From: Candidatus Rifleibacteriota bacterium
Lineage (GTDB): Bacteria > Riflebacteria > Ozemobacteria > Ozemobacterales > Ozemobacteraceae
Length of the DNA stretch: 64,000 nt
NCBI GenBank assembly: GCA_029564115.1
Contig: JAKQQP010000351.1
Coordinates: 29,872 to 93,871 of the forward strand
Reading direction: 5' to 3'
Numbering within the stretch: position 1 is the first letter of the stretch; each line of letters opens with the position of its first letter. A program made the translations under genes and the position numbers. Of the stretch, positions 1-64,000 are shown piece by piece. Below the pieces are notes generated by a model. It was not told the origin of the DNA and did no database searches. It saw nothing but the letters and a program-made list of their open reading frames with translations.

Positions 1-1
1 C

Positions 2-523
2 AAATCAAGCACTCAGTTACCCCGGCTTCTTGATAAAATCAAAATGGAACCCATGATCGACACTTTCAGCTACGGCGAAGAGCTGTTTCAGCAGTTTCAG
101 GGTTTGTCGCAGCTCCTCTGGACCGTCAGCCTCGCCATAGTCATTCTTCTTGGCATGGCCTCACTTTTCATCGTATACAACACGGTCAGACTCACTCTGT
201 TCATGCGCCGAGAAGAAATAATAATCATGAAGCTCGTCGGAGCAACCAACTGGTTCGTCAGAGGGCCCTTTATAGTTGAAGGCTTCATTCAGGGTATGAC
301 CGGGTCATTTCTGGCGATAATCATTCTCTTTACCACCTACCGATTCGCACTCGGCAAACTTGCCCAGCTTATACCATTCTTCGTTGCCGATCTGGGCTTC
401 GAACAGCTGTTCAAACTGTCAGCCAAACTTTTCATGATGGGTCTCATCCTTGGTATTTCCGGGAGCCTGCTTTCATTGCGCGACATCAGCAGATTCAGCA
501 AGTCTACGCCAGAAGGGGTCTGA
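2..523 (+). CDS. ftsX: Cell division protein FtsX, C-terminal part (5' truncated by window edge)
   Basis: Inner-membrane subunit of the FtsEX complex, which couples division to peptidoglycan hydrolase activation. The reading frame is open to the left edge, so only the C-terminal ~170 residues are present: the end of the periplasmic loop (…YGEELFQQFQGL) followed by three hydrophobic helices with the FtsX/MacB-type permease pattern, including a cytoplasmic stretch REEIIIMKLVGAT typical of FtsX. It ends two bases before the start of the EnvC-like gene, the usual FtsEX partner, which strongly supports the call. FtsE would lie just left of the window. The codon at 44 is an internal Met, not the start. 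Confidence 0.85.
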   Translation, partial: KSSTQLPRLLDKIKMEPMIDTFSYGEELFQQFQGLSQLLWTVSLAIVILLGMASLFIVYNTVRLTLFMRREEIIIMKLVGATNWFVRGPFIVEGFIQGMTGSFLAIIILFTTYRFALGKLAQLIPFFVADLGFEQLFKLSAKLFMMGLILGISGSLLSLRDISRFSKSTPEGV

Positions 524-524
524 A

Positions 525-1745
525 ATGCCCCGGATTCAGAATAAGACCATCATTCTGCTTGCAATTTTCTGTTGCGCCGCATCTCTGCCTGCAGCCACAC
601 GCGACCTCAACAAAAACCATGCTTCTCTACAGAATGATATAGATGCTATCAATCTGCAGCTCGACTATCTGAAACTGAAAGTCAGCGACAGCCAGAAAAA
701 GACCCGTAATCTCGAAGCCCGAATCAAAGAAAAAAAAACAGAAGTGGCTCAGCTGCAATCGCAGATAGAACAACTGGCTCTCAGTCAGAACGAAACAACC
801 GCCCAGATAAAAAGACTTGAAGAAGAATCAGAACTTGGCAAAGCCCAGATGCAGATATTGCTTACCCGCTTCAAATCAAGGCTGGTTCAGCTGCATAAAA
901 TCAGACAGGGAACTTTGTTAGGATCTGTTTTTTCAGCCAAAAGCCTGAACTCTTTTTTGAATCGCTACCACATGGTCAAATATCTTCTCGAAAGCGATAA
1001 AAACTTCATAGAAGAATTGAAACAGAGAGACAGGCAACAAAGAGAACTGACTGCCGAACTACAAAAAAAGCACCAGCATCTTGAAGACGTCAAACTCGAG
1101 CTTGACCAGAAACAGAAAAAACTCGACCGCGAAAACTCTGCCCTGAATGCCATGCTCTCTACAGTTTTGCTCGAGAAAAAGCTCTTTCTCGACCGCGAAA
1201 AATCACTGGCAGCTGCCCGAAAACAGCTCGAAAAAGAATTCAGCAGAGCCGAAGCTGCTCTCAAGTCACCAGAACTCGAAAACGAACTGCAACGACCGGC
1301 AGCAATCAGCGCCAGCAAAACGACGGTGCCCGGCAAACTCGCCGACAATGCCCCGGAAGCTGCCAGAATAATGCAATTCGGTTGGCCGGTGAACGGCAAA
1401 AACCGCCTTGAAGTGCAACCCATTGGCGAAGAATCTTCACCGGCACTGCAAATAAAAGTCAACGCCGACACCGAAATTCAGGCCGTCGCCAGGGGGAAAA
1501 TTTTATATAAAGGCACCATCAGCGGACTTGGCGATGTCATAATTGTAGGTCATCAAAGAGGTTTCTCAACTGTCTATGCCAGACTCGACGACATCTGGGT
1601 CGGCCTGAATGAAGTGATAGACAGAGGCGATACAATCGGTCGCATATCAGGTGGTCGCAATCAGGCGCTTCACTTCGAAATCCGATTCGGTGGGAAAAAA
1701 CAACCACCTCTTTCTTACCTGCCCATAGAACAGAAAGCAAATTGA
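525..1745 (+). CDS. envC: EnvC-like murein hydrolase activator (coiled coil + degenerate LytM/M23 domain)
   Basis: 406-residue exported protein. I chose ATG 525 because AGAAGGGG lies just upstream and it gives a signal peptide (MPRIQNKTIILLAIFCCAA…); it begins one base after the ftsX stop. Residues ~25-260 are a long Lys/Glu/Gln-rich coiled coil; residues ~285-400 are a LytM/M23 fold (GWPVNG…, GHQRGFSTVYARLD, LHFEIRFGG). The zinc-binding HxxxD motif is absent and the HxH motif reads HFE, so the domain is probably catalytically dead, as in EnvC, which activates amidases under FtsEX control. Active M23 peptidases keep these residues. Role inferred from neighbour plus degeneracy. Confidence 0.85.
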   Translation: MPRIQNKTIILLAIFCCAASLPAATRDLNKNHASLQNDIDAINLQLDYLKLKVSDSQKKTRNLEARIKEKKTEVAQLQSQIEQLALSQNETTAQIKRLEEESELGKAQMQILLTRFKSRLVQLHKIRQGTLLGSVFSAKSLNSFLNRYHMVKYLLESDKNFIEELKQRDRQQRELTAELQKKHQHLEDVKLELDQKQKKLDRENSALNAMLSTVLLEKKLFLDREKSLAAARKQLEKEFSRAEAALKSPELENELQRPAAISASKTTVPGKLADNAPEAARIMQFGWPVNGKNRLEVQPIGEESSPALQIKVNADTEIQAVARGKILYKGTISGLGDVIIVGHQRGFSTVYARLDDIWVGLNEVIDRGDTIGRISGGRNQALHFEIRFGGKKQPPLSYLPIEQKAN

Positions 1746-1760
1746 ACGAACTGTTGTTTT

Positions 1761-1792
1761 TTGTATTATATTTTTGCTTATGCTAGTATAAT
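1761..1792 (+). promoter_or_regulatory. Possible promoter of the CtpA-type protease gene
   Basis: A perfect TATAAT at 1787-1792 lies 40 bases upstream of the start codon in an AT-rich gap. The best -35 is TTGTAT at 1761-1766, but the 20-base spacer is long, so the assignment is tentative. Confidence 0.35.
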
Positions 1793-1831
1793 TACCAAAA
1801 ACTTTCGTCGTCGTCTGAAGGAGCTTTTTAA

Positions 1832-3265
1832 ATGGTCAAAAAAATTTTCCGCAGCATAATATTGTTAGGCGTCTTTGTTGGGCTCCTGTCAGTGATTTCG
1901 AGTAGAAGTGCCATAGCCTCATCTACCAACCTGACCTACTTCAAATCGCTCGATCTGATTCGCAAGGTGCTTGAGCTGATCAAATCTGACTATGTCGAAG
2001 AAAACATCGACGAACAGAAGCTGATATACGGCGCCATCGAAGGCATGCTCAAAAAACTCGACGACCCCTACACTCGCTTCATGGAGCCAAAGAGCTTCAA
2101 AGAAATGCAGGTTGAAACTCAGGGCGAATTCGGGGGGCTTGGCATCGTAATTTCTATCAAAGATCGTATGCTTACAGTTATTTCTCCCATAGACGACACT
2201 CCAGCTGCAAGAGCCGGGATCATGGCCGGCGACATGATCATCAAAATCGACGGCAAAGACGTTATCGACATCGCTTTGCACGACGCGGTCAAGCTGTTGC
2301 GCGGCCCGGTGGGCAGCAAGGTCATCATTTCAGTGCTGCGCGAAGGCGAAAAGGAATCTCGTGATTACGAACTTGAGCGTCAGATTATCAAGCTTCCCAG
2401 CGTAAAATACTGGGTTCTTTCGCCTGATATCGGCTACATAAGGCTGACCCAGTTTATCCAGACTTCTTCAGAAGACCTTGAAAAGGCAATGATCGACCTC
2501 GAAAAAAATGGTGTCAAATCTATCATTCTCGATCTGCGCAACAACCCGGGCGGGCTTCTCACCTCTGCTGTCGAAGTCGGCCGCAAGTTCATTCCCAAGG
2601 GTGATATCGTCTCGATAAAGGGTCGCGATGGTGAAGAAAACACGTACAGCTCTTTCTTCAAATACCATCCGCTGCTGCCCCTGATCGTTCTGATCAACGA
2701 AGGCTCGGCCTCAGCCTCAGAAATCGTTGCCGGCGCTATCAAAGACAACAAACGCGGGCTGCTGCTCGGCAAAAAATCGTTTGGCAAGGGCTCTGTCCAG
2801 ACTGTCATCTCGCTTAATGACGGCTCGGCCATGGCTCTGACAACCGCCCTTTACTACACCCCCTCCGGAGTGAATATCCACAAGTCAGGCATCACTCCCG
2901 ACATAGAGGTAGATCTGCCCAAAATGGATGACAGCAAACAGGAAGAAATACGCAAAGCCATCGAACTTGACCAGAAATACCTGCAGAAGTTGAGCAATGC
3001 TCATAATAACGATGGCAAAATCGCCGATGAGACCGGTTCTCAAACGGTATCGGTCGAGCTGAGTTCTGGCACCATAACTCTGACCTCCGCAACCGGTTCA
3101 GAAACCTATAAATTGAGTGGTTTCGTCGAACCACCCGACAGTTTTACCAACGGCCGGCTCGAGCAGTTTGTCATTAATCCTTTTGATACCCAGCTGCAGA
3201 GAGCCATGGATATCCTGAAATCGACCGGCGTATTCATGCCCCTCATGGAAAGCCGGGAACAGTAA
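1832..3265 (+). CDS. ctpA: C-terminal processing protease (S41 family, PDZ domain)
   Basis: 477-residue periplasmic serine protease of the CtpA/Prc family. GAAGGAG precedes ATG 1832. An N-terminal signal/anchor (residues 5-30) is followed by an N-terminal helical domain (DPYTRFMEP), a PDZ domain (~97-185: GGLGIVIS…AGDMIIKIDGKDV) and the S41 catalytic core. The Ser/Lys/Gln triad can be read as S294 (EGSASASEIVAGA), K319 and Q323 (SFGKGSVQ), with the same Ser-Lys spacing as CtpB. Such proteases trim lipoproteins and regulate peptidoglycan hydrolases; the position behind ftsX-envC suggests control of cell-wall enzymes (inference). The C-terminal ~80 residues after the core are not recognised. 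Confidence 0.93.
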   Translation: MVKKIFRSIILLGVFVGLLSVISSRSAIASSTNLTYFKSLDLIRKVLELIKSDYVEENIDEQKLIYGAIEGMLKKLDDPYTRFMEPKSFKEMQVETQGEFGGLGIVISIKDRMLTVISPIDDTPAARAGIMAGDMIIKIDGKDVIDIALHDAVKLLRGPVGSKVIISVLREGEKESRDYELERQIIKLPSVKYWVLSPDIGYIRLTQFIQTSSEDLEKAMIDLEKNGVKSIILDLRNNPGGLLTSAVEVGRKFIPKGDIVSIKGRDGEENTYSSFFKYHPLLPLIVLINEGSASASEIVAGAIKDNKRGLLLGKKSFGKGSVQTVISLNDGSAMALTTALYYTPSGVNIHKSGITPDIEVDLPKMDDSKQEEIRKAIELDQKYLQKLSNAHNNDGKIADETGSQTVSVELSSGTITLTSATGSETYKLSGFVEPPDSFTNGRLEQFVINPFDTQLQRAMDILKSTGVFMPLMESREQ

Positions 3266-3274
3266 GAAGTCTCA

Positions 3275-3961
3275 ATGGAATACCGATCCATACTGAGTTG
3301 TTGTAGAACCGGAAGGTCAGGAGTAACCCTGATCGAAGTTCTCATCGTCAGTGTTGTGATCGGTATCATGGCCACTCTTGCGTTCCCCGCTTTCAAAGTC
3401 ATTCAACAACGCGAAAAAGAAAAACGCCTCAAAAAAATTCTGACCGAGGTTCGCACAGCTATTGCCGGCGGCAAGTCACAACAGGCAGACCATCTGTTCG
3501 TAGACGGCTACCGCAATTATGTCCGGGCCATCGGCGTTGAACAGATTATGGCAAAATACGGAAACGACGCTCTTCTCGCAGCGCCTGAAATAGCATCTTT
3601 TTCTTTTCATCTTGCAGACACGGGTCTGGGCTATCCGAAAACTCCGGCAGCACTCACCGAGAGCAGTTTCGATCTGACAATACCTACCCTTGCCGCACAA
3701 AGTGTTCAGATCAAGTTCGCCAGGCGTTTTTTGCGACGACTCCCGCCCCACCCCTTCGCTGGCTGGTATCCAAACGCCCACTGGGAATTCAAACCAGCCA
3801 GAGCGAATCAGGCTTTGCCCGAGGGTGTAACGACCTTTAAAGCCGATGCCGCCGCCTGGTCTGAAACTGACCCGGCAGAGCTCATCATCACGGGAGTCCT
3901 CGATATAAAATCAGTTGGAGCCGGGCTGGCACTTGACGGGAGCAATACCGATGACTGGTAA
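3275..3961 (+). CDS. Type IV pilin-like / type II secretion pseudopilin 1
   Basis: 228-residue prepilin-like protein. It has a short basic leader ending RSG, then the mature N-terminus VTLIEVLIVSVVIGIMATLAF with the conserved Glu at +5: a class III prepilin peptidase site followed by the hydrophobic assembly helix. The remainder is a globular domain with no recognised family. The ribosome site is weak (AAGAAG). The gene begins nine bases after the protease gene and heads three consecutive pseudopilin genes that precede the GspE/PilB ATPase. Probably a minor or major subunit of the pseudopilus built by the downstream machine; which one cannot be told. Confidence 0.85.
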   Translation: MEYRSILSCCRTGRSGVTLIEVLIVSVVIGIMATLAFPAFKVIQQREKEKRLKKILTEVRTAIAGGKSQQADHLFVDGYRNYVRAIGVEQIMAKYGNDALLAAPEIASFSFHLADTGLGYPKTPAALTESSFDLTIPTLAAQSVQIKFARRFLRRLPPHPFAGWYPNAHWEFKPARANQALPEGVTTFKADAAAWSETDPAELIITGVLDIKSVGAGLALDGSNTDDW

Positions 3962-4526
3962 ATCACGACAAGGCTTTTCTCTCTTCGAAATGCTTTTTAC
4001 CGTCGCCCTTATTGGCATAGTGGTCGGAGCCACCATGCCTGTTGCCGAGGTCATGTTCATCAAAGGCAAAGAAACAGAACTCGAAGAAAACCTTAATCGT
4101 GTCAGACAGTCGATCTCACTCTGGAAACGGGACTGCTATAATGCTGTCATCAAGCAACACGGTTACATCGATATGCACAAGATTCCCGATGCCAATCTTT
4201 ACCCACCTTCACTTTTTGCCCTGGTAAAGCCTGAATCGGTTCTGACCGACGGCAAATTTCCGGTCTACGATGCAGACAATATAAAAATCGCTGACTTTTA
4301 TCCGCGGGCATATCTGCACGAAATCCCCGTAGATCCCTTTGTGGGTGCGGCGGCATGGGTATTGCACTATGCTTCTGGCACCAACACCGTAACCTTTACG
4401 GGCGGCACCGTCACCGCTCCCGAAAATCATGTCGGCATTTTTGATATTTCCTGTGTCGACAATACCGACGATCGACGCCGGGGTTTCATTCAGGCAATCG
4501 ATGGCACAAATTACGTAGACTGGTGA
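3951..4526 (+). CDS. Type IV pilin-like pseudopilin 2
   Basis: 191 residues from ATG 3951; GACGGGAG sits seven to eight bases upstream, and the start overlaps the previous gene by 11 bases, suggesting translational coupling. The leader MTGKSRQG is followed by FSLFEMLFTVALIGIVV with Glu at +5, the standard prepilin cleavage and methylation site. The globular part (ELEENLNRVRQSISLWKRDCYN…) looks like a GspG/pilin-type alpha spine followed by a beta region. No specific subunit assignment. Confidence 0.85.
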   Translation: MTGKSRQGFSLFEMLFTVALIGIVVGATMPVAEVMFIKGKETELEENLNRVRQSISLWKRDCYNAVIKQHGYIDMHKIPDANLYPPSLFALVKPESVLTDGKFPVYDADNIKIADFYPRAYLHEIPVDPFVGAAAWVLHYASGTNTVTFTGGTVTAPENHVGIFDISCVDNTDDRRRGFIQAIDGTNYVDW

Positions 4527-4537
4527 GGACTCAACTT

Positions 4538-5200
4538 ATGCGCAAACAAGGTTTTTCGATTATCGAGCTTTTGATCGTAATAGCCATCATAAGCATTCTT
4601 CTCGGCGTAGCTGTACCTTATTACAATGATTACATCTACGATGCCCGTCTTAACGTCTTGAAGCAGAATGTCGCTACTTTTCGCAACTCGGTCAACCAGT
4701 TTCGCGGCGACAATGTCAGAGGGCCTTTTGCCGTTGAAGTGCGCAAAGGCGGCAGCGTTATTCATTCTGACCCTTTAAGCAATGCCGCCGATGGTTCAGA
4801 ACTTGTTTCGGGTCCGATTCAGATGATAGGCAACCCGAGTGTGCCGACGCGCCGCGCAAATATCGTCTATCTTCAGACTGCGCCGGTGTTCATCGACCCA
4901 CAAAGTGGCATCAGTGTGCCGACGGCAAACATTACAGTGGCCAGCCCCAGCGCCTATTTTTATGATAACGATGCCAACGACGCCTTTGACTTCGACCCAG
5001 ACGGGAACGACGATTACAGCGACTCTGAGTTCGCCTTCATAGACGGTAACAACAATGAAACCTACGAAAGCGAATTTGACACCATCCTGTTTTTCGATAC
5101 TCAAAGTATCTACACCCCGTTTCCGCCGGATGCAGCAACGAGTAAAGCTCTTGATTTCACCAGTTTCAGCGTCAGAGATTCTGCTGGTTTGACTTATTAA
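4538..5200 (+). CDS. Type IV pilin-like pseudopilin 3 with acidic calcium-loop-like region
   Basis: 220 residues from ATG 4538, preceded by GAGGA at an 8-base spacing; a GTG at 4523 lacks this support. MRKQG is followed by FSIIELLIVIAIISILLG, a textbook prepilin site with Glu at +5. Residues ~142-182 are extremely acidic and contain DFDPDGNDD and FIDGNNNE, which resemble calcium-binding DxDxDG loops. GspG-type pseudopilins are known to bind calcium, so this could be the structural subunit with a metal site (inference). A 76-base gap separates it from the ATPase gene. Confidence 0.85.
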   Translation: MRKQGFSIIELLIVIAIISILLGVAVPYYNDYIYDARLNVLKQNVATFRNSVNQFRGDNVRGPFAVEVRKGGSVIHSDPLSNAADGSELVSGPIQMIGNPSVPTRRANIVYLQTAPVFIDPQSGISVPTANITVASPSAYFYDNDANDAFDFDPDGNDDYSDSEFAFIDGNNNETYESEFDTILFFDTQSIYTPFPPDAATSKALDFTSFSVRDSAGLTY

Positions 5201-5276
5201 TTTTCATTTCAGGTATTTACACTAAAAATTTTACGACGACTGCCGATAGCTTTGAGGAAGGACTGTTTTAATCTAT

Positions 5277-7049
5277 ATGACCAACGATTTTCTTAAACGA
5301 AAAAGAATCGGCGAGATTCTCATGGAAATGGGCGCTATCACTGCTCAGCAGCTCGAAACCGCTCTGAAGCGCCAGCCATCTTCTCGAAAGATGCTTGGTG
5401 AGATTCTTATCGAAGATAAAGCCATTACTGAAGAAACTTTGTTCACCGGGCTTTCGACGCAGCACGGCATCGAGTTCGTCAATCTTGGCGAGATAGACCT
5501 CAATACCGAACTGATTCGCCAGATTCCGGAAAGCCTGATTAAAACTTATAAGTTCATTCCGATTCGCAAAGAACCCAAGTCTCTGACCATAGCCGTTTTC
5601 GACCCGAGCAACATCAAGATGTTCGACAGTATCAAAATGGCCACTGGCTACATGTTCATCAAGTGGGTTCTGGCCATGAAAACTCAGATTCTGCATATCA
5701 TCAACGATGTTCTTTATCGCCCCCAGAATGTTCTCGACAATGTTCCCATCGATGAACTTCTCAAAGACGTAAAACTTGAATTCAGTAAAGAAGAAAACCA
5801 GTTCACCGAAGTGTATTCGGGGCAAACTGCTACCGAACTCAACCTTGAAGAACTGAAACGTGAATCTGACCAGACATCTATAGTCACCCTGGTTCACAAA
5901 ATCATTCTTGATGCAGTTAAAATGCGTGCATCAGATATTCACATCGAATCGTTCGAAAAGATTATTCAGGTCAGATACCGCATTGACGGCATTCTTTACG
6001 ATATCATGCCGATCGAACGCGCGGCGCAGCAGGCAATTATTTCGCGCATCAAAATCATGTCGAATCTCGACATTACCGAACGCTTCATGCCCCAGGACGG
6101 CAACTTCAAGCTCAAGGTCAAGGGGCAACACATCGAGTTCCGCGTGGCGATCCTGCCCTCTATCTATGGTCAGAACTGTACCATCCGCGTTCTCGACGCC
6201 GGGCGCGTCAACCTCGATCTCGCCGGGCTGGGCTTTCACGCAGATGACCTGCAGCTGTTCGAATACAACATCGGCCGCCCATGGGGTTTGTGTCTGCTCG
6301 CCGGTCCGACGGGTTCAGGTAAAACCACTACCCTCTACTCAGCGCTTTCGCTGATCAACAGCCGACAGAAAAAAATCATCACCGTCGAAGACCCCGTCGA
6401 ATTCAAAATTCCTGGTGTGCATCAGATGCAGGTTCAGGAAAATAAAAATAACCCGGCCAGGTCTCTCACTTTCGCTCGAGGTCTGCGCTCGATTCTGCGT
6501 CTCGACCCTGACATCATTCTCGTCGGCGAAATTCGCGATTACGAAACTGCAGAAATTACAATCAAGGCGGCCCTGACGGGTCATATGGTTTTCTCGACCA
6601 TTCACGCCAACACGGCCATAGAAACCATCAGCCGTCTTGAAAACCTTGGTATCGACCCCTATCTGTATGCTTCGGCACTATGTCTGCTCGTTGGCCAGCG
6701 TCTCGTCAGAAAAATCTGCCCGGCGTGCAAAACTCAGATTGAAACCACGCCATATATCACCGCTTCACTCGGGCTCAACGCAGCTGAAATGGAGGGGCTG
6801 ACTCTCTACCGTGGCGTAGGCTGTAAAGAATGTAACAACAGTGGTTTCAAAGACAGAACAGGCCTTTACGAAGTCGTTGAAATTACACCCGAACTCAAAG
6901 ATCTTATCAGCCAGCGAAGAACGACGAGCGATCTCATGCAGTATCTGCGTAAGCATAAAGTGAAAACTCTGGCTGATTGCTGTCTGGCAAAAGTTCTTGC
7001 TGGCGAAGTGCCTATCGAAGAGTTTATAATGATCAACATGGGAAGTTAA
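5277..7049 (+). CDS. GspE/PilB-family secretion/pilus assembly ATPase
   Basis: 590-residue cytoplasmic hexameric ATPase that powers pseudopilus or pilus extension. An N-terminal MshEN-like domain (residues ~8-150: IGEILMEMGAIT…, LGEILIEDKAI) precedes the T2SSE core. Walker A GPTGSGKT is at 343-350, the Asp box/Walker B (LDPDIILVGEIRD) at ~409-421, the His box (TGHMVFSTIHANTA) at ~434-447, and the zinc tetracysteine at C481/C484 and C516/C519, which marks the PilB/GspE rather than the PilT branch. The SD (GAGGAAGGA) is ~14 bases upstream, longer than usual. Placed between pilins and PilMNO; no PilC/GspF is in the window. Confidence 0.95.
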   Translation: MTNDFLKRKRIGEILMEMGAITAQQLETALKRQPSSRKMLGEILIEDKAITEETLFTGLSTQHGIEFVNLGEIDLNTELIRQIPESLIKTYKFIPIRKEPKSLTIAVFDPSNIKMFDSIKMATGYMFIKWVLAMKTQILHIINDVLYRPQNVLDNVPIDELLKDVKLEFSKEENQFTEVYSGQTATELNLEELKRESDQTSIVTLVHKIILDAVKMRASDIHIESFEKIIQVRYRIDGILYDIMPIERAAQQAIISRIKIMSNLDITERFMPQDGNFKLKVKGQHIEFRVAILPSIYGQNCTIRVLDAGRVNLDLAGLGFHADDLQLFEYNIGRPWGLCLLAGPTGSGKTTTLYSALSLINSRQKKIITVEDPVEFKIPGVHQMQVQENKNNPARSLTFARGLRSILRLDPDIILVGEIRDYETAEITIKAALTGHMVFSTIHANTAIETISRLENLGIDPYLYASALCLLVGQRLVRKICPACKTQIETTPYITASLGLNAAEMEGLTLYRGVGCKECNNSGFKDRTGLYEVVEITPELKDLISQRRTTSDLMQYLRKHKVKTLADCCLAKVLAGEVPIEEFIMINMGS

Positions 7050-7052
7050 GCA

Positions 7053-8126
7053 ATGGCAAGGCAAGGATTAAAAATGAAAACGGTTCTCGACATGGGAACT
7101 TACGAAGTAAGACTGCTTACCCTCGAGTCGGCGGCGGCGGGTGAAGTTCGCCTGCAAAGGTGTTTATCGACCAATACCCCCAAGGATTTCGTTGCTTCCA
7201 CTTTCATTGAATACCCTATCATCGACCCGTTGCCGCTGCGTCAAGCCGTAACTTCGCTTGTCAAAGAATCAAAACTGCCATATGAAAACACTTTGATGCT
7301 TCTGCCCGACCATTCAACGCTCATCAATCTGATGGTCACGCCGCCAAGATATTCAACAAAAGAAATGGATGAAGCCATAAAAGAGGACTTCGTTCCGATA
7401 ATGCCCCTGCCCTATGAAAACTGGCATGTCGTTCAACACAGTATTGGCACCTGGGAAGAAGACGAAATAGTTCTGGCAATTGCAATTATAAAAAACAACC
7501 TGCTGGAAGCCGGTGGCATAGTGCAGCAATCAGGTTTGAACCCCACCATCACCGACATTAACTTTCTCAACGTGGCCAACCTGATCGAGCACCACCTCAC
7601 CAGCGCTGAAAGCAAAGGCAAAAATATCTGCCTGATTCATCTCGGTCATGAATCAACCTCTGTAGGGGTATTTAAAGACGGGCAACTGCGGGTTCTGCAA
7701 AATCGCCCCATAGGCGCCTACGATTTCACCAAACAGATCAGCAGGCACTTTCATGTCTCTGAAGCTGATGCAGACCAGTTTAAACGCAACGAGATATGCT
7801 TTTTACCTGAACCCTCGCCCGAACAAGATATTCAGTATAATTTCACTGTCATCAAAAACGTCTTTGCGCTCCTCTGCCGCGAAATATTCGGCTCAATCGA
7901 AAGTTACCTGACTAAATTCAGAGAATTTTCGATACATGAAGTCATAATATCTGGCGGTGGCGCCAATTTCGAGAACATCAACGTCGCTCTTACCACTCAA
8001 CTCAGCTTAACAACAAGGGTAAGACGCGTTTGTGAATTTTATGATCTCTTTGTCGATGGCAAAGCTGTCGATGATTCTGAGAAGAACTCTCTGGCCGCTG
8101 CATGCGGCTCATACCTGAGGGAATAG
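7053..8126 (+). CDS. pilM: PilM-like actin-fold pilus assembly protein
   Basis: 357 residues with an actin/FtsA-like fold: an N-terminal phosphate-1 motif (VLDMGTYEVRLLTLES), a central phosphate-2 region (ICLIHLGHESTSVGVF) and a C-terminal adenosine motif (VIISGGGANFENI). PilM binds ATP and the PilN N-terminus at the cytoplasmic face, forming the ring of the alignment subcomplex. It starts three bases after the ATPase gene. ATG 7053 has GGAAG upstream, but ATG 7074, giving MKTVLDMG…, has an equally good AAGGA and could be the true start. Followed in order by PilN, PilO and PilP-like genes. Confidence 0.85.
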   Translation: MARQGLKMKTVLDMGTYEVRLLTLESAAAGEVRLQRCLSTNTPKDFVASTFIEYPIIDPLPLRQAVTSLVKESKLPYENTLMLLPDHSTLINLMVTPPRYSTKEMDEAIKEDFVPIMPLPYENWHVVQHSIGTWEEDEIVLAIAIIKNNLLEAGGIVQQSGLNPTITDINFLNVANLIEHHLTSAESKGKNICLIHLGHESTSVGVFKDGQLRVLQNRPIGAYDFTKQISRHFHVSEADADQFKRNEICFLPEPSPEQDIQYNFTVIKNVFALLCREIFGSIESYLTKFREFSIHEVIISGGGANFENINVALTTQLSLTTRVRRVCEFYDLFVDGKAVDDSEKNSLAAACGSYLRE

Positions 8127-8128
8127 CC

Positions 8129-8695
8129 ATGAAGTTTCAGTTTGACCTGTTGCCTGTCGAGTATAAAAGTAGACCGCGCGACAATATCGGTATGGTTCTG
8201 GCACTGCTGATAGTTGTAATGACTATTTCGGCGGTCAGCAGCATGACCTACAAAAGCAGGAATGAAATTGCCAGCGCCGAAGCCGTTCTTACGCAAAAAG
8301 ATGCTGAGCTTCGTGAAATAATTGATAAAACCAGCAAACTTCAGCCCCCCGTAAACGAAATAAACGCCTTGCGGAGCAGTATCGAGTTTATCAATGCCAA
8401 TCTCGATACCCCGGCCAGCAACATGGTAGACTTTTTTGCCGCCCTCGAGGCCGCAGTTCCAGAAAGAGTGCTGATACACGATCTGAGTCCTAAAAACTTC
8501 AGCAATTTGAGTGTTCCATTCTCGATAACTGGTGAAGGGGCTACCATTCAGGATGTTCTCGAATTTGTGAACCGCCTCAATCAGAGTGGCAAATTTCAGG
8601 CGCAGCTAAAAAGCAATACAAGCGTAGCCCAGGATCTCGGGCAATCACAGAGCTTCTCTCTGGGGCTCACTTATAGACCTGCCCCAAATAAATAA
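8129..8695 (+). CDS. pilN: PilN-like pilus assembly membrane protein
   Basis: 188 residues from ATG 8129, with GAGGGA six bases upstream; the start lies three bases after the pilM stop. The N-terminus MKFQFDLLPVEY matches the conserved NLLP-type PilM-binding tail of PilN, followed by one membrane helix (~25-45), a coiled coil and a periplasmic ferredoxin-like domain with the PilN pattern VFVNRLNQSGKF. Bitopic inner-membrane protein pairing with PilO. Confidence 0.82.
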   Translation: MKFQFDLLPVEYKSRPRDNIGMVLALLIVVMTISAVSSMTYKSRNEIASAEAVLTQKDAELREIIDKTSKLQPPVNEINALRSSIEFINANLDTPASNMVDFFAALEAAVPERVLIHDLSPKNFSNLSVPFSITGEGATIQDVLEFVNRLNQSGKFQAQLKSNTSVAQDLGQSQSFSLGLTYRPAPNK

Positions 8696-8709
8696 AACAG
8701 GAAAAAGCC

Positions 8710-9291
8710 GTGAAGACAAGATTAAGATCTAATATCGAACGTGTTTTAACCTATGGCCTGATGGCAGGCGCTATAGTTTTTCTTGTCTACTTTCTAGGCT
8801 CGGTCAACAGGTCTCAGCGACAGCTTATCGCCAGCAAAAAGACTGAAATTGCCGATCTGTCGAAGCGGATAGAAGAGTCAAAAAAAGATCTTACGCAACG
8901 ACAGCAGCAGATCAACGAGATAACTACGCAACTGCGTGATAAACGCCAGGAAATAAAAGAAAAATTTGAAAAACTTCTTGAAAGCGCAGCAAACTACACT
9001 GTTTTTATCGAACAGGTTCAAAGAAAAGCCAAAGCCCTCGGAATTCATATCCAGGATTCGAATTACAAAACCCCCGCACCGGTCAAAGGTGGTGCCGGCA
9101 ACTATGTCGAGTTCAAATTCGATATGCGCATTCGTGGTTCATACAATAAACTCAAACAATTCCTCTGGGAGTCAGAAAACGCTCTTGGCCGACTGGTAAA
9201 GATTTCGCAACTCGAAATCATACCACCGCTAAGCGACCAGCAGGGAAACATGTCGATGAAGCTCACCCTCTCAACGTTTTTCCTGCCTTGA
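8710..9291 (+). CDS. pilO: PilO-like pilus assembly membrane protein
   Basis: 193 residues starting at GTG 8710 with AGGAAA upstream. A single transmembrane helix (~13-33) is followed by a coiled coil (~38-95, many Lys/Glu/Gln) and a periplasmic alpha/beta domain (ESAANYTVFIEQVQRKAKALGI … LKQFLWESENALGRLVKISQLEI), matching PilO/GspM architecture and size. Gene order after PilN supports the call. Confidence 0.82.
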   Translation: MKTRLRSNIERVLTYGLMAGAIVFLVYFLGSVNRSQRQLIASKKTEIADLSKRIEESKKDLTQRQQQINEITTQLRDKRQEIKEKFEKLLESAANYTVFIEQVQRKAKALGIHIQDSNYKTPAPVKGGAGNYVEFKFDMRIRGSYNKLKQFLWESENALGRLVKISQLEIIPPLSDQQGNMSMKLTLSTFFLP

Positions 9292-9308
9292 AGCGAAAGA
9301 GAAGTTAA

Positions 9309-9944
9309 ATGAATCAACAGGCCATAAAACTTTATCTGCAGAATAACAGAACCGTAGCATTCGGGGTTCCGTTTATCGCTCTCATTCTGATGCTCGACCT
9401 TCTGGTATTAAGACCTGGTCGAGAAGCCAAACAGAAAGAAGCAGCCGGTCAAATTGCCCAGCAGCAACAACAGCATTCCGGCAGGCCAGTTGCCCCTGCG
9501 GCGACCCCGGCTACGGCAGCAGCAAAAGCGCCAGCAGAAAGAGGCAAGATTGCTCCGCCCGCACCTCTGGTTAAACCGACTTACCCACAGCTCTCAGAAA
9601 AAATTGAGAGCCGTTTTGCAGCAAATCGCGTTTACCCTTACGAAAGCAGCAGAAATATTTTTCTCTGGCCTGACAACGTCAGCCGCTACGCAGAACTCGA
9701 AAACCAGGACAACGTTGTCGAAAGACCCGACATTACCTATCATGGCTTCTTTACCCTCGGCAATGACAGAGTGGCTATTCTGCGCCTCGCCAATGAACTG
9801 CTGCTGACCCGTCTTGGCTCGACTTTAAAAAGAACATCGTTCAGCCTTGCTGCAGTAATGCCCGACAAAATAATCATTTCAGACACATCAGAAGCGTTGA
9901 GAGACTTTGAGGTAACGCTTTCAGAACAACCCAAGGACAAATAA
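9309..9944 (+). CDS. PilP/GspC-like periplasmic linker protein
   Basis: 211 residues. An N-terminal transmembrane helix (~17-36) is followed by a Gln/Ala/Pro-rich linker (~40-90) and a C-terminal domain (~105-205) with the pattern RNIFLWPDNV … YHGFFTLGNDRVAILRL … LLLTRLGSTLKRTSFSL. This resembles the homology region of PilP/GspC that touches the secretin. Architecture and position after PilO fit, but similarity is weak, so the family is inferred. No secretin gene is adjacent. Confidence 0.6.
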   Translation: MNQQAIKLYLQNNRTVAFGVPFIALILMLDLLVLRPGREAKQKEAAGQIAQQQQQHSGRPVAPAATPATAAAKAPAERGKIAPPAPLVKPTYPQLSEKIESRFAANRVYPYESSRNIFLWPDNVSRYAELENQDNVVERPDITYHGFFTLGNDRVAILRLANELLLTRLGSTLKRTSFSLAAVMPDKIIISDTSEALRDFEVTLSEQPKDK

Positions 9945-9946
9945 CC

Positions 9947-11263
9947 ATGGATTACCCGACAATCAAAAGACTCTTTCAGGATCGCGATAAAAGTGTAAGA
10001 TTGTTTTGCCTGAAAAGTCTTCTTCACCATAACCTGGACAATGTCGATGAATTCATCCTCGAGGGGCTGCGTGACGGCAGACCCGAGGTGGTTATTGCGG
10101 CAATGAAAGCTTCTCGAAAAACCAGCAGCACCGAAATTTCGGGGATGATTCTAACCTATCTGGAGTCTCCCAACAGTATCCTAAGGAATGAAGCACTGCA
10201 CGCTCTTCTCGGCAAGAACCACCCAGATATACGCACTGCTGTCTGCGACTTTCTCAAACATGAAGAGGATGCCGCCCTTGTCGCGACCGGCGTAAAGGTT
10301 ATCGGTGGCTTCAAATCGCACGAATTCATACCCCTCTTCAAGGCTTTTTTGAATTATGCCGATGAGCGGGTACGGGCCAACGCTACCGAATCACTGGGAG
10401 AAATCAATTCACCCGAGGTTATCGAAATTTTGAAAGTACTGGTTGCAGACCGCAACAATCGGGTGCGGGCCAACGCCATCAAAGCCCTCTGGGAAAAAGG
10501 CATAAGATTCGGGCTCAACACCCTGTCAGAAGAGCTGCGCTCACCCAACACCAGAAAACGCGCGTCTGTAGCTTACATCCTCGGAGAAATCCAGGAAGAC
10601 AAATCTTTAGAACTGCTGGTTGGCCTGCTGAGTGATATCTCGCCAACAGTGAGAAACAGGGCCGTGTTGAGTCTCGGCAAAATTGGTTCTTCGCGAATGA
10701 TTTCTCATCTGGTCAACGCTTTTTTCAACGAAGACGAGTTGAATATCCGCGAAACGATAGTTCTTACCATTCTCAAAATTAACCAGGAACTGGCAATGAA
10801 TCAGCTCCTCGAAAAATACGACAGCGAAGAAAATTCCAGATCCAGATCGATTCTTGTCAAATGCCTTGGCAAAGCAAACAATCAAAGCACTCTGCCGCTT
10901 TTGGCAAAAGCGCTTAAAGACGGTGATGCCAGAGTCAGAGCCAATGCAGTCGAAGCCGTAGGGCAACTAAAAGACCCGGCTCTTTCAGATCTGCTCATAC
11001 CCCTGCTGAACGATGGCAACAACCGTGTCAGAAGCAATGCCGCCACCGCCCTCTGGAAACTTGGTGGAACAGGTGCAATAGTCACCCTGAAACAGATGAT
11101 ACGTTCTTCTCACAAACAGATGCGCTCTTCGGCAGCCTGGGCCCTCGGAGAAATAGGCGCACTGCAGTTCGGCGACATCCTTCAGGATTTAACAGGCGAC
11201 ACTGACCCTGATGTGAGAAGATGTGCGTTAAAAGCACTGGCAAAACTTTCTAAAATAACTTAA
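9947..11263 (+). CDS. HEAT-repeat (PBS-lyase-type) protein
   Basis: 438-residue soluble protein built almost entirely of ~31-residue HEAT repeats of the PBS-lyase type (for example DERVRANATESLGEI, NNRVRANAIKALWEKG, DARVRANAVEAVGQL, DPDVRRCALKALAKL), about 12-13 in number. No signal peptide or catalytic motif. It starts two bases after the PilP-like gene, so it is probably part of the pilus/secretion operon as a scaffold (inference). Alternative: an unrelated protein-protein adaptor. Confidence 0.85.
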   Translation: MDYPTIKRLFQDRDKSVRLFCLKSLLHHNLDNVDEFILEGLRDGRPEVVIAAMKASRKTSSTEISGMILTYLESPNSILRNEALHALLGKNHPDIRTAVCDFLKHEEDAALVATGVKVIGGFKSHEFIPLFKAFLNYADERVRANATESLGEINSPEVIEILKVLVADRNNRVRANAIKALWEKGIRFGLNTLSEELRSPNTRKRASVAYILGEIQEDKSLELLVGLLSDISPTVRNRAVLSLGKIGSSRMISHLVNAFFNEDELNIRETIVLTILKINQELAMNQLLEKYDSEENSRSRSILVKCLGKANNQSTLPLLAKALKDGDARVRANAVEAVGQLKDPALSDLLIPLLNDGNNRVRSNAATALWKLGGTGAIVTLKQMIRSSHKQMRSSAAWALGEIGALQFGDILQDLTGDTDPDVRRCALKALAKLSKIT

Positions 11264-11302
11264 ACTGTCAAGCGGTCATACTCAGAGAATAACGAGGAAG
11301 TC

Positions 11303-13867
11303 ATGAACCGCTTTAAATTTTTACCTGTAATATGCCTTATTGCGGCCTTTTCGCTCGCTTTTCAAGCCGGCGTATATGCCCAGTCAGAGGCAGCGAGAGA
11401 ATTGAATCGAAAAGGCCAGCTTGCTATCGACAGCGGCCACCACCAGGACGCGATCCGCTTTCTTAAAGAGGCGATGAAGCTCGAGCCACGCTGGGGCGAG
11501 CCATATTTCAATGCGGCGAAACTTCTGCGACTACGCAACAGACGCGAAGAAATGGTCAAGATGCTCAAAGAAGCCCTGAGCCGCGACCCCCAGAACAAAG
11601 CCTATGCAGAGGCTTACGCAAAGGTTCTCAAAGAAGATCTTGTCAATGCCGAAAAAACGCAAAAAACGTCTGACATCGTTCGACTACGTCAGGAAATCGT
11701 TCAGATCAATCCGGGCGAGATAGACATCGGCCTGCAGATAGTGCAGCAACATATCGATGCCGGGCAAAACGACAAAGCCCTGACACTTGCCGAGAACCTG
11801 CTGGAAAACAACCCTTCCCTGCGCACGCGGTATGATTCAGAGCCGATGGGCAAGCTCTACATGGTTCTGGCAGCGCTTGAATTAAAACGCGGCAACCTGG
11901 CAACCGCCAGAAATCATTCTGACAACGCCTCAAAATTCACCCTTGCTGACCCAGATGGTTTTAAAACTCTTGCCTCTGAAATAAGAGACAAACAGACTCA
12001 GGCCGTTGAAAAATTGCTCAAACAGGCCGAAGCGTCAAAAGAAGCTCAAAAACCTGAAGAGGCAATGCAGCTTCTAAAAACAGCCGAAGAGATTCTACCG
12101 AACAATGAATCTGTCAAAGCCGCCATAGATGCGATAAATCAGTCGCGTGATGCCAAATCTGCTTATGCCAGTGCCAGAGAAGCAATTCAAAAAGGCAGCT
12201 GGCTTGAAGCCAGAGATCTTCTCGAATACGTGGTTTCTGTCGATTCTTCCAATTCTGAGGCTCGCAAACTGCTGCAACAGGCTGCCAACAAAGAAGAATC
12301 ACTCATGAAACTTCTCGGACGGCCGGATCGCCTGCCGCGCAGCTCAAGTGACCGCGCAGCCCTGACCGAAGGCTTTTTGCGCCGCGGCGTTCAGTTCATC
12401 GAAGCCGGTAACAAAAAAGACGGCGCTGTATCTCTGAACCGCGGCCTTGCCATAATCGAGCTCGACGCCAGCCTGCAAAGATTCAAAGCTGCTTTTACCG
12501 AAGAACTTGAAAAAATTCAGACGGCTGACAACCGCAAAGAAACATGGCAGAAGGCACTCGAAGCCAGAAATGTCTACGAATATGAAGAAAGTCTGAAACT
12601 GCTTAGCCAGCTGCCAAAAAACTATGACATTCAGCTGCCAAGCTATCTTGCCGAAGCCTACTGGAAAACCGGCAACGAAGAACAGGCCATGACCGAAGCC
12701 CGCTATCAGCTCGCTAACCAGCCAGACAACAACCGCGCCAAATTTGTCCTCGGCTCGATTTTTCTGGAACGCGGCGATAAGGATATGGCCTATAAATATT
12801 TCAAAGAAATTTACGATATCGACCCCGATTACCCTGAAATAAATGACAGACTGCTGGCTTCCAGCACTTCCAAATGGAAAACTTTCTTCCCGGTCATTGT
12901 CATCGTTCTCCTGCTCTGGATAGCATGGTCTCTCTACAAATATCTGCCGGAATACAACAAAAACTCGGCTATCAGAAAGGCTCAAGCATTTCTGCGCAAA
13001 GAAATGCACGATGAATGTATCGAAGAACTGACGCGCATCCGCCGACTTCCCAATCTCACTGAATTTGACGGCGCTCTTATTTCAAGAATTCTTGCTCAGG
13101 CATACCTTAAACGTGGCGTCTATGACCGGGCTATCGGTGAATGCAAACATCTGATCTCGATCAATGCAAAAGATGAAGATGCCCATACATGGCTGGGCTA
13201 TGCCTATCTTGGCCGGCGCATTATGTCTCCGGAAAGCCTGCCGGAATTACTGAACCTCTACCAGAAAGACCAGCGCAACATCGCTCTGGTATCATTGCTC
13301 GGTTCACATTACACCCAGCAGAAAAACCTCTCGGAAGAAGGCGTGAAAATTCTTGAGCAGTGGCTGAACCTCGACCCGAACAACCCCGATGTTTTGAAAC
13401 CTCTCGGGCGTTATTACCTCAAAAAGAATCGCAGCGACGACAGAGCCATGAAGGTCTTCCAGAAAATGATGGAAATGGGTTCCCCAGAAGCCGAGTTCCT
13501 TCTTGGCGTCGCCAGAATCCACCTCAAACTTCGCCAGTTCGACAGCTGCCTGCAGCTTTGTGAGCAGGTTATCAACAGTGACATCAATAACGAACTAGTC
13601 CACTCTGTCTTGCGCGAAGCTTATCACAAGCAGAACCGAATCGCCGACCTGCTCGACATATACGGCAATTTCCTCAAGAACAACCCATATAATGTCGCTT
13701 TTCAAAACGGTCTCAAAGAAGCTCAGAAGCTTGCCGCGAATGCCAGCGGTCGCAGCGAAGAACCGGCGCCTCAACTGGCTTCCGACCAAGTCGCCTGCCC
13801 CCATTGTCAGCAGATAAATTCAAGCAAAGAGTACTGCTGCCAGCATTGTGGCCAGAATTTGTTATAA
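11303..13867 (+). CDS. Large membrane TPR protein with C-terminal zinc ribbon
   Basis: 854 residues; GAGGAAG precedes ATG 11303. A signal peptide or anchor (~1-27) is followed by many TPRs (~30-500, e.g. ELNRKGQLAIDSGHHQDAIRFLKEA split over helix pairs), one transmembrane helix at ~525-546 (FFPVIVIVLLLWIAWSLY), a second TPR block (~560-810) and a C-terminal CPHC…CCQHC zinc ribbon (~830-852). The topology therefore puts TPRs on both sides of the inner membrane, with the zinc ribbon in the cytoplasm if the N-terminus is cleaved. Part of the pilus-linked block; function unknown. Confidence 0.85.
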   Translation: MNRFKFLPVICLIAAFSLAFQAGVYAQSEAARELNRKGQLAIDSGHHQDAIRFLKEAMKLEPRWGEPYFNAAKLLRLRNRREEMVKMLKEALSRDPQNKAYAEAYAKVLKEDLVNAEKTQKTSDIVRLRQEIVQINPGEIDIGLQIVQQHIDAGQNDKALTLAENLLENNPSLRTRYDSEPMGKLYMVLAALELKRGNLATARNHSDNASKFTLADPDGFKTLASEIRDKQTQAVEKLLKQAEASKEAQKPEEAMQLLKTAEEILPNNESVKAAIDAINQSRDAKSAYASAREAIQKGSWLEARDLLEYVVSVDSSNSEARKLLQQAANKEESLMKLLGRPDRLPRSSSDRAALTEGFLRRGVQFIEAGNKKDGAVSLNRGLAIIELDASLQRFKAAFTEELEKIQTADNRKETWQKALEARNVYEYEESLKLLSQLPKNYDIQLPSYLAEAYWKTGNEEQAMTEARYQLANQPDNNRAKFVLGSIFLERGDKDMAYKYFKEIYDIDPDYPEINDRLLASSTSKWKTFFPVIVIVLLLWIAWSLYKYLPEYNKNSAIRKAQAFLRKEMHDECIEELTRIRRLPNLTEFDGALISRILAQAYLKRGVYDRAIGECKHLISINAKDEDAHTWLGYAYLGRRIMSPESLPELLNLYQKDQRNIALVSLLGSHYTQQKNLSEEGVKILEQWLNLDPNNPDVLKPLGRYYLKKNRSDDRAMKVFQKMMEMGSPEAEFLLGVARIHLKLRQFDSCLQLCEQVINSDINNELVHSVLREAYHKQNRIADLLDIYGNFLKNNPYNVAFQNGLKEAQKLAANASGRSEEPAPQLASDQVACPHCQQINSSKEYCCQHCGQNLL

Positions 13868-13878
13868 GAGGTAACACA

Positions 13879-16800
13879 CTGTCCAATACCACACATAAAT
13901 TTGTAACTACTGGCCCCTCGCAGTATCTGCGCCAGTTGATTCTGCTGCTGATCTGCACGCTGTGTGCAATAAATCTGTATGCTCAAGACGAGCAGTATGT
14001 GACACTGCGCAAATTTCTTACTGCCAGAATGTATGGCGAGGCCTACAATGAATTGCTGCGGCTCGAACTCAGCCGCGACGAAATAGACCCGAAACTCGAG
14101 AAACTGCGAATCGATCTTCTCGAGCGCACCAAAGAAAGGCTCCTGCGACAGGCGCGTGTCAGCCCCGATGACCCGGCTATTTTCACGATCCTGGCCGATA
14201 TCGACTTCCATCAGGGCAATCTTGAAGAAGCCTCCAAAAATATCTCGAAGGCGCTGACAAACAAATCCGGGCCTGTGGCCAACTATGTTTTCGCCAAGAT
14301 ACTTTTCCGCAAGGGCAGTCTGGTGCAGGCTTTTGACCAGATGGGGAGCGTGCTGGAAGCCATGCCCGACTCACCTGTGGTTTTCGAAGACTTTCAGTTT
14401 CTGTATGCGTGCAAAAGCTACGGAATCGCGACCGCCCGCAAGATTTCTCGCAATACCAACTTCATCAAACGCGCGACACCTGTTGCCGCTGGCGACAACG
14501 TGCCAGAAATACCAGAGAGTCCTTTTGAAAATGACCCGACTCAGGTAGCTGCACTGCCTGCTGCCACACCCGAGCCGGTAGAAACGACACCTGCGCCAAT
14601 CAACGCTGCCTCAGTTACAGAAGAAGATGACGACCTACCGTTTCCAGATGATTCTGGTGACACTGACGAAGCCGACATTTTGCCCGACGAATCAACGGGT
14701 CTGCCGGATGAAAGCGATGAACCGGAAGATGAAGATTTTGTCGAAGACGAACCAGCTCAGACTTCTCCGGCAAAGGATCCACAGCTGCTACCACCTCGTC
14801 CTACTCCGGTGGCCATGACGCCCGAACCGCCACAACCCGAAACCGACCCTGAAAAGGAAAACATCAAAAAAGCTGAATACTGGCTGCAACAGGCTGTCAG
14901 ACAATTCGAAAACCGTAATTACGACGACGCTCAGAACAACTGGAAGTCTGCCGTGGAACTTCACGCTGACCTCCCCGGCAAAGACGAACTTAAAACCCGA
15001 CTGGATGCCAAATTTGACCTTTTCAAGCGCTATAGAGAAGCCAAAGACCTGTTTGAGCTTGAAAAATACGACAAAGCTCTGCCAACGCTTGAAGAAGCAT
15101 ACAATGAAGAACCTGACAGGTTCAAAGAAGCCCCCTTCATGATCGGGAAAATTTATCTGCTGCAGGCTGAGCCAGATTACGACAAAGCCCTGCATTATCT
15201 CGATCTGGTGCTGAGCCAGGACAACCTCGATCCCTTGTTCAAACGTGATATCGAATGGACAAAAATGGAAATTTTTTATGGGATGCACAGATTCGACGAG
15301 GCGAACGCCATATTTCAACGTTTCATGGCGAACGAAGAGGCTTTTGCCCGCAATCAGACAAACTTCAATCACCTGCGGATAGGGCTGTGGTACAACCTCA
15401 ACAAGACCCTGGTTCACATCGGGTTTGGCGTTTTCATAGCCATGTTTCTGCTGGTTTTCGTGCTCAGACTTCTGCCGGCTATTACCATGTTGTCTGATCC
15501 CCTCAAAAGTGCGAAACGCATGTTCGAAAGCAATAAGTTTCAGAAGGCTATTGGCATCGCGGAAAAGGCCCTGCGCAGCAAACAGCCTATTCAGGTCGAG
15601 AGAGAGTTTCTCGAGATTCTCGTTAAATGCCATTTTGAGCTCAAAAATTTTGTGAGATGCCAGGAAAACGCCCGGCTTATTCTCGAAAAATTCCCTGGAA
15701 ACAACATCGCCTGGAGTTATCTGGCCAAAGCCTCGATGGCCAGCCACGACACTTCGAACGAAGCCATTAGCATGTATGAAACCCTCTACAGAGAGAACCC
15801 CACCAGAAAAGAGTATCTGCCGATTCTTGCCAGACACCATGCTCAGACCGGTAACAACACGGTCGAGGCCATGAATATACTTGTCACTTACTACCAGTCG
15901 GGCGGCAAAGAACCGCCAATAGTAAAAGCCCTGGCGAACGGTTATGTGCAGAACCGTTCGATGGGTCCAGAAGTAATAGATATTCTTGAAGAAGCTCTCA
16001 AGACCGACGATAAATTAGATTACCGCGAGCTGCTGGCGCGAAATTTTTCAAAATGCGGCCGTTATGATGATGCAGCGCGTGAATGTCTGAAGGTACTCAA
16101 CGAGAATATAAACAACATGGGCATACATGTCGTCTATACCTCTTCGATGAAAAAGTTAAAAAAGCTCGATACCGCAATAGACCAGTATAAAACTTTCCTG
16201 CAAAGATACCCCGGCAATCCTCAGTTAAACGAAATATTGAACGGCCTCAAAAAAGATCTTTCAATTTTCAGCCCATCAGAAAGCGATCTTATGCAATTTC
16301 CGGAGGATCTTCCGATGCCCGATCTGCCTGAACCGGGCTTTTCCGATCATCATGAAGACATCGATCTTGAAAATTATGTAGAACCTCCCCCAGAAGGTTT
16401 TGTTATGGAAGACAGTCAGGAGACACCACTACCAGAGTTTCTGCAAGGCGGCGAATATTCTGACGAACCGCTGCCAGACCCGCTTGGTTTCGGTGACTCA
16501 GGGCCCGGAAGACTAACGCCACAACCAATTACCCCCGGAGGCAGACAAACCGAATTGCCACAGATCGAACTGCCGACTCTCGACCCGTTCGAAGATAATT
16601 CCGCGCTGTTCAATGAATTTGCCTCAGAGCTGCCCGAAGAGCTGGGCGGGCCGGCTGAACCACCTCTCCCGCTGCCCCCCGATTCGTTCAACCCTTACAA
16701 ACAGTTACCGGTCGAAGAGCCGTCGTCAGACGCTTTGCCGGGCAAACGCGGTTCAGACAGCATAAAATCAGCGACTGGTCAGGGGCTGACCATGAAAATA

Positions 16801-17154
16801 GCTGAAGCTCACGAGAAAGTCAGAGCAAGCAAATGGGACGACATAATCGCTCTGTTAAGCCCTGATTTTGCTTCAGAACGCAACAAAGAGGCAGGGATTC
16901 TGCTTGCAAATGCCTGGCTTGGTAAAAATAAACCGCAGATGGCTCTTGAAATAATCGAAACTCTCGACTTCGACCCGGAATTGTTGAATGAACCCATAAA
17001 AGAAGTGCTCTACCGCACAGGGCTCGCGCTCGAAAGTGAAAAAAAACTCGATGAAGCGCTGCGGATGTATGACCTGATCTGCAGTGTAGATATTAACTTC
17101 AAAGACGCTTTTGACCGTTCCGACAAGATCTACACCCGAAAAAAATCAGGCTGA
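13879..17154 (+). CDS. Very large membrane TPR protein, probable CTG start
   Basis: About 1,091 residues. The frame has no ATG near its beginning. CTG at 13879 lies seven bases after AAGAGG and just behind the previous stop, and gives a signal sequence (…LRQLILLLICTLCAINLYAQ). TTG 13804 lies inside the upstream zinc ribbon and TTG 13936 has no SD. The order is signal peptide, TPRs, an acidic Pro-rich linker (~200-325), TPRs, a transmembrane helix (~511-535), TPRs, a second acidic Pro-rich region (~800-960) and terminal TPRs. This is the same plan as the preceding gene (TPR–membrane–TPR), suggesting a related pair. Function unknown. Confidence 0.8.
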   Translation: MSNTTHKFVTTGPSQYLRQLILLLICTLCAINLYAQDEQYVTLRKFLTARMYGEAYNELLRLELSRDEIDPKLEKLRIDLLERTKERLLRQARVSPDDPAIFTILADIDFHQGNLEEASKNISKALTNKSGPVANYVFAKILFRKGSLVQAFDQMGSVLEAMPDSPVVFEDFQFLYACKSYGIATARKISRNTNFIKRATPVAAGDNVPEIPESPFENDPTQVAALPAATPEPVETTPAPINAASVTEEDDDLPFPDDSGDTDEADILPDESTGLPDESDEPEDEDFVEDEPAQTSPAKDPQLLPPRPTPVAMTPEPPQPETDPEKENIKKAEYWLQQAVRQFENRNYDDAQNNWKSAVELHADLPGKDELKTRLDAKFDLFKRYREAKDLFELEKYDKALPTLEEAYNEEPDRFKEAPFMIGKIYLLQAEPDYDKALHYLDLVLSQDNLDPLFKRDIEWTKMEIFYGMHRFDEANAIFQRFMANEEAFARNQTNFNHLRIGLWYNLNKTLVHIGFGVFIAMFLLVFVLRLLPAITMLSDPLKSAKRMFESNKFQKAIGIAEKALRSKQPIQVEREFLEILVKCHFELKNFVRCQENARLILEKFPGNNIAWSYLAKASMASHDTSNEAISMYETLYRENPTRKEYLPILARHHAQTGNNTVEAMNILVTYYQSGGKEPPIVKALANGYVQNRSMGPEVIDILEEALKTDDKLDYRELLARNFSKCGRYDDAARECLKVLNENINNMGIHVVYTSSMKKLKKLDTAIDQYKTFLQRYPGNPQLNEILNGLKKDLSIFSPSESDLMQFPEDLPMPDLPEPGFSDHHEDIDLENYVEPPPEGFVMEDSQETPLPEFLQGGEYSDEPLPDPLGFGDSGPGRLTPQPITPGGRQTELPQIELPTLDPFEDNSALFNEFASELPEELGGPAEPPLPLPPDSFNPYKQLPVEEPSSDALPGKRGSDSIKSATGQGLTMKIAEAHEKVRASKWDDIIALLSPDFASERNKEAGILLANAWLGKNKPQMALEIIETLDFDPELLNEPIKEVLYRTGLALESEKKLDEALRMYDLICSVDINFKDAFDRSDKIYTRKKSG

Positions 17155-17205
17155 GAATATCAATCGACTGGTGCTTTGACAAGAAAACCTGTATCGCTTC
17201 AGAGT

Positions 17206-17787
17206 TCAGAATTTGCCCATCAGCAGTTCGGCGTTGAGCGCCAGCCCCTCTACCCTGACGCCGGTAGCGCCGGCAAAAGTGTAACCGGCGCCGAATTCAA
17301 GTACGATGTGCCTGCTCATAGGAAGAACACCAATAATCATCGGCTCGAAAAAGCTGAACGACCCCTTGTTGAATTCATACCCGGAAGCCCGACTGCGCAA
17401 ACGATAATCGCCGACGCCAAACGATACCCGCCATTTAACGCGGGAATCTTCCCTGAATGAGTCTTCGAGGGTCAGACCAGCCATGTCGAGGTTAAATTTC
17501 TGACTTTCACCATTCAAAGTACCAGAATAAAAAACAAAGCCGATCTCAGGGTCATAAAGCCGGCCGGCAAAGGCTCTTATGCCCCATACGGTCATGTCTC
17601 CACCAAAGTTCTGCGGAGCGGCCACCCGTTTATATTTCATTATCGGCCCGACACCGTATACGTATTCGCTGCTTTTTGGCTGCGAATCCATCAGCAGCGT
17701 TGGGCCTGTCAGAGAGAAGCCGGCAGTCGCATACAGAATAAAAAGGGTTATAATCAGTAGAAATCGCTTGATTTTCATAGCGTTCAT
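17206..17787 (-). CDS. Exported beta-rich protein, possible small outer-membrane protein
   Basis: 193 residues if started at ATG 17787 (17778 is equally possible; neither has a clear SD). A signal peptide (MKIKRFLLIITLFILYATAGFS) is followed by alternating beta-strand-like segments (VWGIRAFAGRLYDPEIGFVFYSG, RVSFGVGDYRLRSR, EFGAGYTFAGATGVRVEG) ending in the hydrophobic/aromatic MGKF. Alternating pattern and terminal Phe fit an eight-stranded outer-membrane barrel. No family recognised. It stands alone on the minus strand between two plus-strand operons. Confidence 0.6.
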   Translation of the reverse strand: MNAMKIKRFLLIITLFILYATAGFSLTGPTLLMDSQPKSSEYVYGVGPIMKYKRVAAPQNFGGDMTVWGIRAFAGRLYDPEIGFVFYSGTLNGESQKFNLDMAGLTLEDSFREDSRVKWRVSFGVGDYRLRSRASGYEFNKGSFSFFEPMIIGVLPMSRHIVLEFGAGYTFAGATGVRVEGLALNAELLMGKF

Positions 17788-17868
17788 ATCGACAGACAAT
17801 GGCTTTTTTTTCAGCAAATTCAACGCATTGGCCAGATGTCGTATAACTTCTGTAACAGTTTAAAAAGG

Positions 17869-17898
17869 TTGCTTTGATTCTGCAAAAGTCGTTATATT
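17869..17898 (+). promoter_or_regulatory. Possible promoter of the SBP-OmpA/PspA/ABC operon
   Basis: TTGCTT (17869-17874) and TATATT (17893-17898) with an 18-base spacer, 65 bases upstream of the GTG start of the first gene of the seven-gene operon. Moderate match to a sigma-70 promoter. Confidence 0.4.
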
Positions 17899-17962
17899 GT
17901 CTTATTGAATATAAGGCATAGCTGCACTTCATCAATCAGTTAATCAGCCACAGGAGGATAGA

Positions 17963-19711
17963 GTGAGTAACGATGTAGGCCCAACTCCACTGGGCAAATT
18001 TGTGATGTTCATGTTCGTCATCGGCTGCATTTTTGCAGCGGCGGTTTCCTTTTCCCCTGATCTCAAAGCAAAACTGTTTCCCTCTAATGATCAGCATAGT
18101 GGCGATTCTACTTCTTCCGGGCAGGCGACAGCGGTAACTAAAGCGGTAAAGGTTGAAGCCCCCGATACCGCCGGGGTAACTACAGTCCAGGAATACACCT
18201 ACGTGCCCAATGAATCTTTGCCGCCGGTCAGCGGAGTATCTGCCTACAAATGGGATGAAAACGACAAGACTGTCGTTTTCCCGATCAATGTCTGGTTCGG
18301 CTGGTTGCCGATTATCGCCGCCAACAATGGCTTTGCCCCTAATGAAGAAAGCGTTTTTTTCAAAAAATATGGTTTCAAAGTCAACCTGAAACTCATCGAC
18401 GACCCGATCGTAGCCCGTGACGCTTTTGCTTCGGGCGAATCTCACATTCTCTGGGGTACGCTCGACATGATCGCCCTGTTCGCACCCGGCTTGATGAAAG
18501 ACAGCCGCACCGCGCCACGCGTTTTCCAGCAGGTAGACTGGTCGAGCGGTGGCGACGGCATTGTCGTTCGCGGCAACATTCGATCAGTAAAAGATCTCGA
18601 AGGCAAAACCATCGTTTATGCCCAGAACAGTCCTTCACAGTATTTCATCACCAATCTGCTGCTCAACGCCGGAATACCGCTGAAAAATGTTAACCACAAG
18701 TTCACGACTACAGCTTTCGAAGCAGCAGCTGCCTTTGTCGCCGATAAAAGTATCCATGCCTGCGTAAGCTGGGCGCCCGATATTTACACGATCCCCGAAA
18801 AAATTGCCGGAACCCATATTCTTACCACAACTGCCGATGCCAATCGCCTCATCACTGACGTTTGGGCTGCCCGCGCCGACTTTGCCAAAGATCACCCTGA
18901 TATTATCGAAGGCCTGGTCGCCGGCATCTTCGAAGGCATGGGAATGCTCAAAAACGATACGATTAAAACCAAAGCTTTTGCCCATATGGCAGAAGGCTAT
19001 GGCATGAAAATCGAAGATATCAAGTCGATGGAACAGGACGCCTACATTACTAATTTTGCCGAGAACCAGAATTTCTTTCTGAACAAAAACAGCCCGACAA
19101 ACTTCGAAAGAACCTGGAAAAACATCATTTTCGTCTATCGAGAGCTTGGCCAGATTGGTACTCCGGTTCGTTTTGACGAAGTCGTAGACTTTTCTGTCGT
19201 CAAAAAATTCGCCGATAAAAACATGTTTGCCGACCAAAAAGATGTTCAGGTCAGCCGTTTCGTCTCTACCAGCTACAAAAAGGTTTCAGCAGAAGCACCG
19301 GTTCTGACGCAGACTGTCAGAATCAACTTTTACCCCAACTCTGACAACATCTACGAACCTGAACACGATGAATTCGGTCAGGCAATACCCAACACCCTTT
19401 ATGACCCCACCGTCGATGCGACTCTCGAGAAAATCGCCCGCATGGTTGGGCAGTATGACCGTGCTCAGGTTGCCATAGTCGGTCACACAGACAGTTCCAT
19501 GAAGGGCAAAGTCCCGGAAAAGGCTGTCAAAGACCTTTCCAGCGATCGCGCCAACTCGGTTCGCAGCGCCCTGGTGCGCAAATACAAGTTCGCCAGAGAA
19601 AAGTTCATAGTTGAAGGCAAAGGCTGGTCGGAGCCGGCAGACTCTGCCGACCCAATGAATCAGGCCCTCAATCGCCGCGTCGAAATCCAGGTTTTTACCC
19701 CAGAAAAATAA
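17963..19711 (+). CDS. Membrane-anchored substrate-binding protein fused to OmpA peptidoglycan-binding domain (copy 1)
   Basis: 582 residues, GTG start with AGGAGG upstream. An uncleaved membrane anchor (~11-30: GKFVMFMFVIGCIFAAAVSF) is followed by a NMT1/SsuA-type periplasmic binding domain (~70-400: VFPINVWFGWLPIIAANNGF, YAQNSPSQYF, VSWAPDIYTIPEKIAG) and an OmpA-like domain (~440-580: VRINFYPNS, IVGHTDSSMKG, LSSDRANSV, NRRVEIQV), which in the family binds meso-DAP through Asp and Arg. It would tie the inner membrane to peptidoglycan while presenting a binding domain. Highly similar to the protein at 20521. Ligand unknown: a NitT/TauT-like organic anion or other small molecule. Confidence 0.88.
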   Translation: MSNDVGPTPLGKFVMFMFVIGCIFAAAVSFSPDLKAKLFPSNDQHSGDSTSSGQATAVTKAVKVEAPDTAGVTTVQEYTYVPNESLPPVSGVSAYKWDENDKTVVFPINVWFGWLPIIAANNGFAPNEESVFFKKYGFKVNLKLIDDPIVARDAFASGESHILWGTLDMIALFAPGLMKDSRTAPRVFQQVDWSSGGDGIVVRGNIRSVKDLEGKTIVYAQNSPSQYFITNLLLNAGIPLKNVNHKFTTTAFEAAAAFVADKSIHACVSWAPDIYTIPEKIAGTHILTTTADANRLITDVWAARADFAKDHPDIIEGLVAGIFEGMGMLKNDTIKTKAFAHMAEGYGMKIEDIKSMEQDAYITNFAENQNFFLNKNSPTNFERTWKNIIFVYRELGQIGTPVRFDEVVDFSVVKKFADKNMFADQKDVQVSRFVSTSYKKVSAEAPVLTQTVRINFYPNSDNIYEPEHDEFGQAIPNTLYDPTVDATLEKIARMVGQYDRAQVAIVGHTDSSMKGKVPEKAVKDLSSDRANSVRSALVRKYKFAREKFIVEGKGWSEPADSADPMNQALNRRVEIQVFTPEK

Positions 19712-19732
19712 TATTTCCAAAGGAGCTGGAAA

Positions 19733-20491
19733 ATGTTCAAACGCTTGATGAATCTAATACGTGGTTTCTTCAGTCTGTTTATCAGGGGGCTCGAATCAAG
19801 CAATCCTGAAGCCCTGATCGAAGCTGAAAGAGAAAATCTGAAGCACCAGATCAGCCGCTATAACGAAAATCTGGCCAATCAGGCCGCATTTATCGAACGC
19901 CTGATGCGTCAGGTAAAAACATTGGCCGCCAAAGAAAAAGAATTGACCGCAAAGATTACCGCCAACCTCAAGGCGGGCAACAACAGAGTTGCCGGCCAGC
20001 TGGCTCTGCAGCTGCAGACTGTCAAGCAGCAGCTCGACGAAAATCAGTCTCAGCTTGAAATTGCCGACAAAACCTACAAAGATCTCGAGAAGTCTCGCGA
20101 CGTAGCCGTTCGCGAAGCTCAGATGAAGATCGAAAAACTGCAGAATCTTCTCAGCGAAGCTCAAATGCACGAAGCCCAGGCCGAGCTCCAGGAAATGGCA
20201 AAAGGCATGATCACCAGCATCGGCTCGAGCGGCGACACCATCAACAGAGTCACCGAACTTCTCGAAGAACGCCGCGACAAAGCCGCTGGCCGTTCTAGAG
20301 TTGCCGCCGGCTCTTATGACAGTTCTCAGGTCACCATGAAAGAAGCCGAAATGGAAGCTCTCGGTGACGCAGCCCTCGCTGAATTTGCCGCCATGAACGG
20401 CATTGCAATGCCAGGAGCCGGTCAACCCCTTGCCGAAGGTGAATCTGATGATGTTCCGCAGCGCGGCATGGGCCCGATGCAGAAAAATTGA
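19733..20491 (+). CDS. pspA: PspA/Vipp1 (IM30, ESCRT-III superfamily) membrane-stress protein
   Basis: 252 residues with the canonical PspA plan: an N-terminal amphipathic helix (MFKRLMNLIRGFFSLFIRG), then four to five long helices rich in Gln, Glu, Lys and Ala (ESSNPEALIEAERENL … ELQEMAKGMI). PspA/Vipp1 proteins polymerise on damaged membranes and belong to the ESCRT-III superfamily. AAGGAG precedes ATG 19733. It lies between the two SBP-OmpA genes and upstream of an ABC transporter and AAA+ ATPase, so it probably acts with them at the inner membrane (inference). The C-terminal ~35 residues are Gly/Pro-rich and unlike classic PspA. Confidence 0.92.
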   Translation: MFKRLMNLIRGFFSLFIRGLESSNPEALIEAERENLKHQISRYNENLANQAAFIERLMRQVKTLAAKEKELTAKITANLKAGNNRVAGQLALQLQTVKQQLDENQSQLEIADKTYKDLEKSRDVAVREAQMKIEKLQNLLSEAQMHEAQAELQEMAKGMITSIGSSGDTINRVTELLEERRDKAAGRSRVAAGSYDSSQVTMKEAEMEALGDAALAEFAAMNGIAMPGAGQPLAEGESDDVPQRGMGPMQKN

Positions 20492-20520
20492 ACGAAAACA
20501 TATTTTTTAAGGAGCAAGAG

Positions 20521-22170
20521 ATGTATTTAAGAGGAAAACTGTTTCTGGTTATCATGGCTTTACTGGCATTCTGTTGCGGCGCTCTTCAGGCACAGGAAGC
20601 AGCTGTGGTCGAAGCCCCCGACACTGAATCCGTAACCACGGTCAAGGAATATAAATTTGTACCTCGTGAAACCCTGCCTCCAGTGCAGGGCACTTCTGCC
20701 TACAAATGGGATGAAAAGGAAAAAATCGTAGTTTTCCCCATCAACGTCTGGGCCGGGTGGTTGCCGATTATCGCAGCCAACAATGGCTTTGCTCCGAATG
20801 AAGACAGCATTTTCTTCAAAAAATATGGTTTCAAAGTCAATCTGAAACTCATCGACGACCCGGTGGTCGCCAGAGACTCTTTTGCCAGCGGCGAAAGTCA
20901 TGTTCTGTGGGGCACTCTCGACATGATGGTTCTGTTTGCCTCTGAACTGATGAAAGACAGCCGTACTGCACCGAGAATCTTCCAACAGGTAGACTGGTCA
21001 AGCGGCGGCGACGGCATTGTTGCCCGCAGCAAAATTCGTTCAGTTGCCGACCTCAAGGGCAAGACCATTGTCTACGCACAAAACAGCCCATCACAGTATT
21101 TTATCAGCAACCTCCTGATCAATGCAGGCATCGGCCTTGATGAAGTAACTCACAAATATACTTCGACGGCTTTTGAAGCTGCCGCAGCCTTTGTCTCTGA
21201 TGCAAGCATAGATGCGTGCGTCAGCTGGGCTCCCGACATTTATACTATTCCTGAAAAAATCGCCGGCACCCGCATACTTACCACCACCGCCGAAGCCAAC
21301 AAGCTGATCGCCGACGTGTGGGCGGCTCGTGCCGACTTCGCCCGCGACAAACCCGAAATCATCAAAGGCCTTGTTGCAGGTATCTTCGAAGGCATGGATA
21401 TGCTCGAAAACCCGACCACCAAGGCACAAGCTTTCCAATGGATGGCTGATGGCTACGGCATGAAGGTTGAAGATGTGAAGGCAATGGAAGCAGACTCTCA
21501 CTCAACCAACTTTGCCGAAAACCGCGAATTCTTCATGAATGCCAACAATCCAACCAACTTTGAACGCACCTGGAAAAGTATCGCCTACGTTTACAACCAG
21601 GCCGGGCTGGTCAAAGAAGCCGTTCCTTTCAACCAGATCATGGACTTCACGATCATGGAGGAACTTGAAAAAGATGGTCAGTTCAAACACCACAAAGACA
21701 ACTATGTAAGCAAATTCGTACCCACTACCTATTCAAAAGTCAACGCCGAAGCCCCGATCATCACTCAGACTGTCAGAATCAACTTCTACCCGAATTCTGC
21801 CAACATCTACGAACCGGCGCATGATCTCACCGGCAATGCCATTGCCAACACGCTCTATGACCCGAATATCGAAGCCACCCTCGAAAAGGTCGCCCGTCTC
21901 GTCGGTGCTTATGACCGCGCCGTTGTCGCCATTACCGGGCACACTGACAGTTCTATGAAGGGCAAAATACCTGAAAAGATCGTCAAAGACCTCAGTATGA
22001 ACCGTGCCGAAGCCGTCAAAAAAGCTCTGGTCGACAAATACAAATTCGACGCCAAAAAATTCGTGGTTGAAGGCGAAGGCTGGAATAAGCCCGCTGACCT
22101 CGATAACCCCATGAATCAGGCCCTGAACCGCCGGGTAGAAATCTCCGTATTTCCGCCAGAAAGCAACTGA
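20521..22170 (+). CDS. Secreted substrate-binding protein fused to OmpA domain (copy 2)
   Basis: 549 residues from ATG 20521, with AAGGAG upstream; the in-frame start at 20488 has no such site. It is a close paralogue of the protein at 17963, with the same NMT1/SsuA-type domain and OmpA domain (ITGHTDSSMKG, LSMNRAEAV, NRRVEISV), but begins with a cleavable signal peptide (MYLRGKLFLVIMALLAFCCG, then ALQA). It should therefore be periplasmic and held only by peptidoglycan, unlike copy 1. A strong hairpin follows it (22181-22205). Probably the abundant binding protein feeding the permease encoded next. Confidence 0.88.
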   Translation: MYLRGKLFLVIMALLAFCCGALQAQEAAVVEAPDTESVTTVKEYKFVPRETLPPVQGTSAYKWDEKEKIVVFPINVWAGWLPIIAANNGFAPNEDSIFFKKYGFKVNLKLIDDPVVARDSFASGESHVLWGTLDMMVLFASELMKDSRTAPRIFQQVDWSSGGDGIVARSKIRSVADLKGKTIVYAQNSPSQYFISNLLINAGIGLDEVTHKYTSTAFEAAAAFVSDASIDACVSWAPDIYTIPEKIAGTRILTTTAEANKLIADVWAARADFARDKPEIIKGLVAGIFEGMDMLENPTTKAQAFQWMADGYGMKVEDVKAMEADSHSTNFAENREFFMNANNPTNFERTWKSIAYVYNQAGLVKEAVPFNQIMDFTIMEELEKDGQFKHHKDNYVSKFVPTTYSKVNAEAPIITQTVRINFYPNSANIYEPAHDLTGNAIANTLYDPNIEATLEKVARLVGAYDRAVVAITGHTDSSMKGKIPEKIVKDLSMNRAEAVKKALVDKYKFDAKKFVVEGEGWNKPADLDNPMNQALNRRVEISVFPPESN

Positions 22171-22180
22171 CACAAATCTG

Positions 22181-22205
22181 CCGGGTGGGCAAAAAGCCCA
22201 CCCGG
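22181..22205 (+). other. GC-rich intercistronic hairpin between SBP and permease genes
   Basis: CCGGGTGGGC and GCCCACCCGG form a perfect 10-bp stem around an AAAAA loop, 10 bases after the SBP stop and 18 before the permease ATG. No T-run follows, so it is not a simple terminator. Such hairpins commonly protect upstream mRNA so that the binding protein is made in excess over the membrane subunits (inference). Confidence 0.8.
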
Positions 22206-22223
22206 TCGCCCTGGAGATGAAAC

Positions 22224-23540
22224 ATGAAACTCACTTTGCACGAGAACTTTTTTGGCATAAGAACCGGTGTTAAGCTGGTCGACCAAATCATTCTTGGCGT
22301 AATCCCGATCTTTCTGATTTTTCTTCTCTGGGTATTCGTCACCTCCGGCAAGACAGTTACCATAATATTGCCAGAAGGCACTTTTGAAGGTTTCGAAAAG
22401 AACCCGCCCCCCGAAGGCACCCTGTTCAGAGAAAAAGTGCGCCTCACCATCGACAACAGCACTCACGAACTGAAAGATTCAGCTAATGATAGTCTGCTGT
22501 CTTACCTGCTCAAAGACGGCGAAAAATTCGAACTTGGCCATATTCCGGCTCGCCCTTTTGGTAAAAGCGTCAGGTTAACCATGCCCCCTGGCAGGTATAT
22601 CGGCAGAGAAAAACTGCCACCGGCAAAACCTGATAAAGCACCGGCAAAGCCTGATTCTGAACTTTTAAAGACCACTCCTGTAAGCGAAAATGTTTCAGAG
22701 AGCACTCCAGACCTAGAAACCACTCCGCCTGACGACGACCATCGGGCTGAAGCTGCTTCTCCGTCAACAGAAGCCGCTGCCGCGTCTACGGCGCCAGCTG
22801 CGTCACCGATTTTTCCGCTGCTGAAATTCAAATATCGCTATGAAATCGTTGAAACACGCCTGATAAGCCCATCGATGCTGCCAAGCCCCGGAGAAGTCTA
22901 CCGATCTTTGCCTTCTTTGTGGTCTGACAGATCTCTACCCAAAAATATTCTTTACAGTTTTCTTCGAGTTGGGGCTGGTTTTATCGTCGCCTTCCTCATA
23001 GTTTTTCCCATGGCTCTTTTAATGGGCACCTTCAGCAAATTCAAGGCTCTGATAGCACCATTGATGCTTTTCGGCGGCTACTTGCCAATCCCGGCGCTGG
23101 TACCGCTGTTCATGATTCTTTTTGGCACAAACGAGCTGCAGAAAGTCATGTTTCTGGCCTTCGGCTTCGCAATTTATCTGCTTCCCCTCTTCGTAAAATA
23201 TCTCGATGAAGTAGATAACGTCTATCTGCAGACTGGTTATACCCTCGGTGCCAATAAATTTCAGATACTCAACAACATCCTTCTGCCAATAGCGCTGCCG
23301 AATATGTTTGATGCCATGCGGCTCGGCTTCGGCATTGGCTGGGGCTACATCATTCTTGCTGAAATGGTCGACATGGGCAGTTTCGGAGTAGGTACACTCA
23401 TTTTGACGAGTCAGCGTCGCGGACCGCGCGAAGATATCTACCTGGTGCTCATTGCAATCGTCATTATGGCCTTCATCACTGACAAAATCTGGGATAAAGT
23501 CGGGCAGCAGTTATTCCCCTACAGGAGCCAGAAACGATGA
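22224..23540 (+). CDS. ABC transporter permease (SsuC/TauC/NrtB type) with long N-terminal insertion
   Basis: 438 residues; typical SsuC-type permeases have ~260. A first transmembrane helix (~20-43) is followed by a non-membrane region (~44-215) whose last part is Pro/Ala/Glu-rich, then the binding-protein-dependent transport core (~235-430: RVGAGFIVAFLIVFPMALLMG, the EAA-like loop YTLGANKFQILNNILLPIALPN, and GIGWGYIILAEMV). It overlaps the ATPase gene by ATGA. Partner of the adjacent ATPase; the insertion probably makes extra contacts, perhaps with PspA or the coiled-coil protein (inference). Confidence 0.88.
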   Translation: MKLTLHENFFGIRTGVKLVDQIILGVIPIFLIFLLWVFVTSGKTVTIILPEGTFEGFEKNPPPEGTLFREKVRLTIDNSTHELKDSANDSLLSYLLKDGEKFELGHIPARPFGKSVRLTMPPGRYIGREKLPPAKPDKAPAKPDSELLKTTPVSENVSESTPDLETTPPDDDHRAEAASPSTEAAAASTAPAASPIFPLLKFKYRYEIVETRLISPSMLPSPGEVYRSLPSLWSDRSLPKNILYSFLRVGAGFIVAFLIVFPMALLMGTFSKFKALIAPLMLFGGYLPIPALVPLFMILFGTNELQKVMFLAFGFAIYLLPLFVKYLDEVDNVYLQTGYTLGANKFQILNNILLPIALPNMFDAMRLGFGIGWGYIILAEMVDMGSFGVGTLILTSQRRGPREDIYLVLIAIVIMAFITDKIWDKVGQQLFPYRSQKR

Positions 23541-24805
23541 GCGAGCAGTCACCCCAAAAAGTTTCAATATTTCGCAAAATCGCCGGTTATTTTTACAGGT
23601 TTGACGACCATAACCCCGCTCTCCAGATCAAAGACCGGACAAAATCACAAAAAATGGTGCCGGCAAAAGTCGCCGAAAAATCTTCCAGGCACACTGATGC
23701 GAGCACCGGCAACAATCCTCCCGCCAGGTCGGTGGCAGCAGACAAAGACACTGTTGTCGACCGCTCTCCGGTTGAAAAGAATTGTGTAAATACCGAAAAA
23801 AGCCATGCTCAGGAAGGTTTTCCGTTTCCTGAAGAGCCAAAGAATGCTGTTTCAGAGACGCACAAACAAACCCATGTCGCTGGCACAAGCCCCAAAGCTG
23901 CCGCAGACAAAGCACCGGCTATCGTTTCATCAGGTGCAAACGAACTCGATGCTATGGAGCCGGCTGTCACCAAACCAAAATACCCACCGATCGTCACCTT
24001 CAGAAATGTCAGCAAAATTTTTAACCCGGGCACTCCGAATGAGTTTATGGCCCTCAAAAACGTTTCTTTCGAAATCGAAGATCTGCCAGATATTGGCGAA
24101 TTCATTGCCCTTGTCGGGCCTTCAGGCTGTGGCAAGTCAACTGTATTGAACCTGATCCAGGGTTTTCAGGAAGTCGGGCCGCCGAGCTACGGCGAAGTTC
24201 TGGTGCGCAACAAACCAGTCACCGGGCCAGGTCGCGACCGCGGCATGATCTTTCAAAAATACAGCTCGTTCCCGCACCTGACCGTATTACAGAACGTCAT
24301 GTTCGGCCTGCATCTGAATCGCGAATCACTCGGCTACCCTGAACACGTCATGGAAAAGCTTGCCCGGGAAATGATCGCCAAGGTTGGCATGAAAGGACAC
24401 GAAGACAAGTATCCTTATCAGCTTTCCGGTGGTCAGCAGCAACGCGTTGCCATTGCCCGCACTCTCGTTCTCAAACCCAGAATAATTCTGATGGACGAGC
24501 CCTTTTCGGCACTCGATGAACCGACCAGAATCGAAATGCAGGAATTGATTACAGCCCTGTGGCATGAGGTCGAAGCGACCGTTTTCATAGTGACGCATTC
24601 ACTTGCCGAGGCCGTATATCTGAGTGACCGCATTTTCATGTTCAAGGCCAACCCCGGTCAGTTGATGAAGCAGATCAGCATCACCCATGACGATATCGGC
24701 AAATATGAGGGCATGACGCCTCTTGAAGTTCAGGAAAGCCCCAAATTCAACAATTTTCTTAAAAATATCACCGACGAATTCTTGAGAATAGGTGGCTCAG
24801 AATAA
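23537..24805 (+). CDS. ABC transporter ATPase (SsuB/TauB/NrtD type) with charged N-terminal extension
   Basis: 422 residues: an unusual Lys/Ala/Pro-rich extension (~1-150) before a normal nitrate/taurine-type ABC domain. Walker A GPSGCGKST, Q-loop FQKYSSFPHL, signature LSGGQQQRVAIAR, Walker B ILMDEPFSALDE and switch VTHSLAEA are all intact, so it should hydrolyse ATP. The start overlaps the permease stop (ATGA), with AGGAG upstream. The extension has no recognised domain. Confidence 0.92.
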   Translation: MSEQSPQKVSIFRKIAGYFYRFDDHNPALQIKDRTKSQKMVPAKVAEKSSRHTDASTGNNPPARSVAADKDTVVDRSPVEKNCVNTEKSHAQEGFPFPEEPKNAVSETHKQTHVAGTSPKAAADKAPAIVSSGANELDAMEPAVTKPKYPPIVTFRNVSKIFNPGTPNEFMALKNVSFEIEDLPDIGEFIALVGPSGCGKSTVLNLIQGFQEVGPPSYGEVLVRNKPVTGPGRDRGMIFQKYSSFPHLTVLQNVMFGLHLNRESLGYPEHVMEKLAREMIAKVGMKGHEDKYPYQLSGGQQQRVAIARTLVLKPRIILMDEPFSALDEPTRIEMQELITALWHEVEATVFIVTHSLAEAVYLSDRIFMFKANPGQLMKQISITHDDIGKYEGMTPLEVQESPKFNNFLKNITDEFLRIGGSE

Positions 24806-25690
24806 ATGAAACTACGCCGCAAGCCTGGTTACTCAGATTATCTGACCGAGGCATTCAACGCCGGCCTTGTCATCAAGGGCATGGGCGAAATCCCTGTAAA
24901 CAAACTTTTCATTCTCGGCTCTTTTATCTTGGGCTTCAGCAACCCAGGCTTCTGGATGCTTGGACTGGCATTTGAAGTGATTTATCTCTGGTTTCTCACG
25001 TCTAATGAACGGTTTCAGAAGTATGTCCAGGGCAAACAGCTGTCTCAAATTCAGCAGTCAAGATCAGAAAAGATGAACGAGCTGATAGCCAGTCTGACCC
25101 CTGAAAATCATTCTCGCCTCAAGCGTCTGAATGCGAATCTGGCCGAAATAAACAAGCTCATGAACTGGAACATAGATGAAGGCGCCGGTTTCATGAACCA
25201 GAGCCGACAGCAGACCCTCAATCAGCTGCCGTCGATATTTCTCAAACTGCTCAAAACAAAACAGCTGATCGAAGAAAGCCTGCATCGCACCAAGCCTTCA
25301 GAAATCAGCAATGAAATCAAAAAACTTGAACAGCAGATGAGTAGCGGCATGAGCCCTGCGCTGGCCAAATCACTGCAGGGCAACATAGAGATTCATAAAA
25401 AACGCCTTGATAATCTCGGTGTTGCCAAAGAAAATGAAATGCTGGTCGAAATGGAACTGCAGCGCATCGAAAGCCAGCTGCACCTGGTCAGAGAAGAAAT
25501 TGCCCTCGACAGCAGCCCTGAAGGGCTCAGCAACAATATCGACAAAATAAACAACACACTCGGAGAAACCCAGGACTGGATCAACAGCCATTCTGACTTT
25601 CTTCGTAAGCTCAGTGGCCCACCCATCGATACCCCTGAATTTGAAATGGACGTGGAGCCGGTATTACCACCAAACCGCGAAATCGAATAA
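24806..25690 (+). CDS. Unknown membrane protein with coiled coil, ABC/PspA operon
   Basis: 294 residues, starting immediately after the ATPase stop. A short cytoplasmic N-terminus is followed by two hydrophobic segments (~33-47 and ~49-66: LFILGSFILGFS, FWMLGLAFEVIYLWFL) and a long helical, coiled-coil-like domain (~75-275, rich in Gln, Glu, Leu, Lys). No family recognised. Position between the ATPase and the AAA+ gene suggests a membrane receptor or adaptor of the system, for instance for PspA or AAA+ recruitment (inference only). Confidence 0.8.
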   Translation: MKLRRKPGYSDYLTEAFNAGLVIKGMGEIPVNKLFILGSFILGFSNPGFWMLGLAFEVIYLWFLTSNERFQKYVQGKQLSQIQQSRSEKMNELIASLTPENHSRLKRLNANLAEINKLMNWNIDEGAGFMNQSRQQTLNQLPSIFLKLLKTKQLIEESLHRTKPSEISNEIKKLEQQMSSGMSPALAKSLQGNIEIHKKRLDNLGVAKENEMLVEMELQRIESQLHLVREEIALDSSPEGLSNNIDKINNTLGETQDWINSHSDFLRKLSGPPIDTPEFEMDVEPVLPPNREIE

Positions 25691-25705
25691 AAAGGAAGCT
25701 GCACT

Positions 25706-27502
25706 ATGGCAAATTACCCTGAATGGGCCAGAGAAATGGCCGAAATTTTTAAAAGCGGTTCAATCAGCCAGTTCGTTCTTTACGGCAACATCGATGACTG
25801 GGTTACCTATGCCTCCGAAGACTCACAACAGCTGCAATGCCTTTCTCTGAAAGATTTTCTGACCCGCGTGATGTTCGCCCCTTTCGAGGTGGTATTGACT
25901 TATGACCGTGGTCACGGCATAAGAGCTGCCAAGGGCGGCGAACTGTTTTTTAATTTTCTCAAGGCCTACGACAGTTTTCATCGAACCTCTTTCGCCACTT
26001 CGCCAGACGGCGACATCACTGCCGACAGCGCCAACTCGCTTCCCAAAGACCCAAAACGCGCTCTAGCGCTGATAGACAGATTTATCAGACACGGACTGGT
26101 TCGCACCACTGCCGACAAAAGCGGCAAACCGGTCGCCAACCCGATGCGAACCGCGATCATAGTCGAATATGCTCAGTATCTTCTGCCACGGGCCGAGATC
26201 GCCTACACCAGTTCCGAGTCGGTAGAAACTCTGATCAGAGTTTTAGATTGGGCCTCCGACCCCAATATCAACAACGCCTATGTCAGTACCTGTCTGATTG
26301 CCGAAAACCTCAACGACGTCAACCGTCAGCTGGTCGAGAACCCACGCTCGGCCAAAATTCAGATAAGTCTTCCGGATGCTGAAACCGTATTGAACTTCGT
26401 ACAGACCGTCACCTCTGCAATCCCGGATTTTTCTTCGATCTGCGATGTCGACAGGGCTTCTCTGGCGCAAAAACTTGAAGGTTTGTCGTGCATTGACGTG
26501 CAGAATCTTATCGAGCGGGCAATAAAAAACCAGCGGCGCATTTCAATGGAATATCTGCGCGAAGTCAAAAAGGAAATGATCGAAAAATCGGCAGGTGGCC
26601 GAATTGTTTTTGTTGAATCCACACGCAACCTCGATGATGTCGCCGGCCACTCAGAAGCCAAAGCCTGGCTGCGTCAGGATGCCTCGTTGATGAAACGCGG
26701 CAAGATAAAAGCTTTACCAATGGGTTATCTTATTACCGGCCGTATTGGAACCGGCAAAACCTATCTGGTCGAGTGCTTCGCCGGCGAAGCAGGCGTTCCC
26801 TGTGTTGAACTCAAGAATTTTCGCGACAAGTGGGTAGGTGCCACCGAAGGCAATCTTGAAGCCATTTTTAAAATTCTGCATGCTATGGGTCAGGTTATCG
26901 TTTTTATCGACGAAGCCGATCAGGTAGCGGGAAAACGTGACAGCAACTCTGGCGATTCCGGAGTATCGGGGCGCATATACGCGATGTTGGCCAGGGAGAT
27001 GGCTGACACACGCAATCGCGGGCGCATATTCTGGATCTTTGCAACCTCTCGACCAGACTTGCTCGAAGTAGATCTGAAACGCGTAGGGCGCCTCGATGTG
27101 CATATTCCGCTATTTGCCCCTCAGACAGAAGAAGACAAAAAAGACCTGTTCAAGGCTCTTGCCCGCAAAAACAAGGTCAAACTCGAAGATTCCGATCTGC
27201 CTGTGTTCCCTGACAGTCTTGATATCGGCGGCAATGAAATGGAAGGCATTCTGATCATGGCCTCGCGCATGTTCGAACTGCAGGAAGAAAACGACCCGGA
27301 GCGCAAACCGGTAGGGCACTTCATTGCCGAAGCGGTAAAAAACTACCGACCAATGGCCCACTCATCGCGACTTGAATTCATGGATCTCGCAGCGGTCGTG
27401 GAGTGCACAGACCAAAGATTTCTGCCCGAAAAATTTGCAAAACTCGATATGGAAGACGCCAAAAGGCGCATGGACGACCTGAAGCTCGAAATCAGCGATT
27501 GA
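25706..27502 (+). CDS. AAA+ ATPase, Ycf46-like with degenerate N-terminal AAA domain
   Basis: 598 residues. The C-terminal AAA+ domain (~300-520) has DVAGHSEAKAWL, Walker A GRIGTGKT (345-352), Walker B VIVFIDEADQ (397-406), sensor-1-like IFATSRPD and KRVGRLD as the likely Arg-finger segment. The N-terminal ~290 residues resemble an inactive AAA fold (VLYGNIDD, AIIVEYAQYLLP in place of Walker B, STCLIAENLNDVN), the same plan as Ycf46-type ATPases. No transmembrane segment and no protease domain. Last gene of the operon holding a PspA/ESCRT-III protein; a Vps4-like disassembly role is an attractive but untested inference. Confidence 0.85.
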   Translation: MANYPEWAREMAEIFKSGSISQFVLYGNIDDWVTYASEDSQQLQCLSLKDFLTRVMFAPFEVVLTYDRGHGIRAAKGGELFFNFLKAYDSFHRTSFATSPDGDITADSANSLPKDPKRALALIDRFIRHGLVRTTADKSGKPVANPMRTAIIVEYAQYLLPRAEIAYTSSESVETLIRVLDWASDPNINNAYVSTCLIAENLNDVNRQLVENPRSAKIQISLPDAETVLNFVQTVTSAIPDFSSICDVDRASLAQKLEGLSCIDVQNLIERAIKNQRRISMEYLREVKKEMIEKSAGGRIVFVESTRNLDDVAGHSEAKAWLRQDASLMKRGKIKALPMGYLITGRIGTGKTYLVECFAGEAGVPCVELKNFRDKWVGATEGNLEAIFKILHAMGQVIVFIDEADQVAGKRDSNSGDSGVSGRIYAMLAREMADTRNRGRIFWIFATSRPDLLEVDLKRVGRLDVHIPLFAPQTEEDKKDLFKALARKNKVKLEDSDLPVFPDSLDIGGNEMEGILIMASRMFELQEENDPERKPVGHFIAEAVKNYRPMAHSSRLEFMDLAAVVECTDQRFLPEKFAKLDMEDAKRRMDDLKLEISD

Positions 27503-27514
27503 GCAGCGGGCAGC

Positions 27515-27985
27515 TCAGGCTACGAATTCTTGTTCAAGGCAGAGGAATTTGGTGAAACGGAGCGTCGTGCCTGCACCGGGCGAAGAAATCAGTTCGTATC
27601 TGTCTGATAGAAGGCTTATCAGGCCCAGACCGCGGCCACGAGTCGAGTTAAGACTGCGCAGGTTTTTTGGGATCTGAACTCCGGACAGGTCAAAGCCACA
27701 GCCTGTGTCTTTGACACAGACCTCGAGCCTGTCTTTGAAAATCAGAAACTCTACCTCGAGTTGTGATTCGCAGCTGGTCCTGGCACCGTGCTCTATTGCG
27801 TTGGCATAAGCCTCATCGACGATCATGGCCAGTTCGAAAACCTGGTCTTCGTCAAAACCCATCCGCCTTGCGATTACTTCGGTATTGTCTCTGATCACTC
27901 TCAAATAACAAGGCTTTTCAAATTTAAAAAGCACCTGTTCTGGAAATTTTCTTTGTCCCATCTTTTTTTGCCCCAATATAAGCAT
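27515..27985 (-). CDS. GHKL ATP-binding protein, RsbW/anti-sigma-factor-like
   Basis: 156 residues, single HATPase domain: N-box ELAMIVDEAYANAIEHGA, G1 VKDTGCGFDL, G2 RGRGLGLI, and terminal GAGTTLRFTK. This is the size and pattern of RsbW/SpoIIAB-type serine kinases or anti-sigma factors, which act by partner switching. The start is uncertain: ATG 27985 or ATG 27961, with GGAAAAG near the first. No STAS or sigma-factor partner is adjacent. It converges with the AAA+ gene, 12 bases apart, and is divergent from the exported protein at 28117. Confidence 0.8.
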   Translation of the reverse strand: MLILGQKKMGQRKFPEQVLFKFEKPCYLRVIRDNTEVIARRMGFDEDQVFELAMIVDEAYANAIEHGARTSCESQLEVEFLIFKDRLEVCVKDTGCGFDLSGVQIPKNLRSLNSTRGRGLGLISLLSDRYELISSPGAGTTLRFTKFLCLEQEFVA

Positions 27986-28081
27986 AATCTTTTCCGGTTA
28001 TTTCGCAAGCATGGGCAGAACCTCTGCCGCCTGGCCCTGAATCACGAGCAGCCAGATGATTATAAGCTGTCATTCGGGGCT

Positions 28082-28110
28082 TTGCAAACAATGTAAGCTT
28101 ATGGTACAAA
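28082..28110 (+). promoter_or_regulatory. Promoter directly adjoining start codon (probable leaderless transcript)
   Basis: TTGCAA (28082-28087), 17-base spacer, TACAAA (28105-28110); the ATG at 28117 follows after six bases and has no SD, so transcription would begin at or next to the start codon. Confidence 0.45.
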
Positions 28111-28116
28111 TCAGAC

Positions 28117-28896
28117 ATGATTAAACGAATTTTATTCATGGCTGTTTTACTGTTGCCAGGCACCCCCGGGCTATCGCAACAGAAGTTTCCCACCTGGATG
28201 GACGAAGTACAATTTGAGCGAAAAACTCCTGGAAGTGGCTTCAGCGAGCCAACTGCCCCGCTAGATCCGGCAACCGGGCAATTATCCGAGGGCAATTCCG
28301 GTGGCGGGCGCGGTTTTAAACCCAAACTGCCCGACTTCAGCAAAATGCGCGAAAAGGCCCTGAAAGCCGAGTTTGAAAAGCGTGCCGCCGCCGAGGGAGA
28401 ACTGGAAGATTCTTATTCAGCTTCAATCAAAAACCTTGAAACCCTCAAAGAAAAGAAAAGCAGGCTCGAAACTCTTCTGTCGGCAAACCCCGGCGAAAAT
28501 GAACGGCATCAGCTTCTTAGCGCTATCGCCGAGTTATCACAAAAACTGGCTCTCAGTGAAGAGTTCGTAAACCTTCTCAATAACCGCAACCCCGGAGTCT
28601 CTGAAGAGAAAACGCAAAGCGAAAGCCTCACACCAGCGCAGTTCAATCGGGTTATCGAGCTGCAGCAGCTGCTCTTTCCCGGATACAAAAAGAAAAACGC
28701 CAGCAATCAACCTGCCTCGAAGCCGAAACCAGAGAATACGGGCGAGCCGAAGCCTCAGACAGAAATTGATTTTGACCGCGAACCCACCGACGAAGAACTG
28801 GCAAAAGCCCGAGAATACCGGCCCGGCCAGATCAAATCTTTTTATCATGAATTAAAAAAAGCCAACCGGGAAAACCAGGAGAACATCAGCGAATGA
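28117..28896 (+). CDS. Exported coiled-coil protein of unknown function
   Basis: 259 residues with a signal peptide (MIKRILFMAVLLLPGTPGLS), a Pro/Gly-rich low-complexity region (~35-75), a helical coiled-coil segment (~80-160: EKRAAAEGELEDSY…LETLKEKKSRLETLL) and a Lys/Pro-rich tail. No family recognised. It lacks an SD and sits six bases from a -10-like element. It overlaps asd by ATGA, so the two are probably co-transcribed, although no functional link is visible. Confidence 0.75.
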   Translation: MIKRILFMAVLLLPGTPGLSQQKFPTWMDEVQFERKTPGSGFSEPTAPLDPATGQLSEGNSGGGRGFKPKLPDFSKMREKALKAEFEKRAAAEGELEDSYSASIKNLETLKEKKSRLETLLSANPGENERHQLLSAIAELSQKLALSEEFVNLLNNRNPGVSEEKTQSESLTPAQFNRVIELQQLLFPGYKKKNASNQPASKPKPENTGEPKPQTEIDFDREPTDEELAKAREYRPGQIKSFYHELKKANRENQENISE

Positions 28897-29903
28897 AAAG
28901 TCACAATATAGGCATAGTAGGGGCAACTGGAGCTGTTGGGCTCAAAATTCTGCAGGTTCTCGACGAACGCGTGAAGAACCCGGCGTCGATTCGTCTGTTC
29001 GCCTCTGAGCGCAGTGCCGGGCAGCAGATAGAGTTTCGCGGTTCGATGCTGACAGTCGAGAACCTGGCCACCGCCAACTTTTCCGGTCTCGATGTCGTTT
29101 TCTTTTCGGCCGGCACCGAAGTGAGCCTCAAATATTGCCCGGCCGCCGTAGAAGCCGGCGCCCTGGTCATCGACAACACCAACGCCCACCGCATGCACCC
29201 GGATGTGCCGCTGATAGTTCCCGAGGCAAATTTGCATGCTGTCAAAGGCCATCACGGCCTCATAGCCAACCCGAACTGCTCTACCATTCAGATGATCGTC
29301 GCGCTGGCGCCGATTCATAAAGTGACCCCAATCAGAAGAATCGTGGTCTCGACCTATCAGTCGGTATCGGGCACCGGGCTTGAAGCTATCGACATTCTCA
29401 AAAAACAGAGCGAAGCCATGCTGACCGGGAAAAATCCTCCTGAAGGCGTTTACCCGCACCCGATCGGCTTCAACCTCATCCCTCAGATAGACGTTCTAGT
29501 TGATGGCGGGCTGTATCGCGAAGAAGAGAAGATGGTAAAAGAAACCTGCAAAATTCTTGAAGCAGATATCAAAGTCTGCCCGACCACAATCAGGGTGCCG
29601 GTAATGTATTGTCACAGCGAAGTGGTCAACATTGAACTGACCGATCAAATGCAACTTGCAGCACTTCGCAACATACTGGCGAATGCCGAAGATGTCGTGC
29701 TGGTAGACGACCCCGGCAACTCTGTCTACCCAACCCCCCTTTCATGCCAGGATAAAGACGAAGTTTTCGTAGGCAGACTTCGCCAGGACCCGACTATTGC
29801 GAATGGTTTCAATATGTGGATTGTCGCCGACAATCTCAGGCGTGGAGCCGCAACCAATGCCGTAAAAATTTATACCGAGATGGTGAGGCATGATCTTTTT
29901 TAG
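28893..29903 (+). CDS. asd: Aspartate-semialdehyde dehydrogenase
   Basis: 336 residues, normal family length. Converts aspartyl phosphate to aspartate semialdehyde with NADPH, the branch point to lysine/diaminopimelate, threonine and methionine. The Rossmann motif GIVGATGAVG is at the N-terminus, catalytic Cys in NPNCSTIQM (~residue 128), and conserved STYQSVSGTG and GFNLIPQID follow. Cytoplasmic. The start overlaps the preceding gene by four bases. In a diderm it also supplies DAP for peptidoglycan. Confidence 0.96.
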   Translation: MKSHNIGIVGATGAVGLKILQVLDERVKNPASIRLFASERSAGQQIEFRGSMLTVENLATANFSGLDVVFFSAGTEVSLKYCPAAVEAGALVIDNTNAHRMHPDVPLIVPEANLHAVKGHHGLIANPNCSTIQMIVALAPIHKVTPIRRIVVSTYQSVSGTGLEAIDILKKQSEAMLTGKNPPEGVYPHPIGFNLIPQIDVLVDGGLYREEEKMVKETCKILEADIKVCPTTIRVPVMYCHSEVVNIELTDQMQLAALRNILANAEDVVLVDDPGNSVYPTPLSCQDKDEVFVGRLRQDPTIANGFNMWIVADNLRRGAATNAVKIYTEMVRHDLF

Positions 29904-30888
29904 AATTAAACTGCTGCTGTTATTTACTTTTCTGTTGGTTATGCTGCTGACAAATACACCTTCACACGGGCAATATTCAGTTTTGCAGAGTGAAGAACCC
30001 AGACTGCGGGCGATTCTTTACCACCCCAACAACCCCAGAGCACTTGTTTATTACAATTCGCAGCGTTTTCATGCCGTTGCGCACACCCGCATCGACGCAG
30101 AGTGGTATATTGAAGAAATCAGGAGAGAAAGCGTTCTTTTCAAGAGAACCTCAACGCGAAGCTTCGCCGAAATTTTCTTGAATGCACCGCAAAAGGCAAG
30201 ATTTCACAAAGACAGCTCTTTTTATGGGCACCCTGTTGCACTCTGGGAAGCCATAGAACTTCTAGCACAGGGTTTCGGCTATCAGGCCGTGATGCACTTT
30301 CAGGCAGGCGGAGCAGTACTGCCGGCCCACCACGGCAACACAATCGGCAAACTGCTAAAAAAAATACTGCCACCGCACCATCGTTTCGATTTCGACGGCC
30401 CTGTTCTGATGGTTTTACCTGTGAAGCCCTCGGGCGAAGAATGGACCGAAGTGCTCCAAAGAATGCGACTTTGCGTCCCTGATCGTCTTGCAATGCGTTA
30501 TCCCGGTTTAAACAAGCAGGGGGTAATTTTATCACGCGGCGATGACATTCAATTCGTATTGCGAAAAATTTCTCTCGGCGGCAAGGTTCCCATTCAGTTT
30601 CCTCGCGACCTGCATTTTCCAGTTTACGCCACTTTCCGCAATATTCCCTTCTCACAGATGCTGGCCAAGATACTCTACCTCAACCAGTGCATACTGATCG
30701 AACGCGAAGAAGGCCTCGAAGTAACCCCATGGCCAAGACAGATCCTTCAAAGACGTCCATACGCAGACTTTCCGCACTTAAAATCGCTGCCAATCGAGCC
30801 ACAAAAGGGTTCGGGGCCAATGCCACCGCCCCTGATCACAGAACACCTGCTCGATCACCCATTTGTTCAACAGAATCAGGAGTTCTGA
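29890..30888 (+). CDS. Exported protein with STN/secretin-N-like C-terminal domain
   Basis: 332 residues; overlaps asd by 14 bases, with GTGAGG upstream. A signal peptide (…LLLLFTFLLVMLLTNTPSHG) is followed by a segment (~40-95) reminiscent of PilP/GspC repeats (RALVYYNSQRFHAV … EWYIEEI). Near residues 215-280 the pattern IQFVLRKISLGGKVPIQF … FRNIPFSQMLAKILYLNQCIL resembles the STN domain of secretins and TonB receptors. No secretin core follows. Possibly a pilus/secretion accessory protein coded away from the main block. Similarity is by eye and weak. Confidence 0.6.
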   Translation: MIFFRIKLLLLFTFLLVMLLTNTPSHGQYSVLQSEEPRLRAILYHPNNPRALVYYNSQRFHAVAHTRIDAEWYIEEIRRESVLFKRTSTRSFAEIFLNAPQKARFHKDSSFYGHPVALWEAIELLAQGFGYQAVMHFQAGGAVLPAHHGNTIGKLLKKILPPHHRFDFDGPVLMVLPVKPSGEEWTEVLQRMRLCVPDRLAMRYPGLNKQGVILSRGDDIQFVLRKISLGGKVPIQFPRDLHFPVYATFRNIPFSQMLAKILYLNQCILIEREEGLEVTPWPRQILQRRPYADFPHLKSLPIEPQKGSGPMPPPLITEHLLDHPFVQQNQEF

Positions 30889-30889
30889 C

Positions 30890-32068
30890 ATGCCAGATTT
30901 CAAACTTGCCTTGCAAAAATGCGATTCATATACGCCAGAACAGGTTGAAAAGGCAGTCGGTCAGCTGTTAAAAGGCCTTGGCGGCATAGAACGCTTCGTC
31001 AGCCCCGGGCAGAGAGTATTGATAAAGCCCAACATGCTTACCTGCAAAGATCCTTCAAAAGCGGCGACAACCCACCCGCTTCTCATCGAAGAAATAGCCC
31101 GGCTGTGCGTCAGACGCGGTGCCAGCGTTGTCATCGGCGACAGCCCACCGGCAATTTTTGGCCGAACTGAATCTTTCTGGGAAACAACCGGCTTTGCTGC
31201 TGCAGCCCGCAACAGTGGCGCAGAGCTTCGCTGTTTTGAGACAGACGAAAAGGTCACGCTGAAATTCTTTTCGAACGGCAGAGAAATAACCACCCACGTC
31301 GTTAAAACATTGTTTAGAGCGGATGTAGTTATCAATCTGGCCAAAATGAAAACCCACAATCTGACACGCATCACTGGTGCAGTCAAAAATCTGTTCGGTT
31401 TGATTCCGGGGTTTGCTAAAGCGCAATGGCACAAAGCCTTTCCCCGCCCTGAAGAATTCGCCGATTTTATCAGCGATTTCGCCCACCAGATTCCGGTCAC
31501 TCTCAACATCATGGATGGCATAGAAAGCATGGACGGTCAGGGACCGGCGGGCGGGCGCGTAGTAAAAAGCGGTGTATTGCTTGCATCGACCTGCCCTGTA
31601 ACTGTTGACATGGGCTTTTGTAGACTGATAAATCTCGACCCGACGACTGTTCCAACTTTGCGAAGATGCCGACAGCTGAACTGGGGACCAAAGAGCTTTG
31701 CAGAAATTACCTTTATAGGTCAGCAGCCCGATGAAGTGGCGATAAGCAATTTTTCGGTTCCGAAAACTCCGCCCTTGTCGCTGATTCCAGACTTTATTCT
31801 TAAGGGCATAAAAAAATTTCTCTGGACCGGACCGGCGCTGCTGCCGAAAAAATGCATCAAATGCGGTCGATGTCGCGAAATATGCCCGGTTTTGGCGATA
31901 AATATAGGTGCAGAAGGCGCTGAATTCGATCGAAAGCTCTGTATTTCGTGCTTCTGCTGTATGGAAGTCTGCCCGGTCGAAGCAATCGAAATGAAATCGA
32001 GCCCACTGCTCTCTATCGGCATGCGACTTCGCGGGCTGAAAAGAAGTCTGAGAAAGCAACGCAAATGA
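30890..32068 (+). CDS. DUF362 protein with C-terminal 2[4Fe-4S] ferredoxin domain
   Basis: 392 residues from ATG 30890; CAGGAG lies seven bases upstream. DUF362 domain (~1-290: VLIKPNMLTC, THPLLIEEIARL, GDSPP, INLAKMKTHNLTRITGAVKNLFGLIPG split) followed by two cluster motifs, CIKCGRCREICP and CISCFCCMEVCP. The family is widespread in anaerobes; its substrate is not firmly known. Here it opens the LPS cluster and overlaps the acyltransferase start (ATGA), so a role in envelope lipid or sugar metabolism is possible. The iron-sulfur domain suggests an anaerobic or facultative lifestyle. Confidence 0.88.
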   Translation: MPDFKLALQKCDSYTPEQVEKAVGQLLKGLGGIERFVSPGQRVLIKPNMLTCKDPSKAATTHPLLIEEIARLCVRRGASVVIGDSPPAIFGRTESFWETTGFAAAARNSGAELRCFETDEKVTLKFFSNGREITTHVVKTLFRADVVINLAKMKTHNLTRITGAVKNLFGLIPGFAKAQWHKAFPRPEEFADFISDFAHQIPVTLNIMDGIESMDGQGPAGGRVVKSGVLLASTCPVTVDMGFCRLINLDPTTVPTLRRCRQLNWGPKSFAEITFIGQQPDEVAISNFSVPKTPPLSLIPDFILKGIKKFLWTGPALLPKKCIKCGRCREICPVLAINIGAEGAEFDRKLCISCFCCMEVCPVEAIEMKSSPLLSIGMRLRGLKRSLRKQRK

Positions 32069-33021
32069 ATGCTCTAAAATCTTTCAGCAACAGGCTGCAG
32101 GTGTTTATGCTCGACAAACTGGCGCGTGCATGTGCCAGAATGAGCTTCAACAAAAAACGCCGCCTCGCCGGACTGATAGCTACCCTGGCCCGCCCACTTC
32201 CCTGGCTTCGCTTCAAACAGGTATCTGCCAGTCTGGCAGAGCATCTCGACCTTGTTCCTGAGGCGGCTGCAGCAATGGCAGAGAAGGTATTTCACCATTT
32301 TCTCATCAACTCATTCGAAATGGCCGGCCTCAAATTTTACAGTCGTGACGAAATAATTCAAAAAATCAGGTGCGAGGGGCTTGAAAACCTGCAAAACGCT
32401 CTGGCGCCGGGTAAAGGCGTCATAATTGTCTCAGGCCATTTCGGTCTATGGGAATTCATCCCTCTATGGCTTGCTACACAGGGTTTTGCCATCACCACCG
32501 TTGTGAGGCGGCAAAACAACCCTCTAGTCGACACCTGGTTCGAAGAAATGCGGCAGCAACACGGTGCCAGAACCACAGATTCAGGCTACGGCATACGCGA
32601 AATACTCAAATCTTTGCGGCGCGGTCACATCCTCGCCCTGATGGTCGACCAGGATAACGGCAAACAGGGCATTTTCGTAAAATTCTTCCGCCGCTGGGCT
32701 TCGGCCCCAACCGGGCCGGCACAAATCTCTCTCAAAACCGGTTCTCCAATCGTTCCGCTCGCTCTTTTCCCGAATTACAGAGGCAAACATCTGTTAAAAA
32801 TATGGCCAGCCATTTTCCCAGACCGTTATTCTGATGATATTTCCGGACAACAGGCGCTAACAGCGGAGTTCACCACCATCATCGAATCCATCATAACCAT
32901 ACAGCCAGAAAACTGGTTCTGGCTGCATCGCCGCTGGAAAACCGGCCCACAGGATGCCCCGGATAACCCGTGGGCAAAACTTGTTTTGACATCTACCCAT
33001 GATGCAGGCGATAATAACTGA
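32065..33021 (+). CDS. Lipid A biosynthesis acyltransferase, LpxL/HtrB-like
   Basis: 318 residues from ATG 32065, overlapping the previous stop; an in-frame start at 31948 is inside the DUF362 gene and is rejected. Conserved LpxL-family HX4E motif (SGHFGLWE, ~residue 123), then GARTTDSGYGIREILKSL, the DQDNG/FFRRWA substrate region and the terminal QPENWFWLHRRWK motif. Transfers a secondary acyl chain to Kdo-lipid A at the inner membrane. It directly precedes waaA, as expected for lipid A assembly. Confidence 0.92.
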   Translation: MNALKSFSNRLQVFMLDKLARACARMSFNKKRRLAGLIATLARPLPWLRFKQVSASLAEHLDLVPEAAAAMAEKVFHHFLINSFEMAGLKFYSRDEIIQKIRCEGLENLQNALAPGKGVIIVSGHFGLWEFIPLWLATQGFAITTVVRRQNNPLVDTWFEEMRQQHGARTTDSGYGIREILKSLRRGHILALMVDQDNGKQGIFVKFFRRWASAPTGPAQISLKTGSPIVPLALFPNYRGKHLLKIWPAIFPDRYSDDISGQQALTAEFTTIIESIITIQPENWFWLHRRWKTGPQDAPDNPWAKLVLTSTHDAGDNN

Positions 33022-33028
33022 AGAAAAT

Positions 33029-34294
33029 ATGGGAAAACTATACCTGAAAACATATCAGTGGGTTCTCAGAGCAGTCGTCGAACTGCTCGATCTTGTTCCA
33101 CCCAGACGCATCGATAAAGATGAATTTGCGTTGCGCAAAGGGGTATTACCCGATGATTTTCGAGCCCCTGACAACGGTACAATCTGGGTGCATGGCGCTT
33201 CGCTGGGCGAAGTTATCACTTTGCGGCCATTCTTACGGGAACTGGCCGACCTTTATGGTCGAAACCGCCTGGTCTGCACTGCTACCACCGTCGACGGCCT
33301 GCGCCAGCTGCAAAAAGACGAAATATGCGGCTTTGCAACACTGCTGCCCATAGAATTGCCTGCATTCACCCTACCATTCATAGACAGAATCAAGCCGCAC
33401 GTGCTTCTCATCTCAGAAACAGAAATCTGGCCGCTGCTGCTCGACACCCTCGCCCGAAAAAAAGTTCCATACGGCATCATCAACGGTCGCCTGAACGAAA
33501 AAAGCGTTCGACTCATGCGTATAGCCTGGCCGATTTTCGAGTCTGCCATCAAAAACATGGCCTTCGTCTTCCCCCAGGAAAAACAGTATCAAAGACGCTT
33601 CAGAATTCTGGGGGTTTCGATTGACCGGCAAAAGCAGCTTGGCTGCTTCAAATACGACATTACCGAGCAACGCCTCGATCTCGACTCGATCAGGCAACGC
33701 TTCGGCATTCCCGCACAGCGGCAGGTAATCTGCTTTGGCAGCACCCACCCCGGCGAAGAAGAGATCATTCTCGATGCTCTCGAGCCATTGTGGCCAAAAC
33801 TGGATGCCACGGTCATCATCGCCCCCAGACACATAAAAAGAGCTGAAGAAGTAGAAAAACTGCTGAAGTCAAGAAACCTCGATTATGAAAAAATTTCAGA
33901 GGCGACCGCAGCAGCGCGGCGCGTCATTCTCGTCGACACAATGGGTGAATTGAGAAACCTCTACGCCATTTCCTCGCTGGCATTTGTCGGCGGCAGCTTG
34001 ATCAAGCGCGGGGGTCACAATCTGATGGAACCGGCGGCTTTTGCCAGACCGGTATTTACCGGGCCGAACACTACAAATTTTCGTTACGAAATGATGGCCC
34101 TGAACCGCAACAATGCGGTAAAAGTTGTCAAAGATGCTTATGAACTGCAGCAGAGCATCGGACAGTGGCTCGTCAACCCCTCTGAATTTGAAGCAATGGG
34201 TCGCAGAGCACACAATGTTCTCAGTTCCATGGCCGGCGCCAGCCATCGAACGATCGAGGCCCTCCAGCAAATGGGGCTGCTGCCACATGTCTGA
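33029..34294 (+). CDS. waaA: 3-deoxy-D-manno-octulosonic acid (Kdo) transferase
   Basis: 421 residues from ATG 33029, seven bases after the acyltransferase stop; ATG 32999 is possible but has no SD. A membrane-associated N-terminus precedes the GT30 pattern: IWVHGASLGEV, LLISETEIWPLLL, INGRLNEKS, VFPQEKQYQRRF, CFGSTHPGEEEI, PRHIKRAEEV, and FVGGSLIKRGGHNLMEPA. It adds Kdo to the lipid A precursor. Family length and motifs are complete. Confidence 0.95.
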   Translation: MGKLYLKTYQWVLRAVVELLDLVPPRRIDKDEFALRKGVLPDDFRAPDNGTIWVHGASLGEVITLRPFLRELADLYGRNRLVCTATTVDGLRQLQKDEICGFATLLPIELPAFTLPFIDRIKPHVLLISETEIWPLLLDTLARKKVPYGIINGRLNEKSVRLMRIAWPIFESAIKNMAFVFPQEKQYQRRFRILGVSIDRQKQLGCFKYDITEQRLDLDSIRQRFGIPAQRQVICFGSTHPGEEEIILDALEPLWPKLDATVIIAPRHIKRAEEVEKLLKSRNLDYEKISEATAAARRVILVDTMGELRNLYAISSLAFVGGSLIKRGGHNLMEPAAFARPVFTGPNTTNFRYEMMALNRNNAVKVVKDAYELQQSIGQWLVNPSEFEAMGRRAHNVLSSMAGASHRTIEALQQMGLLPHV

Positions 34295-35261
34295 TCGCGA
34301 AATAGTTCTTCGCCTCAACGCCATGGGCGATATCCTGCTGACTGTGCCCACTCTTCGCGAGATGGCAAAGCGCGATGTAGAGGTTCACATGGTCATAAAC
34401 GCCAGATGGCAGGCGCTCGCCGGGTTTCTTCCCGCCAGGGTTCATCTGTTTTCCGGCACTGGCAGCCTGATCAAACTCGCCAGAGAACTCAAGAGCCTGG
34501 CGCCGCGCTCTCTTTTCGACCTGCAGGGGAAACTTGCAACCATCGCCCTGCGTAATCTCGTTGATGCCCCGATTACCAGAATTTATCAAAAACGATTACT
34601 GAGTGAACAGCTGCAGGCATTCCGCCGGCAGTATCCTCTGCGCTTCCAGGACCAAAGACCAGTCTGGCAGAGATATGCCGACACATGCGGAGTCGAAATC
34701 GATGTACCGGATGCCAGTCTCATCCTTACTGACAGTTACCTCGAAGAATGTCGGGAACACGTGCAAAAAGCGGGGTTGAAGCCAAACGGCTATATTCTGA
34801 TTCATCCGGAAGCATCAATGCCGGGCAAAGTATTGCCTCAAACACTTCTAACAGGCCTGCAAAAACGTTCACCACTGCCAACTGCCCTGATCGGCAGCAA
34901 GAAGTCTGACCTGGTGTCTACCTCAAAACACCTGGATCTGCGCGACAAATTCGATCTTTACCACCTGCCTGGCATACTCAGACTCGCAGCGGCGGTGATT
35001 TCTTCAGATTCAGGGCCAATGCACCTCACCCGCGCAGTAAACACACCGCTTGCAGCAATTTTTCTGCAGACCTGCCCGTCTCTCGGTTTTTCGCCAGTTC
35101 CTGGCGACAATGTTCTGGTTATTTCAAGAAATATGCCTTGTAAGCCCTGCAGTCTGCACGGCCAGAATTTATCATGCCCCGAGGGGCATTTTGCCTGCCG
35201 CAATCTCGACACTGACGAGAGCGCCAGACAGATCTTTCAATTTTTCGCCGGATTTTTATGA
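34287..35261 (+). CDS. Glycosyltransferase family 9 (heptosyltransferase-like) 1
   Basis: 324 residues from ATG 34287, overlapping waaA by eight bases. GT9 pattern: IVLRLNAMGDILLTVPTL at the N-terminus, LFDLQGKLATIALR, then YILIHPEASMPGK and the sugar-nucleotide motif SSDSGPMHLTRAVNTPLAAIF. Resembles heptosyltransferase I/WaaC-type enzymes of LPS inner core, which use ADP-heptose. A Cys-rich tail (CKPCSLHGQNLSCPEGHFAC) could bind a metal. First of three consecutive GT9 genes. Confidence 0.85.
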   Translation: MSDREIVLRLNAMGDILLTVPTLREMAKRDVEVHMVINARWQALAGFLPARVHLFSGTGSLIKLARELKSLAPRSLFDLQGKLATIALRNLVDAPITRIYQKRLLSEQLQAFRRQYPLRFQDQRPVWQRYADTCGVEIDVPDASLILTDSYLEECREHVQKAGLKPNGYILIHPEASMPGKVLPQTLLTGLQKRSPLPTALIGSKKSDLVSTSKHLDLRDKFDLYHLPGILRLAAAVISSDSGPMHLTRAVNTPLAAIFLQTCPSLGFSPVPGDNVLVISRNMPCKPCSLHGQNLSCPEGHFACRNLDTDESARQIFQFFAGFL

Positions 35262-36277
35262 AAACAATCATCATCGGCCTGAACTGGCTTGGCGACATAA
35301 TCATGTCGCTTCCGGCAATCATGGCTGCAACAGAAAACAGTGAAGTACACCTGGTTACCAGGCCTCACCTTGCGCAGGTCTACGAGCTTTTCGGGTTGCC
35401 ACTTCACATTCACCCGGTGGCTACAGACGCGACCTCTTTTCAGCTCATCAAAGCTCTTGCGCCTTTACGAAGGCTCAAGGCAGCCAACACCATCATCTTC
35501 CCGGATTCATTGAGAGCTGCGATAATTGCCAGACTTTGCCACAGCAGGCAATCTGTCGGCTTCAATACTCAATGGCGGAGTCTGCTGCTGAATAGAGCAG
35601 TAAAAAAACCCGACAACTTCAAGAAAATGCACGAGTCTGAACTGCACTTCATGCTGATCAAAGCGGCAGGCCTGACTGACGCTGAATACTGCCCCGAAAT
35701 CCCACGGCGGTATTTTTCTCCAGATAAGTTCACAGCCCTGGCAAACAAACTTAAACTACCGACCGATAAACCATACGCCGTCCTGGCACCCGGAGCCGCT
35801 TTTGGAGCTGCCAAGCGCTGGCCTCCAGCAAAATTTGCGGCCCTGGCCGGTCTGCTCGCCACCCAGAATGAATTAACCATCGTCGCCACCGGCAGTTCAT
35901 CAGAAACCGAACTTGTCGACGATCTTCAGACAGAAAGTTCTGTCGCTATAATCAACGCTGCCGGGCGCACCAATATCAGCGAACTGGCCTGCCTTCTAAG
36001 CCGGGCCCAGTTACTGGTTGCCAACGATTCAGGAACCATGCACCTGGCGGCCCTTTACGCCACTCCGACGGTCGTGCCGGTCGGCCCGACCGACATGACT
36101 CGCACTGGCCCGCTCAACAGCAATTTCAGAGCAGTGATGGCCAGTGACGTCTGCCCAATCGCTCCGTGCCGGCAAAAATCATGCCCGCGCCCTGACCACA
36201 TCTGCATGAACAGCATCTCACCGGCAGATATCGTGACTGCCGTACACCTGCTTCTTCCAGAAACAAAACGACAATGA
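35258..36277 (+). CDS. waaF: Lipopolysaccharide heptosyltransferase II-like (GT9) 2
   Basis: 339 residues; start overlaps the previous gene by four bases. N-terminal IIIGLNWLGDIIMSLPAI, YAVLAPGAAFGAAKRWPPAKFAAL (the WaaF hallmark of a G-A-x-xG-x-AKRWP segment), and NDSGTMHLAALYATPTVVPVG in the ADP-heptose site. Likely adds the second core heptose; symbol assigned by motif and context, not by alignment. Confidence 0.83.
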   Translation: MKTIIIGLNWLGDIIMSLPAIMAATENSEVHLVTRPHLAQVYELFGLPLHIHPVATDATSFQLIKALAPLRRLKAANTIIFPDSLRAAIIARLCHSRQSVGFNTQWRSLLLNRAVKKPDNFKKMHESELHFMLIKAAGLTDAEYCPEIPRRYFSPDKFTALANKLKLPTDKPYAVLAPGAAFGAAKRWPPAKFAALAGLLATQNELTIVATGSSSETELVDDLQTESSVAIINAAGRTNISELACLLSRAQLLVANDSGTMHLAALYATPTVVPVGPTDMTRTGPLNSNFRAVMASDVCPIAPCRQKSCPRPDHICMNSISPADIVTAVHLLLPETKRQ

Positions 36278-37287
36278 ACCCTGAAAATATTCTTATTTCA
36301 CGCACAGATAAGGCCGGCGACCTGCTGCTTACCCTGCCCCTGTTTCGCGAGCTGAAAAAGGCTTTTCCTGATGCCAGACTGACAGCGCATGTAAGACGCT
36401 ATACCGCCCCCATCCTGAAAATGGTAAAACAGGTCGACAATATACTGCTCGACGACGACCACACGCCGGGGCTGATCTCGCCTTCTCTGCATCGAGCTTT
36501 CGTTAAAGAGAGGTTTGACCTGGCGATAATGGTACATCCCGCCGGCCGAGCCATGATTGCCGCCTGGCGGGCCGGCATCGCCCACAGGGTTGGTCGTGCT
36601 TCGAACATCTTTCAGTTTTTTCTCAATGACCGGCGCATACAAAAACGCTCGCGCAATGAAAAACACGAGTATCAGTATAATCTAGACCTGCTGACCGGCA
36701 TTGTGTCCAATATCGACCGTTCGCCCTGGAACTTTTCTCGAGAATGCCTTGACCAGGCAAAAGGAGCTGCATATCTTGCGGGTGCCGGCCTGCAGAACTG
36801 CCGCCCTATCGTCGTTCACCCCGGGCATGGCGGTTCTGCACACAATATTGGCGTCGAGCAGTATGTCCGCATCGTCGAATCGCTTCTCAACAAAAATATT
36901 CCGACGGCAGTCAGTCTTGGCCCAGGCGAAGAAGGTCTGTTTGGCTATTTTCCGCCACCAGTTCCCGGATTATTCGGCTTCATCGCTTCCATTCCAGATC
37001 TCGCTGAGCTGGCCGCCGTCTTCGCGAACTGTTCTGCTTTTTGCGGGGGCTCAACAGGGCCACTGCATCTGGCTGCGGCTCTGCAACTGCCTTGCGCCGC
37101 CTTTTTCCCCCCGGTTGTCGCCATGACTCCGGCACGCTGGGGGCCGGTCGGTTGCAATTCTATGATCATCAGACCCGAGCTGCCCGAATGCAACGGAAAA
37201 TGCGAGCGCTGCGAAGAAAACGGCTGTATGAGCCGTTTGAGCACTGCCCCGGCAGTTGCGTGGCTGACAGGAGAACACAGAATATGA
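36274..37287 (+). CDS. Glycosyltransferase family 9 (heptosyltransferase-like) 3
   Basis: 337 residues, four-base overlap with the preceding gene. ILISRTDKAGDLLLTLPLFRELKK at the start, PIVVHPGHGGSAHNIGVEQYVRIVE in the middle (written here as the beta-phosphate region), and GGSTGPLHLAAALQLPCAAFF near the end, with a terminal Cys cluster (CNGKCERCEENGC). Third GT9 enzyme of the LPS core operon; acceptor unknown. Confidence 0.83.
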   Translation: MNPENILISRTDKAGDLLLTLPLFRELKKAFPDARLTAHVRRYTAPILKMVKQVDNILLDDDHTPGLISPSLHRAFVKERFDLAIMVHPAGRAMIAAWRAGIAHRVGRASNIFQFFLNDRRIQKRSRNEKHEYQYNLDLLTGIVSNIDRSPWNFSRECLDQAKGAAYLAGAGLQNCRPIVVHPGHGGSAHNIGVEQYVRIVESLLNKNIPTAVSLGPGEEGLFGYFPPPVPGLFGFIASIPDLAELAAVFANCSAFCGGSTGPLHLAAALQLPCAAFFPPVVAMTPARWGPVGCNSMIIRPELPECNGKCERCEENGCMSRLSTAPAVAWLTGEHRI

Positions 37288-37715
37288 ATACTCCCCTGAT
37301 AATAAACGACCAGATAACCATAAGTTCTGACCAGCTCGAGATAAGCGCAGTGCGCTCTTCTGGCCCCGGTGGGCAAAACGTCAACAAGGTGGCAACCTGT
37401 ATAGAGTTGCGGTTCAACCCCGAACTGTGTCCGCAGTTGAGTATTCCGGTCGTGCAGCGGCTGTTGAAGATCGCGGGCAAGCGTGTTGATTCTCAACAGA
37501 CGATAATCGTTACCAGTCAACGCTTTCGCGAGCAGTCGCGCAACCTCGAAGATGCTCGAAACAAGCTTAAAGAAATGATTCTTAAAGCCTTGAAGCCACC
37601 AAAACCGCGAAAAGCGACCAAACCCACTAAAGCTTCTGTAGAAAACCGCATCAATAAAAAGAAACTTACCGGCAACAAAAAATCAATGCGCCGCAAACCT
37701 GACTGGAGCGACTGA
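37284..37715 (+). CDS. arfB: Peptidyl-tRNA hydrolase ArfB (YaeJ), ribosome rescue factor
   Basis: 143 residues, the usual ArfB length. From ATG 37284 (ACAGGAG upstream, four-base overlap with the GT9 gene) it has the class I release-factor core with catalytic GGQ in SSGPGGQNVNKVAT (~residues 28-30) and a Lys/Arg/Pro-rich C-terminal tail (KPPKPRKATKPTK … KKSMRRKPDW) that in ArfB enters the empty mRNA channel. It frees stalled ribosomes lacking a stop codon. A strong terminator follows. Confidence 0.92.
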   Translation: MNTPLIINDQITISSDQLEISAVRSSGPGGQNVNKVATCIELRFNPELCPQLSIPVVQRLLKIAGKRVDSQQTIIVTSQRFREQSRNLEDARNKLKEMILKALKPPKPRKATKPTKASVENRINKKKLTGNKKSMRRKPDWSD

Positions 37716-37740
37716 TCAACGACCCTGAATTTTGCACACA

Positions 37741-37771
37741 AAAAAGCCCCCGGCTGACCGGGGGCTTTTTT
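37741..37771. terminator. Bidirectional rho-independent terminator
   Basis: AAAAAGCCCCCGG and CCGGGGGCTTTTT form a 13-bp stem around loop CTGA, with T-runs on either strand. It lies between convergent arfB (+) and the FecR-type gene (-) and should end both transcripts. Confidence 0.92.
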
Positions 37772-37789
37772 ATGATCATTTACTTTTCA

Positions 37790-38533
37790 TTATTTTTTTT
37801 GAAGCTTCTTTTTGGCACTTTCAAGTGCCTGCAGGGCTTCTTGAGTTCTTGAGTCTTCTACGCCATATTCATTTTTGAAGTTGAGGTATTTGATGAATAA
37901 ACGGTTGATATCTTCGGGCGAAGATGCCGACTTCTGCCATTCTGCGTCTGACCATTCAGCCTTTTTCTTGTCGACGTTGAATTTATAGGGAGCCACCAGG
38001 GTGCTTCCGGGTTCGCAATGTGTGGCCATACCGGGGCGCAGAACCATGCCGCGGCCTCGGGCAACACTGTTAACGGCGACCGCACCCTCTACCACGGATA
38101 CTGAAGCTTTTTTTCGTGAAGAAACGGCCACTTCAAATTCAGTGCCTCTGATGCCGGCTATAAGAGTCGGGGTTTCAATTCTAAATTCGGTTCCACGTTT
38201 GGTGAATTTATACCAGGTCTTACCCTTGAAGACTTTGATACTCATAGGCTGAACTTCGACCAAAGTTCGTTCTTTTATGCGCATTTTGGTGCCATCACCA
38301 TAAACCAGAGCAGCTTTAGACTGCTGCAAGGTTTCAAGCAGATCTCCGGAATAGAGTTCGCAGCTTTGCGTAATCAAGTCGGTTTTGGTGCTGCCGACTC
38401 TGGTAAGCTTGATCTGACCACTGACTATCTCGAGTTTCGCATCGAGAGGTACAAGCCGTGCAGGCTCAGCCTGGACGGCAGAAAAAGACAAAAGACAAAA
38501 AACGAAAAGGAAGCACAACACTGTACGATTCAT
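37790..38533 (-). CDS. Exported FecR-domain protein
   Basis: 247 residues; AGGAGG seven or so bases upstream of the start. A signal peptide (MNRTVLCFLFVFCLLSFSAVQA) is followed by a FecR domain (~55-155: SGDLLETLQQSKAALVYGDGTKMRIKERT, TPTLIAGIRGTEFEVAV, VVEGAVAV) and a C-terminal helical region. Unlike classic FecR, it has no transmembrane anchor to an ECF sigma factor, and none is adjacent; such free FecR-domain proteins are periplasmic with unknown roles. Driven by a perfect consensus promoter at 38586-38614, so expression should be strong. Confidence 0.85.
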   Translation of the reverse strand: MNRTVLCFLFVFCLLSFSAVQAEPARLVPLDAKLEIVSGQIKLTRVGSTKTDLITQSCELYSGDLLETLQQSKAALVYGDGTKMRIKERTLVEVQPMSIKVFKGKTWYKFTKRGTEFRIETPTLIAGIRGTEFEVAVSSRKKASVSVVEGAVAVNSVARGRGMVLRPGMATHCEPGSTLVAPYKFNVDKKKAEWSDAEWQKSASSPEDINRLFIKYLNFKNEYGVEDSRTQEALQALESAKKKLQKK

Positions 38534-38585
38534 TTTATAAAGCCTCCTGAGCCCGACAGGGCTGTTAATTAACTGAGTTTCCTAG

Positions 38586-38614
38586 ATTATAAGAATCTAA
38601 AAGCAAGGTGTCAA
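38586..38614 (-). promoter_or_regulatory. Perfect consensus sigma-70 promoter of the FecR-domain gene
   Basis: On the minus strand TTGACA (38614-38609), a 17-base spacer and TATAAT (38591-38586), both hexamers exact. About 45 bases of leader then reach the AGGAGG and start codon of the gene at 38533. Confidence 0.92.
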
Positions 38615-38665
38615 TGCCCTGGCACGCAAGGTCAGAATAAAATTTAAACCCGCAACGGCAGGTTT

Positions 38666-39271
38666 TCAGAGCTGCGAAGTATTCGCTTCCGGGTCGATAT
38701 AGCCGGCAAAAATCCGGATCAGCTCTTTTTTGGCATCTTCGAGGTCATCGTTAACTATCGCATGTTTATAATGCTCTCGATAGCTGAGTTCCTGGCGGGC
38801 ATTTTCGAGACGGTGCTGCAAAGAATTTTCGCTGTCCATATTGCGTTTACGAATACGGCTCTCAAGTTCTTCAAAGGTCGGCGGCAAAATAAAAATCATC
38901 ACCGCCTCGGGGTACTCAGCGCGAATTTTCATGGCACCCTGCACATCGATGTTCAATATCACATGACGGCCAGCACAAAGATTTTCAGTCAGAAAAAGTC
39001 GGGGCGTTCCGTAATAGTTTCCGTGTACAAAAGCCCATTCGGCAAATTCATCCCTGGATATGGCGCCCTCAAAGTCTTTTGCCGAACAAAAATTGTATTC
39101 CTGCCCGTCCGTTTCGCCGCCACGCGGCGCCCGCGAAGTGGTGGAAATCGAATAAACGACATGGGGAGCGAACTTCTCGACGATGGCGTTGCACAGCACT
39201 GTCTTGCCCACGCCCGAAGGCCCGGAAACAATGAAAAGATAGCCCTTTTCAGGATTATGCTGAGAATTCAT
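38666..39271 (-). CDS. gmk: Guanylate kinase
   Basis: 201 residues, typical length. P-loop SGPSGVGKTVLC (~residues 16-23), GMP-binding STTSRAPRGGETDGQEYNF (~43-61), GNYYGTP, ILNIDVQGAMKIR and lid region RIRKRNMDSE are all present. Phosphorylates GMP to GDP in the cytoplasm. It starts five bases after the gpmI stop and so is the second gene of the gpmI-gmk operon. Confidence 0.96.
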   Translation of the reverse strand: MNSQHNPEKGYLFIVSGPSGVGKTVLCNAIVEKFAPHVVYSISTTSRAPRGGETDGQEYNFCSAKDFEGAISRDEFAEWAFVHGNYYGTPRLFLTENLCAGRHVILNIDVQGAMKIRAEYPEAVMIFILPPTFEELESRIRKRNMDSENSLQHRLENARQELSYREHYKHAIVNDDLEDAKKELIRIFAGYIDPEANTSQL

Positions 39272-39276
39272 CTAGA

Positions 39277-40815
39277 TCACTTTTTTCTGGCGATAAGAGA
39301 CCGTCCGGTCATTGCGGCCGGTTTTTCGATGCCCATCAGTTCGAGCACGGTAGGCGCAATATCGCACAGTTTACCGGAAGGACGGAGTTCTACGGATGCC
39401 CTGGAAAGCAGACAAAGCGGCACAGGATTGACAGTATGTTCGGTAAAAGCTTCACCGGTTTCGTCATCGACCATCTGCTCAGCATTGCCATGATCAGCAG
39501 TGATCAGGCAGTCATAACCCAGTTCATAAGCTATGGGAATTGCCTTGGCAAGAACGCAGTCAACAGTATTAACTGCTTTGACAGCGGCTTCCATAATACC
39601 GGTATGACCAACCATATCACAGTTGGCAAAATTAACCATTATGAATGAATATTTTTCGGACTTGAGTTTTTCGATCAAAAAGTCATTCACTTCAAAAGCC
39701 GACATTTCTGGTTTGAGGTCATAGGTTTTAACCTTCGGAGAAGGTATCATATGCCGATCTTCAAGCTTAAAGGGCGGCTCATAACCACCGTTGGTGAAGT
39801 ATGTCACATGCGCATACTTTTCGGTTTCAGCCAGGCGCAGCTGTGCCAGACCCTGCCGCGAAATAACTTCGCCCAGAACTTCATCGAGCCTCTGTGGCGG
39901 GAATGCTTCGGGGAATGTGAACTCATCAGAATAATGCGTAAAGCTGACGTAGTCGACCTTCATTTCTTTGCGCTTGAATTCTTTGAATTCGGCATCAGCA
40001 AAAACTCTGGTAATTTGCCGCATGCGGTCGGCCCTGAAATTGAAGGCCAGAATCGCATCGCCGTCATTGATAGTCGCAACCGGATCACCGTTTTCTTCGA
40101 TAACGACCGGCACGACAAACTCATCGGTAACATTGACTTTGTATGAAGCTTCCATAGCGACTATCGGGTCAGAGGCCCGATTGCCAACACCGTGTACCAT
40201 TGCCAGATAAGCCTTTTCGACCCTTTCCCAGCGGTTATCGCGGTCCATGGCGTAATATCGCCCTGACACTGAAGCTATGCGGCCGACACCAATTCTGGAG
40301 GTGTGATTAACCAGGTCGCGGAGATAGTGAACGCCGCTTGTGGGTGAGGTATCGCGCCCATCGGTAAATGCGTGAATAAAAACCTTTTCGAGGCCTCTGT
40401 CCTTAGCCAGTTTGAGAATAGCGGCCACATGATCGATGTGGCTGTGAACACCGCCATCGGAAACGAGCCCGAACAGGTGCAAAGCCTTGCCCGAAGCCGC
40501 TACCCTGTCACACAGGGCCGTCATGTTAGGATTTTCAAAAAAGTCGCCGTCTTCAATAGACTTGTTGATGCGGGTGATATCCTGGTAAACAATGCGACCG
40601 GCACCGATGTTAAGGTGCCCGACTTCAGAATTGCCCATCTGACCCACCGGTAAACCGACATCGAGCCCTGAAGCTCCAAGTCGGGTGAAAGGCCGCTCAG
40701 AAAAAAGCTTGTTGATAAATTCAGGATTAGCTGTATGAACAGCGTTTCCTTCTGTTTTTTCAGAAAGGCCGAAGCCGTCGAGAATGATCAGCAATACTTT
40801 TGATTTTGATTCCAT
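39277..40815 (-). CDS. gpmI: 2,3-bisphosphoglycerate-independent phosphoglycerate mutase
   Basis: 512 residues, normal for the family. Interconverts 2- and 3-phosphoglycerate using two Mn ions. Metal/catalytic motifs are intact: LLIILDGFG at the start, catalytic Ser in GQMGNSEVGHLNIGAGR, HAFTDGRDTSP, SVSGRYYAMDRD, NFRADRMRQI, VNFANCDMVGHTG and LITADHGNAEQM. AAGG lies upstream of the start, and a TTGACA-18-TATAAT promoter lies at 40864-40893. First gene of a two-gene operon with gmk. Confidence 0.97.
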   Translation of the reverse strand: MESKSKVLLIILDGFGLSEKTEGNAVHTANPEFINKLFSERPFTRLGASGLDVGLPVGQMGNSEVGHLNIGAGRIVYQDITRINKSIEDGDFFENPNMTALCDRVAASGKALHLFGLVSDGGVHSHIDHVAAILKLAKDRGLEKVFIHAFTDGRDTSPTSGVHYLRDLVNHTSRIGVGRIASVSGRYYAMDRDNRWERVEKAYLAMVHGVGNRASDPIVAMEASYKVNVTDEFVVPVVIEENGDPVATINDGDAILAFNFRADRMRQITRVFADAEFKEFKRKEMKVDYVSFTHYSDEFTFPEAFPPQRLDEVLGEVISRQGLAQLRLAETEKYAHVTYFTNGGYEPPFKLEDRHMIPSPKVKTYDLKPEMSAFEVNDFLIEKLKSEKYSFIMVNFANCDMVGHTGIMEAAVKAVNTVDCVLAKAIPIAYELGYDCLITADHGNAEQMVDDETGEAFTEHTVNPVPLCLLSRASVELRPSGKLCDIAPTVLELMGIEKPAAMTGRSLIARKK

Positions 40816-40863
40816 GATATAAACCTTGCAAACAAGTTAGGGGCATACCCACAGGTTTGGCGG

Positions 40864-40893
40864 ATTATAACCGTGGAAAGGCGATTATGTCAA
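40864..40893 (-). promoter_or_regulatory. Consensus sigma-70 promoter of gpmI-gmk
   Basis: Minus strand TTGACA (40893-40888), 18-base spacer, TATAAT (40869-40864), ~49 bases before the gpmI start. Both hexamers are exact; it faces away from the pth promoter. Confidence 0.85.
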
Positions 40894-40928
40894 ATTTTAG
40901 TGCCGGGCCGCTGATAACCGGCGATTTG

Positions 40929-40957
40929 TTGACTTTGCCAGCTCTCTCTGATAATAA
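40929..40957 (+). promoter_or_regulatory. Probable promoter of pth, close to the start codon
   Basis: TTGACT (40929-40934), 17-base spacer, TAATAA (40952-40957). The family-conserved start ATG 40968 follows after 10 bases with no SD, implying a leaderless or nearly leaderless message. Confidence 0.5.
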
Positions 40958-40967
40958 TCTATCTGCC

Positions 40968-41564
40968 ATGATTATCGCAGGACTTGGAAACCCGGGAATT
41001 CAATACGCCAACACCAGACATAACGCCGGCTTCTGGGCAATAGACGCCATTGCCGACAAGTTTCACGCCCGCTTGCTGCCAGGCGAGCATCAGGCTCTGG
41101 TTGGCGAAATGACCCTGCACGGGCAGACGCATCTTCTCGTCAAGCCACTCACGTATATGAACTTATCCGGAGAAGCCGTTTCCGGACTGATGCTTGCACA
41201 TGACATCAACCCATCAGAACTACTGGTGATCGTCGATGACATCAACCTGCCCACCGGTCGCATCAGAATAAGAGCTTCAGGTAACGACGGCGGGCACAAC
41301 GGCCTCAAATCGATAATCAACCATATCGGTCGAAATTTCTGGCGATTGCGTATCGGCGTCGGGCAGCCGCTTCCGGAAGGCGCCGACCCGCATGCAAATC
41401 TGGTTTCTCATGTCCTGGGGGCAATATCGCAGACAGAATCGGAAATCTATAAAAAAGTGCTGACTGAAATACCAGACATAGCTGCCATGTGGCTGTTAGG
41501 AATGGGTAACAAGGCGATGACCAAATACAATGGCATCATTTTTTCTGAGGAAGTTGAGCCCTAA
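40968..41564 (+). CDS. pth: Peptidyl-tRNA hydrolase
   Basis: 198 residues from ATG 40968, where the family begins (MIIAGLGNPG). An in-frame ATG at 40887 has an SD-like GAAAGG but overlaps the -35 of the gpmI promoter and would add 27 unconserved residues, so I reject it. Catalytic motifs: Asn/His in YANTRHNAGFWAID, LLVKPLTYMNLSGE, catalytic Asp in LLVIVDDINLPTG, and GNDGGHNGLKSI. Recycles peptidyl-tRNA that drops off ribosomes. Divergent from gpmI. Confidence 0.95.
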   Translation: MIIAGLGNPGIQYANTRHNAGFWAIDAIADKFHARLLPGEHQALVGEMTLHGQTHLLVKPLTYMNLSGEAVSGLMLAHDINPSELLVIVDDINLPTGRIRIRASGNDGGHNGLKSIINHIGRNFWRLRIGVGQPLPEGADPHANLVSHVLGAISQTESEIYKKVLTEIPDIAAMWLLGMGNKAMTKYNGIIFSEEVEP

Positions 41565-41579
41565 TTCTTTTTTGCGCTA

Positions 41580-41608
41580 TTGCATTATATTTTCGCCTGC
41601 TTTATAAT
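41580..41608 (+). promoter_or_regulatory. Sigma-70 promoter of the cheC-cheD-sigma-28 operon
   Basis: TTGCAT (41580-41585), 17-base spacer, exact TATAAT (41603-41608), 30 bases before the cheC start at 41639. Confidence 0.85.
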
Positions 41609-41638
41609 GGCTCTGATTTGTAATCAATGAGGTTGCTG

Positions 41639-42256
41639 ATGCAAGACGTCACCAATTTAACCAGAGCGCAACTCGACGCACTCAGAGAAATCGGGAACAT
41701 AGGTTCAGGAAATGCTGCCAGCGCGCTGGCGCAGTTTTTGAACCGAAAAATCGACATGGCGGTGCCAAGCGCTTCGATAATGGAATTCAAAGATATTCCA
41801 AAGATCGTTGGCGGCCCCGAGAAGGTTGTCATGGGCATTTTTCTCAAAGTCATGGGGGAAATATCCGGTCGCTTTCTTCTGCTGATCCCGGGTCGAACTG
41901 CGCTGCGGCTTCTGCACACCCTGATCCCGGGCTGCCAGATCGACGATCCTCTGAAAATGGGTGAACTCGAGAGTTCGTGCATGCGTGAAGTCGGCAACAT
42001 ACTTGCCGGAGCATTTTTGAATGCCCTTTCAGTCATTACGCGCACTCCGATGTTGAATTCTCTGCCGTCGATGACTTTCGACATGGCCGGTGCGCTCATC
42101 GATTCGATAGTAGCCGATATGACCGCTATCAGCGACAAGGTTCTGATGATCGAAACTTCATTCATCGAAAGTGAAGAAGATCTTAAAATCCATATTTTCC
42201 TTCTCCCCAACCCGGCATCACTTGAGCTTCTTCTCAAGAAAATTGGAGTCAGCTGA
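41639..42256 (+). CDS. cheC: CheY-P phosphatase CheC
   Basis: 205 residues from ATG 41639, six bases after GAGG; ATG 41627 would leave no SD. Two copies of the CheC/CheX/FliY active-site motif are present: LDALREIGNIGSGNAASAL (~residues 10-28) and SSCMREVGNILAGAFLNAL (~110-128), each with the Glu and Asn that position water on CheY-P. Dephosphorylates CheY-P and is modulated by CheD, encoded next. Soluble. Confidence 0.93.
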   Translation: MQDVTNLTRAQLDALREIGNIGSGNAASALAQFLNRKIDMAVPSASIMEFKDIPKIVGGPEKVVMGIFLKVMGEISGRFLLLIPGRTALRLLHTLIPGCQIDDPLKMGELESSCMREVGNILAGAFLNALSVITRTPMLNSLPSMTFDMAGALIDSIVADMTAISDKVLMIETSFIESEEDLKIHIFLLPNPASLELLLKKIGVS

Positions 42257-42259
42257 AAA

Positions 42260-42745
42260 ATGCCGGCAATCATACCCGTTGGAATGGGCGAACTAAAAAT
42301 TGCCCGAAGCCCGGAACAGCTGGTAGTTTACGGGATAGGATCATGTGTCATTGTGTCTTTATACGACCCGAAATCGAAAACCGGAGGACTCGCTCACGTG
42401 ATGTTGCCAGAATCAAACCCTCTTGACGGCAATATCGCCAACCCGGTAAAATTTGCCGATACGGCCATCCCTGTACTTTATGACACCCTGGCCGCCTCAG
42501 GGGCATTTAAAAGCATGCTGGTAGCCAAAATTGTCGGCGGCGCAGAAATGTTCCCGCCAACAGAAGACTATACCAACAATATCGGGCGCGACAATACCGA
42601 AGCGGTCAAAAAAGCGTTGAAAAAGCTGAGTCTTCCCCTCATAGCAGAAGACACCGGTGGCCGACGCGGAAGATCGATAGAATTCAACCTGGAATCTGGA
42701 ATAATCAAGCTCTCGATTCTGGGCGAAGAGCAGAGGGAAATCTGA
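42260..42745 (+). CDS. cheD: Chemoreceptor glutamine deamidase CheD
   Basis: 161 residues, typical length. Catalytic Cys in YGIGSCVIVSLYD (~residue 30), His in GGLAHVMLPES (~residue 47) and conserved KIVGGAEMF and NIGRDNTEAVKKAL segments. Deamidates receptor glutamines and binds CheC, raising its phosphatase activity. Starts three bases after cheC, as in many CheC/CheD systems. Confidence 0.95.
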   Translation: MPAIIPVGMGELKIARSPEQLVVYGIGSCVIVSLYDPKSKTGGLAHVMLPESNPLDGNIANPVKFADTAIPVLYDTLAASGAFKSMLVAKIVGGAEMFPPTEDYTNNIGRDNTEAVKKALKKLSLPLIAEDTGGRRGRSIEFNLESGIIKLSILGEEQREI

Positions 42746-43129
42746 ATGTCACGACTTTCTTTATTGATGGGGCTTTTCATGGCGGTCGCCGTATCCGGCA
42801 TCGTCGTTCTGCTCGCCATCATAGGGAATGTTGCCGCCGGAACCATCATATACAGGGGCGTTTTGGTGTTTTTTATTTTTGGCGTTCTTGGCTCAACCAT
42901 GGGAAGTTTCCTTGAAGTTGTCCTTATGCCGGTCATCACTGAGCGTGAAGCAGAAAAACATAAAATAGGACTTTTGCACGAAGATGCACAACTGCAGGCA
43001 GAGTTGGGCGATCTTCTCGATGAAGATAAATTGATGTTGAATATAACTGAAACTTTTGGCACCCCTACCGATGAGTCATGGCCGGGCAATGCCAGTGATG
43101 GCAACAACAGTTCGGCTGCAGTCTCATAA
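42746..43129 (+). CDS. Small membrane protein of the chemotaxis operon, unknown function
   Basis: 127 residues with two transmembrane helices (~5-31 and ~37-62) and an acidic cytoplasmic tail (EDAQLQAELGDLLDEDK, then a Ser/Asn/Gly-rich end). It begins directly after the cheD stop and is followed by the sigma-28 gene, so it probably belongs to the motility operon. No family recognised. Confidence 0.75.
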   Translation: MSRLSLLMGLFMAVAVSGIVVLLAIIGNVAAGTIIYRGVLVFFIFGVLGSTMGSFLEVVLMPVITEREAEKHKIGLLHEDAQLQAELGDLLDEDKLMLNITETFGTPTDESWPGNASDGNNSSAAVS

Positions 43130-43153
43130 GGCAGCCAGACACGGAGGGATGAT

Positions 43154-43993
43154 GTGAACAAAGAACTTCTGGTAGGAAACGAAACTCAGGAAATTACTGA
43201 TCCCAGGCTGAAGAGCCGTCTTCAGGACGAAGAAGATCAGAAACTCTGGGAGCAATACCGCCATACCCATGACCAGCGCATCAAAGATGCTCTGATCATG
43301 AAATACGCCTCGTTCGTCAAATACGTTGCCGGGCGCATCGCCGTGAACCTTCCCAGCAATGTTGAATTCGACGACCTCGTCAGCTACGGGATTCTTGGTC
43401 TTATCGACGCGATCGACAAATATGACTCAGAACGCAACGTAAAATTCAAGACCTACGCCAAAACGAGAATTCGCGGCGCGATCTTTGATGAACTGCGCAT
43501 GCTCGACTGGACTCCAAGGTCGATCAGACAGAAAGCCCGCAAGCTCGAAAAAGCCTATGCCAAACTTGAAGGCAAACTCGGGCGTGATGCTAAAGACGAA
43601 GAAATTGCCGAATACCTGAACATAGACATTTCTGAATTGCACAAACTCTTTGACGAAACGAAAAAGTCTCTGCTTCTCTCGCTGGACGAAATGTTTTATG
43701 ATGATGACGAAGGTTCATCGAGATTCGACTTCATCGAAGACGAAAAGAGTGATAACCCGCAAAGCAAGATTGAAGAAGCTGAGGCCAAAAAAATTCTTGC
43801 CGATGCAATCTCGAAACTTTCAGATCGTGAACGCATGGTAATCACACTCTATTACTATGAAGAACTCACCTCAAAAGAAATAGGGAAGATCCTGGGCGTC
43901 TCGGACTCCCGCGTTTCTCAGTTGCATACCAAAGCAATTCTCAGGCTGCGTGGCCGGTTGAGCCGCATAAAAGAAGCTCTGGTTCAAGGTTAA
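43154..43993 (+). CDS. fliA: RNA polymerase sigma-28 factor (FliA/WhiG type)
   Basis: 279 residues, GTG start with GGAGGG upstream. Region 2 (LIMKYASFVKYVAGRIAVNLP, VEFDDLVSYGILGLIDAIDKYD, VKFKTYAKTRIRGAIFDELRMLDWTPRSIR broken across motifs), a region 3 helix and region 4 HTH (LTSKEIGKILGVSDSRVSQLHTKAI) identify the flagellar sigma branch; the DWTPRS motif is characteristic. Directs flagellar and chemotaxis genes. Co-transcribed with cheC and cheD; no FlgM is adjacent. Confidence 0.93.
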   Translation: MNKELLVGNETQEITDPRLKSRLQDEEDQKLWEQYRHTHDQRIKDALIMKYASFVKYVAGRIAVNLPSNVEFDDLVSYGILGLIDAIDKYDSERNVKFKTYAKTRIRGAIFDELRMLDWTPRSIRQKARKLEKAYAKLEGKLGRDAKDEEIAEYLNIDISELHKLFDETKKSLLLSLDEMFYDDDEGSSRFDFIEDEKSDNPQSKIEEAEAKKILADAISKLSDRERMVITLYYYEELTSKEIGKILGVSDSRVSQLHTKAILRLRGRLSRIKEALVQG

Positions 43994-44009
43994 AAACTAA
44001 GCTAAAAGG

Positions 44010-44045
44010 AAAATGGCTGCCGGTTCAACCGGCAGCCATTTTTGT
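44010..44045. terminator. Rho-independent terminator, shared by convergent genes
   Basis: AAAATGGCTGCCGG and CCGGCAGCCATTTT form a 14-bp stem with a short TTCAA loop, followed by T-rich sequence; A-rich on the other side. Lies between fliA (+) and the HAMP protein gene (-). Confidence 0.92.
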
Positions 44046-44064
44046 TTGCCTCGGCCCTTATTTT

Positions 44065-44688
44065 TCAGGCCTTTTCTGTTTCTTCTTCATCGAGTTCAAT
44101 TACTACATTGCCATCAGAATGTTCGGCGCCACCTTCTATTTTGAACTGTTTGATCAATTCGCGCAGTTCTTCGGAATTGGCGGCCAGTTGCCTGAACTTT
44201 TCATCGTCTTTCAAGCTGCCAAGTTTGCAGGAAATGTCGTCAGAAAGAGATTTGGCTTTTGCCAGAGTCGTTCTGAACTTCTTGAGCAGATCGTTGAGAG
44301 CGGTTGCGAGTTCTTTAAGATTGTCGCTGCGACGCAAACTGACTTCAAAGGTAAGATCGCCTTCAGTTATGCGTTTTATGCTTTTTTCGAGTTTAAAAGC
44401 CGGGCCGGCTGTCTGGTGAGAATACATCACGCTGACGATAAAAACGATGATAACGTTAACAAACACCAGCACCATGAGACGTGGCCAGAATTCGGTGACA
44501 AAATGCTGCAGGGTGGCTGTCAAACTGCGCGCTTCAACAAGAGTAGTGCTCGTTGACACAAAGTATGAACCGAGCACATAAATGTTGCAGGCTGTAATTA
44601 CAGCTACCAGAAAAGCCAAAAGCAGAATTGTACCAGCAAATCTGCTCTGCATATCTTTGGATATGAAATAATTCTTACGCTGACTCAA
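44065..44688 (-). CDS. HAMP-domain membrane protein without signalling domain
   Basis: 207 residues; TTG start seven bases after AGGAGGG. Two transmembrane helices (~18-42 and ~70-92) flank a short periplasmic loop; a HAMP-like segment (~95-150: AGPAFKLEKSIKRITEGDLTFEVSLRR) and a helical tail with an acidic end follow. It looks like a chemoreceptor or histidine kinase trimmed after HAMP: no MA, kinase or cyclase domain. Facing the sigma-28 operon, it may be a motility-related sensor fragment, but no function can be assigned. Confidence 0.8.
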   Translation of the reverse strand: MSQRKNYFISKDMQSRFAGTILLLAFLVAVITACNIYVLGSYFVSTSTTLVEARSLTATLQHFVTEFWPRLMVLVFVNVIIVFIVSVMYSHQTAGPAFKLEKSIKRITEGDLTFEVSLRRSDNLKELATALNDLLKKFRTTLAKAKSLSDDISCKLGSLKDDEKFRQLAANSEELRELIKQFKIEGGAEHSDGNVVIELDEEETEKA

Positions 44689-44729
44689 AATTAAACCCTC
44701 CTGTGAGAGGCGAATATGATTACCGATTT

Positions 44730-44758
44730 ATCTTACTCAACCGCTGTTTTTTTGTCAA
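44730..44758 (-). promoter_or_regulatory. Promoter of the HAMP-domain gene
   Basis: Minus strand TTGACA (44758-44753), 17-base spacer, TAAGAT (44735-44730), ~40 bases upstream of the TTG start. Confidence 0.65.
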
Positions 44759-44820
44759 CGCGAATTCTGGCCGCAGGGTACAAATTGTAAGGTGCAAAAC
44801 ATGCACTGGCTTGCAAGCTT

Positions 44821-44829
44821 TGTTATAAT
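44821..44829 (+). promoter_or_regulatory. Extended -10 promoter element
   Basis: TGTTATAAT is an exact TGnTATAAT extended -10, 31 bases upstream of ATG 44861; no good -35 is seen, as is usual for extended -10 promoters. Confidence 0.6.
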
Positions 44830-44860
44830 GTGAAAAATATCTGGCTTCGGAGGCTCGCTC

Positions 44861-46216
44861 ATGTTTTTGCAATTTCGCTGCCGAACTGCGATTCTGGTCA
44901 TCGCTCTGACCATAATTTCTGCCGTTCTGACCGCATTCGGTCCCACGATAATCCAAAGTGGCCGATGGGTGGCGCTTGGCTCATACAATGTCGTTCAGGC
45001 ACAAATCGATGGCAAAAACGAACAGGTGTGCCTGCCAAACCTTATCTTCAAAGACGAAATAGATAGAGATCTATTAAAAGAACAGCTGAAAAAAGGTATC
45101 CCCAGCCAGGATGCCGTGTTTCATCTCTACCACGACGGCCTGGGCAAGCCCAAAAAACAGGGGGGCATGTATTATGCCTCTGACATATTTCTTAAAGACA
45201 TGAAGGTAACTTACACAGGCTATCTCAGCAAGCTTGGCTACCGTTTCAGCATCAACAAAACGCCGGCATTCGAAGATAAAGAATTCATGAGCAACGTTCT
45301 TTACAGCCGTCATATCGTCACCGCGATGCAGGAACAGCAAAAAGCCCAGGCTGAAAAAGGGCGAAGTGGCAGCGGTAATTCAGAGAAAAAAAATCCGGTC
45401 TCCAGCATGCGCGTCACCACAATCTACGATGTTCTGCCGGCAGGCGTCATTCCGCCAAGAATACGCGCCCAGCAGGAAGAAATCGCCAGACGGGTCAATG
45501 CCCTGAAAGGGCGCCCCTACGAAACCGAAATTGTTCAGATAGACCCTCTGCGTTGGGCGGCGGGTCGAATGGGTCTGCTGCGCGAAGATGGCCTGATCAG
45601 CGGTGCCAACGTTGAAGGGCAGAAACCTGAATTGCAGATACGCATACCAACAACCAAAAACTGGCTGAATACCGATATGATCAAAGAACTGAGCGGTCTG
45701 TCATGCGAATTTGTTCTGCAGCGTGACCGCAACGGCCTGGAGGTGGTTGAAGGCAACAGGTATCTGCTTCGCGATATTTACTTCAATGATCTCAAGCTCA
45801 GCTGGGAAGAATGGCTGAAAAAGCACGGACATTCCTGCCCGGCTTTTGCCAACCGCCCTGAATTTGCCAGCGGCACCATCGCTCTCGAGGTAAAACTCAT
45901 CTCAGGCAAATGGCAGGAGCTTAAAGCACCGGTGCTGTGCCAGATCGGCTTTTCCAGAACGACGCCACTCAACGGCCTCACCGAAATTTTCAGAATTTTT
46001 CCTCCCGACCCACGCCCGAACAATTTCAGTGCCTTCGCCGATAATTTTAACCGTATATTTACCGGTCGAGACGCCGACATTTCGATGCTGGTGTGCCCTG
46101 ATGGCACTCCTTATCATGAACTTGGGCAGAAAAGGGCGCGACGCATCTATTTTCCCAGTGAAAAAAACACCCTGGACATGGTTCAGAACGCTGTCATGAC
46201 TGGCAAAATCAAGTAA
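44861..46216 (+). CDS. Exported or membrane-anchored protein with a duplicated motif, unknown
   Basis: 451 residues; GGAGG upstream of ATG 44861. An N-terminal signal anchor (~9-30) is followed by a mixed alpha/beta periplasmic region. Residues ~102-137 and ~299-334 look like two copies of one unit: Y-x3-DIF/DIY-x2-D-M/L-K-V/L … YL/WL-x-K-x-G … PAF. Between them is a Gln/Lys-rich linker (~155-185). No known family. Own extended -10 promoter, so probably monocistronic. Confidence 0.75.
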   Translation: MFLQFRCRTAILVIALTIISAVLTAFGPTIIQSGRWVALGSYNVVQAQIDGKNEQVCLPNLIFKDEIDRDLLKEQLKKGIPSQDAVFHLYHDGLGKPKKQGGMYYASDIFLKDMKVTYTGYLSKLGYRFSINKTPAFEDKEFMSNVLYSRHIVTAMQEQQKAQAEKGRSGSGNSEKKNPVSSMRVTTIYDVLPAGVIPPRIRAQQEEIARRVNALKGRPYETEIVQIDPLRWAAGRMGLLREDGLISGANVEGQKPELQIRIPTTKNWLNTDMIKELSGLSCEFVLQRDRNGLEVVEGNRYLLRDIYFNDLKLSWEEWLKKHGHSCPAFANRPEFASGTIALEVKLISGKWQELKAPVLCQIGFSRTTPLNGLTEIFRIFPPDPRPNNFSAFADNFNRIFTGRDADISMLVCPDGTPYHELGQKRARRIYFPSEKNTLDMVQNAVMTGKIK

Positions 46217-46283
46217 TTTGACGCAACTGCATGCAATGCGGTAGCTTGATCTGGTCTGCTAATTTTTTACATGGAGAGGTTGA

Positions 46284-47912
46284 ATGAACAACGCAGTATT
46301 CAAAATTGACATGCCTGCTAACGAGCCTATACTGGGCTATCTCAAAGGATCAAAAGAAGAAAAGGCTCTGACCGCGGAACTTCAGCGACAGTCTGAAACA
46401 GTTATTGAAATTCCGCTGATCATCAACGGGCAGGAAGTCAAAACCGGCAAAATCGGCGAATTCAGAATGCCCTGCGACCACAAACATGTTCTTGCACGCT
46501 ACCACATTGCTGGCGAAAAAGAAGTGCAGATGGCCATAGACGCTGCCTGCAATGCCCAGAAAGCCTGGAGCAACGTTCCCTGGCAGGATCGGGCTGCCAT
46601 AGCAATGAAAATCGCCAGATTGCTTGCCGACAAATACCGCGCCACCATCAATGCCGCCACCATGCTTGGCCAGGGGAAAAACATATTTCAGGCCGAAATA
46701 GACTCGGCCTGTGAAGCAATTGACTTTTTGCGTTTCAATGCCAGCTTCATGACGCAGATTTACGCTGATCAGCCTCTCTCTGATGCCACACAAATGAACC
46801 GGATCGAATACCGGGCTCTTGAAGGTTTCGTCTTTGCCCTTTCACCATTCAACTTCACCGCTATTGCCTCTAACCTCAGCATGGCCCCGGCAATCATGGG
46901 CAATGCGGTCGTCTGGAAGCCCGCAACCACCGCCATTCTTTCGAATTATTATCTTATGCAGATCTATAAAGAAGCCGGGCTGCCTGACGGCGTCATAAAT
47001 TTTCTGCCCGGCCAGGGGTCTCTTATCGGCAACATCATTTTCAAAGACCCGCGCCTGGCCGGAATCCACTTCACCGGCTCGAGTTCGACCTTCAACTCAT
47101 TGTGGTCAGAAGTGGCCAAAAACCTCGGCAGCTATCGCTCATACCCCAAGATTGTCGGCGAAACGGGCGGCAAAGACTTTATCGTCGTTCATGAATCGGC
47201 AGACATCGACATGACCGCAACCGGTATTCTCAGAGGGGCATTCGAATATCAGGGGCAAAAATGCTCGGCCTGTTCACGAGTTTATGCCCCGGCATCCAGA
47301 TGGCCGGCCATCAAAAACAAGATCCTCAACATGCTCGCCACAATCAAAATGGGCGACGTGCGCGATTATAACAATTTTATCAACGCCGTCATTGACGAAA
47401 AATCGTTCGATTCGATAATGACCTACATCGAACGCGCCAAAAACGACAAAACCGCAAAAATCATCGCCGGCGGCAAAGGCAGCAAAGAAAAGGGCTATTT
47501 CATCGAGCCTACCATAATCGAAACAACTGACCCCAACTTTGTCTGTATGCGCGAAGAAATATTCGGGCCAGTAGTAACCGTCTATGTCTACGAAGACGCA
47601 AAATTTGAAGAAGCCCTTAAATTGTGCGACAGCACTTCACCATATGCATTGACCGGTTCGATATTTGCCCGCGATCGCATGGCAATTCTGAAAGCCGGCG
47701 ATATGCTGCGTTATGCCGCCGGCAACTTCTACATCAACGATAAATGCACCGGCGCCGTAGTTGGCATGCAGCCGTTCGGTGGCGGCAGAGGTTCAGGAAC
47801 CAACGACAAAGCTGGCGCCATGCTCAACCTGCTGCGCTGGACTTCGCCCCGCACCATCAAAGAAACCTACCTGGCCCCCACCGATTACCCCTACCCCTAC
47901 ATGACCGAATAA
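46284..47912 (+). CDS. pruA: 1-pyrroline-5-carboxylate dehydrogenase (L-glutamate gamma-semialdehyde dehydrogenase)
   Basis: 542 residues, monofunctional size. Aldehyde dehydrogenase fold: SPFNFTAIASNLSMAPA (cofactor site), GNAVVWKPA, HFTGSSSTF, general base Glu in VGETGGKDFIVV, catalytic Cys in YQGQKCSACSRVYAP, EEIFGPVVTVYVY and a C-terminal KETYLAPTDYPYP typical of the P5CDH class 1 branch. Oxidises glutamate semialdehyde to glutamate in proline/arginine breakdown; fits with histidine degradation genes further right. GGAGAGG precedes the start. Confidence 0.95.
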   Translation: MNNAVFKIDMPANEPILGYLKGSKEEKALTAELQRQSETVIEIPLIINGQEVKTGKIGEFRMPCDHKHVLARYHIAGEKEVQMAIDAACNAQKAWSNVPWQDRAAIAMKIARLLADKYRATINAATMLGQGKNIFQAEIDSACEAIDFLRFNASFMTQIYADQPLSDATQMNRIEYRALEGFVFALSPFNFTAIASNLSMAPAIMGNAVVWKPATTAILSNYYLMQIYKEAGLPDGVINFLPGQGSLIGNIIFKDPRLAGIHFTGSSSTFNSLWSEVAKNLGSYRSYPKIVGETGGKDFIVVHESADIDMTATGILRGAFEYQGQKCSACSRVYAPASRWPAIKNKILNMLATIKMGDVRDYNNFINAVIDEKSFDSIMTYIERAKNDKTAKIIAGGKGSKEKGYFIEPTIIETTDPNFVCMREEIFGPVVTVYVYEDAKFEEALKLCDSTSPYALTGSIFARDRMAILKAGDMLRYAAGNFYINDKCTGAVVGMQPFGGGRGSGTNDKAGAMLNLLRWTSPRTIKETYLAPTDYPYPYMTE

Positions 47913-47928
47913 ACCCTGCAAAAGCACT

Positions 47929-47977
47929 CAGCCCCGCCGCGCATGCCAAGGCATGCGTGACGGGGCTGATCTTTTTT
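47929..47977. terminator. Terminator between pruA and the PLP-enzyme gene
   Basis: CAGCCCCG … CGCATGCC-AA-GGCATGCG … CGGGGCTG: two 8-bp stems separated by a 3x3 internal loop, followed by ATCTTTTTT on the plus strand. Serves pruA and possibly the convergent gene. Confidence 0.8.
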
Positions 47978-47985
47978 GCGACAGA

Positions 47986-49287
47986 TCAGAGATAAGCTTG
48001 CCTAAGCCCCTCTTCAATTGCAGACCAAAGTGTTTCGACGCCTTCCAGACCGACCGATATTCTCACCAGACCGGCGGTAATACCTCGCTTCAGTCGGTCA
48101 GCCTCAGGAACACCCGAATGTGTCATCGAAGCCGGGTGCTGAAAATAGGTGATGGCGCTGCCAAGACTCACAGCCAGTTCACCAGGCGTGGTGTAAGATG
48201 CGAAATAATCCATCAGCCGGCAACCTGGCTCATAACCATCTTTCAATTCAACTGCGATCATGCCACCGCCCAGACGCATCTGTTTTTTTGCCAATTCGTA
48301 ATGTTCATGTGACGGCAAACCGGGGTAAAAAACCTTCATAACATTGGGGTGCTTCTCCAGGCGCTTTGCCAGCTCTATCGCACTGGCGCAAGCCCTTTCC
48401 ATGCGAAGATGCAAAGTCTGCAGCCCCTGAGAATTAAGCCAGGAATCAAACGGGCTCGGAGTCGGGCCAAAATCTTTGTATATATGGAAAAGGTGATCGC
48501 TCATAAACTCATAAGGCCCGATCACTACGCCGGCAACGCTTGTTGAATGCCCGTTAACATACTTGGTCAGGCTTTGAATGACGATGTCGGCACCGAGTCT
48601 GAATGGCTGCTGCAGATAGGGTGTGGCAAAAGTGTTGTCAATAACCAGCGGAATGCCTTTCGCCTGAGTAATCGCAGATATTGCCTCGATATCGGAAAGA
48701 CGCAGCGTCGGATTATCGGGCGTTTCAAAGAACACCATAGCCACTTTCGGGTTCTCTGCTATGACCTTGCGCACCGCTTCGGTATCGCTTGTATCAACAA
48801 AATGGGTTTTAATATTGAATTTGGCCAGCGTTCGGAAAAAGCTGTCGGTGCAACCATAAACGCTGCCGCAAACTATCTCGTCGCCACTCTTAACCAGGGC
48901 CATGGTCGTACAGGATATGGCTGCCATGCCTGAAGAGCAGACCAGCGAGGCAATGGTCGGCTTGCGCTCATCGGCTGCCAGAGCCGCGTCGATAATATGC
49001 TGGCAGTCAAGCATGAATAAAGATTTTTCAAGATATTCGGTGGTAGGGTTGCCAAGCCGTGTATAAATGCGGGCAAATGGCTTTTCGCCACTCTTTGAAA
49101 CACCAAGAAAACGGTCGGCGCCATCTTTGACGTTGCGAAAGCTGAAGGTTGATTTCTGCACGATGTTTGGCAGACCGATACCGACACCGATCGAACCAAA
49201 GCGATCGGCCGACATGAATTTTTCAGTGGTGCGGGCGTATTTTTCCTTGCGTTCTACCCATCCTGGAAACCATGAGTGCATTGTCAT
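47986..49287 (-). CDS. PLP-dependent Cys/Met metabolism enzyme (methionine gamma-lyase / cystathionine synthase-lyase family)
   Basis: 433 residues; GGAGG six bases before ATG 49287. Fold type I transsulfuration family: YTRLGNPTTEYLEKSL, SLVCSSGMAAIS, VFFETPDNPTLRLSDI, VIDNTFATPYLQQP, PLP Lys in SLTKYVNGHSTSVAG and VRISVGLEG near the end. Substrate cannot be fixed by eye; candidates are methionine gamma-lyase, cystathionine gamma-lyase/synthase and O-acetylhomoserine sulfhydrylase. Stands alone. N-terminus ~30 residues longer than the core family. Confidence 0.88.
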   Translation of the reverse strand: MTMHSWFPGWVERKEKYARTTEKFMSADRFGSIGVGIGLPNIVQKSTFSFRNVKDGADRFLGVSKSGEKPFARIYTRLGNPTTEYLEKSLFMLDCQHIIDAALAADERKPTIASLVCSSGMAAISCTTMALVKSGDEIVCGSVYGCTDSFFRTLAKFNIKTHFVDTSDTEAVRKVIAENPKVAMVFFETPDNPTLRLSDIEAISAITQAKGIPLVIDNTFATPYLQQPFRLGADIVIQSLTKYVNGHSTSVAGVVIGPYEFMSDHLFHIYKDFGPTPSPFDSWLNSQGLQTLHLRMERACASAIELAKRLEKHPNVMKVFYPGLPSHEHYELAKKQMRLGGGMIAVELKDGYEPGCRLMDYFASYTTPGELAVSLGSAITYFQHPASMTHSGVPEADRLKRGITAGLVRISVGLEGVETLWSAIEEGLRQAYL

Positions 49288-49512
49288 TCCTGACCTCCGT
49301 TATATTTTTCTGACGGCTTGAATCAAGCTAGCCGCTCTAAAGTGCTCAGGTCAACTCCATAATATACCATTGCCGGGGAAACACAAGATTCTTCTGCAGC
49401 AAATGCAGTTTTAAATACTGACAACAAAGAACTTTTTGCCGAAAAAAGTGGCGGAAAAAACCGTTAGAGAGTATCATGCAACAGCAAAAAAAAATAAAAG
49501 GAGGCGCCAGTC

Positions 49513-49614
49513 ATGAATAAGGATACAGACGATCATGAACGGGAAAGCCGCAGAAAAAGCGATGCAAAAATCGCGCTATTTTCTGACCGGGCTCATTGGC
49601 GCCCCGGTATTTAG
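49513..49614 (+). CDS. Short upstream ORF overlapping mgtE start (candidate leader peptide)
   Basis: 33 codons starting at ATG 49513, seven bases after a strong AAGGAGG (49499-49505) and ending at TAG 49612. It overlaps the beginning of mgtE in another frame. The predicted peptide starts acidic (NKDTDDHERE) and turns basic (SRRKSD). The mgtE start at 49535 has only a distant AAGGA. Either this is a translated leader controlling mgtE, or mgtE has a sequencing or real frameshift near its 5' end. Confidence 0.4.
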   Translation: MNKDTDDHERESRRKSDAKIALFSDRAHWRPGI

Positions 49615-51415
49615 TGAATCCGGGCGTCAATCCGGCAAAATAGTAGACTTTACCCTTTCACTGCGCAATAATTGGCCATGCTTCGATCAGGCACTCATTT
49701 TTGCATACAGCACGGCAACGGTTAAAATTGCCCCACGCAGCGCCTTCAGCATCTTTTCGCCCGAAAAGTTCACGCTGTCAACGCCGGTTCACGACCTTGA
49801 AGAATACGCAAAAACCACAGAACAGCCTGTAGCGACAGAACTCTGGGATAAATCCGTAATCGACACGGTCAATGTGAGAACCGTACACATCAATGACCTT
49901 GAAGTGGTCACCGACGATACCGGCGAAATCTGGATCAGCGGCATAGACATCAGCTTCAGAGGCGCGATGCGCCGCCTTGGCCTGGATGCCTACATTGCCC
50001 CGATACTCGACCGGTTTAAAATTGGCGCCCACCACGAAACCATCACCTGGGACAAAATAATCGGTTTTAACGACCAGTTTTCAGCTCTGACAACAGAACT
50101 GACATCCGACAATTTCCAGAACCTGCACCCGGCGGATCTCGCAGAAATTCTCGAAGAACTTGAAGATTCAGAAAGAATTTCGATCATCGAAACCCTTGAC
50201 GAAGACTTTGCCGCTGAAACGATCGCGGAAGCGGATGCAGAAACCCAGCTGCAGATCATCGAGCAACTAGACACCGAGACGGCCTCTGAAATTATCGAAG
50301 AAATGGATCCTGACGAAGCTGCCGACCTTCTTCAGGAAATGGATCAGGACCGGGCTAAAGAGATTCTTGACCACATGGATCTCGACGAAGCAAGTGACGT
50401 TAGAAAGCTGCTGCAACACGACGAATATACCGCCGGCGGTATCATGACCACCGAATACGCAGCGATTTACGAAGACTTCACGGTTGCAAACGCCTTTTCC
50501 CACATGCGACTCGTGGCGGCTGACATCGAAATCATCTATTACATGTATGTTCTCGACTCCATGGATCGTCTCAAGGGCGTAGTTTCGATACGTGATCTAC
50601 TGTCTGCAAACCCTTCGGTTCAGGTCTCGGAAATCATGGATGACGACCTGGTGTCGGTAAGACCCGAAACGCCACAGGAAGAAGTCGCCTCGATCCTCAA
50701 TAAATACGACTACATGGCGATTCCGGTAGTCAACGACCAGCAGCAGATTCTCGGGGTCGTTACCGTCGACGATGTCATGGACGTTATGGAAGAAGAAGCC
50801 TCGGAAGACATTTTTAAACTTGCCGGCACCTCTGACGAAGAACTGACCTACAGTTCGCCGCTGCAGGCCTGCCGAGCAAGGCTGCCGTGGCTGCTGATCA
50901 CTCTGGCCACCGGTTTTGTCAGCAGCACGATTCTCAAATACTTCATGGACGAATTCAAAGAAGTGATCGCTCTGGTATTTTTTGTGCCCGTTGTCATGGC
51001 AATGGGCGGCAACACCGGCATTCAGTCTTCAACTCTGGTGATTCGCGGGCTTGCCCTCAACACTTTCGCGAGTGGCGATCTTTTCAAACGCCTGCTGCGC
51101 GAAATCATGGCGGGTGCGTTGATGGGTATCGTCTGCGGCGTCATTGTAGGCCTCTGGGCCGAATACCTCATTACCAGCGGTGCAACGATGGCAGCCAACT
51201 TCTCGGCTATCTATCTTGCGGTGACGGTCGGGCTGGCGATGATGGGAGCCATGACCTTCGCGGCCCTCTTCGGAGCGGTGGTACCTATCATTTTCGACCG
51301 TTTCAAAATTGACCCGGCAGTTGCTTCGGGCCCATTCGTAACCTCGTCGAACGATATCTTCGCCCTGCTGATCTATTACGGTGTCTCTGCTCTTTTACTG
51401 TCGATGGCCGTTTAA
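49535..51415 (+). CDS. mgtE: Magnesium transporter MgtE with extra N-terminal PRC-barrel-like domain
   Basis: 626 residues; MgtE is usually ~450. Residues ~10-170 form an additional domain resembling a PRC barrel (FLTGLIGAPVFSESGRQSGKIVDF). The MgtE N-domain (~197-290: PADLAEILEELEDSERISII, very acidic), paired CBS domains (~300-420: GGIMTTEYAAI, VVTVDDVMDVM) and a five-helix channel (~450-626: MAMGGNTGIQSSTLVIRGLA, ASGPFVTSSNDIFALLIYYG) follow. The acidic N/CBS part senses cytoplasmic Mg and gates the pore. Start uncertain because of the overlapping short ORF. Confidence 0.93.
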   Translation: MNGKAAEKAMQKSRYFLTGLIGAPVFSESGRQSGKIVDFTLSLRNNWPCFDQALIFAYSTATVKIAPRSAFSIFSPEKFTLSTPVHDLEEYAKTTEQPVATELWDKSVIDTVNVRTVHINDLEVVTDDTGEIWISGIDISFRGAMRRLGLDAYIAPILDRFKIGAHHETITWDKIIGFNDQFSALTTELTSDNFQNLHPADLAEILEELEDSERISIIETLDEDFAAETIAEADAETQLQIIEQLDTETASEIIEEMDPDEAADLLQEMDQDRAKEILDHMDLDEASDVRKLLQHDEYTAGGIMTTEYAAIYEDFTVANAFSHMRLVAADIEIIYYMYVLDSMDRLKGVVSIRDLLSANPSVQVSEIMDDDLVSVRPETPQEEVASILNKYDYMAIPVVNDQQQILGVVTVDDVMDVMEEEASEDIFKLAGTSDEELTYSSPLQACRARLPWLLITLATGFVSSTILKYFMDEFKEVIALVFFVPVVMAMGGNTGIQSSTLVIRGLALNTFASGDLFKRLLREIMAGALMGIVCGVIVGLWAEYLITSGATMAANFSAIYLAVTVGLAMMGAMTFAALFGAVVPIIFDRFKIDPAVASGPFVTSSNDIFALLIYYGVSALLLSMAV

Positions 51416-51432
51416 CCAGGGCCAGTTCACTG

Positions 51433-52137
51433 TCAGCCAAAAATTTTCTGAATCATGAATGCTTCGGCAAAATAGAACCCCGATTCAGAACCACGAACCT
51501 TTGCCAGAGCCCGTAACACTTCAGGCGAGCGAGGGTGTGGGTCTGGCCGGGCCTCTGACCTGTAGGCAAGCATGGCGTTTATTTTAGCCTCAAGGTCTTC
51601 TGCCGAGATTTCTATGTAGCAGTTTGGCTCCCATTGCGCGGGCCGCAAATACCCGGTGCTGCTCGGCACTTCACCACACAAAACGGTAACATGGCGGTCG
51701 AGCCAGGGTCGGGTCGCTACCACCGCCGCATTGTGGCAATACTGATGGTCAATATTTGTGCAATATCGATGGTGAGTCAGAATCAGATCGGGCTTGATCT
51801 TATCGGTAAGCGCTTCAAGCCAGTGAATTGCCTCGAGCAGCGAATGAGAATCCATTTCGTTATCGGGAAAATGCCCGGTGTGAATATTCTGCCCGGCGAC
51901 GCCCAGCAGTGCCAGAGCTTGCTGGCAGTCATTCTGCAACTCATCAAGAGCCGCTTCACGGTCTTGAGGATCTTTCTGCACATTTCTGCGGCTGTGAATC
52001 CCGGTTGCGGGTATGGCGACATGAATTGTGGCCCCCATACGGCTCAATTTGGCCATGAACCCGCCAGCTGCCAAAGCCTCGTCGTCAGGGTGTGCAAAAA
52101 AAACAAGCACTGTTCGAAATCGCCTTAAATCAAGCAT
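51433..52137 (-). CDS. PIG-L/LmbE-family deacetylase
   Basis: 234 residues from ATG 52137 (AAAGGGA upstream); eight-base overlap with the formyltransferase gene. Zinc motif AHPDDEALAAGG (~residues 16-27) and a second metal/His region (TGHFPDNEMD, LTHHRYCTNIDHQYCHNAAV) identify the PIG-L family, which removes acetyl groups from N-acetylated sugars. In this pair it could deacetylate a sugar amine that the formyltransferase then N-formylates (inference). Confidence 0.9.
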   Translation of the reverse strand: MLDLRRFRTVLVFFAHPDDEALAAGGFMAKLSRMGATIHVAIPATGIHSRRNVQKDPQDREAALDELQNDCQQALALLGVAGQNIHTGHFPDNEMDSHSLLEAIHWLEALTDKIKPDLILTHHRYCTNIDHQYCHNAAVVATRPWLDRHVTVLCGEVPSSTGYLRPAQWEPNCYIEISAEDLEAKINAMLAYRSEARPDPHPRSPEVLRALAKVRGSESGFYFAEAFMIQKIFG

Positions 52138-52834
52138 TATTAGCATTCCCTTTCTTCAGAAGGGTTATTTTTACATCCGCCTCGATAGAGTCTGTTCTAA
52201 GAGCCGGCCGCGAGAACTCCAACCTGAAATTACCCAGCTCGGCGAAAGCTGCCGGATAACCCTCGGCATCGAGCATGCGCAGATGATCAAAAAGCTTGGC
52301 AAGGGTATCGCAATCTGCCGAGATACGACTCTGCTCTGGTCTGCGGCGCTTAAAAACAGCGACTTCGCCGCTTTGCGGAACCGGTTCAGGGCGCTGCAGA
52401 ACTATAAACTCTATCATTTCAGCTATTCTGGCAGCTGCACGCATGTATATTTCTTCTGCGAGACCATGCAGGCAGAGAGGCAATTTGAGATAAACCGGGC
52501 CGGCATCGAGTTCGGCTGTCATTTTCAGGGCTGTAATCATGGTATCGACGTGCCCAGCAGCGATCAAATTCTGCAGGGGGCTCCCACCGCGGCCATAGGG
52601 CAGATCAGTCATGTGAAAGCACACACATTCCGTCATCTGGAGAATTTCTTGTGGAACCAGAGCGCTCCAGTGAGGGAAAAAGATATATTCAGGCTGCAAT
52701 TTTGCGACCAGAGCCGCATTCAAGTCAGCCGGGTCAGAAAGATAGTGCCACTGGCCCGGCAGCTTTGCCGCAATTTTCTCAAAGGTTCTCTCAGCCCATG
52801 GCTTACACGACGCCACGATAAAAACCCGCTCCAT
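52130..52834 (-). CDS. Formyltransferase-fold protein (sugar N-formyltransferase-like)
   Basis: 234 residues with the Fmt/ArnA-type core: FFPHWSALVPQEIL, CFHMTDLPYGRGGSPLQNLI and MTAELDAGPVYLKLPL, the pattern in which a formyl group is moved from N10-formyl-tetrahydrofolate. It is shorter than Fmt and lacks its tRNA-binding C-domain, so sugar or amine N-formylation is more likely. The catalytic Asn of the usual N-H-D triad is not evident (CFHMTD), which may mean altered chemistry. Coupled to the PIG-L gene. Confidence 0.75.
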   Translation of the reverse strand: MERVFIVASCKPWAERTFEKIAAKLPGQWHYLSDPADLNAALVAKLQPEYIFFPHWSALVPQEILQMTECVCFHMTDLPYGRGGSPLQNLIAAGHVDTMITALKMTAELDAGPVYLKLPLCLHGLAEEIYMRAAARIAEMIEFIVLQRPEPVPQSGEVAVFKRRRPEQSRISADCDTLAKLFDHLRMLDAEGYPAAFAELGNFRLEFSRPALRTDSIEADVKITLLKKGNANNA

Positions 52835-52854
52835 AAAAATACGCCCATCCGTTA

Positions 52855-52880
52855 TAGAATTTGCAGACCCGCAAATTCTA
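52855..52880. repeat. Perfect 10-bp inverted repeat in divergent promoter region
   Basis: TAGAATTTGC and GCAAATTCTA separated by AGACCC, inside the 130-base gap between the formyltransferase gene (-) and the NapH-TPR gene (+). A TATAAC on the minus strand (52856-52851) overlaps its edge. Candidate operator, or a hairpin in the leader. Confidence 0.75.
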
Positions 52881-52964
52881 ACATATCGAAGCTTTTAATT
52901 TTGCAGCAAATACTTTATATTTTCTGAATCAGGGATCACCCAATTAAATTTTGTGAGGAATGCC

Positions 52965-54968
52965 ATGTTTTGGGCTAGATATCGACGAACACTGCTTTTT
53001 TTCGTATATTTTCTCTTCTTTTTTCATACGGCCCTGTGGCATTACTGGGGCTACGAAGGCGTCGGGCACCTTGGGTTCGGTGAATTTTTCGCCACCTTGC
53101 GCTCTGGCATAATAACCGCAGGAACCATATTTTCAATTCTGGTGTTTATGCACGCTCTTCTGTTCGGGGGCCTTTTCTGCGGCTGGTTGTGCCACTGGGG
53201 CATAACCCAGGACCTGGCCGCCTGGATAATGAAAAAAGCCGGAATCAAGCCCAGAATGCAACATCTGAATTCCCGCCTGATACCGTGGATATGGTTTCTG
53301 ATTTTGATTGGTCAGGTCGTGATTTACTGGGCTTACAACGGATTCCCGACGAGTTTTTCTTTCAATCCGTCAGCGACACCCGTATGGTCAGGTGTACCCA
53401 GGTCTATTCTGCTCATCTGCCTGACTACTATGGTCAGCGGTTTTATTCTTATCTTTCTTTTTGGTGAAAGAGCCTTCTGCAGAAGCATCTGCACTTTCAG
53501 GCTCTGGTTCAGCTGGTTTGAACGCATTGCACCACACAAAATAAGACAAACGGGAGAATGCGTTTCATGCCAGCGCGAATGCACCGATGTCTGCCCCATG
53601 GGACTTGACGTTGCCGCCGAGATTCGTGATCTGGGGCATGTCAAAAACACTGAATGCATCAAATGCCATATATGCATCGGAGCCTGCCCCAATCAGGTTC
53701 TTGCTGCTTCACTCAGCAAAAACGGTTTTCATAAAGATGGCTCGCCGGCACCGCAAAAACCGGCGTTGAGTTCCTCTGTCTCTCTTGTTCAGGGGGCCAT
53801 GGCCATTATCGTGCTGGTCGCCTTCGGTTTTGATGTCGGCGGCAACATCTCTTTGTCGCTGGGCTTTTTAAGCGGACTTCTTTTAACAAGAATATGGCAT
53901 ACCCGCAGTATAAGCCTTTTCGAAATCATCACTACCATTCTTGTCGTCACCGGGCTCTACTTCAAAGACGACATGAATGATGCAACATCTTTATTAAAAG
54001 GGCTTGCCGCTCTGACTGTCTTCGTCTTAGCCGCCAGATCTGTAGATTTCAGCCGTGGTTTCGCTTTTATAAACAATTCAGCGCCCAGACTCGCTGTCTC
54101 GAAGGTTCTGATCGTCATTGTATTGTTTATTGCTTCTGTAGCCGGTTTCAGCGAAGCAAAAACCAGCATTTTAATCCACAAAGCAAACGCTGCCCGCAAA
54201 AACAATGACCACACCACATACGCCACCATCATGGAAAGCTGCGCAAGTGGCCATTCAGACCCTGCCGGAGCCTATTCTGACCTTGCCCGGGCCCAGCTGC
54301 AGATAAATCAGCCCGAAAAGGCAGCAGAAAGCTTTAAAAAGAGTCTGCAGATCAATTTCTCGGTTCCAGTCGCCATAAACATGTTTGAAATACTCAAAGA
54401 TTTTGGCAACGAAACGGTCGCTGAAGATTTCTCCCGCTATTTAACCATGCAATACCCTGAAAGCGACCAGTTCAGCTTCATGACAGGGACGCTCCTTCTC
54501 GAAAAAGGCTCTCTTAACGAAGCGGAAAAAATATTTACCGATCTTATCGCCAGGCAACCCGACCATCACGACAGCTATATCGCCATGGGAGAAGTTCGCC
54601 TGCAACAGAGCCGCCTTGACGAGGCCGAAGAATTCTATCGGCGAGCCTATGCCATTTTGCCGGCCAGCGCAGCTTTCTTCGTCGCAGATATTCATTTCCG
54701 CAAAGGGCTGCATGCCCAGGCCGAAGCATTCTACGAAGAAGCAGCCAGCAAAAACCCGCCCAACATAGCCATACTTATGGAACAGGGCGAGAATTTTCTG
54801 CGTCAGAACAAGCTTCGCGAGGCAATCGATACCTGGCAAAAAGCTCTACAGATAGACCCCGATTTTGACCTGGCCAAAGAATGTATCACCAACACTGAAG
54901 CGACACTCACAGCCAGAAAAGCGGCCATTCTCGGGCGACCTGCAGATTCGACACCGCCGCCAGAATAA
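52965..54968 (+). CDS. NapH/CcoG-like iron-sulfur membrane protein fused to TPR domain
   Basis: 667 residues from ATG 52965 (GAGG six bases upstream; GTG 52953 rejected). Several transmembrane helices are joined by the NapH/NosR signatures C72xxxC76 (FCGWLCHWG) and C172xxxC176 (FCRSICTF), then two ferredoxin motifs (C199-C210 and C231-C241: CVSCQRECTDVCP, CIKCHICIGACP), more hydrophobic helices (~275-400) and a C-terminal TPR region (~410-655). Electron-transfer membrane proteins of this type normally end after the clusters; the TPR addition is unusual. Electron donor and acceptor unknown. Confidence 0.88.
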   Translation: MFWARYRRTLLFFVYFLFFFHTALWHYWGYEGVGHLGFGEFFATLRSGIITAGTIFSILVFMHALLFGGLFCGWLCHWGITQDLAAWIMKKAGIKPRMQHLNSRLIPWIWFLILIGQVVIYWAYNGFPTSFSFNPSATPVWSGVPRSILLICLTTMVSGFILIFLFGERAFCRSICTFRLWFSWFERIAPHKIRQTGECVSCQRECTDVCPMGLDVAAEIRDLGHVKNTECIKCHICIGACPNQVLAASLSKNGFHKDGSPAPQKPALSSSVSLVQGAMAIIVLVAFGFDVGGNISLSLGFLSGLLLTRIWHTRSISLFEIITTILVVTGLYFKDDMNDATSLLKGLAALTVFVLAARSVDFSRGFAFINNSAPRLAVSKVLIVIVLFIASVAGFSEAKTSILIHKANAARKNNDHTTYATIMESCASGHSDPAGAYSDLARAQLQINQPEKAAESFKKSLQINFSVPVAINMFEILKDFGNETVAEDFSRYLTMQYPESDQFSFMTGTLLLEKGSLNEAEKIFTDLIARQPDHHDSYIAMGEVRLQQSRLDEAEEFYRRAYAILPASAAFFVADIHFRKGLHAQAEAFYEEAASKNPPNIAILMEQGENFLRQNKLREAIDTWQKALQIDPDFDLAKECITNTEATLTARKAAILGRPADSTPPPE

Positions 54969-54978
54969 CTGATCGGCT

Positions 54979-56010
54979 TCAGCCAAGTCTGCGCCCAACC
55001 GCCTCTGCGACTCTGGCGGCCTGTGCGCAGACTGCCTTGTATTCATCCGGGCTTATCGACTGCGTTCCATCAGAAAAAGCGTCTTCAGGCTGATCATGAA
55101 CCTCAAGCATCACGCCGTCAGCTCCAGCAGCCAGACTGCCCATGGTCAGTGGTGAAACCAGGCTACGGCGGCCACTGGCATGACTGGGGTCGACAATCAC
55201 CGGAAGATGAGAAAGCTCTTTGAGAGCCGGAACAGCCCCAATATCGAGACTGAACCTGGTAAAATGTTCAAAAGTTCTGATGCCACGCTCGCAAAGAATA
55301 ACTTCGGTGTTGCCATACGAAATCAGGTATTCAGCGGCGCAAAGCAGCTCTTCGATGCTCGCTCCCATACCGCGTTTCAGAATTACCGGCTTTTTTATCT
55401 GCCCGAGATGTTTGAGCAACTGAAAATTGCTCATATTGCGTGTGCCAACCTGGATAATATCAGCATAATCAGCCACGAGCTCAGCCTCAAACGGATCTCT
55501 TACCTCTGTCAGAACCAACATGCCCGTCTGTCGGCGAATATTTGCCAGGATAGGGATGCCAGCCTTGCCAAGCCCTTGAAAGCTGTAGGGCGAAGATCTC
55601 GGTTTAAAAATCATGCCACGAAATACCTGCGCACCGGCAATCCTGATTTTTTCTGCGAGCCTTAGGGCGCTCTCTTCTGTTTCGATGGCACATGGGCCGG
55701 CAATCATCACAGCGGCCGTTCCGCCAAAAGTCACCTGAGTGCCGTTTTGATTCGAAACTTTCACCAGAGAATTGCGGCGCTGGCACCGCCTCGAGGCGAG
55801 AAAATAAGAATACCTGCCGGGAATTACTTCTGCGACTCCACTCCAACTGCCTATTTCACGACCGGCGTCTTCGGCTTCAGGACCATCGATAGACACGAGA
55901 ATTCGCCCATATTGATTGACAAGCCTGGTGAAAAAACCTTTGCGTTGAAGCTTCAGGCACAGATCCTGCTGCTGCTGACCTGTCAGTGAATTGTCCAATA
56001 CCAGAATCAT
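54979..56010 (-). CDS. aroF: 3-deoxy-7-phosphoheptulonate (DAHP) synthase, type I-beta
   Basis: 343 residues: an N-terminal ferredoxin-like/ACT-like domain (~1-75) and the TIM-barrel core. Motifs: MIAGPCAIETEE, FKPRSSPYSFQGLG, GTRNMSNFQLLKHLG, VILKRGMGAS, LCERGIRTF, VIVDPSHASGRR and GVMLEVHDQPEDAFSDG. First step of aromatic amino-acid biosynthesis. Last gene downstream of hutI with a 32-base gap, so it may be read through from the hut operon, an odd pairing. Confidence 0.95.
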   Translation of the reverse strand: MILVLDNSLTGQQQQDLCLKLQRKGFFTRLVNQYGRILVSIDGPEAEDAGREIGSWSGVAEVIPGRYSYFLASRRCQRRNSLVKVSNQNGTQVTFGGTAAVMIAGPCAIETEESALRLAEKIRIAGAQVFRGMIFKPRSSPYSFQGLGKAGIPILANIRRQTGMLVLTEVRDPFEAELVADYADIIQVGTRNMSNFQLLKHLGQIKKPVILKRGMGASIEELLCAAEYLISYGNTEVILCERGIRTFEHFTRFSLDIGAVPALKELSHLPVIVDPSHASGRRSLVSPLTMGSLAAGADGVMLEVHDQPEDAFSDGTQSISPDEYKAVCAQAARVAEAVGRRLG

Positions 56011-56042
56011 GCTGTGGCTCCTTCGCCAAAACCCGAAAATTT

Positions 56043-57332
56043 TTATGGTTCGCCGAAAACCGGCACGCCGTCAATAATAAGTTCGTAAAGACCGTTCTGC
56101 CCGACCTGATAACCGATCTGGCGGTATGAATCAAGGGCAAACAGCGCCAGATCCATGCGACGGCCAGCTTCGATAGCACCGATTTCATTGCCAAGGTCGA
56201 GCGCATGGGCAGCGTGAAGCGTGCCGGCGATCAGCGCCTCGGAAGCACTCATTTTAAGCTGCAGCATGGCCAGCGACTGGATGATTCCGGCGCCAAGAAA
56301 CTGGCAACTGCCGGGGTTATGATCTGAGGCCACAGCCAGCGGCAACCCAGCTTCAATCATCTTTCTGGCATTGGCATGATGCGCTTCCATCAGATAAGTA
56401 GATGTACCAGGCAGAACCGTCGGGATAACGCCGCTGTCAACAAGTCTGCTGATGCCGGCTTCACCGGTCATGAGCAGATGATCGGCACTGGTGGCACCAA
56501 GCTCGACAGCAAGATCGACACCGCCGAGAACGTTCACTTCATCGGCATGAATTTTAGCTTTTAAACCGTGCTTCAAGCCGGCCTCGAGAATGCGGCGCGA
56601 CTGCGCTACTGAAAATGCCTTGTTTTCGGTAAAAACATCGTTAAAATCAGCCAGACCAGATTTTGCAACGGCAGGAATCCAGACATCGCAGATTTCTTTC
56701 ACAAAGTCTTCGGGGTTCTCACGACGATCTGCCGGAACAGCATGCGCCCCCATAAAGGTGGCAACTATTCTTGCCGGGTAGGCATTACGAAGTCTGTCGA
56801 TGACTCGCAGCATCTTCATTTCGTTGTCGAGATCGAGCCCGTAACCGGTTTTTATCTCGATAGTCGAAACACCTGTTTTCATTACCAGTTCAAGGCGTTC
56901 AGCAGATCTCACGAAGATATCATCTTCGCTGAGATTGCGAATAGCGCTGGTAGTACGCAATATGCCGCCACCGGCAGCGAGAATATCGAGATAGCTCCGG
57001 CCCTGAACGCGCATTTCAAATTCGTCACTGCGATCTCCGGCATAAACGAGATGGGTGTGAGAATCGACAAAACCCGGCACAGCCAGCAGCCCAGAACCGT
57101 TAAAAAACTTTGTATCTTCGGCGATTTCAACGTTTTGGGTTAGATCGGCAGCCGGGCCGACCCAGACGATTCGACCTTCACAGCTCGCAATAGAAACGTT
57201 TTTATGCTCTTCGACAAGCCAGCTGACTGGGGTTCCCCGACCACGGTAAGGCTGCGGAAACAGCACAGCGCTGTCGAGATTGTGCACTATAAAGTCGGCG
57301 ACCGGAATAGTTCCTGAATCATTTTTAATCAT
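56043..57332 (-). CDS. hutI: Imidazolonepropionase
   Basis: 429 residues. Amidohydrolase fold with metal motif VDSHTHLVYAGDR (~residues 89-101), STIEIKTGYGLD, TFMGAHAVP, KIHADEVN, LGATSADHLL and VASDHNPGSC. Hydrolyses imidazolone propionate in histidine breakdown. GGAG precedes the start, 13 bases after hutH. hutU and hutG/hutF are not in the window. Confidence 0.96.
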   Translation of the reverse strand: MIKNDSGTIPVADFIVHNLDSAVLFPQPYRGRGTPVSWLVEEHKNVSIASCEGRIVWVGPAADLTQNVEIAEDTKFFNGSGLLAVPGFVDSHTHLVYAGDRSDEFEMRVQGRSYLDILAAGGGILRTTSAIRNLSEDDIFVRSAERLELVMKTGVSTIEIKTGYGLDLDNEMKMLRVIDRLRNAYPARIVATFMGAHAVPADRRENPEDFVKEICDVWIPAVAKSGLADFNDVFTENKAFSVAQSRRILEAGLKHGLKAKIHADEVNVLGGVDLAVELGATSADHLLMTGEAGISRLVDSGVIPTVLPGTSTYLMEAHHANARKMIEAGLPLAVASDHNPGSCQFLGAGIIQSLAMLQLKMSASEALIAGTLHAAHALDLGNEIGAIEAGRRMDLALFALDSYRQIGYQVGQNGLYELIIDGVPVFGEP

Positions 57333-57345
57333 TGTTCGCTCCAGT

Positions 57346-58866
57346 TCAGACGATTTTTACGGCCTGAGTCACTCTGTCGATAAGCCGGCCTTCCCAGAGC
57401 AGGTCTTTGGCAGCCCTGAGATCCGGGGCGAGAATTCTATCTTCACCGAGGGCGTCGACATGCTCGCGCAGAAGCTCATAAGCAACCGCGCTGCCTTTTC
57501 CCAGGCGCAGGGGTTTGACAAATTCATATGCCTGGGCGGCGCTCACCCACTCGATAGCCAGAACCTGAGCCGTATGTTCGAGAATTTTCGCAGCTTTTCG
57601 GGCAGCGATGGTGCCCATGCTGACATGGTCTTCCTGGTAAGCAGAGGTCGGTATTGAATCAACCGATGCCGGGTGAGCCAGTATTTTGTTTTCACTGACG
57701 AGCGAGGCGGCGGTATATTGAATGATCATCAAGCCTGAATTCACGCCGGGGTCAACCGAAAGAAAAGGCTTGGTCTCGTTGATCAAAGGGTTCAGGAGGC
57801 GGTCGATACGCCGTTCGCTGATATTAGCCAATTCAGACATGACAATGCCAAGAAAATCGCCGGCAAAAGCCATCGGCTGACCGTGAAAATGCCCACCCGA
57901 AATAATTTTGTCTTCGCTGAGAATGATCGGGTTGTCGGTTACTGCGTTCAATTCTATAGTCACCTGGTCGACCAGATGATTCAAGTTTTCGCGGGTAGCG
58001 CCATGAACCTGCGGAATACATCTGAGGCTGTAGGCATCCTGAACCCGAGTGCAGCCAATGTGACTGTCTCTGACCTCAGAATTTTCGATGCAGGCCAGAA
58101 CATTGGCTGCGACCTGTTTAAGGCCGGGGTATGGCCGCAAAGCGATAAAATCAGGGTCAAAGGGTTTAGTAGAACCCTTTACCATTTCAAGGGTCATACT
58201 GGCAATGACGTCTGCCGACTTCGAAATGTGCAGAGAGCGATACAAAGCAAGAGCCAGCACCCCGGTCATCACTGAGGTTCCGTTGATCAGAGCCAGGCCC
58301 TCTTTGGCATGCAGCTGAATTGGCTTCAAACCAGCTTTTTCGAGAGCAGGCAAAGCGGGATACCTCTGACAGCAGTCGCCTCCCAGCACTTCACCTTCGC
58401 CCATCAGCACCAGCATGATGTGAGAGAGAGGGGCCAGATCACCGGAACACCCTACAGAGCCCTGCTGAGGGACCCAGGGAATGACGTCTTCGTTCACGAG
58501 AGCTGCAAGCGCTTCGATGAGCTCAGGTCGGACACCGCTCACACCATGCAAAAGTGAGTTAATGCGAATAGCTATCATCGCTCTGACAGCATCTTTGGGA
58601 AAAGGATCACCGACACCGGTTGCGTGGCTGCGAATCAGGTTGGTCTGCAGACGTTCGAGATCAGAACGCTCGATGCGGGTATTACAGAGATGCCCGAATC
58701 CAGTAGTGATGCCGTATACAACTCTGTTATCCTCGATCAGACGGTCGACGATATCACGCGACGCTTTTACCCGCTGCATCGCGTCTGCAGAGACACAGAC
58801 CTTTTCGCCGCTGGCAATTTTCCAGACTTTTTCCAAAGATAAATCGCTACCGTTCAATTCAATCAT
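57346..58866 (-). CDS. hutH: Histidine ammonia-lyase with Cys-Ser-Gly cofactor triad
   Basis: 506 residues from ATG 58866 (GGAAGGA eight bases upstream; 58929 rejected), the normal length. Removes ammonia from histidine to give urocanate. The MIO cofactor motif, normally Ala-Ser-Gly, reads C140-S141-G142 (GSVGCSGDLAPLSH). Catalytic Tyr in VYGITTGFG and His in SHATGVGDP are present, as are GHFHGQPMAFAGD and SIPTSAYQEDHVSMG. Cofactor formation from CSG is plausible since the Ser and Gly are kept. Operon with a ferredoxin gene (upstream) and hutI. Confidence 0.95.
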   Translation of the reverse strand: MIELNGSDLSLEKVWKIASGEKVCVSADAMQRVKASRDIVDRLIEDNRVVYGITTGFGHLCNTRIERSDLERLQTNLIRSHATGVGDPFPKDAVRAMIAIRINSLLHGVSGVRPELIEALAALVNEDVIPWVPQQGSVGCSGDLAPLSHIMLVLMGEGEVLGGDCCQRYPALPALEKAGLKPIQLHAKEGLALINGTSVMTGVLALALYRSLHISKSADVIASMTLEMVKGSTKPFDPDFIALRPYPGLKQVAANVLACIENSEVRDSHIGCTRVQDAYSLRCIPQVHGATRENLNHLVDQVTIELNAVTDNPIILSEDKIISGGHFHGQPMAFAGDFLGIVMSELANISERRIDRLLNPLINETKPFLSVDPGVNSGLMIIQYTAASLVSENKILAHPASVDSIPTSAYQEDHVSMGTIAARKAAKILEHTAQVLAIEWVSAAQAYEFVKPLRLGKGSAVAYELLREHVDALGEDRILAPDLRAAKDLLWEGRLIDRVTQAVKIV

Positions 58867-58897
58867 TTCTGTTTTCCTTCCGACTCGGTGAAGTGTA

Positions 58898-59176
58898 TCA
58901 GGCCTTTTGGCCTTCTGGATGTTCTTCATGTTCTTCCAGTGGCCGACAGATTATGGCATTGCGCGGGCAGTTTTTCTCGCAAACGGTGCAGCCAATACAG
59001 TTACGCGCATTGGCTTTTTCGACGGTTCCTTTGACGGTTCGTCTGAACACCTGCCCTGGGCATATTTTAACGCACAGGCAGCACTGAATACAGAGTTTTT
59101 GGTCGAGGCTGCTGATAAAACGCGGCACCCATTCAAAGCCTCCGAGAGTATAGTTAACTTGTGCTGATCGGCTCAT
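58898..59176 (-). CDS. 2[4Fe-4S] ferredoxin, first gene of hut operon
   Basis: 92 residues if started at ATG 59176, seven bases after an extended -10; ATG 59185 overlaps that element. Two cluster motifs: CIQCCLCVKICPGQV (~residues 31-45) and CIGCTVCEKNCPRNAI (~62-77), joined by a short basic linker; the N-terminal 30 residues are not ferredoxin-like. Small electron carrier. Why it precedes hutH is unclear; perhaps it serves a reductase elsewhere. Confidence 0.88.
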   Translation of the reverse strand: MSRSAQVNYTLGGFEWVPRFISSLDQKLCIQCCLCVKICPGQVFRRTVKGTVEKANARNCIGCTVCEKNCPRNAIICRPLEEHEEHPEGQKA

Positions 59177-59183
59177 GGGTCGC

Positions 59184-59192
59184 ATTATACCA
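59184..59192 (-). promoter_or_regulatory. Extended -10 promoter of ferredoxin-hut operon (leaderless)
   Basis: Minus strand TGGTATAAT (TGnTATAAT) ends seven bases before ATG 59176, which has no SD, so the transcript probably begins at the start codon. Confidence 0.65.
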
Positions 59193-59360
59193 CAATACTT
59201 CCGGCAAGCCTGCAAATTCTCGTCAGATTCTCAGTGAATGTTGTGACCGCGCGCCGGCTTGATGCGAAAATATGTAAAAGATGACAGGCAGAATCGCCGA
59301 TCGGATGTCGAGTGATTAATCAGTATTTTTTCGTATTCTTTCTATTTTTTGAGGTTTTTC

Positions 59361-59390
59361 TTGATTTTTCGCGCTTTTTTCTTTTATATT
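59361..59390 (+). promoter_or_regulatory. Possible promoter of the DUF1576 gene
   Basis: TTGATT (59361-59366), 18-base spacer, TATATT (59385-59390) in T-rich DNA 40 bases upstream of the ATG. Confidence 0.45.
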
Positions 59391-59431
59391 TTGCATCTGC
59401 ACAAAAAATTAATATCAACTGCCTGAGGAAT

Positions 59432-60685
59432 ATGAAACCAGCACCTCCAATAAAACCAGGACTGAGAGTTTTGAGAACTCACCGCACCCTGATCGTGGCT
59501 TTATACATGCTGACTCTGGTTATTGCCGGCCTGCTGTGGCCACGCGAAATATCTCTTTTTGAACAATATCGGCTTATCCTGACCGCGCCGGGTATTCTTA
59601 TAAGCGATTTCTTTGCAATCGGAGGAGTTTCGGCCGGCCTGATAAACGCAGGCCTGATGGGCTTATTCGCAGTTTTTCTGGTTTACGGCACTGGCACTCT
59701 CATGTCAGGCCCCACGATTGCCGCTGTTTTCACCATTGCCGGTTTCTCACTCTTTGGAAAAACTCCACTCAACGTCTGGCCGGTTCTTCTCGGAGTCGCC
59801 ATAAGCGCCTGGCTACGCCGCGAAGTCTTTCGCTCATTCATTCTGGCGGCGATGTTTGGCACAGCATTAGGCCCGGTTGTCAGTCAGGTAGCCTTTGGTC
59901 TGAATTTTGGTTACCCGGCAGGTATCGCTGCCGGCATCATCTGCGGCATTCTTCTGCCTGGTCTGGCTTCACACCTGCTTCACAACCATCAGGGTTTCTG
60001 TCTTTACAATACAGGTTTCACCTGTGGCATCATCGGCATGTTCGCCACTTCAATACTGAAAATGCACGGTTACTCTTCAGAACTTGCGCTTAACTGGCAC
60101 ACCGGTTCACAAAAAGAGCTGGTGGTATTTTTTGTTTGCTACCTGCTGTCGATGCTTCTTCTCGGCATAAGAGGTCTGCCGGCGCAGCTCAAAATCATGA
60201 AACAGCCCGGGACACTCGTTACCGACTACGTTTATCGTGACGGACCCGATGCAGCTCTTTTTAACATGGGGCTTGTAGGTTTGGTCGGAATGGCTTATAT
60301 TGGGCTGGTAGGCGGTCACTTTAACGGACCGACACTCGGCGGCGTTTTAACGATGACCGGTTTTGCGGCTTTCGGCAAGCACCCCAGAAATATCTGGCCC
60401 GTCATGGCCGGCATTCTGCTTACGGCCTGGCTTACCTCGCAATCGCCCTCAGACCCGGTAGTCCTGACCGCAGCCCTGTTTGGCACCACATTGGCACCGC
60501 TTGCAGGTGGTTTTGGCATTGTTACAGGTTTGCTGGCAGGTTTTGTCCATCTCAGTGTGGTAACACACGTTGGCACATTCCATGCCGGCATGAACCTTTA
60601 CAACAATGGCTTTGCCGGTGGTCTTACCGCAACCCTGTTCATCTGCACCATAAGATGGCTGCATCTGCACAGACGCAGCGAGTAA
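59432..60685 (+). CDS. DUF1576 polytopic membrane protein with internal duplication
   Basis: 417 residues from ATG 59432 (TGAGGA upstream; an in-frame codon at 59312 adds an unlikely Phe-rich leader). Around ten membrane helices. Two halves mirror each other: GPTIAAVFTIAGFSLFGK-TPLNVWPVLLG near residue 100 and GPTLGGVLTMTGFAAFGK-HPRNIWPVMAG near residue 305; also GFCLYNTGFTCGI and GMNLYNNGFAGGL. Matches the uncharacterised DUF1576 family, probably a transporter by architecture. Substrate unknown. Confidence 0.8.
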   Translation: MKPAPPIKPGLRVLRTHRTLIVALYMLTLVIAGLLWPREISLFEQYRLILTAPGILISDFFAIGGVSAGLINAGLMGLFAVFLVYGTGTLMSGPTIAAVFTIAGFSLFGKTPLNVWPVLLGVAISAWLRREVFRSFILAAMFGTALGPVVSQVAFGLNFGYPAGIAAGIICGILLPGLASHLLHNHQGFCLYNTGFTCGIIGMFATSILKMHGYSSELALNWHTGSQKELVVFFVCYLLSMLLLGIRGLPAQLKIMKQPGTLVTDYVYRDGPDAALFNMGLVGLVGMAYIGLVGGHFNGPTLGGVLTMTGFAAFGKHPRNIWPVMAGILLTAWLTSQSPSDPVVLTAALFGTTLAPLAGGFGIVTGLLAGFVHLSVVTHVGTFHAGMNLYNNGFAGGLTATLFICTIRWLHLHRRSE

Positions 60686-60778
60686 AATCGGTAACGGTTG
60701 TCAGAATCATCTGGTTCTGTTTCTCACAAACGACCTCACAACAAAATATAGTAGCCGTCTGATGGCGGAGGCAAGGGC

Positions 60779-61135
60779 ATGTATTCATACAGAAATCACA
60801 TTCGCGGTATCGTCGATGAATTCGTTTCGAATTCAATCAAAGCCAAAGCAACCAAAATCGATGTCAAAATCGAAGTTGCCGGCGATTACATAACCATAGC
60901 CGTCAAAGATGACGGAACAGGCATTCAGCCAGAGCAGCTGGCTGAACTTGAAGAACAGCTCTACCAGCCCCGCCGCGTCGAGCTGGAAGAGTATTACGGT
61001 TCTCTGGCCGGCGACAGTTCGATGGGTAGAGGCCTGGCACTCGTCGGCATGATCACCGATGACGCTTCGATCGAAAGTACGCCCGGAGTGGGCACCGAAA
61101 TCAGGGTAGCGCTCAAACTCAACCCGTCGAAATAA
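60779..61135 (+). CDS. Minimal GHKL ATPase-domain protein
   Basis: 118 residues comprising only a HATPase fold: N-box IVDEFVSNSIKAKA, G1 VKDDGTGIQ, G2 GRGLALVGM and the closing GVGTEIRVALK. No dimerisation, HAMP or sensor segment. Similar in kind to anti-sigma factors or to the catalytic part of histidine kinases; the N-box Asn is present, so ATP binding is likely. GGCGGAGG precedes the start. Converges with the MAF glycosyltransferase, 13 bases apart. Confidence 0.8.
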   Translation: MYSYRNHIRGIVDEFVSNSIKAKATKIDVKIEVAGDYITIAVKDDGTGIQPEQLAELEEQLYQPRRVELEEYYGSLAGDSSMGRGLALVGMITDDASIESTPGVGTEIRVALKLNPSK

Positions 61136-61148
61136 ACCGGGAGCAGTT

Positions 61149-63074
61149 TTACAGCAGATGCCCGAACTCTTTTTCGAGTTCATCGAACGCATCTACCAGA
61201 AGCTTCAGCGACAGACGGCAAACGTCGCCGATTGTCGGAAACCATTTTTTCATCAATTTGATGCTTTGCAATTTGCAGCGTTTTTCATCTTCGCAGAGGC
61301 TTGGCAGTTCGTTGAAGTCCATTTCGAACTTCACGATGATCATTTGCACAATGTGCATGAGATATAGCCCGAAATACTTGCCAAAAGTAATGATCTTCGT
61401 ACGGGCCATGGTCATTTCAGAATGAACTCTGTCGAGGTCTTCGTCCGGAAACCGTTCGAGAAAATCTTCTATCTTGCTGAACGCCTCTCTGTCGAGACGT
61501 TCTTCAAAATCTTTTACCAGCTTCTCGCCCTTGTCACAATAATCGATTACACCTTCAACTTCTTTGCGGGTTTCGACAATTATTTTTCTGAAATTGCGCC
61601 ATTCGCGGCGAATCTCGTTTTCTGTCGGGTAATGCAGGTGTTTCTGAAACAATTCCAGCGTTGCAACCGGCTTGGCACAATATTTATCGATGGCTTCTCT
61701 CAAAGTCATCAGTGTCGTGCCTTCGATAAAAGCACCACCCTCTGTGGCATTGACACAGGTGCCCCGATAATGAGCCAGGTCGGTCACAAACCCGCGCCTG
61801 AATAAATCGTAAATCTGATTGGTATAGACGAATTCTTCATAGTTCCCCTTAACCTTGATCAGATCTTTTTCTTTAAGATTAAGATTGGTGACACTCGGCG
61901 CATCGTCTGCATGCGTCTTTTCAGCACTCTTGAAAGCACAGTCCTGGCCAACCAGAATGATCGGGTCGCAGCCGAGCGCCTCGAGTATTTTGAAGGCCAT
62001 ATTCGAACACGAAGGCCCAACCTGCAGCGTTCCCTTCGGAATGTTGATCCAGTCGAAATGAGCGAAAGCGCGATAAACCATAAAAGTCGGGCCAGGCCAG
62101 GCTTCGTAAGATTCTTTGCGAATTACCGGTGTTGCGGCAAGCCAGATCTTTTTCTTGTAGTCATCAGGAAGCTCTTTGAACATCGTCGCGACGTGCATGA
62201 TACGTTCAAGACTCGAAGCCGCGTGCGGTGTAATGCCATGCTTCAATAGAATTTTCAGAGCCGAGTCGGCAGCGATCATCACGCATTTGCCTTCGGCGCG
62301 CTTCAACTCTTCTATGTTTTTGTCGAGAGAAGGGCCGGTCGATACGATTATGCCGGGCACTCCCTTGAAAACTTTATATAAATCCTTTACCCCCGGGTTT
62401 TTGATGATGGTAGCAAGATTCTTCATGATGTTTTCGACACCGATCATCGAATCTTCAGGGCAGTTACCGTAATTGAAAATTATGGCGTGCGCGGCTTCTC
62501 TGAAGCACTTCAGCATGTGCTTGTGATAATTGCCATGAACCTTGTCGATTACCGGGTGGTCGAATACCTGCAGCGTCTTCAGAAAAAGCTGCAAAGCAAT
62601 GCCTGACGCCTTGATCATCTCATTGAGAACCGCATACCCCTCTTCTTCAGGAACGCCGACCACCCAGCGAATTTTGTCTGATTCGAGTAAATCGGTCATG
62701 TCGACCCATTCAAGAGCGGTGCGAAACGCAGCAATATCTCTTTCTATGAGAACTATGAACAAATTCTTGCTTTTAAGCTGCTCCAGACAAGCCCTGACGT
62801 GATAACCAAGACCAAGACCAAGAATTACCAACAGTTTCGGGTTGACGAACTTAGAATTTTCGACCTGCTGCACCGCTTCACGCTGCGGGTTGTATTTGCT
62901 GTGAACCTGATAAATTTTGTCGTCCTGCTTTATGGCAAGAGTCATCGAGCCATCTTTAGCCTCTTCAACAATATATTCACAGCCAGTTCCCGGCACTTCG
63001 TCGAGAGCCCTGGCCAGCACCGGCATACGCCGGCGCAGAACTTTCATGTTTTTTGCATATATGTTGGCTTTCAT
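61149..63074 (-). CDS. Motility-associated factor (MAF) glycosyltransferase, DUF115
   Basis: 641 residues from ATG 63074 (AAAGGAA eight bases upstream; 63119 rejected). N-terminal segment NPKLLVILGLGLGYHVRACLEQL (a Rossmann-like GLGxGYH), a central DUF115 domain (~225-400: PGIIVSTGPSLDKNIEELKR…, AADSALKILLKHGITPHAASSLE split across motifs, LVGQDCAFKSAEKTHADD) and a long helical C-terminus. MAF proteins attach pseudaminic, legionaminic or related acids to flagellin. Downstream of GNAT and a NeuB/PseI-like gene, consistent with nonulosonic-acid glycosylation. Confidence 0.9.
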   Translation of the reverse strand: MKANIYAKNMKVLRRRMPVLARALDEVPGTGCEYIVEEAKDGSMTLAIKQDDKIYQVHSKYNPQREAVQQVENSKFVNPKLLVILGLGLGYHVRACLEQLKSKNLFIVLIERDIAAFRTALEWVDMTDLLESDKIRWVVGVPEEEGYAVLNEMIKASGIALQLFLKTLQVFDHPVIDKVHGNYHKHMLKCFREAAHAIIFNYGNCPEDSMIGVENIMKNLATIIKNPGVKDLYKVFKGVPGIIVSTGPSLDKNIEELKRAEGKCVMIAADSALKILLKHGITPHAASSLERIMHVATMFKELPDDYKKKIWLAATPVIRKESYEAWPGPTFMVYRAFAHFDWINIPKGTLQVGPSCSNMAFKILEALGCDPIILVGQDCAFKSAEKTHADDAPSVTNLNLKEKDLIKVKGNYEEFVYTNQIYDLFRRGFVTDLAHYRGTCVNATEGGAFIEGTTLMTLREAIDKYCAKPVATLELFQKHLHYPTENEIRREWRNFRKIIVETRKEVEGVIDYCDKGEKLVKDFEERLDREAFSKIEDFLERFPDEDLDRVHSEMTMARTKIITFGKYFGLYLMHIVQMIIVKFEMDFNELPSLCEDEKRCKLQSIKLMKKWFPTIGDVCRLSLKLLVDAFDELEKEFGHLL

Positions 63075-63125
63075 CAGCAGGATTCCTTTTCTTTGAGTCG
63101 TAAAAAATTCAACAGGCACGAGCCT

Positions 63126-63935
63126 TCAGCGGGAATCATCGCGCAACTCCAGTTGCTGCCGCACAAACGTCACGATCTGAGCAACCGCTACTTCGATATT
63201 TTCAAATTCAAGAGGCAGCGCTAAATTATCTATCGGCATTCCGCGGGCCAGATCGAGCAAAACCGCGCCATTTTCTATATTCAAATGCAGAAACGGGCTC
63301 AAAAACCCGTCCAGTTCACAAATACCGCCCAGAATAACGTTGACCGCCCCCTGATCGGAAACATCTGCAAGACCGGTTGCTGCTAAAACTTCGACCAGTC
63401 GATCACACAGCCCGGCTTTTCCGGTCAGGCGCAGCGGCAAAGGCGGCAGTTTTTTGGCAGAAGCGGAGGGAAGCAGCCAGCACAGCATCGCCGAGCCGGC
63501 ACGCGAAGTCGAACCTGCCGTAACGAAGCCATGCCGCAAAAAAGTTCTCTGTGAAGGCAGATTTTCTGTCATCGTTTCGGCAATGAATAATCCGGCCATC
63601 TCGCACAAATCAGGGTCGCTGCAGGCAAGATTCAAAATACCGGCACCATAACCAAGTCCCTTTTTGTCAGGGGCTACTGCCAGCGAAATGCGATAACTGC
63701 CAGGCAATTCAGCCGGGTCGAACCTGATCTGAGCGACAGGCGCAGCGTCAACTTCGAGAATAAAGCCAAAACGGCGGTAATCGGCCATAAAACCCGCAAA
63801 CCAGGCCTGATGCTCGCCCAGAGGCACTTCGCTCTGATTGCCGAACCAGCGTCGGTTGACAGGGTGCTGCCGCCAGGCGTGCAGCAACAGACAGTCTTCG
63901 TCACGCCAACGGCGCAGCTTTAGATCATTTCCCAT
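63126..63935 (-). CDS. GNAT N-acetyltransferase with unknown C-terminal extension
   Basis: 269 residues. Residues ~1-150 are a GNAT fold close to PseH-type enzymes: KLRRWRDEDCLLLHAWRQHP, a pantetheine loop region APDKKGLGYGAGIL, and ENLPSQRTFLRHGFV. The ~110-residue C-terminal part (LPLRLTGKAGLCDRLVEVLAATG … NLALPLEFENIEVAVAQIV) is not recognised. The start overlaps the upstream NeuB-like gene by 16 bases. Possibly acetylates an amino sugar on the pseudaminic or legionaminic acid route (inference). Confidence 0.8.
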   Translation of the reverse strand: MGNDLKLRRWRDEDCLLLHAWRQHPVNRRWFGNQSEVPLGEHQAWFAGFMADYRRFGFILEVDAAPVAQIRFDPAELPGSYRISLAVAPDKKGLGYGAGILNLACSDPDLCEMAGLFIAETMTENLPSQRTFLRHGFVTAGSTSRAGSAMLCWLLPSASAKKLPPLPLRLTGKAGLCDRLVEVLAATGLADVSDQGAVNVILGGICELDGFLSPFLHLNIENGAVLLDLARGMPIDNLALPLEFENIEVAVAQIVTFVRQQLELRDDSR

Positions 63936-64000
63936 TTGAGAATATCGTCTTCATCGATATCGACCTTTGCCGTTCTGCCAACGACTATATTCATGTGCCT
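63920..64000 (-). CDS. C-terminus of a probable NeuB/PseI-type nonulosonic acid synthase (5' part outside window)
   Basis: Only the last 26 codons are present, ending at TAA 63922-63920: …VVGRTAKVDIDEDDILKWEMI. This matches the end of the SAF/antifreeze-like domain of sialic, pseudaminic or legionaminic acid synthases (GRxAxxDI…L-W-x-MI). The overlap with the GNAT gene and proximity of the MAF transferase support the idea. With so few residues, other SAF-domain proteins remain possible. Confidence 0.45.
   Translation of the reverse strand, partial: RHMNIVVGRTAKVDIDEDDILKWEMI

What the first reader, a model, noticed from the sequence alone, without database searches (positions are those of the whole stretch)
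17963..27502. Seven-gene PspA / SBP-OmpA / ABC transporter / AAA+ operon, a candidate undescribed envelope system
Seen: in one collinear unit with mostly 0-50 base gaps or ATGA overlaps lie SBP-OmpA copy 1, PspA/Vipp1, SBP-OmpA copy 2, an SsuC-type permease, an SsuB-type ATPase, a two-helix coiled-coil membrane protein and a Ycf46-like AAA+ ATPase. Known: PspA/Vipp1 belongs to the ESCRT-III superfamily and remodels stressed membranes; ESCRT-III polymers are taken apart by the AAA+ ATPase Vps4; OmpA domains bind peptidoglycan. Inference: this may be a trans-envelope machine in which peptidoglycan-bound sensors report to an ABC module and PspA polymers are recycled by the AAA+ protein. It would be more an ESCRT-like stress or lipid-handling system than ordinary nutrient uptake.
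Basis: partly seen in the sequence, partly recalled or inferred. Interest (0 to 1): 0.88.

Follow-up and report, generated by a model that had tools for sequence, protein, structure and literature searches.

The report
Bacterial ESCRT-like PspA–AAA+ transporter operon
Seven neighbouring genes in an uncultured bacterium encode a membrane-coating protein, an ATP-driven machine that probably pulls that coat apart, and a transporter tied to the cell wall; gene sets of this kind were noted in print in 2024, but the short tail that may dock the coat protein onto the machine was not met in the papers searched.

Summary
In detail: seven collinear genes at 17963–27502 (SBP-OmpA, PspA, SBP-OmpA, permease, ATPase, helical membrane protein, AAA+), in a Candidatus Riflebacteria-like contig. 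"Undescribed" is wrong: Ravi et al. 2024 (PMC11237479) already report operons of PspA, AAA+ with a dead N-terminal copy, ABC ATPase, permease and SBP-OmpA. Added here: (1) 21 of 38 fetched loci hold all six families, 18 in this order, under titles from five phyla. (2) PspA and AAA+ are near-obligate partners (246 genomes: 31 both, 4 one, 211 neither) and adjacent in 17 of 58 genomes with both; 11 of the 14 such places viewed show no ABC genes in the stretch. (3) These PspAs differ from canonical PspA and end in a flexible tail with [KR]-x-[ILM]-G, or RQKI in some: 69 of 69 AAA-paired, 0 of 16 canonical; no tail motif in 13 more canonical-type loci. (4) The ABC ATPases form a clade apart from 31 others of the same genomes; the permease tree agrees but with weak support. 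Best reading: a bacterial ESCRT-like module in which a tandem AAA+ grips the PspA tail and dismantles the polymer. The mechanism is inferred, not shown.

The parts
17963..19711 (+). SBP-OmpA copy 1: hydrophobic N-terminal anchor (residues ~13-31), SsuA/NMT1-like solute-binding domain, OmpA-like peptidoglycan-binding domain
   Evidence: Pfam PF09084, PF00691; hydrophobicity, and the two peptidoglycan-binding residues kept in 55 and 56 of 58 relatives
19733..20491 (+). PspA of the AAA-paired subfamily; amphipathic-looking N-terminal helix (by eye)
   Evidence: PF04012 43.2 bits; PDB sequence hits are Vipp1/PspA; distinct from canonical PspA
20402..20488 (+). PspA flexible-looking C-terminal tail (residues 224-252) with the motif R-G-M-G-P
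   Evidence: 69 of 69 AAA-paired PspAs carry a motif (60 this type, 9 RQKI type), 0 of 16 canonical
20521..22170 (+). SBP-OmpA copy 2: signal-peptide-like start instead of an anchor, same two domains
22224..23540 (+). ABC permease (TauC/SsuC superfamily) with an extra N-terminal hydrophobic helix and a ~160-residue insert and linker (topology inferred)
   Evidence: PF00528 50.7 bits; the insert is only in the 6 Riflebacteria-kind rows of the 19-row alignment
23537..24805 (+). ABC ATPase with ~150-residue low-complexity N-terminal extension
   Evidence: PF00005 103.9 bits; clade of 34 system ATPases, support 0.97
24806..25690 (+). Gene 6: hydrophobic hairpin followed by a helical domain; no family
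   Evidence: found together with AAA+ in 24 and with PspA in 24 of 246 genomes
25706..27502 (+). Tandem AAA+ ATPase: degenerate N-terminal AAA copy, intact C-terminal copy (Walker A/B, Arg fingers, pore-loop Trp)

Best explanation
This is a bacterial ESCRT-like membrane-remodelling module joined to an envelope-tethered ABC unit. PspA forms a polymer on the inner face of the cytoplasmic membrane. The tandem AAA+ ATPase recognises the flexible PspA C-terminus through the [KR]-x-[ILM]-G(-P) tail and threads PspA subunits through its active C-terminal ring, taking the polymer apart and recycling it. Gene 6 holds the AAA+/PspA machinery at the membrane near the transporter. The ABC unit, whose binding protein is fixed to the inner membrane by its N-terminus and to peptidoglycan by its OmpA domain, takes up or senses a small periplasmic ligand, or reports the membrane-wall distance, and so couples envelope state to the PspA cycle. 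Shown here: the genes, their conservation and linkage, the tail motif, the predicted tandem AAA fold with intact catalytic and pore residues, and the conserved peptidoglycan-binding residues. Inferred: polymer formation by this PspA, binding of the tail by the AAA+, disassembly, the role of gene 6, and any coupling to the ABC unit.
Against: No MIT domain is present and no pocket for the tail is known. The tail pattern was chosen after seeing the first tails and its fifth position was then freed; with the pattern as first written 4 of the 22 later-fetched AAA-paired proteins (L101, L114, L115, L116) would fail. The RQKI type was added as a second class. One PspA (G180) has the motif with no AAA+ found. 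9 of the 16 canonical proteins have 3 or fewer residues behind the last helix, so that control shows absence of the whole tail rather than of the motif in an equal tail. Genomes are related, so Fisher values overstate significance; counting the weaker AAA hits gives 31/3/9/203 and 21/2/6/10. PspA can remodel membranes and hydrolyses ATP weakly without an AAA+ partner (PMC11746142, passages). Nothing ties the ABC unit mechanistically to PspA beyond linkage.
Confidence: 0.62

Rival explanations
1. An ordinary small-molecule importer with accessory membrane care: the ABC unit imports a sulfonate-like or other ligand, PspA stabilises the membrane around it, and the AAA+ is a general chaperone for assembling the complex.
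For: SBP, permease and ATPase resemble SsuABC/TauABC; the ABC ATPase motifs are invariant in the 16 aligned.
Against: In the lists shown, every SBP, permease and ATPase score is well below the curated cut-off of its family (for the ATPase the best 25 of 187). The system ATPases form their own clade. PspA-AAA+ pairs can stand without ABC genes beside them.
Confidence: 0.2
2. The AAA+ acts on gene 6 or the ABC proteins rather than on PspA; PspA is only recruited.
For: Gene 6 and AAA+ are neighbours in most full loci and co-occur strongly (24 both, 3 gene 6 only, 8 AAA+ only, 211 neither, of 246).
Against: No gene 6 was detected in 8 of 32 AAA+-bearing genomes of the phylum of G004 and in 6 of 24 of the phylum of G001; in 5 of the 8 and 5 of the 6 the PspA gene is directly beside the AAA+ gene. 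The tail motif is found only on PspA.
Confidence: 0.12
3. The genes merely travel together and have no joint mechanism.
For: Co-occurrence counts do not correct for kinship.
Against: Order kept in 18 of 38 loci across several phyla; 18 of 58 genomes hold both genes on different contigs, though some of these splits are assembly breaks.
Confidence: 0.06

Closest known systems
PspA/AAA+/ABC/PBPB-OmpA operons of Ravi et al. 2024 (mSystems, PMC11237479; section 18 read whole, other passages seen)
   Same: Domain composition: PspA, AAA+ with a dead N-terminal copy, ABC ATPase, permease, solute- and peptidoglycan-binding PBPB-OmpA protein, a TM-bearing helical partner; same ESCRT-like idea
   Different: The section gives one sentence and an example (supplement not readable here); the passages seen do not describe the tail motif, near-obligate pairing, a separate PspA subfamily or a two-SBP form. 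It speaks of Snf7 homologs with a TM segment; whether gene 6 is that protein could not be shown
Archaeal Vps4-like ATPase without MIT, with a VAT-like N-domain, beside a PspA-like gene (Makarova et al. 2024, PMC10936438, passages)
   Same: A Cdc48-related AAA+ next to a gene with weak similarity to PspA, no MIT domain
   Different: Archaeal, with winged-helix partners and a VAT-like N-domain; here the N-terminal part is a dead AAA copy and partners are ABC and SBP-OmpA
Archaeal/eukaryotic ESCRT-III with Vps4
   Same: Polymer-forming superfamily protein plus AAA+ with a similar C-terminal AAA fold and an aromatic pore loop; short C-terminal motif on the polymer protein
   Different: No MIT domain, tandem AAA with a dead first copy, different tail motif. 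[quoted passage not shown]
Cdc48/p97 and Rix7 tandem AAA ATPases
   Different: First AAA copy lacks a P-loop; the model begins directly with the first AAA copy; far below the CDC48 cut-off (802.65)
SsuABC / TauABC importers
   Same: Homologous SBP, permease and ATPase domains
   Different: SBP anchored and fused to OmpA; scores below the curated cut-offs; separate ATPase clade
Canonical PspA/Vipp1
   Same: PspA_IM30 domain
   Different: Canonical PspAs fetched from the same phylum lack the tail motif, and the second copies in genomes with the system lie on other contigs than the AAA+

Membership tests
PspA/IM30 (ESCRT-III superfamily) | Match to Pfam PF04012 above its cut-off | tested here: met
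   43.2 bits against 33.9; 22 of 24 aligned relatives match at E 0.1
PspA/IM30 (ESCRT-III superfamily) | Forms membrane-remodelling polymers | not testable with these tools
   No experiment
Vps4 (ESCRT-IV) | N-terminal MIT domain | tested here: not met
   No MIT match in Pfam at E 0.01 for the window protein; its N-terminus from residue ~5 aligns as an AAA domain
Vps4 (ESCRT-IV) | Active classical AAA domain with aromatic pore loop | tested here: met
Vps4 (ESCRT-IV) | Gene linked to an ESCRT-III superfamily gene | tested here: met
Snf7 / ESCRT-III for gene 6 | Sequence or fold match to Snf7 or PspA | tested here: inconclusive
SsuABC/TauABC importer | NCBIfam cut-offs for SBP, permease, ATPase | tested here: not met
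   SsuA_fam 68.9 of 163.5, TauC 77.3 of 342, TauB 193.5 of 357
Ravi 2024 PspA-AAA+-ABC-PBPB-OmpA operon | Co-encoded PspA, AAA+, ABC ATPase, permease, PBPB-OmpA | tested here: met
   their example OGG56892.1 itself was not compared
Ycf46 | Orthology to cyanobacterial/plastid Ycf46 | not tested
   Only a generic source name

The most novel reading that the evidence does not exclude
Bacteria have a dedicated ESCRT-III/disassembler pair of their own: a PspA subfamily whose C-terminal [KR]-x-[ILM]-G(-P) tail is a recruitment or threading signal for a Cdc48-type tandem AAA+, functionally equal to the MIM-MIT link of ESCRT-III and Vps4 but built from different parts, and in its full form coupled through a peptidoglycan-anchored ABC unit to the cell wall.
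Probability: 0.5. Interest if true: 0.86.

Novelty: new variant of a known kind. Interest (0 to 1): 0.63.

Why it matters
How bacterial ESCRT-III polymers (PspA/Vipp1) are taken apart is open: Ravi et al. write that it is unknown how PspA without an AAA partner regulates assembly, and Makarova et al. (PMC10936438, passage) confine systems with both Vps4 and ESCRT-III to archaea and eukaryotes. A PspA subfamily that in two sampled phyla seldom occurs without one specific AAA+, and that carries a short conserved tail missing from canonical PspA, makes the question testable with two purified proteins and a tail deletion. If true, the ESCRT-III plus AAA+ logic exists in bacteria with another docking solution.

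Tried and rejected

Rows dropped before counts: AAA+ hits at E<=1e-40 but above about 1e-82 were left out as other AAA proteins (3 of 27 genomes; 8 of 40; boundary set after seeing the gap; counts with them are given in the Against line). The large genome searches scored only the best few candidates per genome, so misses are possible. Left out of the tail count: L019 (N and split frame), L029 (truncated), L032 (partial, RQKI end), L038 and L093 (long C-terminal extension; KEMGP lies upstream of it). A loose scan of the last 32 residues also hits KRLG at the helix end of 3 canonical PspAs (L068, L072, L073), KKMG/KEMG in helices of Verrucomicrobia-type PspAs and RELG in L108; one search uses only the part behind the last conserved helix. 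The ATPase tree used 31 comparison ATPases chosen by score; L034, L047 and probably L126 of these also belong to SBP transporters, and only 8 of the loci had their surroundings checked, so 'plain importer' is not established for all. The permease tree separates 40 system from 11 other permeases but with support 0.37.
Full report
What is there. Where close relatives of the AAA+ and gene 6 carry names these are mostly Candidatus Riflebacteria; no whole genome is held for the window.

Prior art. Ravi et al. 2024 (PMC11237479; [quoted passage not shown] They also propose ATP-dependent remodelling like Snf7/Vps4. Their supplement could not be read here.

Conservation. Profiles of the families found all six in 21 of 38, and 18 of these keep the order PspA, SBP-OmpA, permease, ATPase, gene 6, AAA+ on one strand; L020, L024 and L038 are rearranged. 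Several of the other 17 are short contigs; in L010 and L016 the AAA+ is absent from the stretch although their genomes hold it on another contig. Titles of the 21 span Riflebacteria, Acidobacteria/Vicinamibacteria, BRC1, Planctomycetota and Verrucomicrobia; some titles look misassigned (L001, L003, L028). Two or more SBP-OmpA pieces are seen in 12 loci: 11 of the Riflebacteria kind (one copy split in L011) and L023. Four loci (L034-L037: Aureispira, Hydrogenedentes, two Phycisphaerae-type) have a distant SBP-OmpA, 29-34% identical; in the three of their genomes tested no PspA of this type, gene 6 or AAA+ was found.

Co-occurrence. In 15 genomes picked from those loci the same 12 hold PspA, gene 6 and AAA+ (the choice is not random). 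In the phylum of G001 (39 genomes; G001 holds L002, titled Rifleibacterium): gene 6 19, AAA+ 24, PspA 23; PspA with AAA+ 21 both, 2 and 3 alone, 13 neither. In the phylum of G004 (246 genomes drawn; G004 holds L024, titled Planctomycetota): gene 6 27, AAA+ 32, PspA 34; PspA with AAA+ 31 both, 3 and 1 alone, 211 neither; gene 6 with AAA+ 24 both, 3 and 8 alone, 211 neither. Fisher p is 6e-6 and 8e-35 for PspA/AAA+, without correction for kinship and after leaving out weaker AAA hits (3 and 8 genomes). A looser search found short AAA+ pieces in G236 and G041 but only matches typical of other AAA proteins, or none, in G180, G152 and G022. Of 58 genomes with both genes, 17 have them within 300 bases on one strand, 22 within 10 kb, 1 farther on one contig, and 18 on different contigs. 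I viewed the surroundings of 14 of the 17 adjacent pairs: 11 show no SBP, permease or ATPase of the system in the stretch (3 of these contigs are under 8 kb) and 3 do (L047, L052, L057); G144, G178 and G218 were not viewed. G010 keeps a system ATPase elsewhere; G033, G035 and G131 show none of that clade's score. The pair thus looks like the core; gene 6 and the ABC unit are the usual extension.

A PspA subfamily with a tail. Canonical PspAs (Pfam E about 1e-36 to 1e-51) occur in the phylum of G001, both in genomes without the system and as second copies in genomes with it, whereas the AAA-paired PspAs of these genomes score weaker, mostly 1e-6 to 1e-12 and at best 1e-18. Aligning 88 distinct PspAs, the part behind the last conserved helix holds [KR]-x-[ILM]-G in 60 of 69 AAA-paired proteins and RQKI-type in the other 9. 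Of 16 proteins of the canonical type (15 from L063-L078, and L086) none has either, but 9 of the 16 have 3 or fewer residues there. Of 3 PspAs in genomes without a detected AAA+, 2 lack it (G022, G152) and 1 has it (G180). Among 23 representatives below 70% core identity all have one or the other, against 0.55 expected from shuffled tails. In 53 of 60 the motif's G lies 3-9 residues from the end, behind a Pro/Ala/Glu-rich linker. L062 and L121 carry both types. The seven other protein families examined do not carry it within their last 25 residues. The pattern was recognised; 22 distinct AAA-paired proteins fetched later (L095-L123, some near-copies of earlier ones) all fit the final pattern, 4 of them only because its fifth position was freed. 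As a last control I fetched the 17 PF04012 matches not yet examined: 4 are other proteins, 12 of 13 PspA-like ones lack the pattern, and one (L159) has REMG at its helix end, not in a tail. No such motif appeared in the listings or in the passages seen; the listed papers were not read through and only open-access text is held.

The ABC unit. Of 58 SBP-OmpA proteins, 55 keep the Asp and 56 the Arg that bind peptidoglycan in OmpA-like domains (role recalled); most have a hydrophobic N-terminal segment, anchor-like in single-copy lineages and in Riflebacteria copy 1, signal-peptide-like in copy 2 (hydrophobicity and eye only). The ATPase keeps its ABC motifs in 16 of 16 aligned. In a FastTree of 65 ATPases the 34 of the system form one clade (support 0.97) without any of 31 others. 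Nearest outside branches include L034, L047 and L126, which also lie beside SBP genes. The permease tree (40 and 11) shows the same split with support 0.37. The ligand is unknown: PDB matches are sulfonate, nitrate and taurine binding proteins at low scores.

Gene 6 and others. Gene 6 is predicted as a hydrophobic hairpin with a helical domain (pLDDT 74); its relation to Snf7 could be neither shown nor excluded. A VWA protein lies beside or near PspA or SBP-OmpA in Verrucomicrobia and Planctomycetota loci and in L025 (12 members; none in the window or in the Riflebacteria-kind loci; a DxSxS string in 14 of 14 relatives). A coiled-coil protein (7 members) joins the set in Planctomycetota loci.

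Verdict. A real, widely conserved module, already noted in print, for which the session adds a likely core pair, a characteristic tail and a testable mechanism. Function remains undemonstrated.

Noticed in passing
L018, L019, L020:11472-12326, L025, L026:1397-2173, L027, L028:8001-8783, L029, L030, L031, L033, L037:2441-3316: A VWA-domain protein (family of 12) sits beside or near PspA or SBP-OmpA in Verrucomicrobia and Planctomycetota loci and L025; no match in the window or the Riflebacteria-kind loci.
   Followed up: partly
L019, L020:8316-8945, L021:11408-12019, L022, L023:15980-16738, L024:8028-8690, L038:7913-8656: A 200-250 residue coiled-coil protein without a family (7 members) joins the set in Planctomycetota.
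   Followed up: no
L047:850-10150: A variant cluster AAA+, PspA, long VWA protein, SBP-OmpA, a plain NMT1-type SBP, permease, ATPase, without gene 6 in the 14-kb stretch.
   Followed up: partly
L034:1040-4361 (Aureispira): SBP-OmpA, permease and ATPase on a short contig of a genome in which this PspA, gene 6 and AAA+ were not found: a possible stripped or ancestral form.
   Followed up: partly
window 11303-17154: Two long overlapping TPR ORFs upstream, matched only in loci of the Riflebacteria kind.
   Followed up: partly
window 31999-36274: Lipid A acyltransferase, Kdo transferase and two heptosyltransferase-family genes in a row: consistent with a diderm, LPS-type envelope.
   Followed up: no
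window 27515-27985: HATPase_c_2 (RsbW-like) gene convergent to the operon, matched in four Riflebacteria-kind loci (L001, L002, L003, L008).
   Followed up: no
L001, L003, L028: Record titles (Erysipelotrichia, Methylomirabilis, Akkermansia muciniphila) do not fit the sequences, which match Riflebacteria or Verrucomicrobia loci; probably misassigned.
   Followed up: no
gene 6 relatives (alignment A3): Two of 54 members hit the mycobacterial PspM-like family Rv2743c at best E 0.0065.
   Followed up: partly
L062 and L121 PspA tails: Both tail types, KTMGP and RQKV, stand in one tail, which may link the two classes.
   Followed up: no
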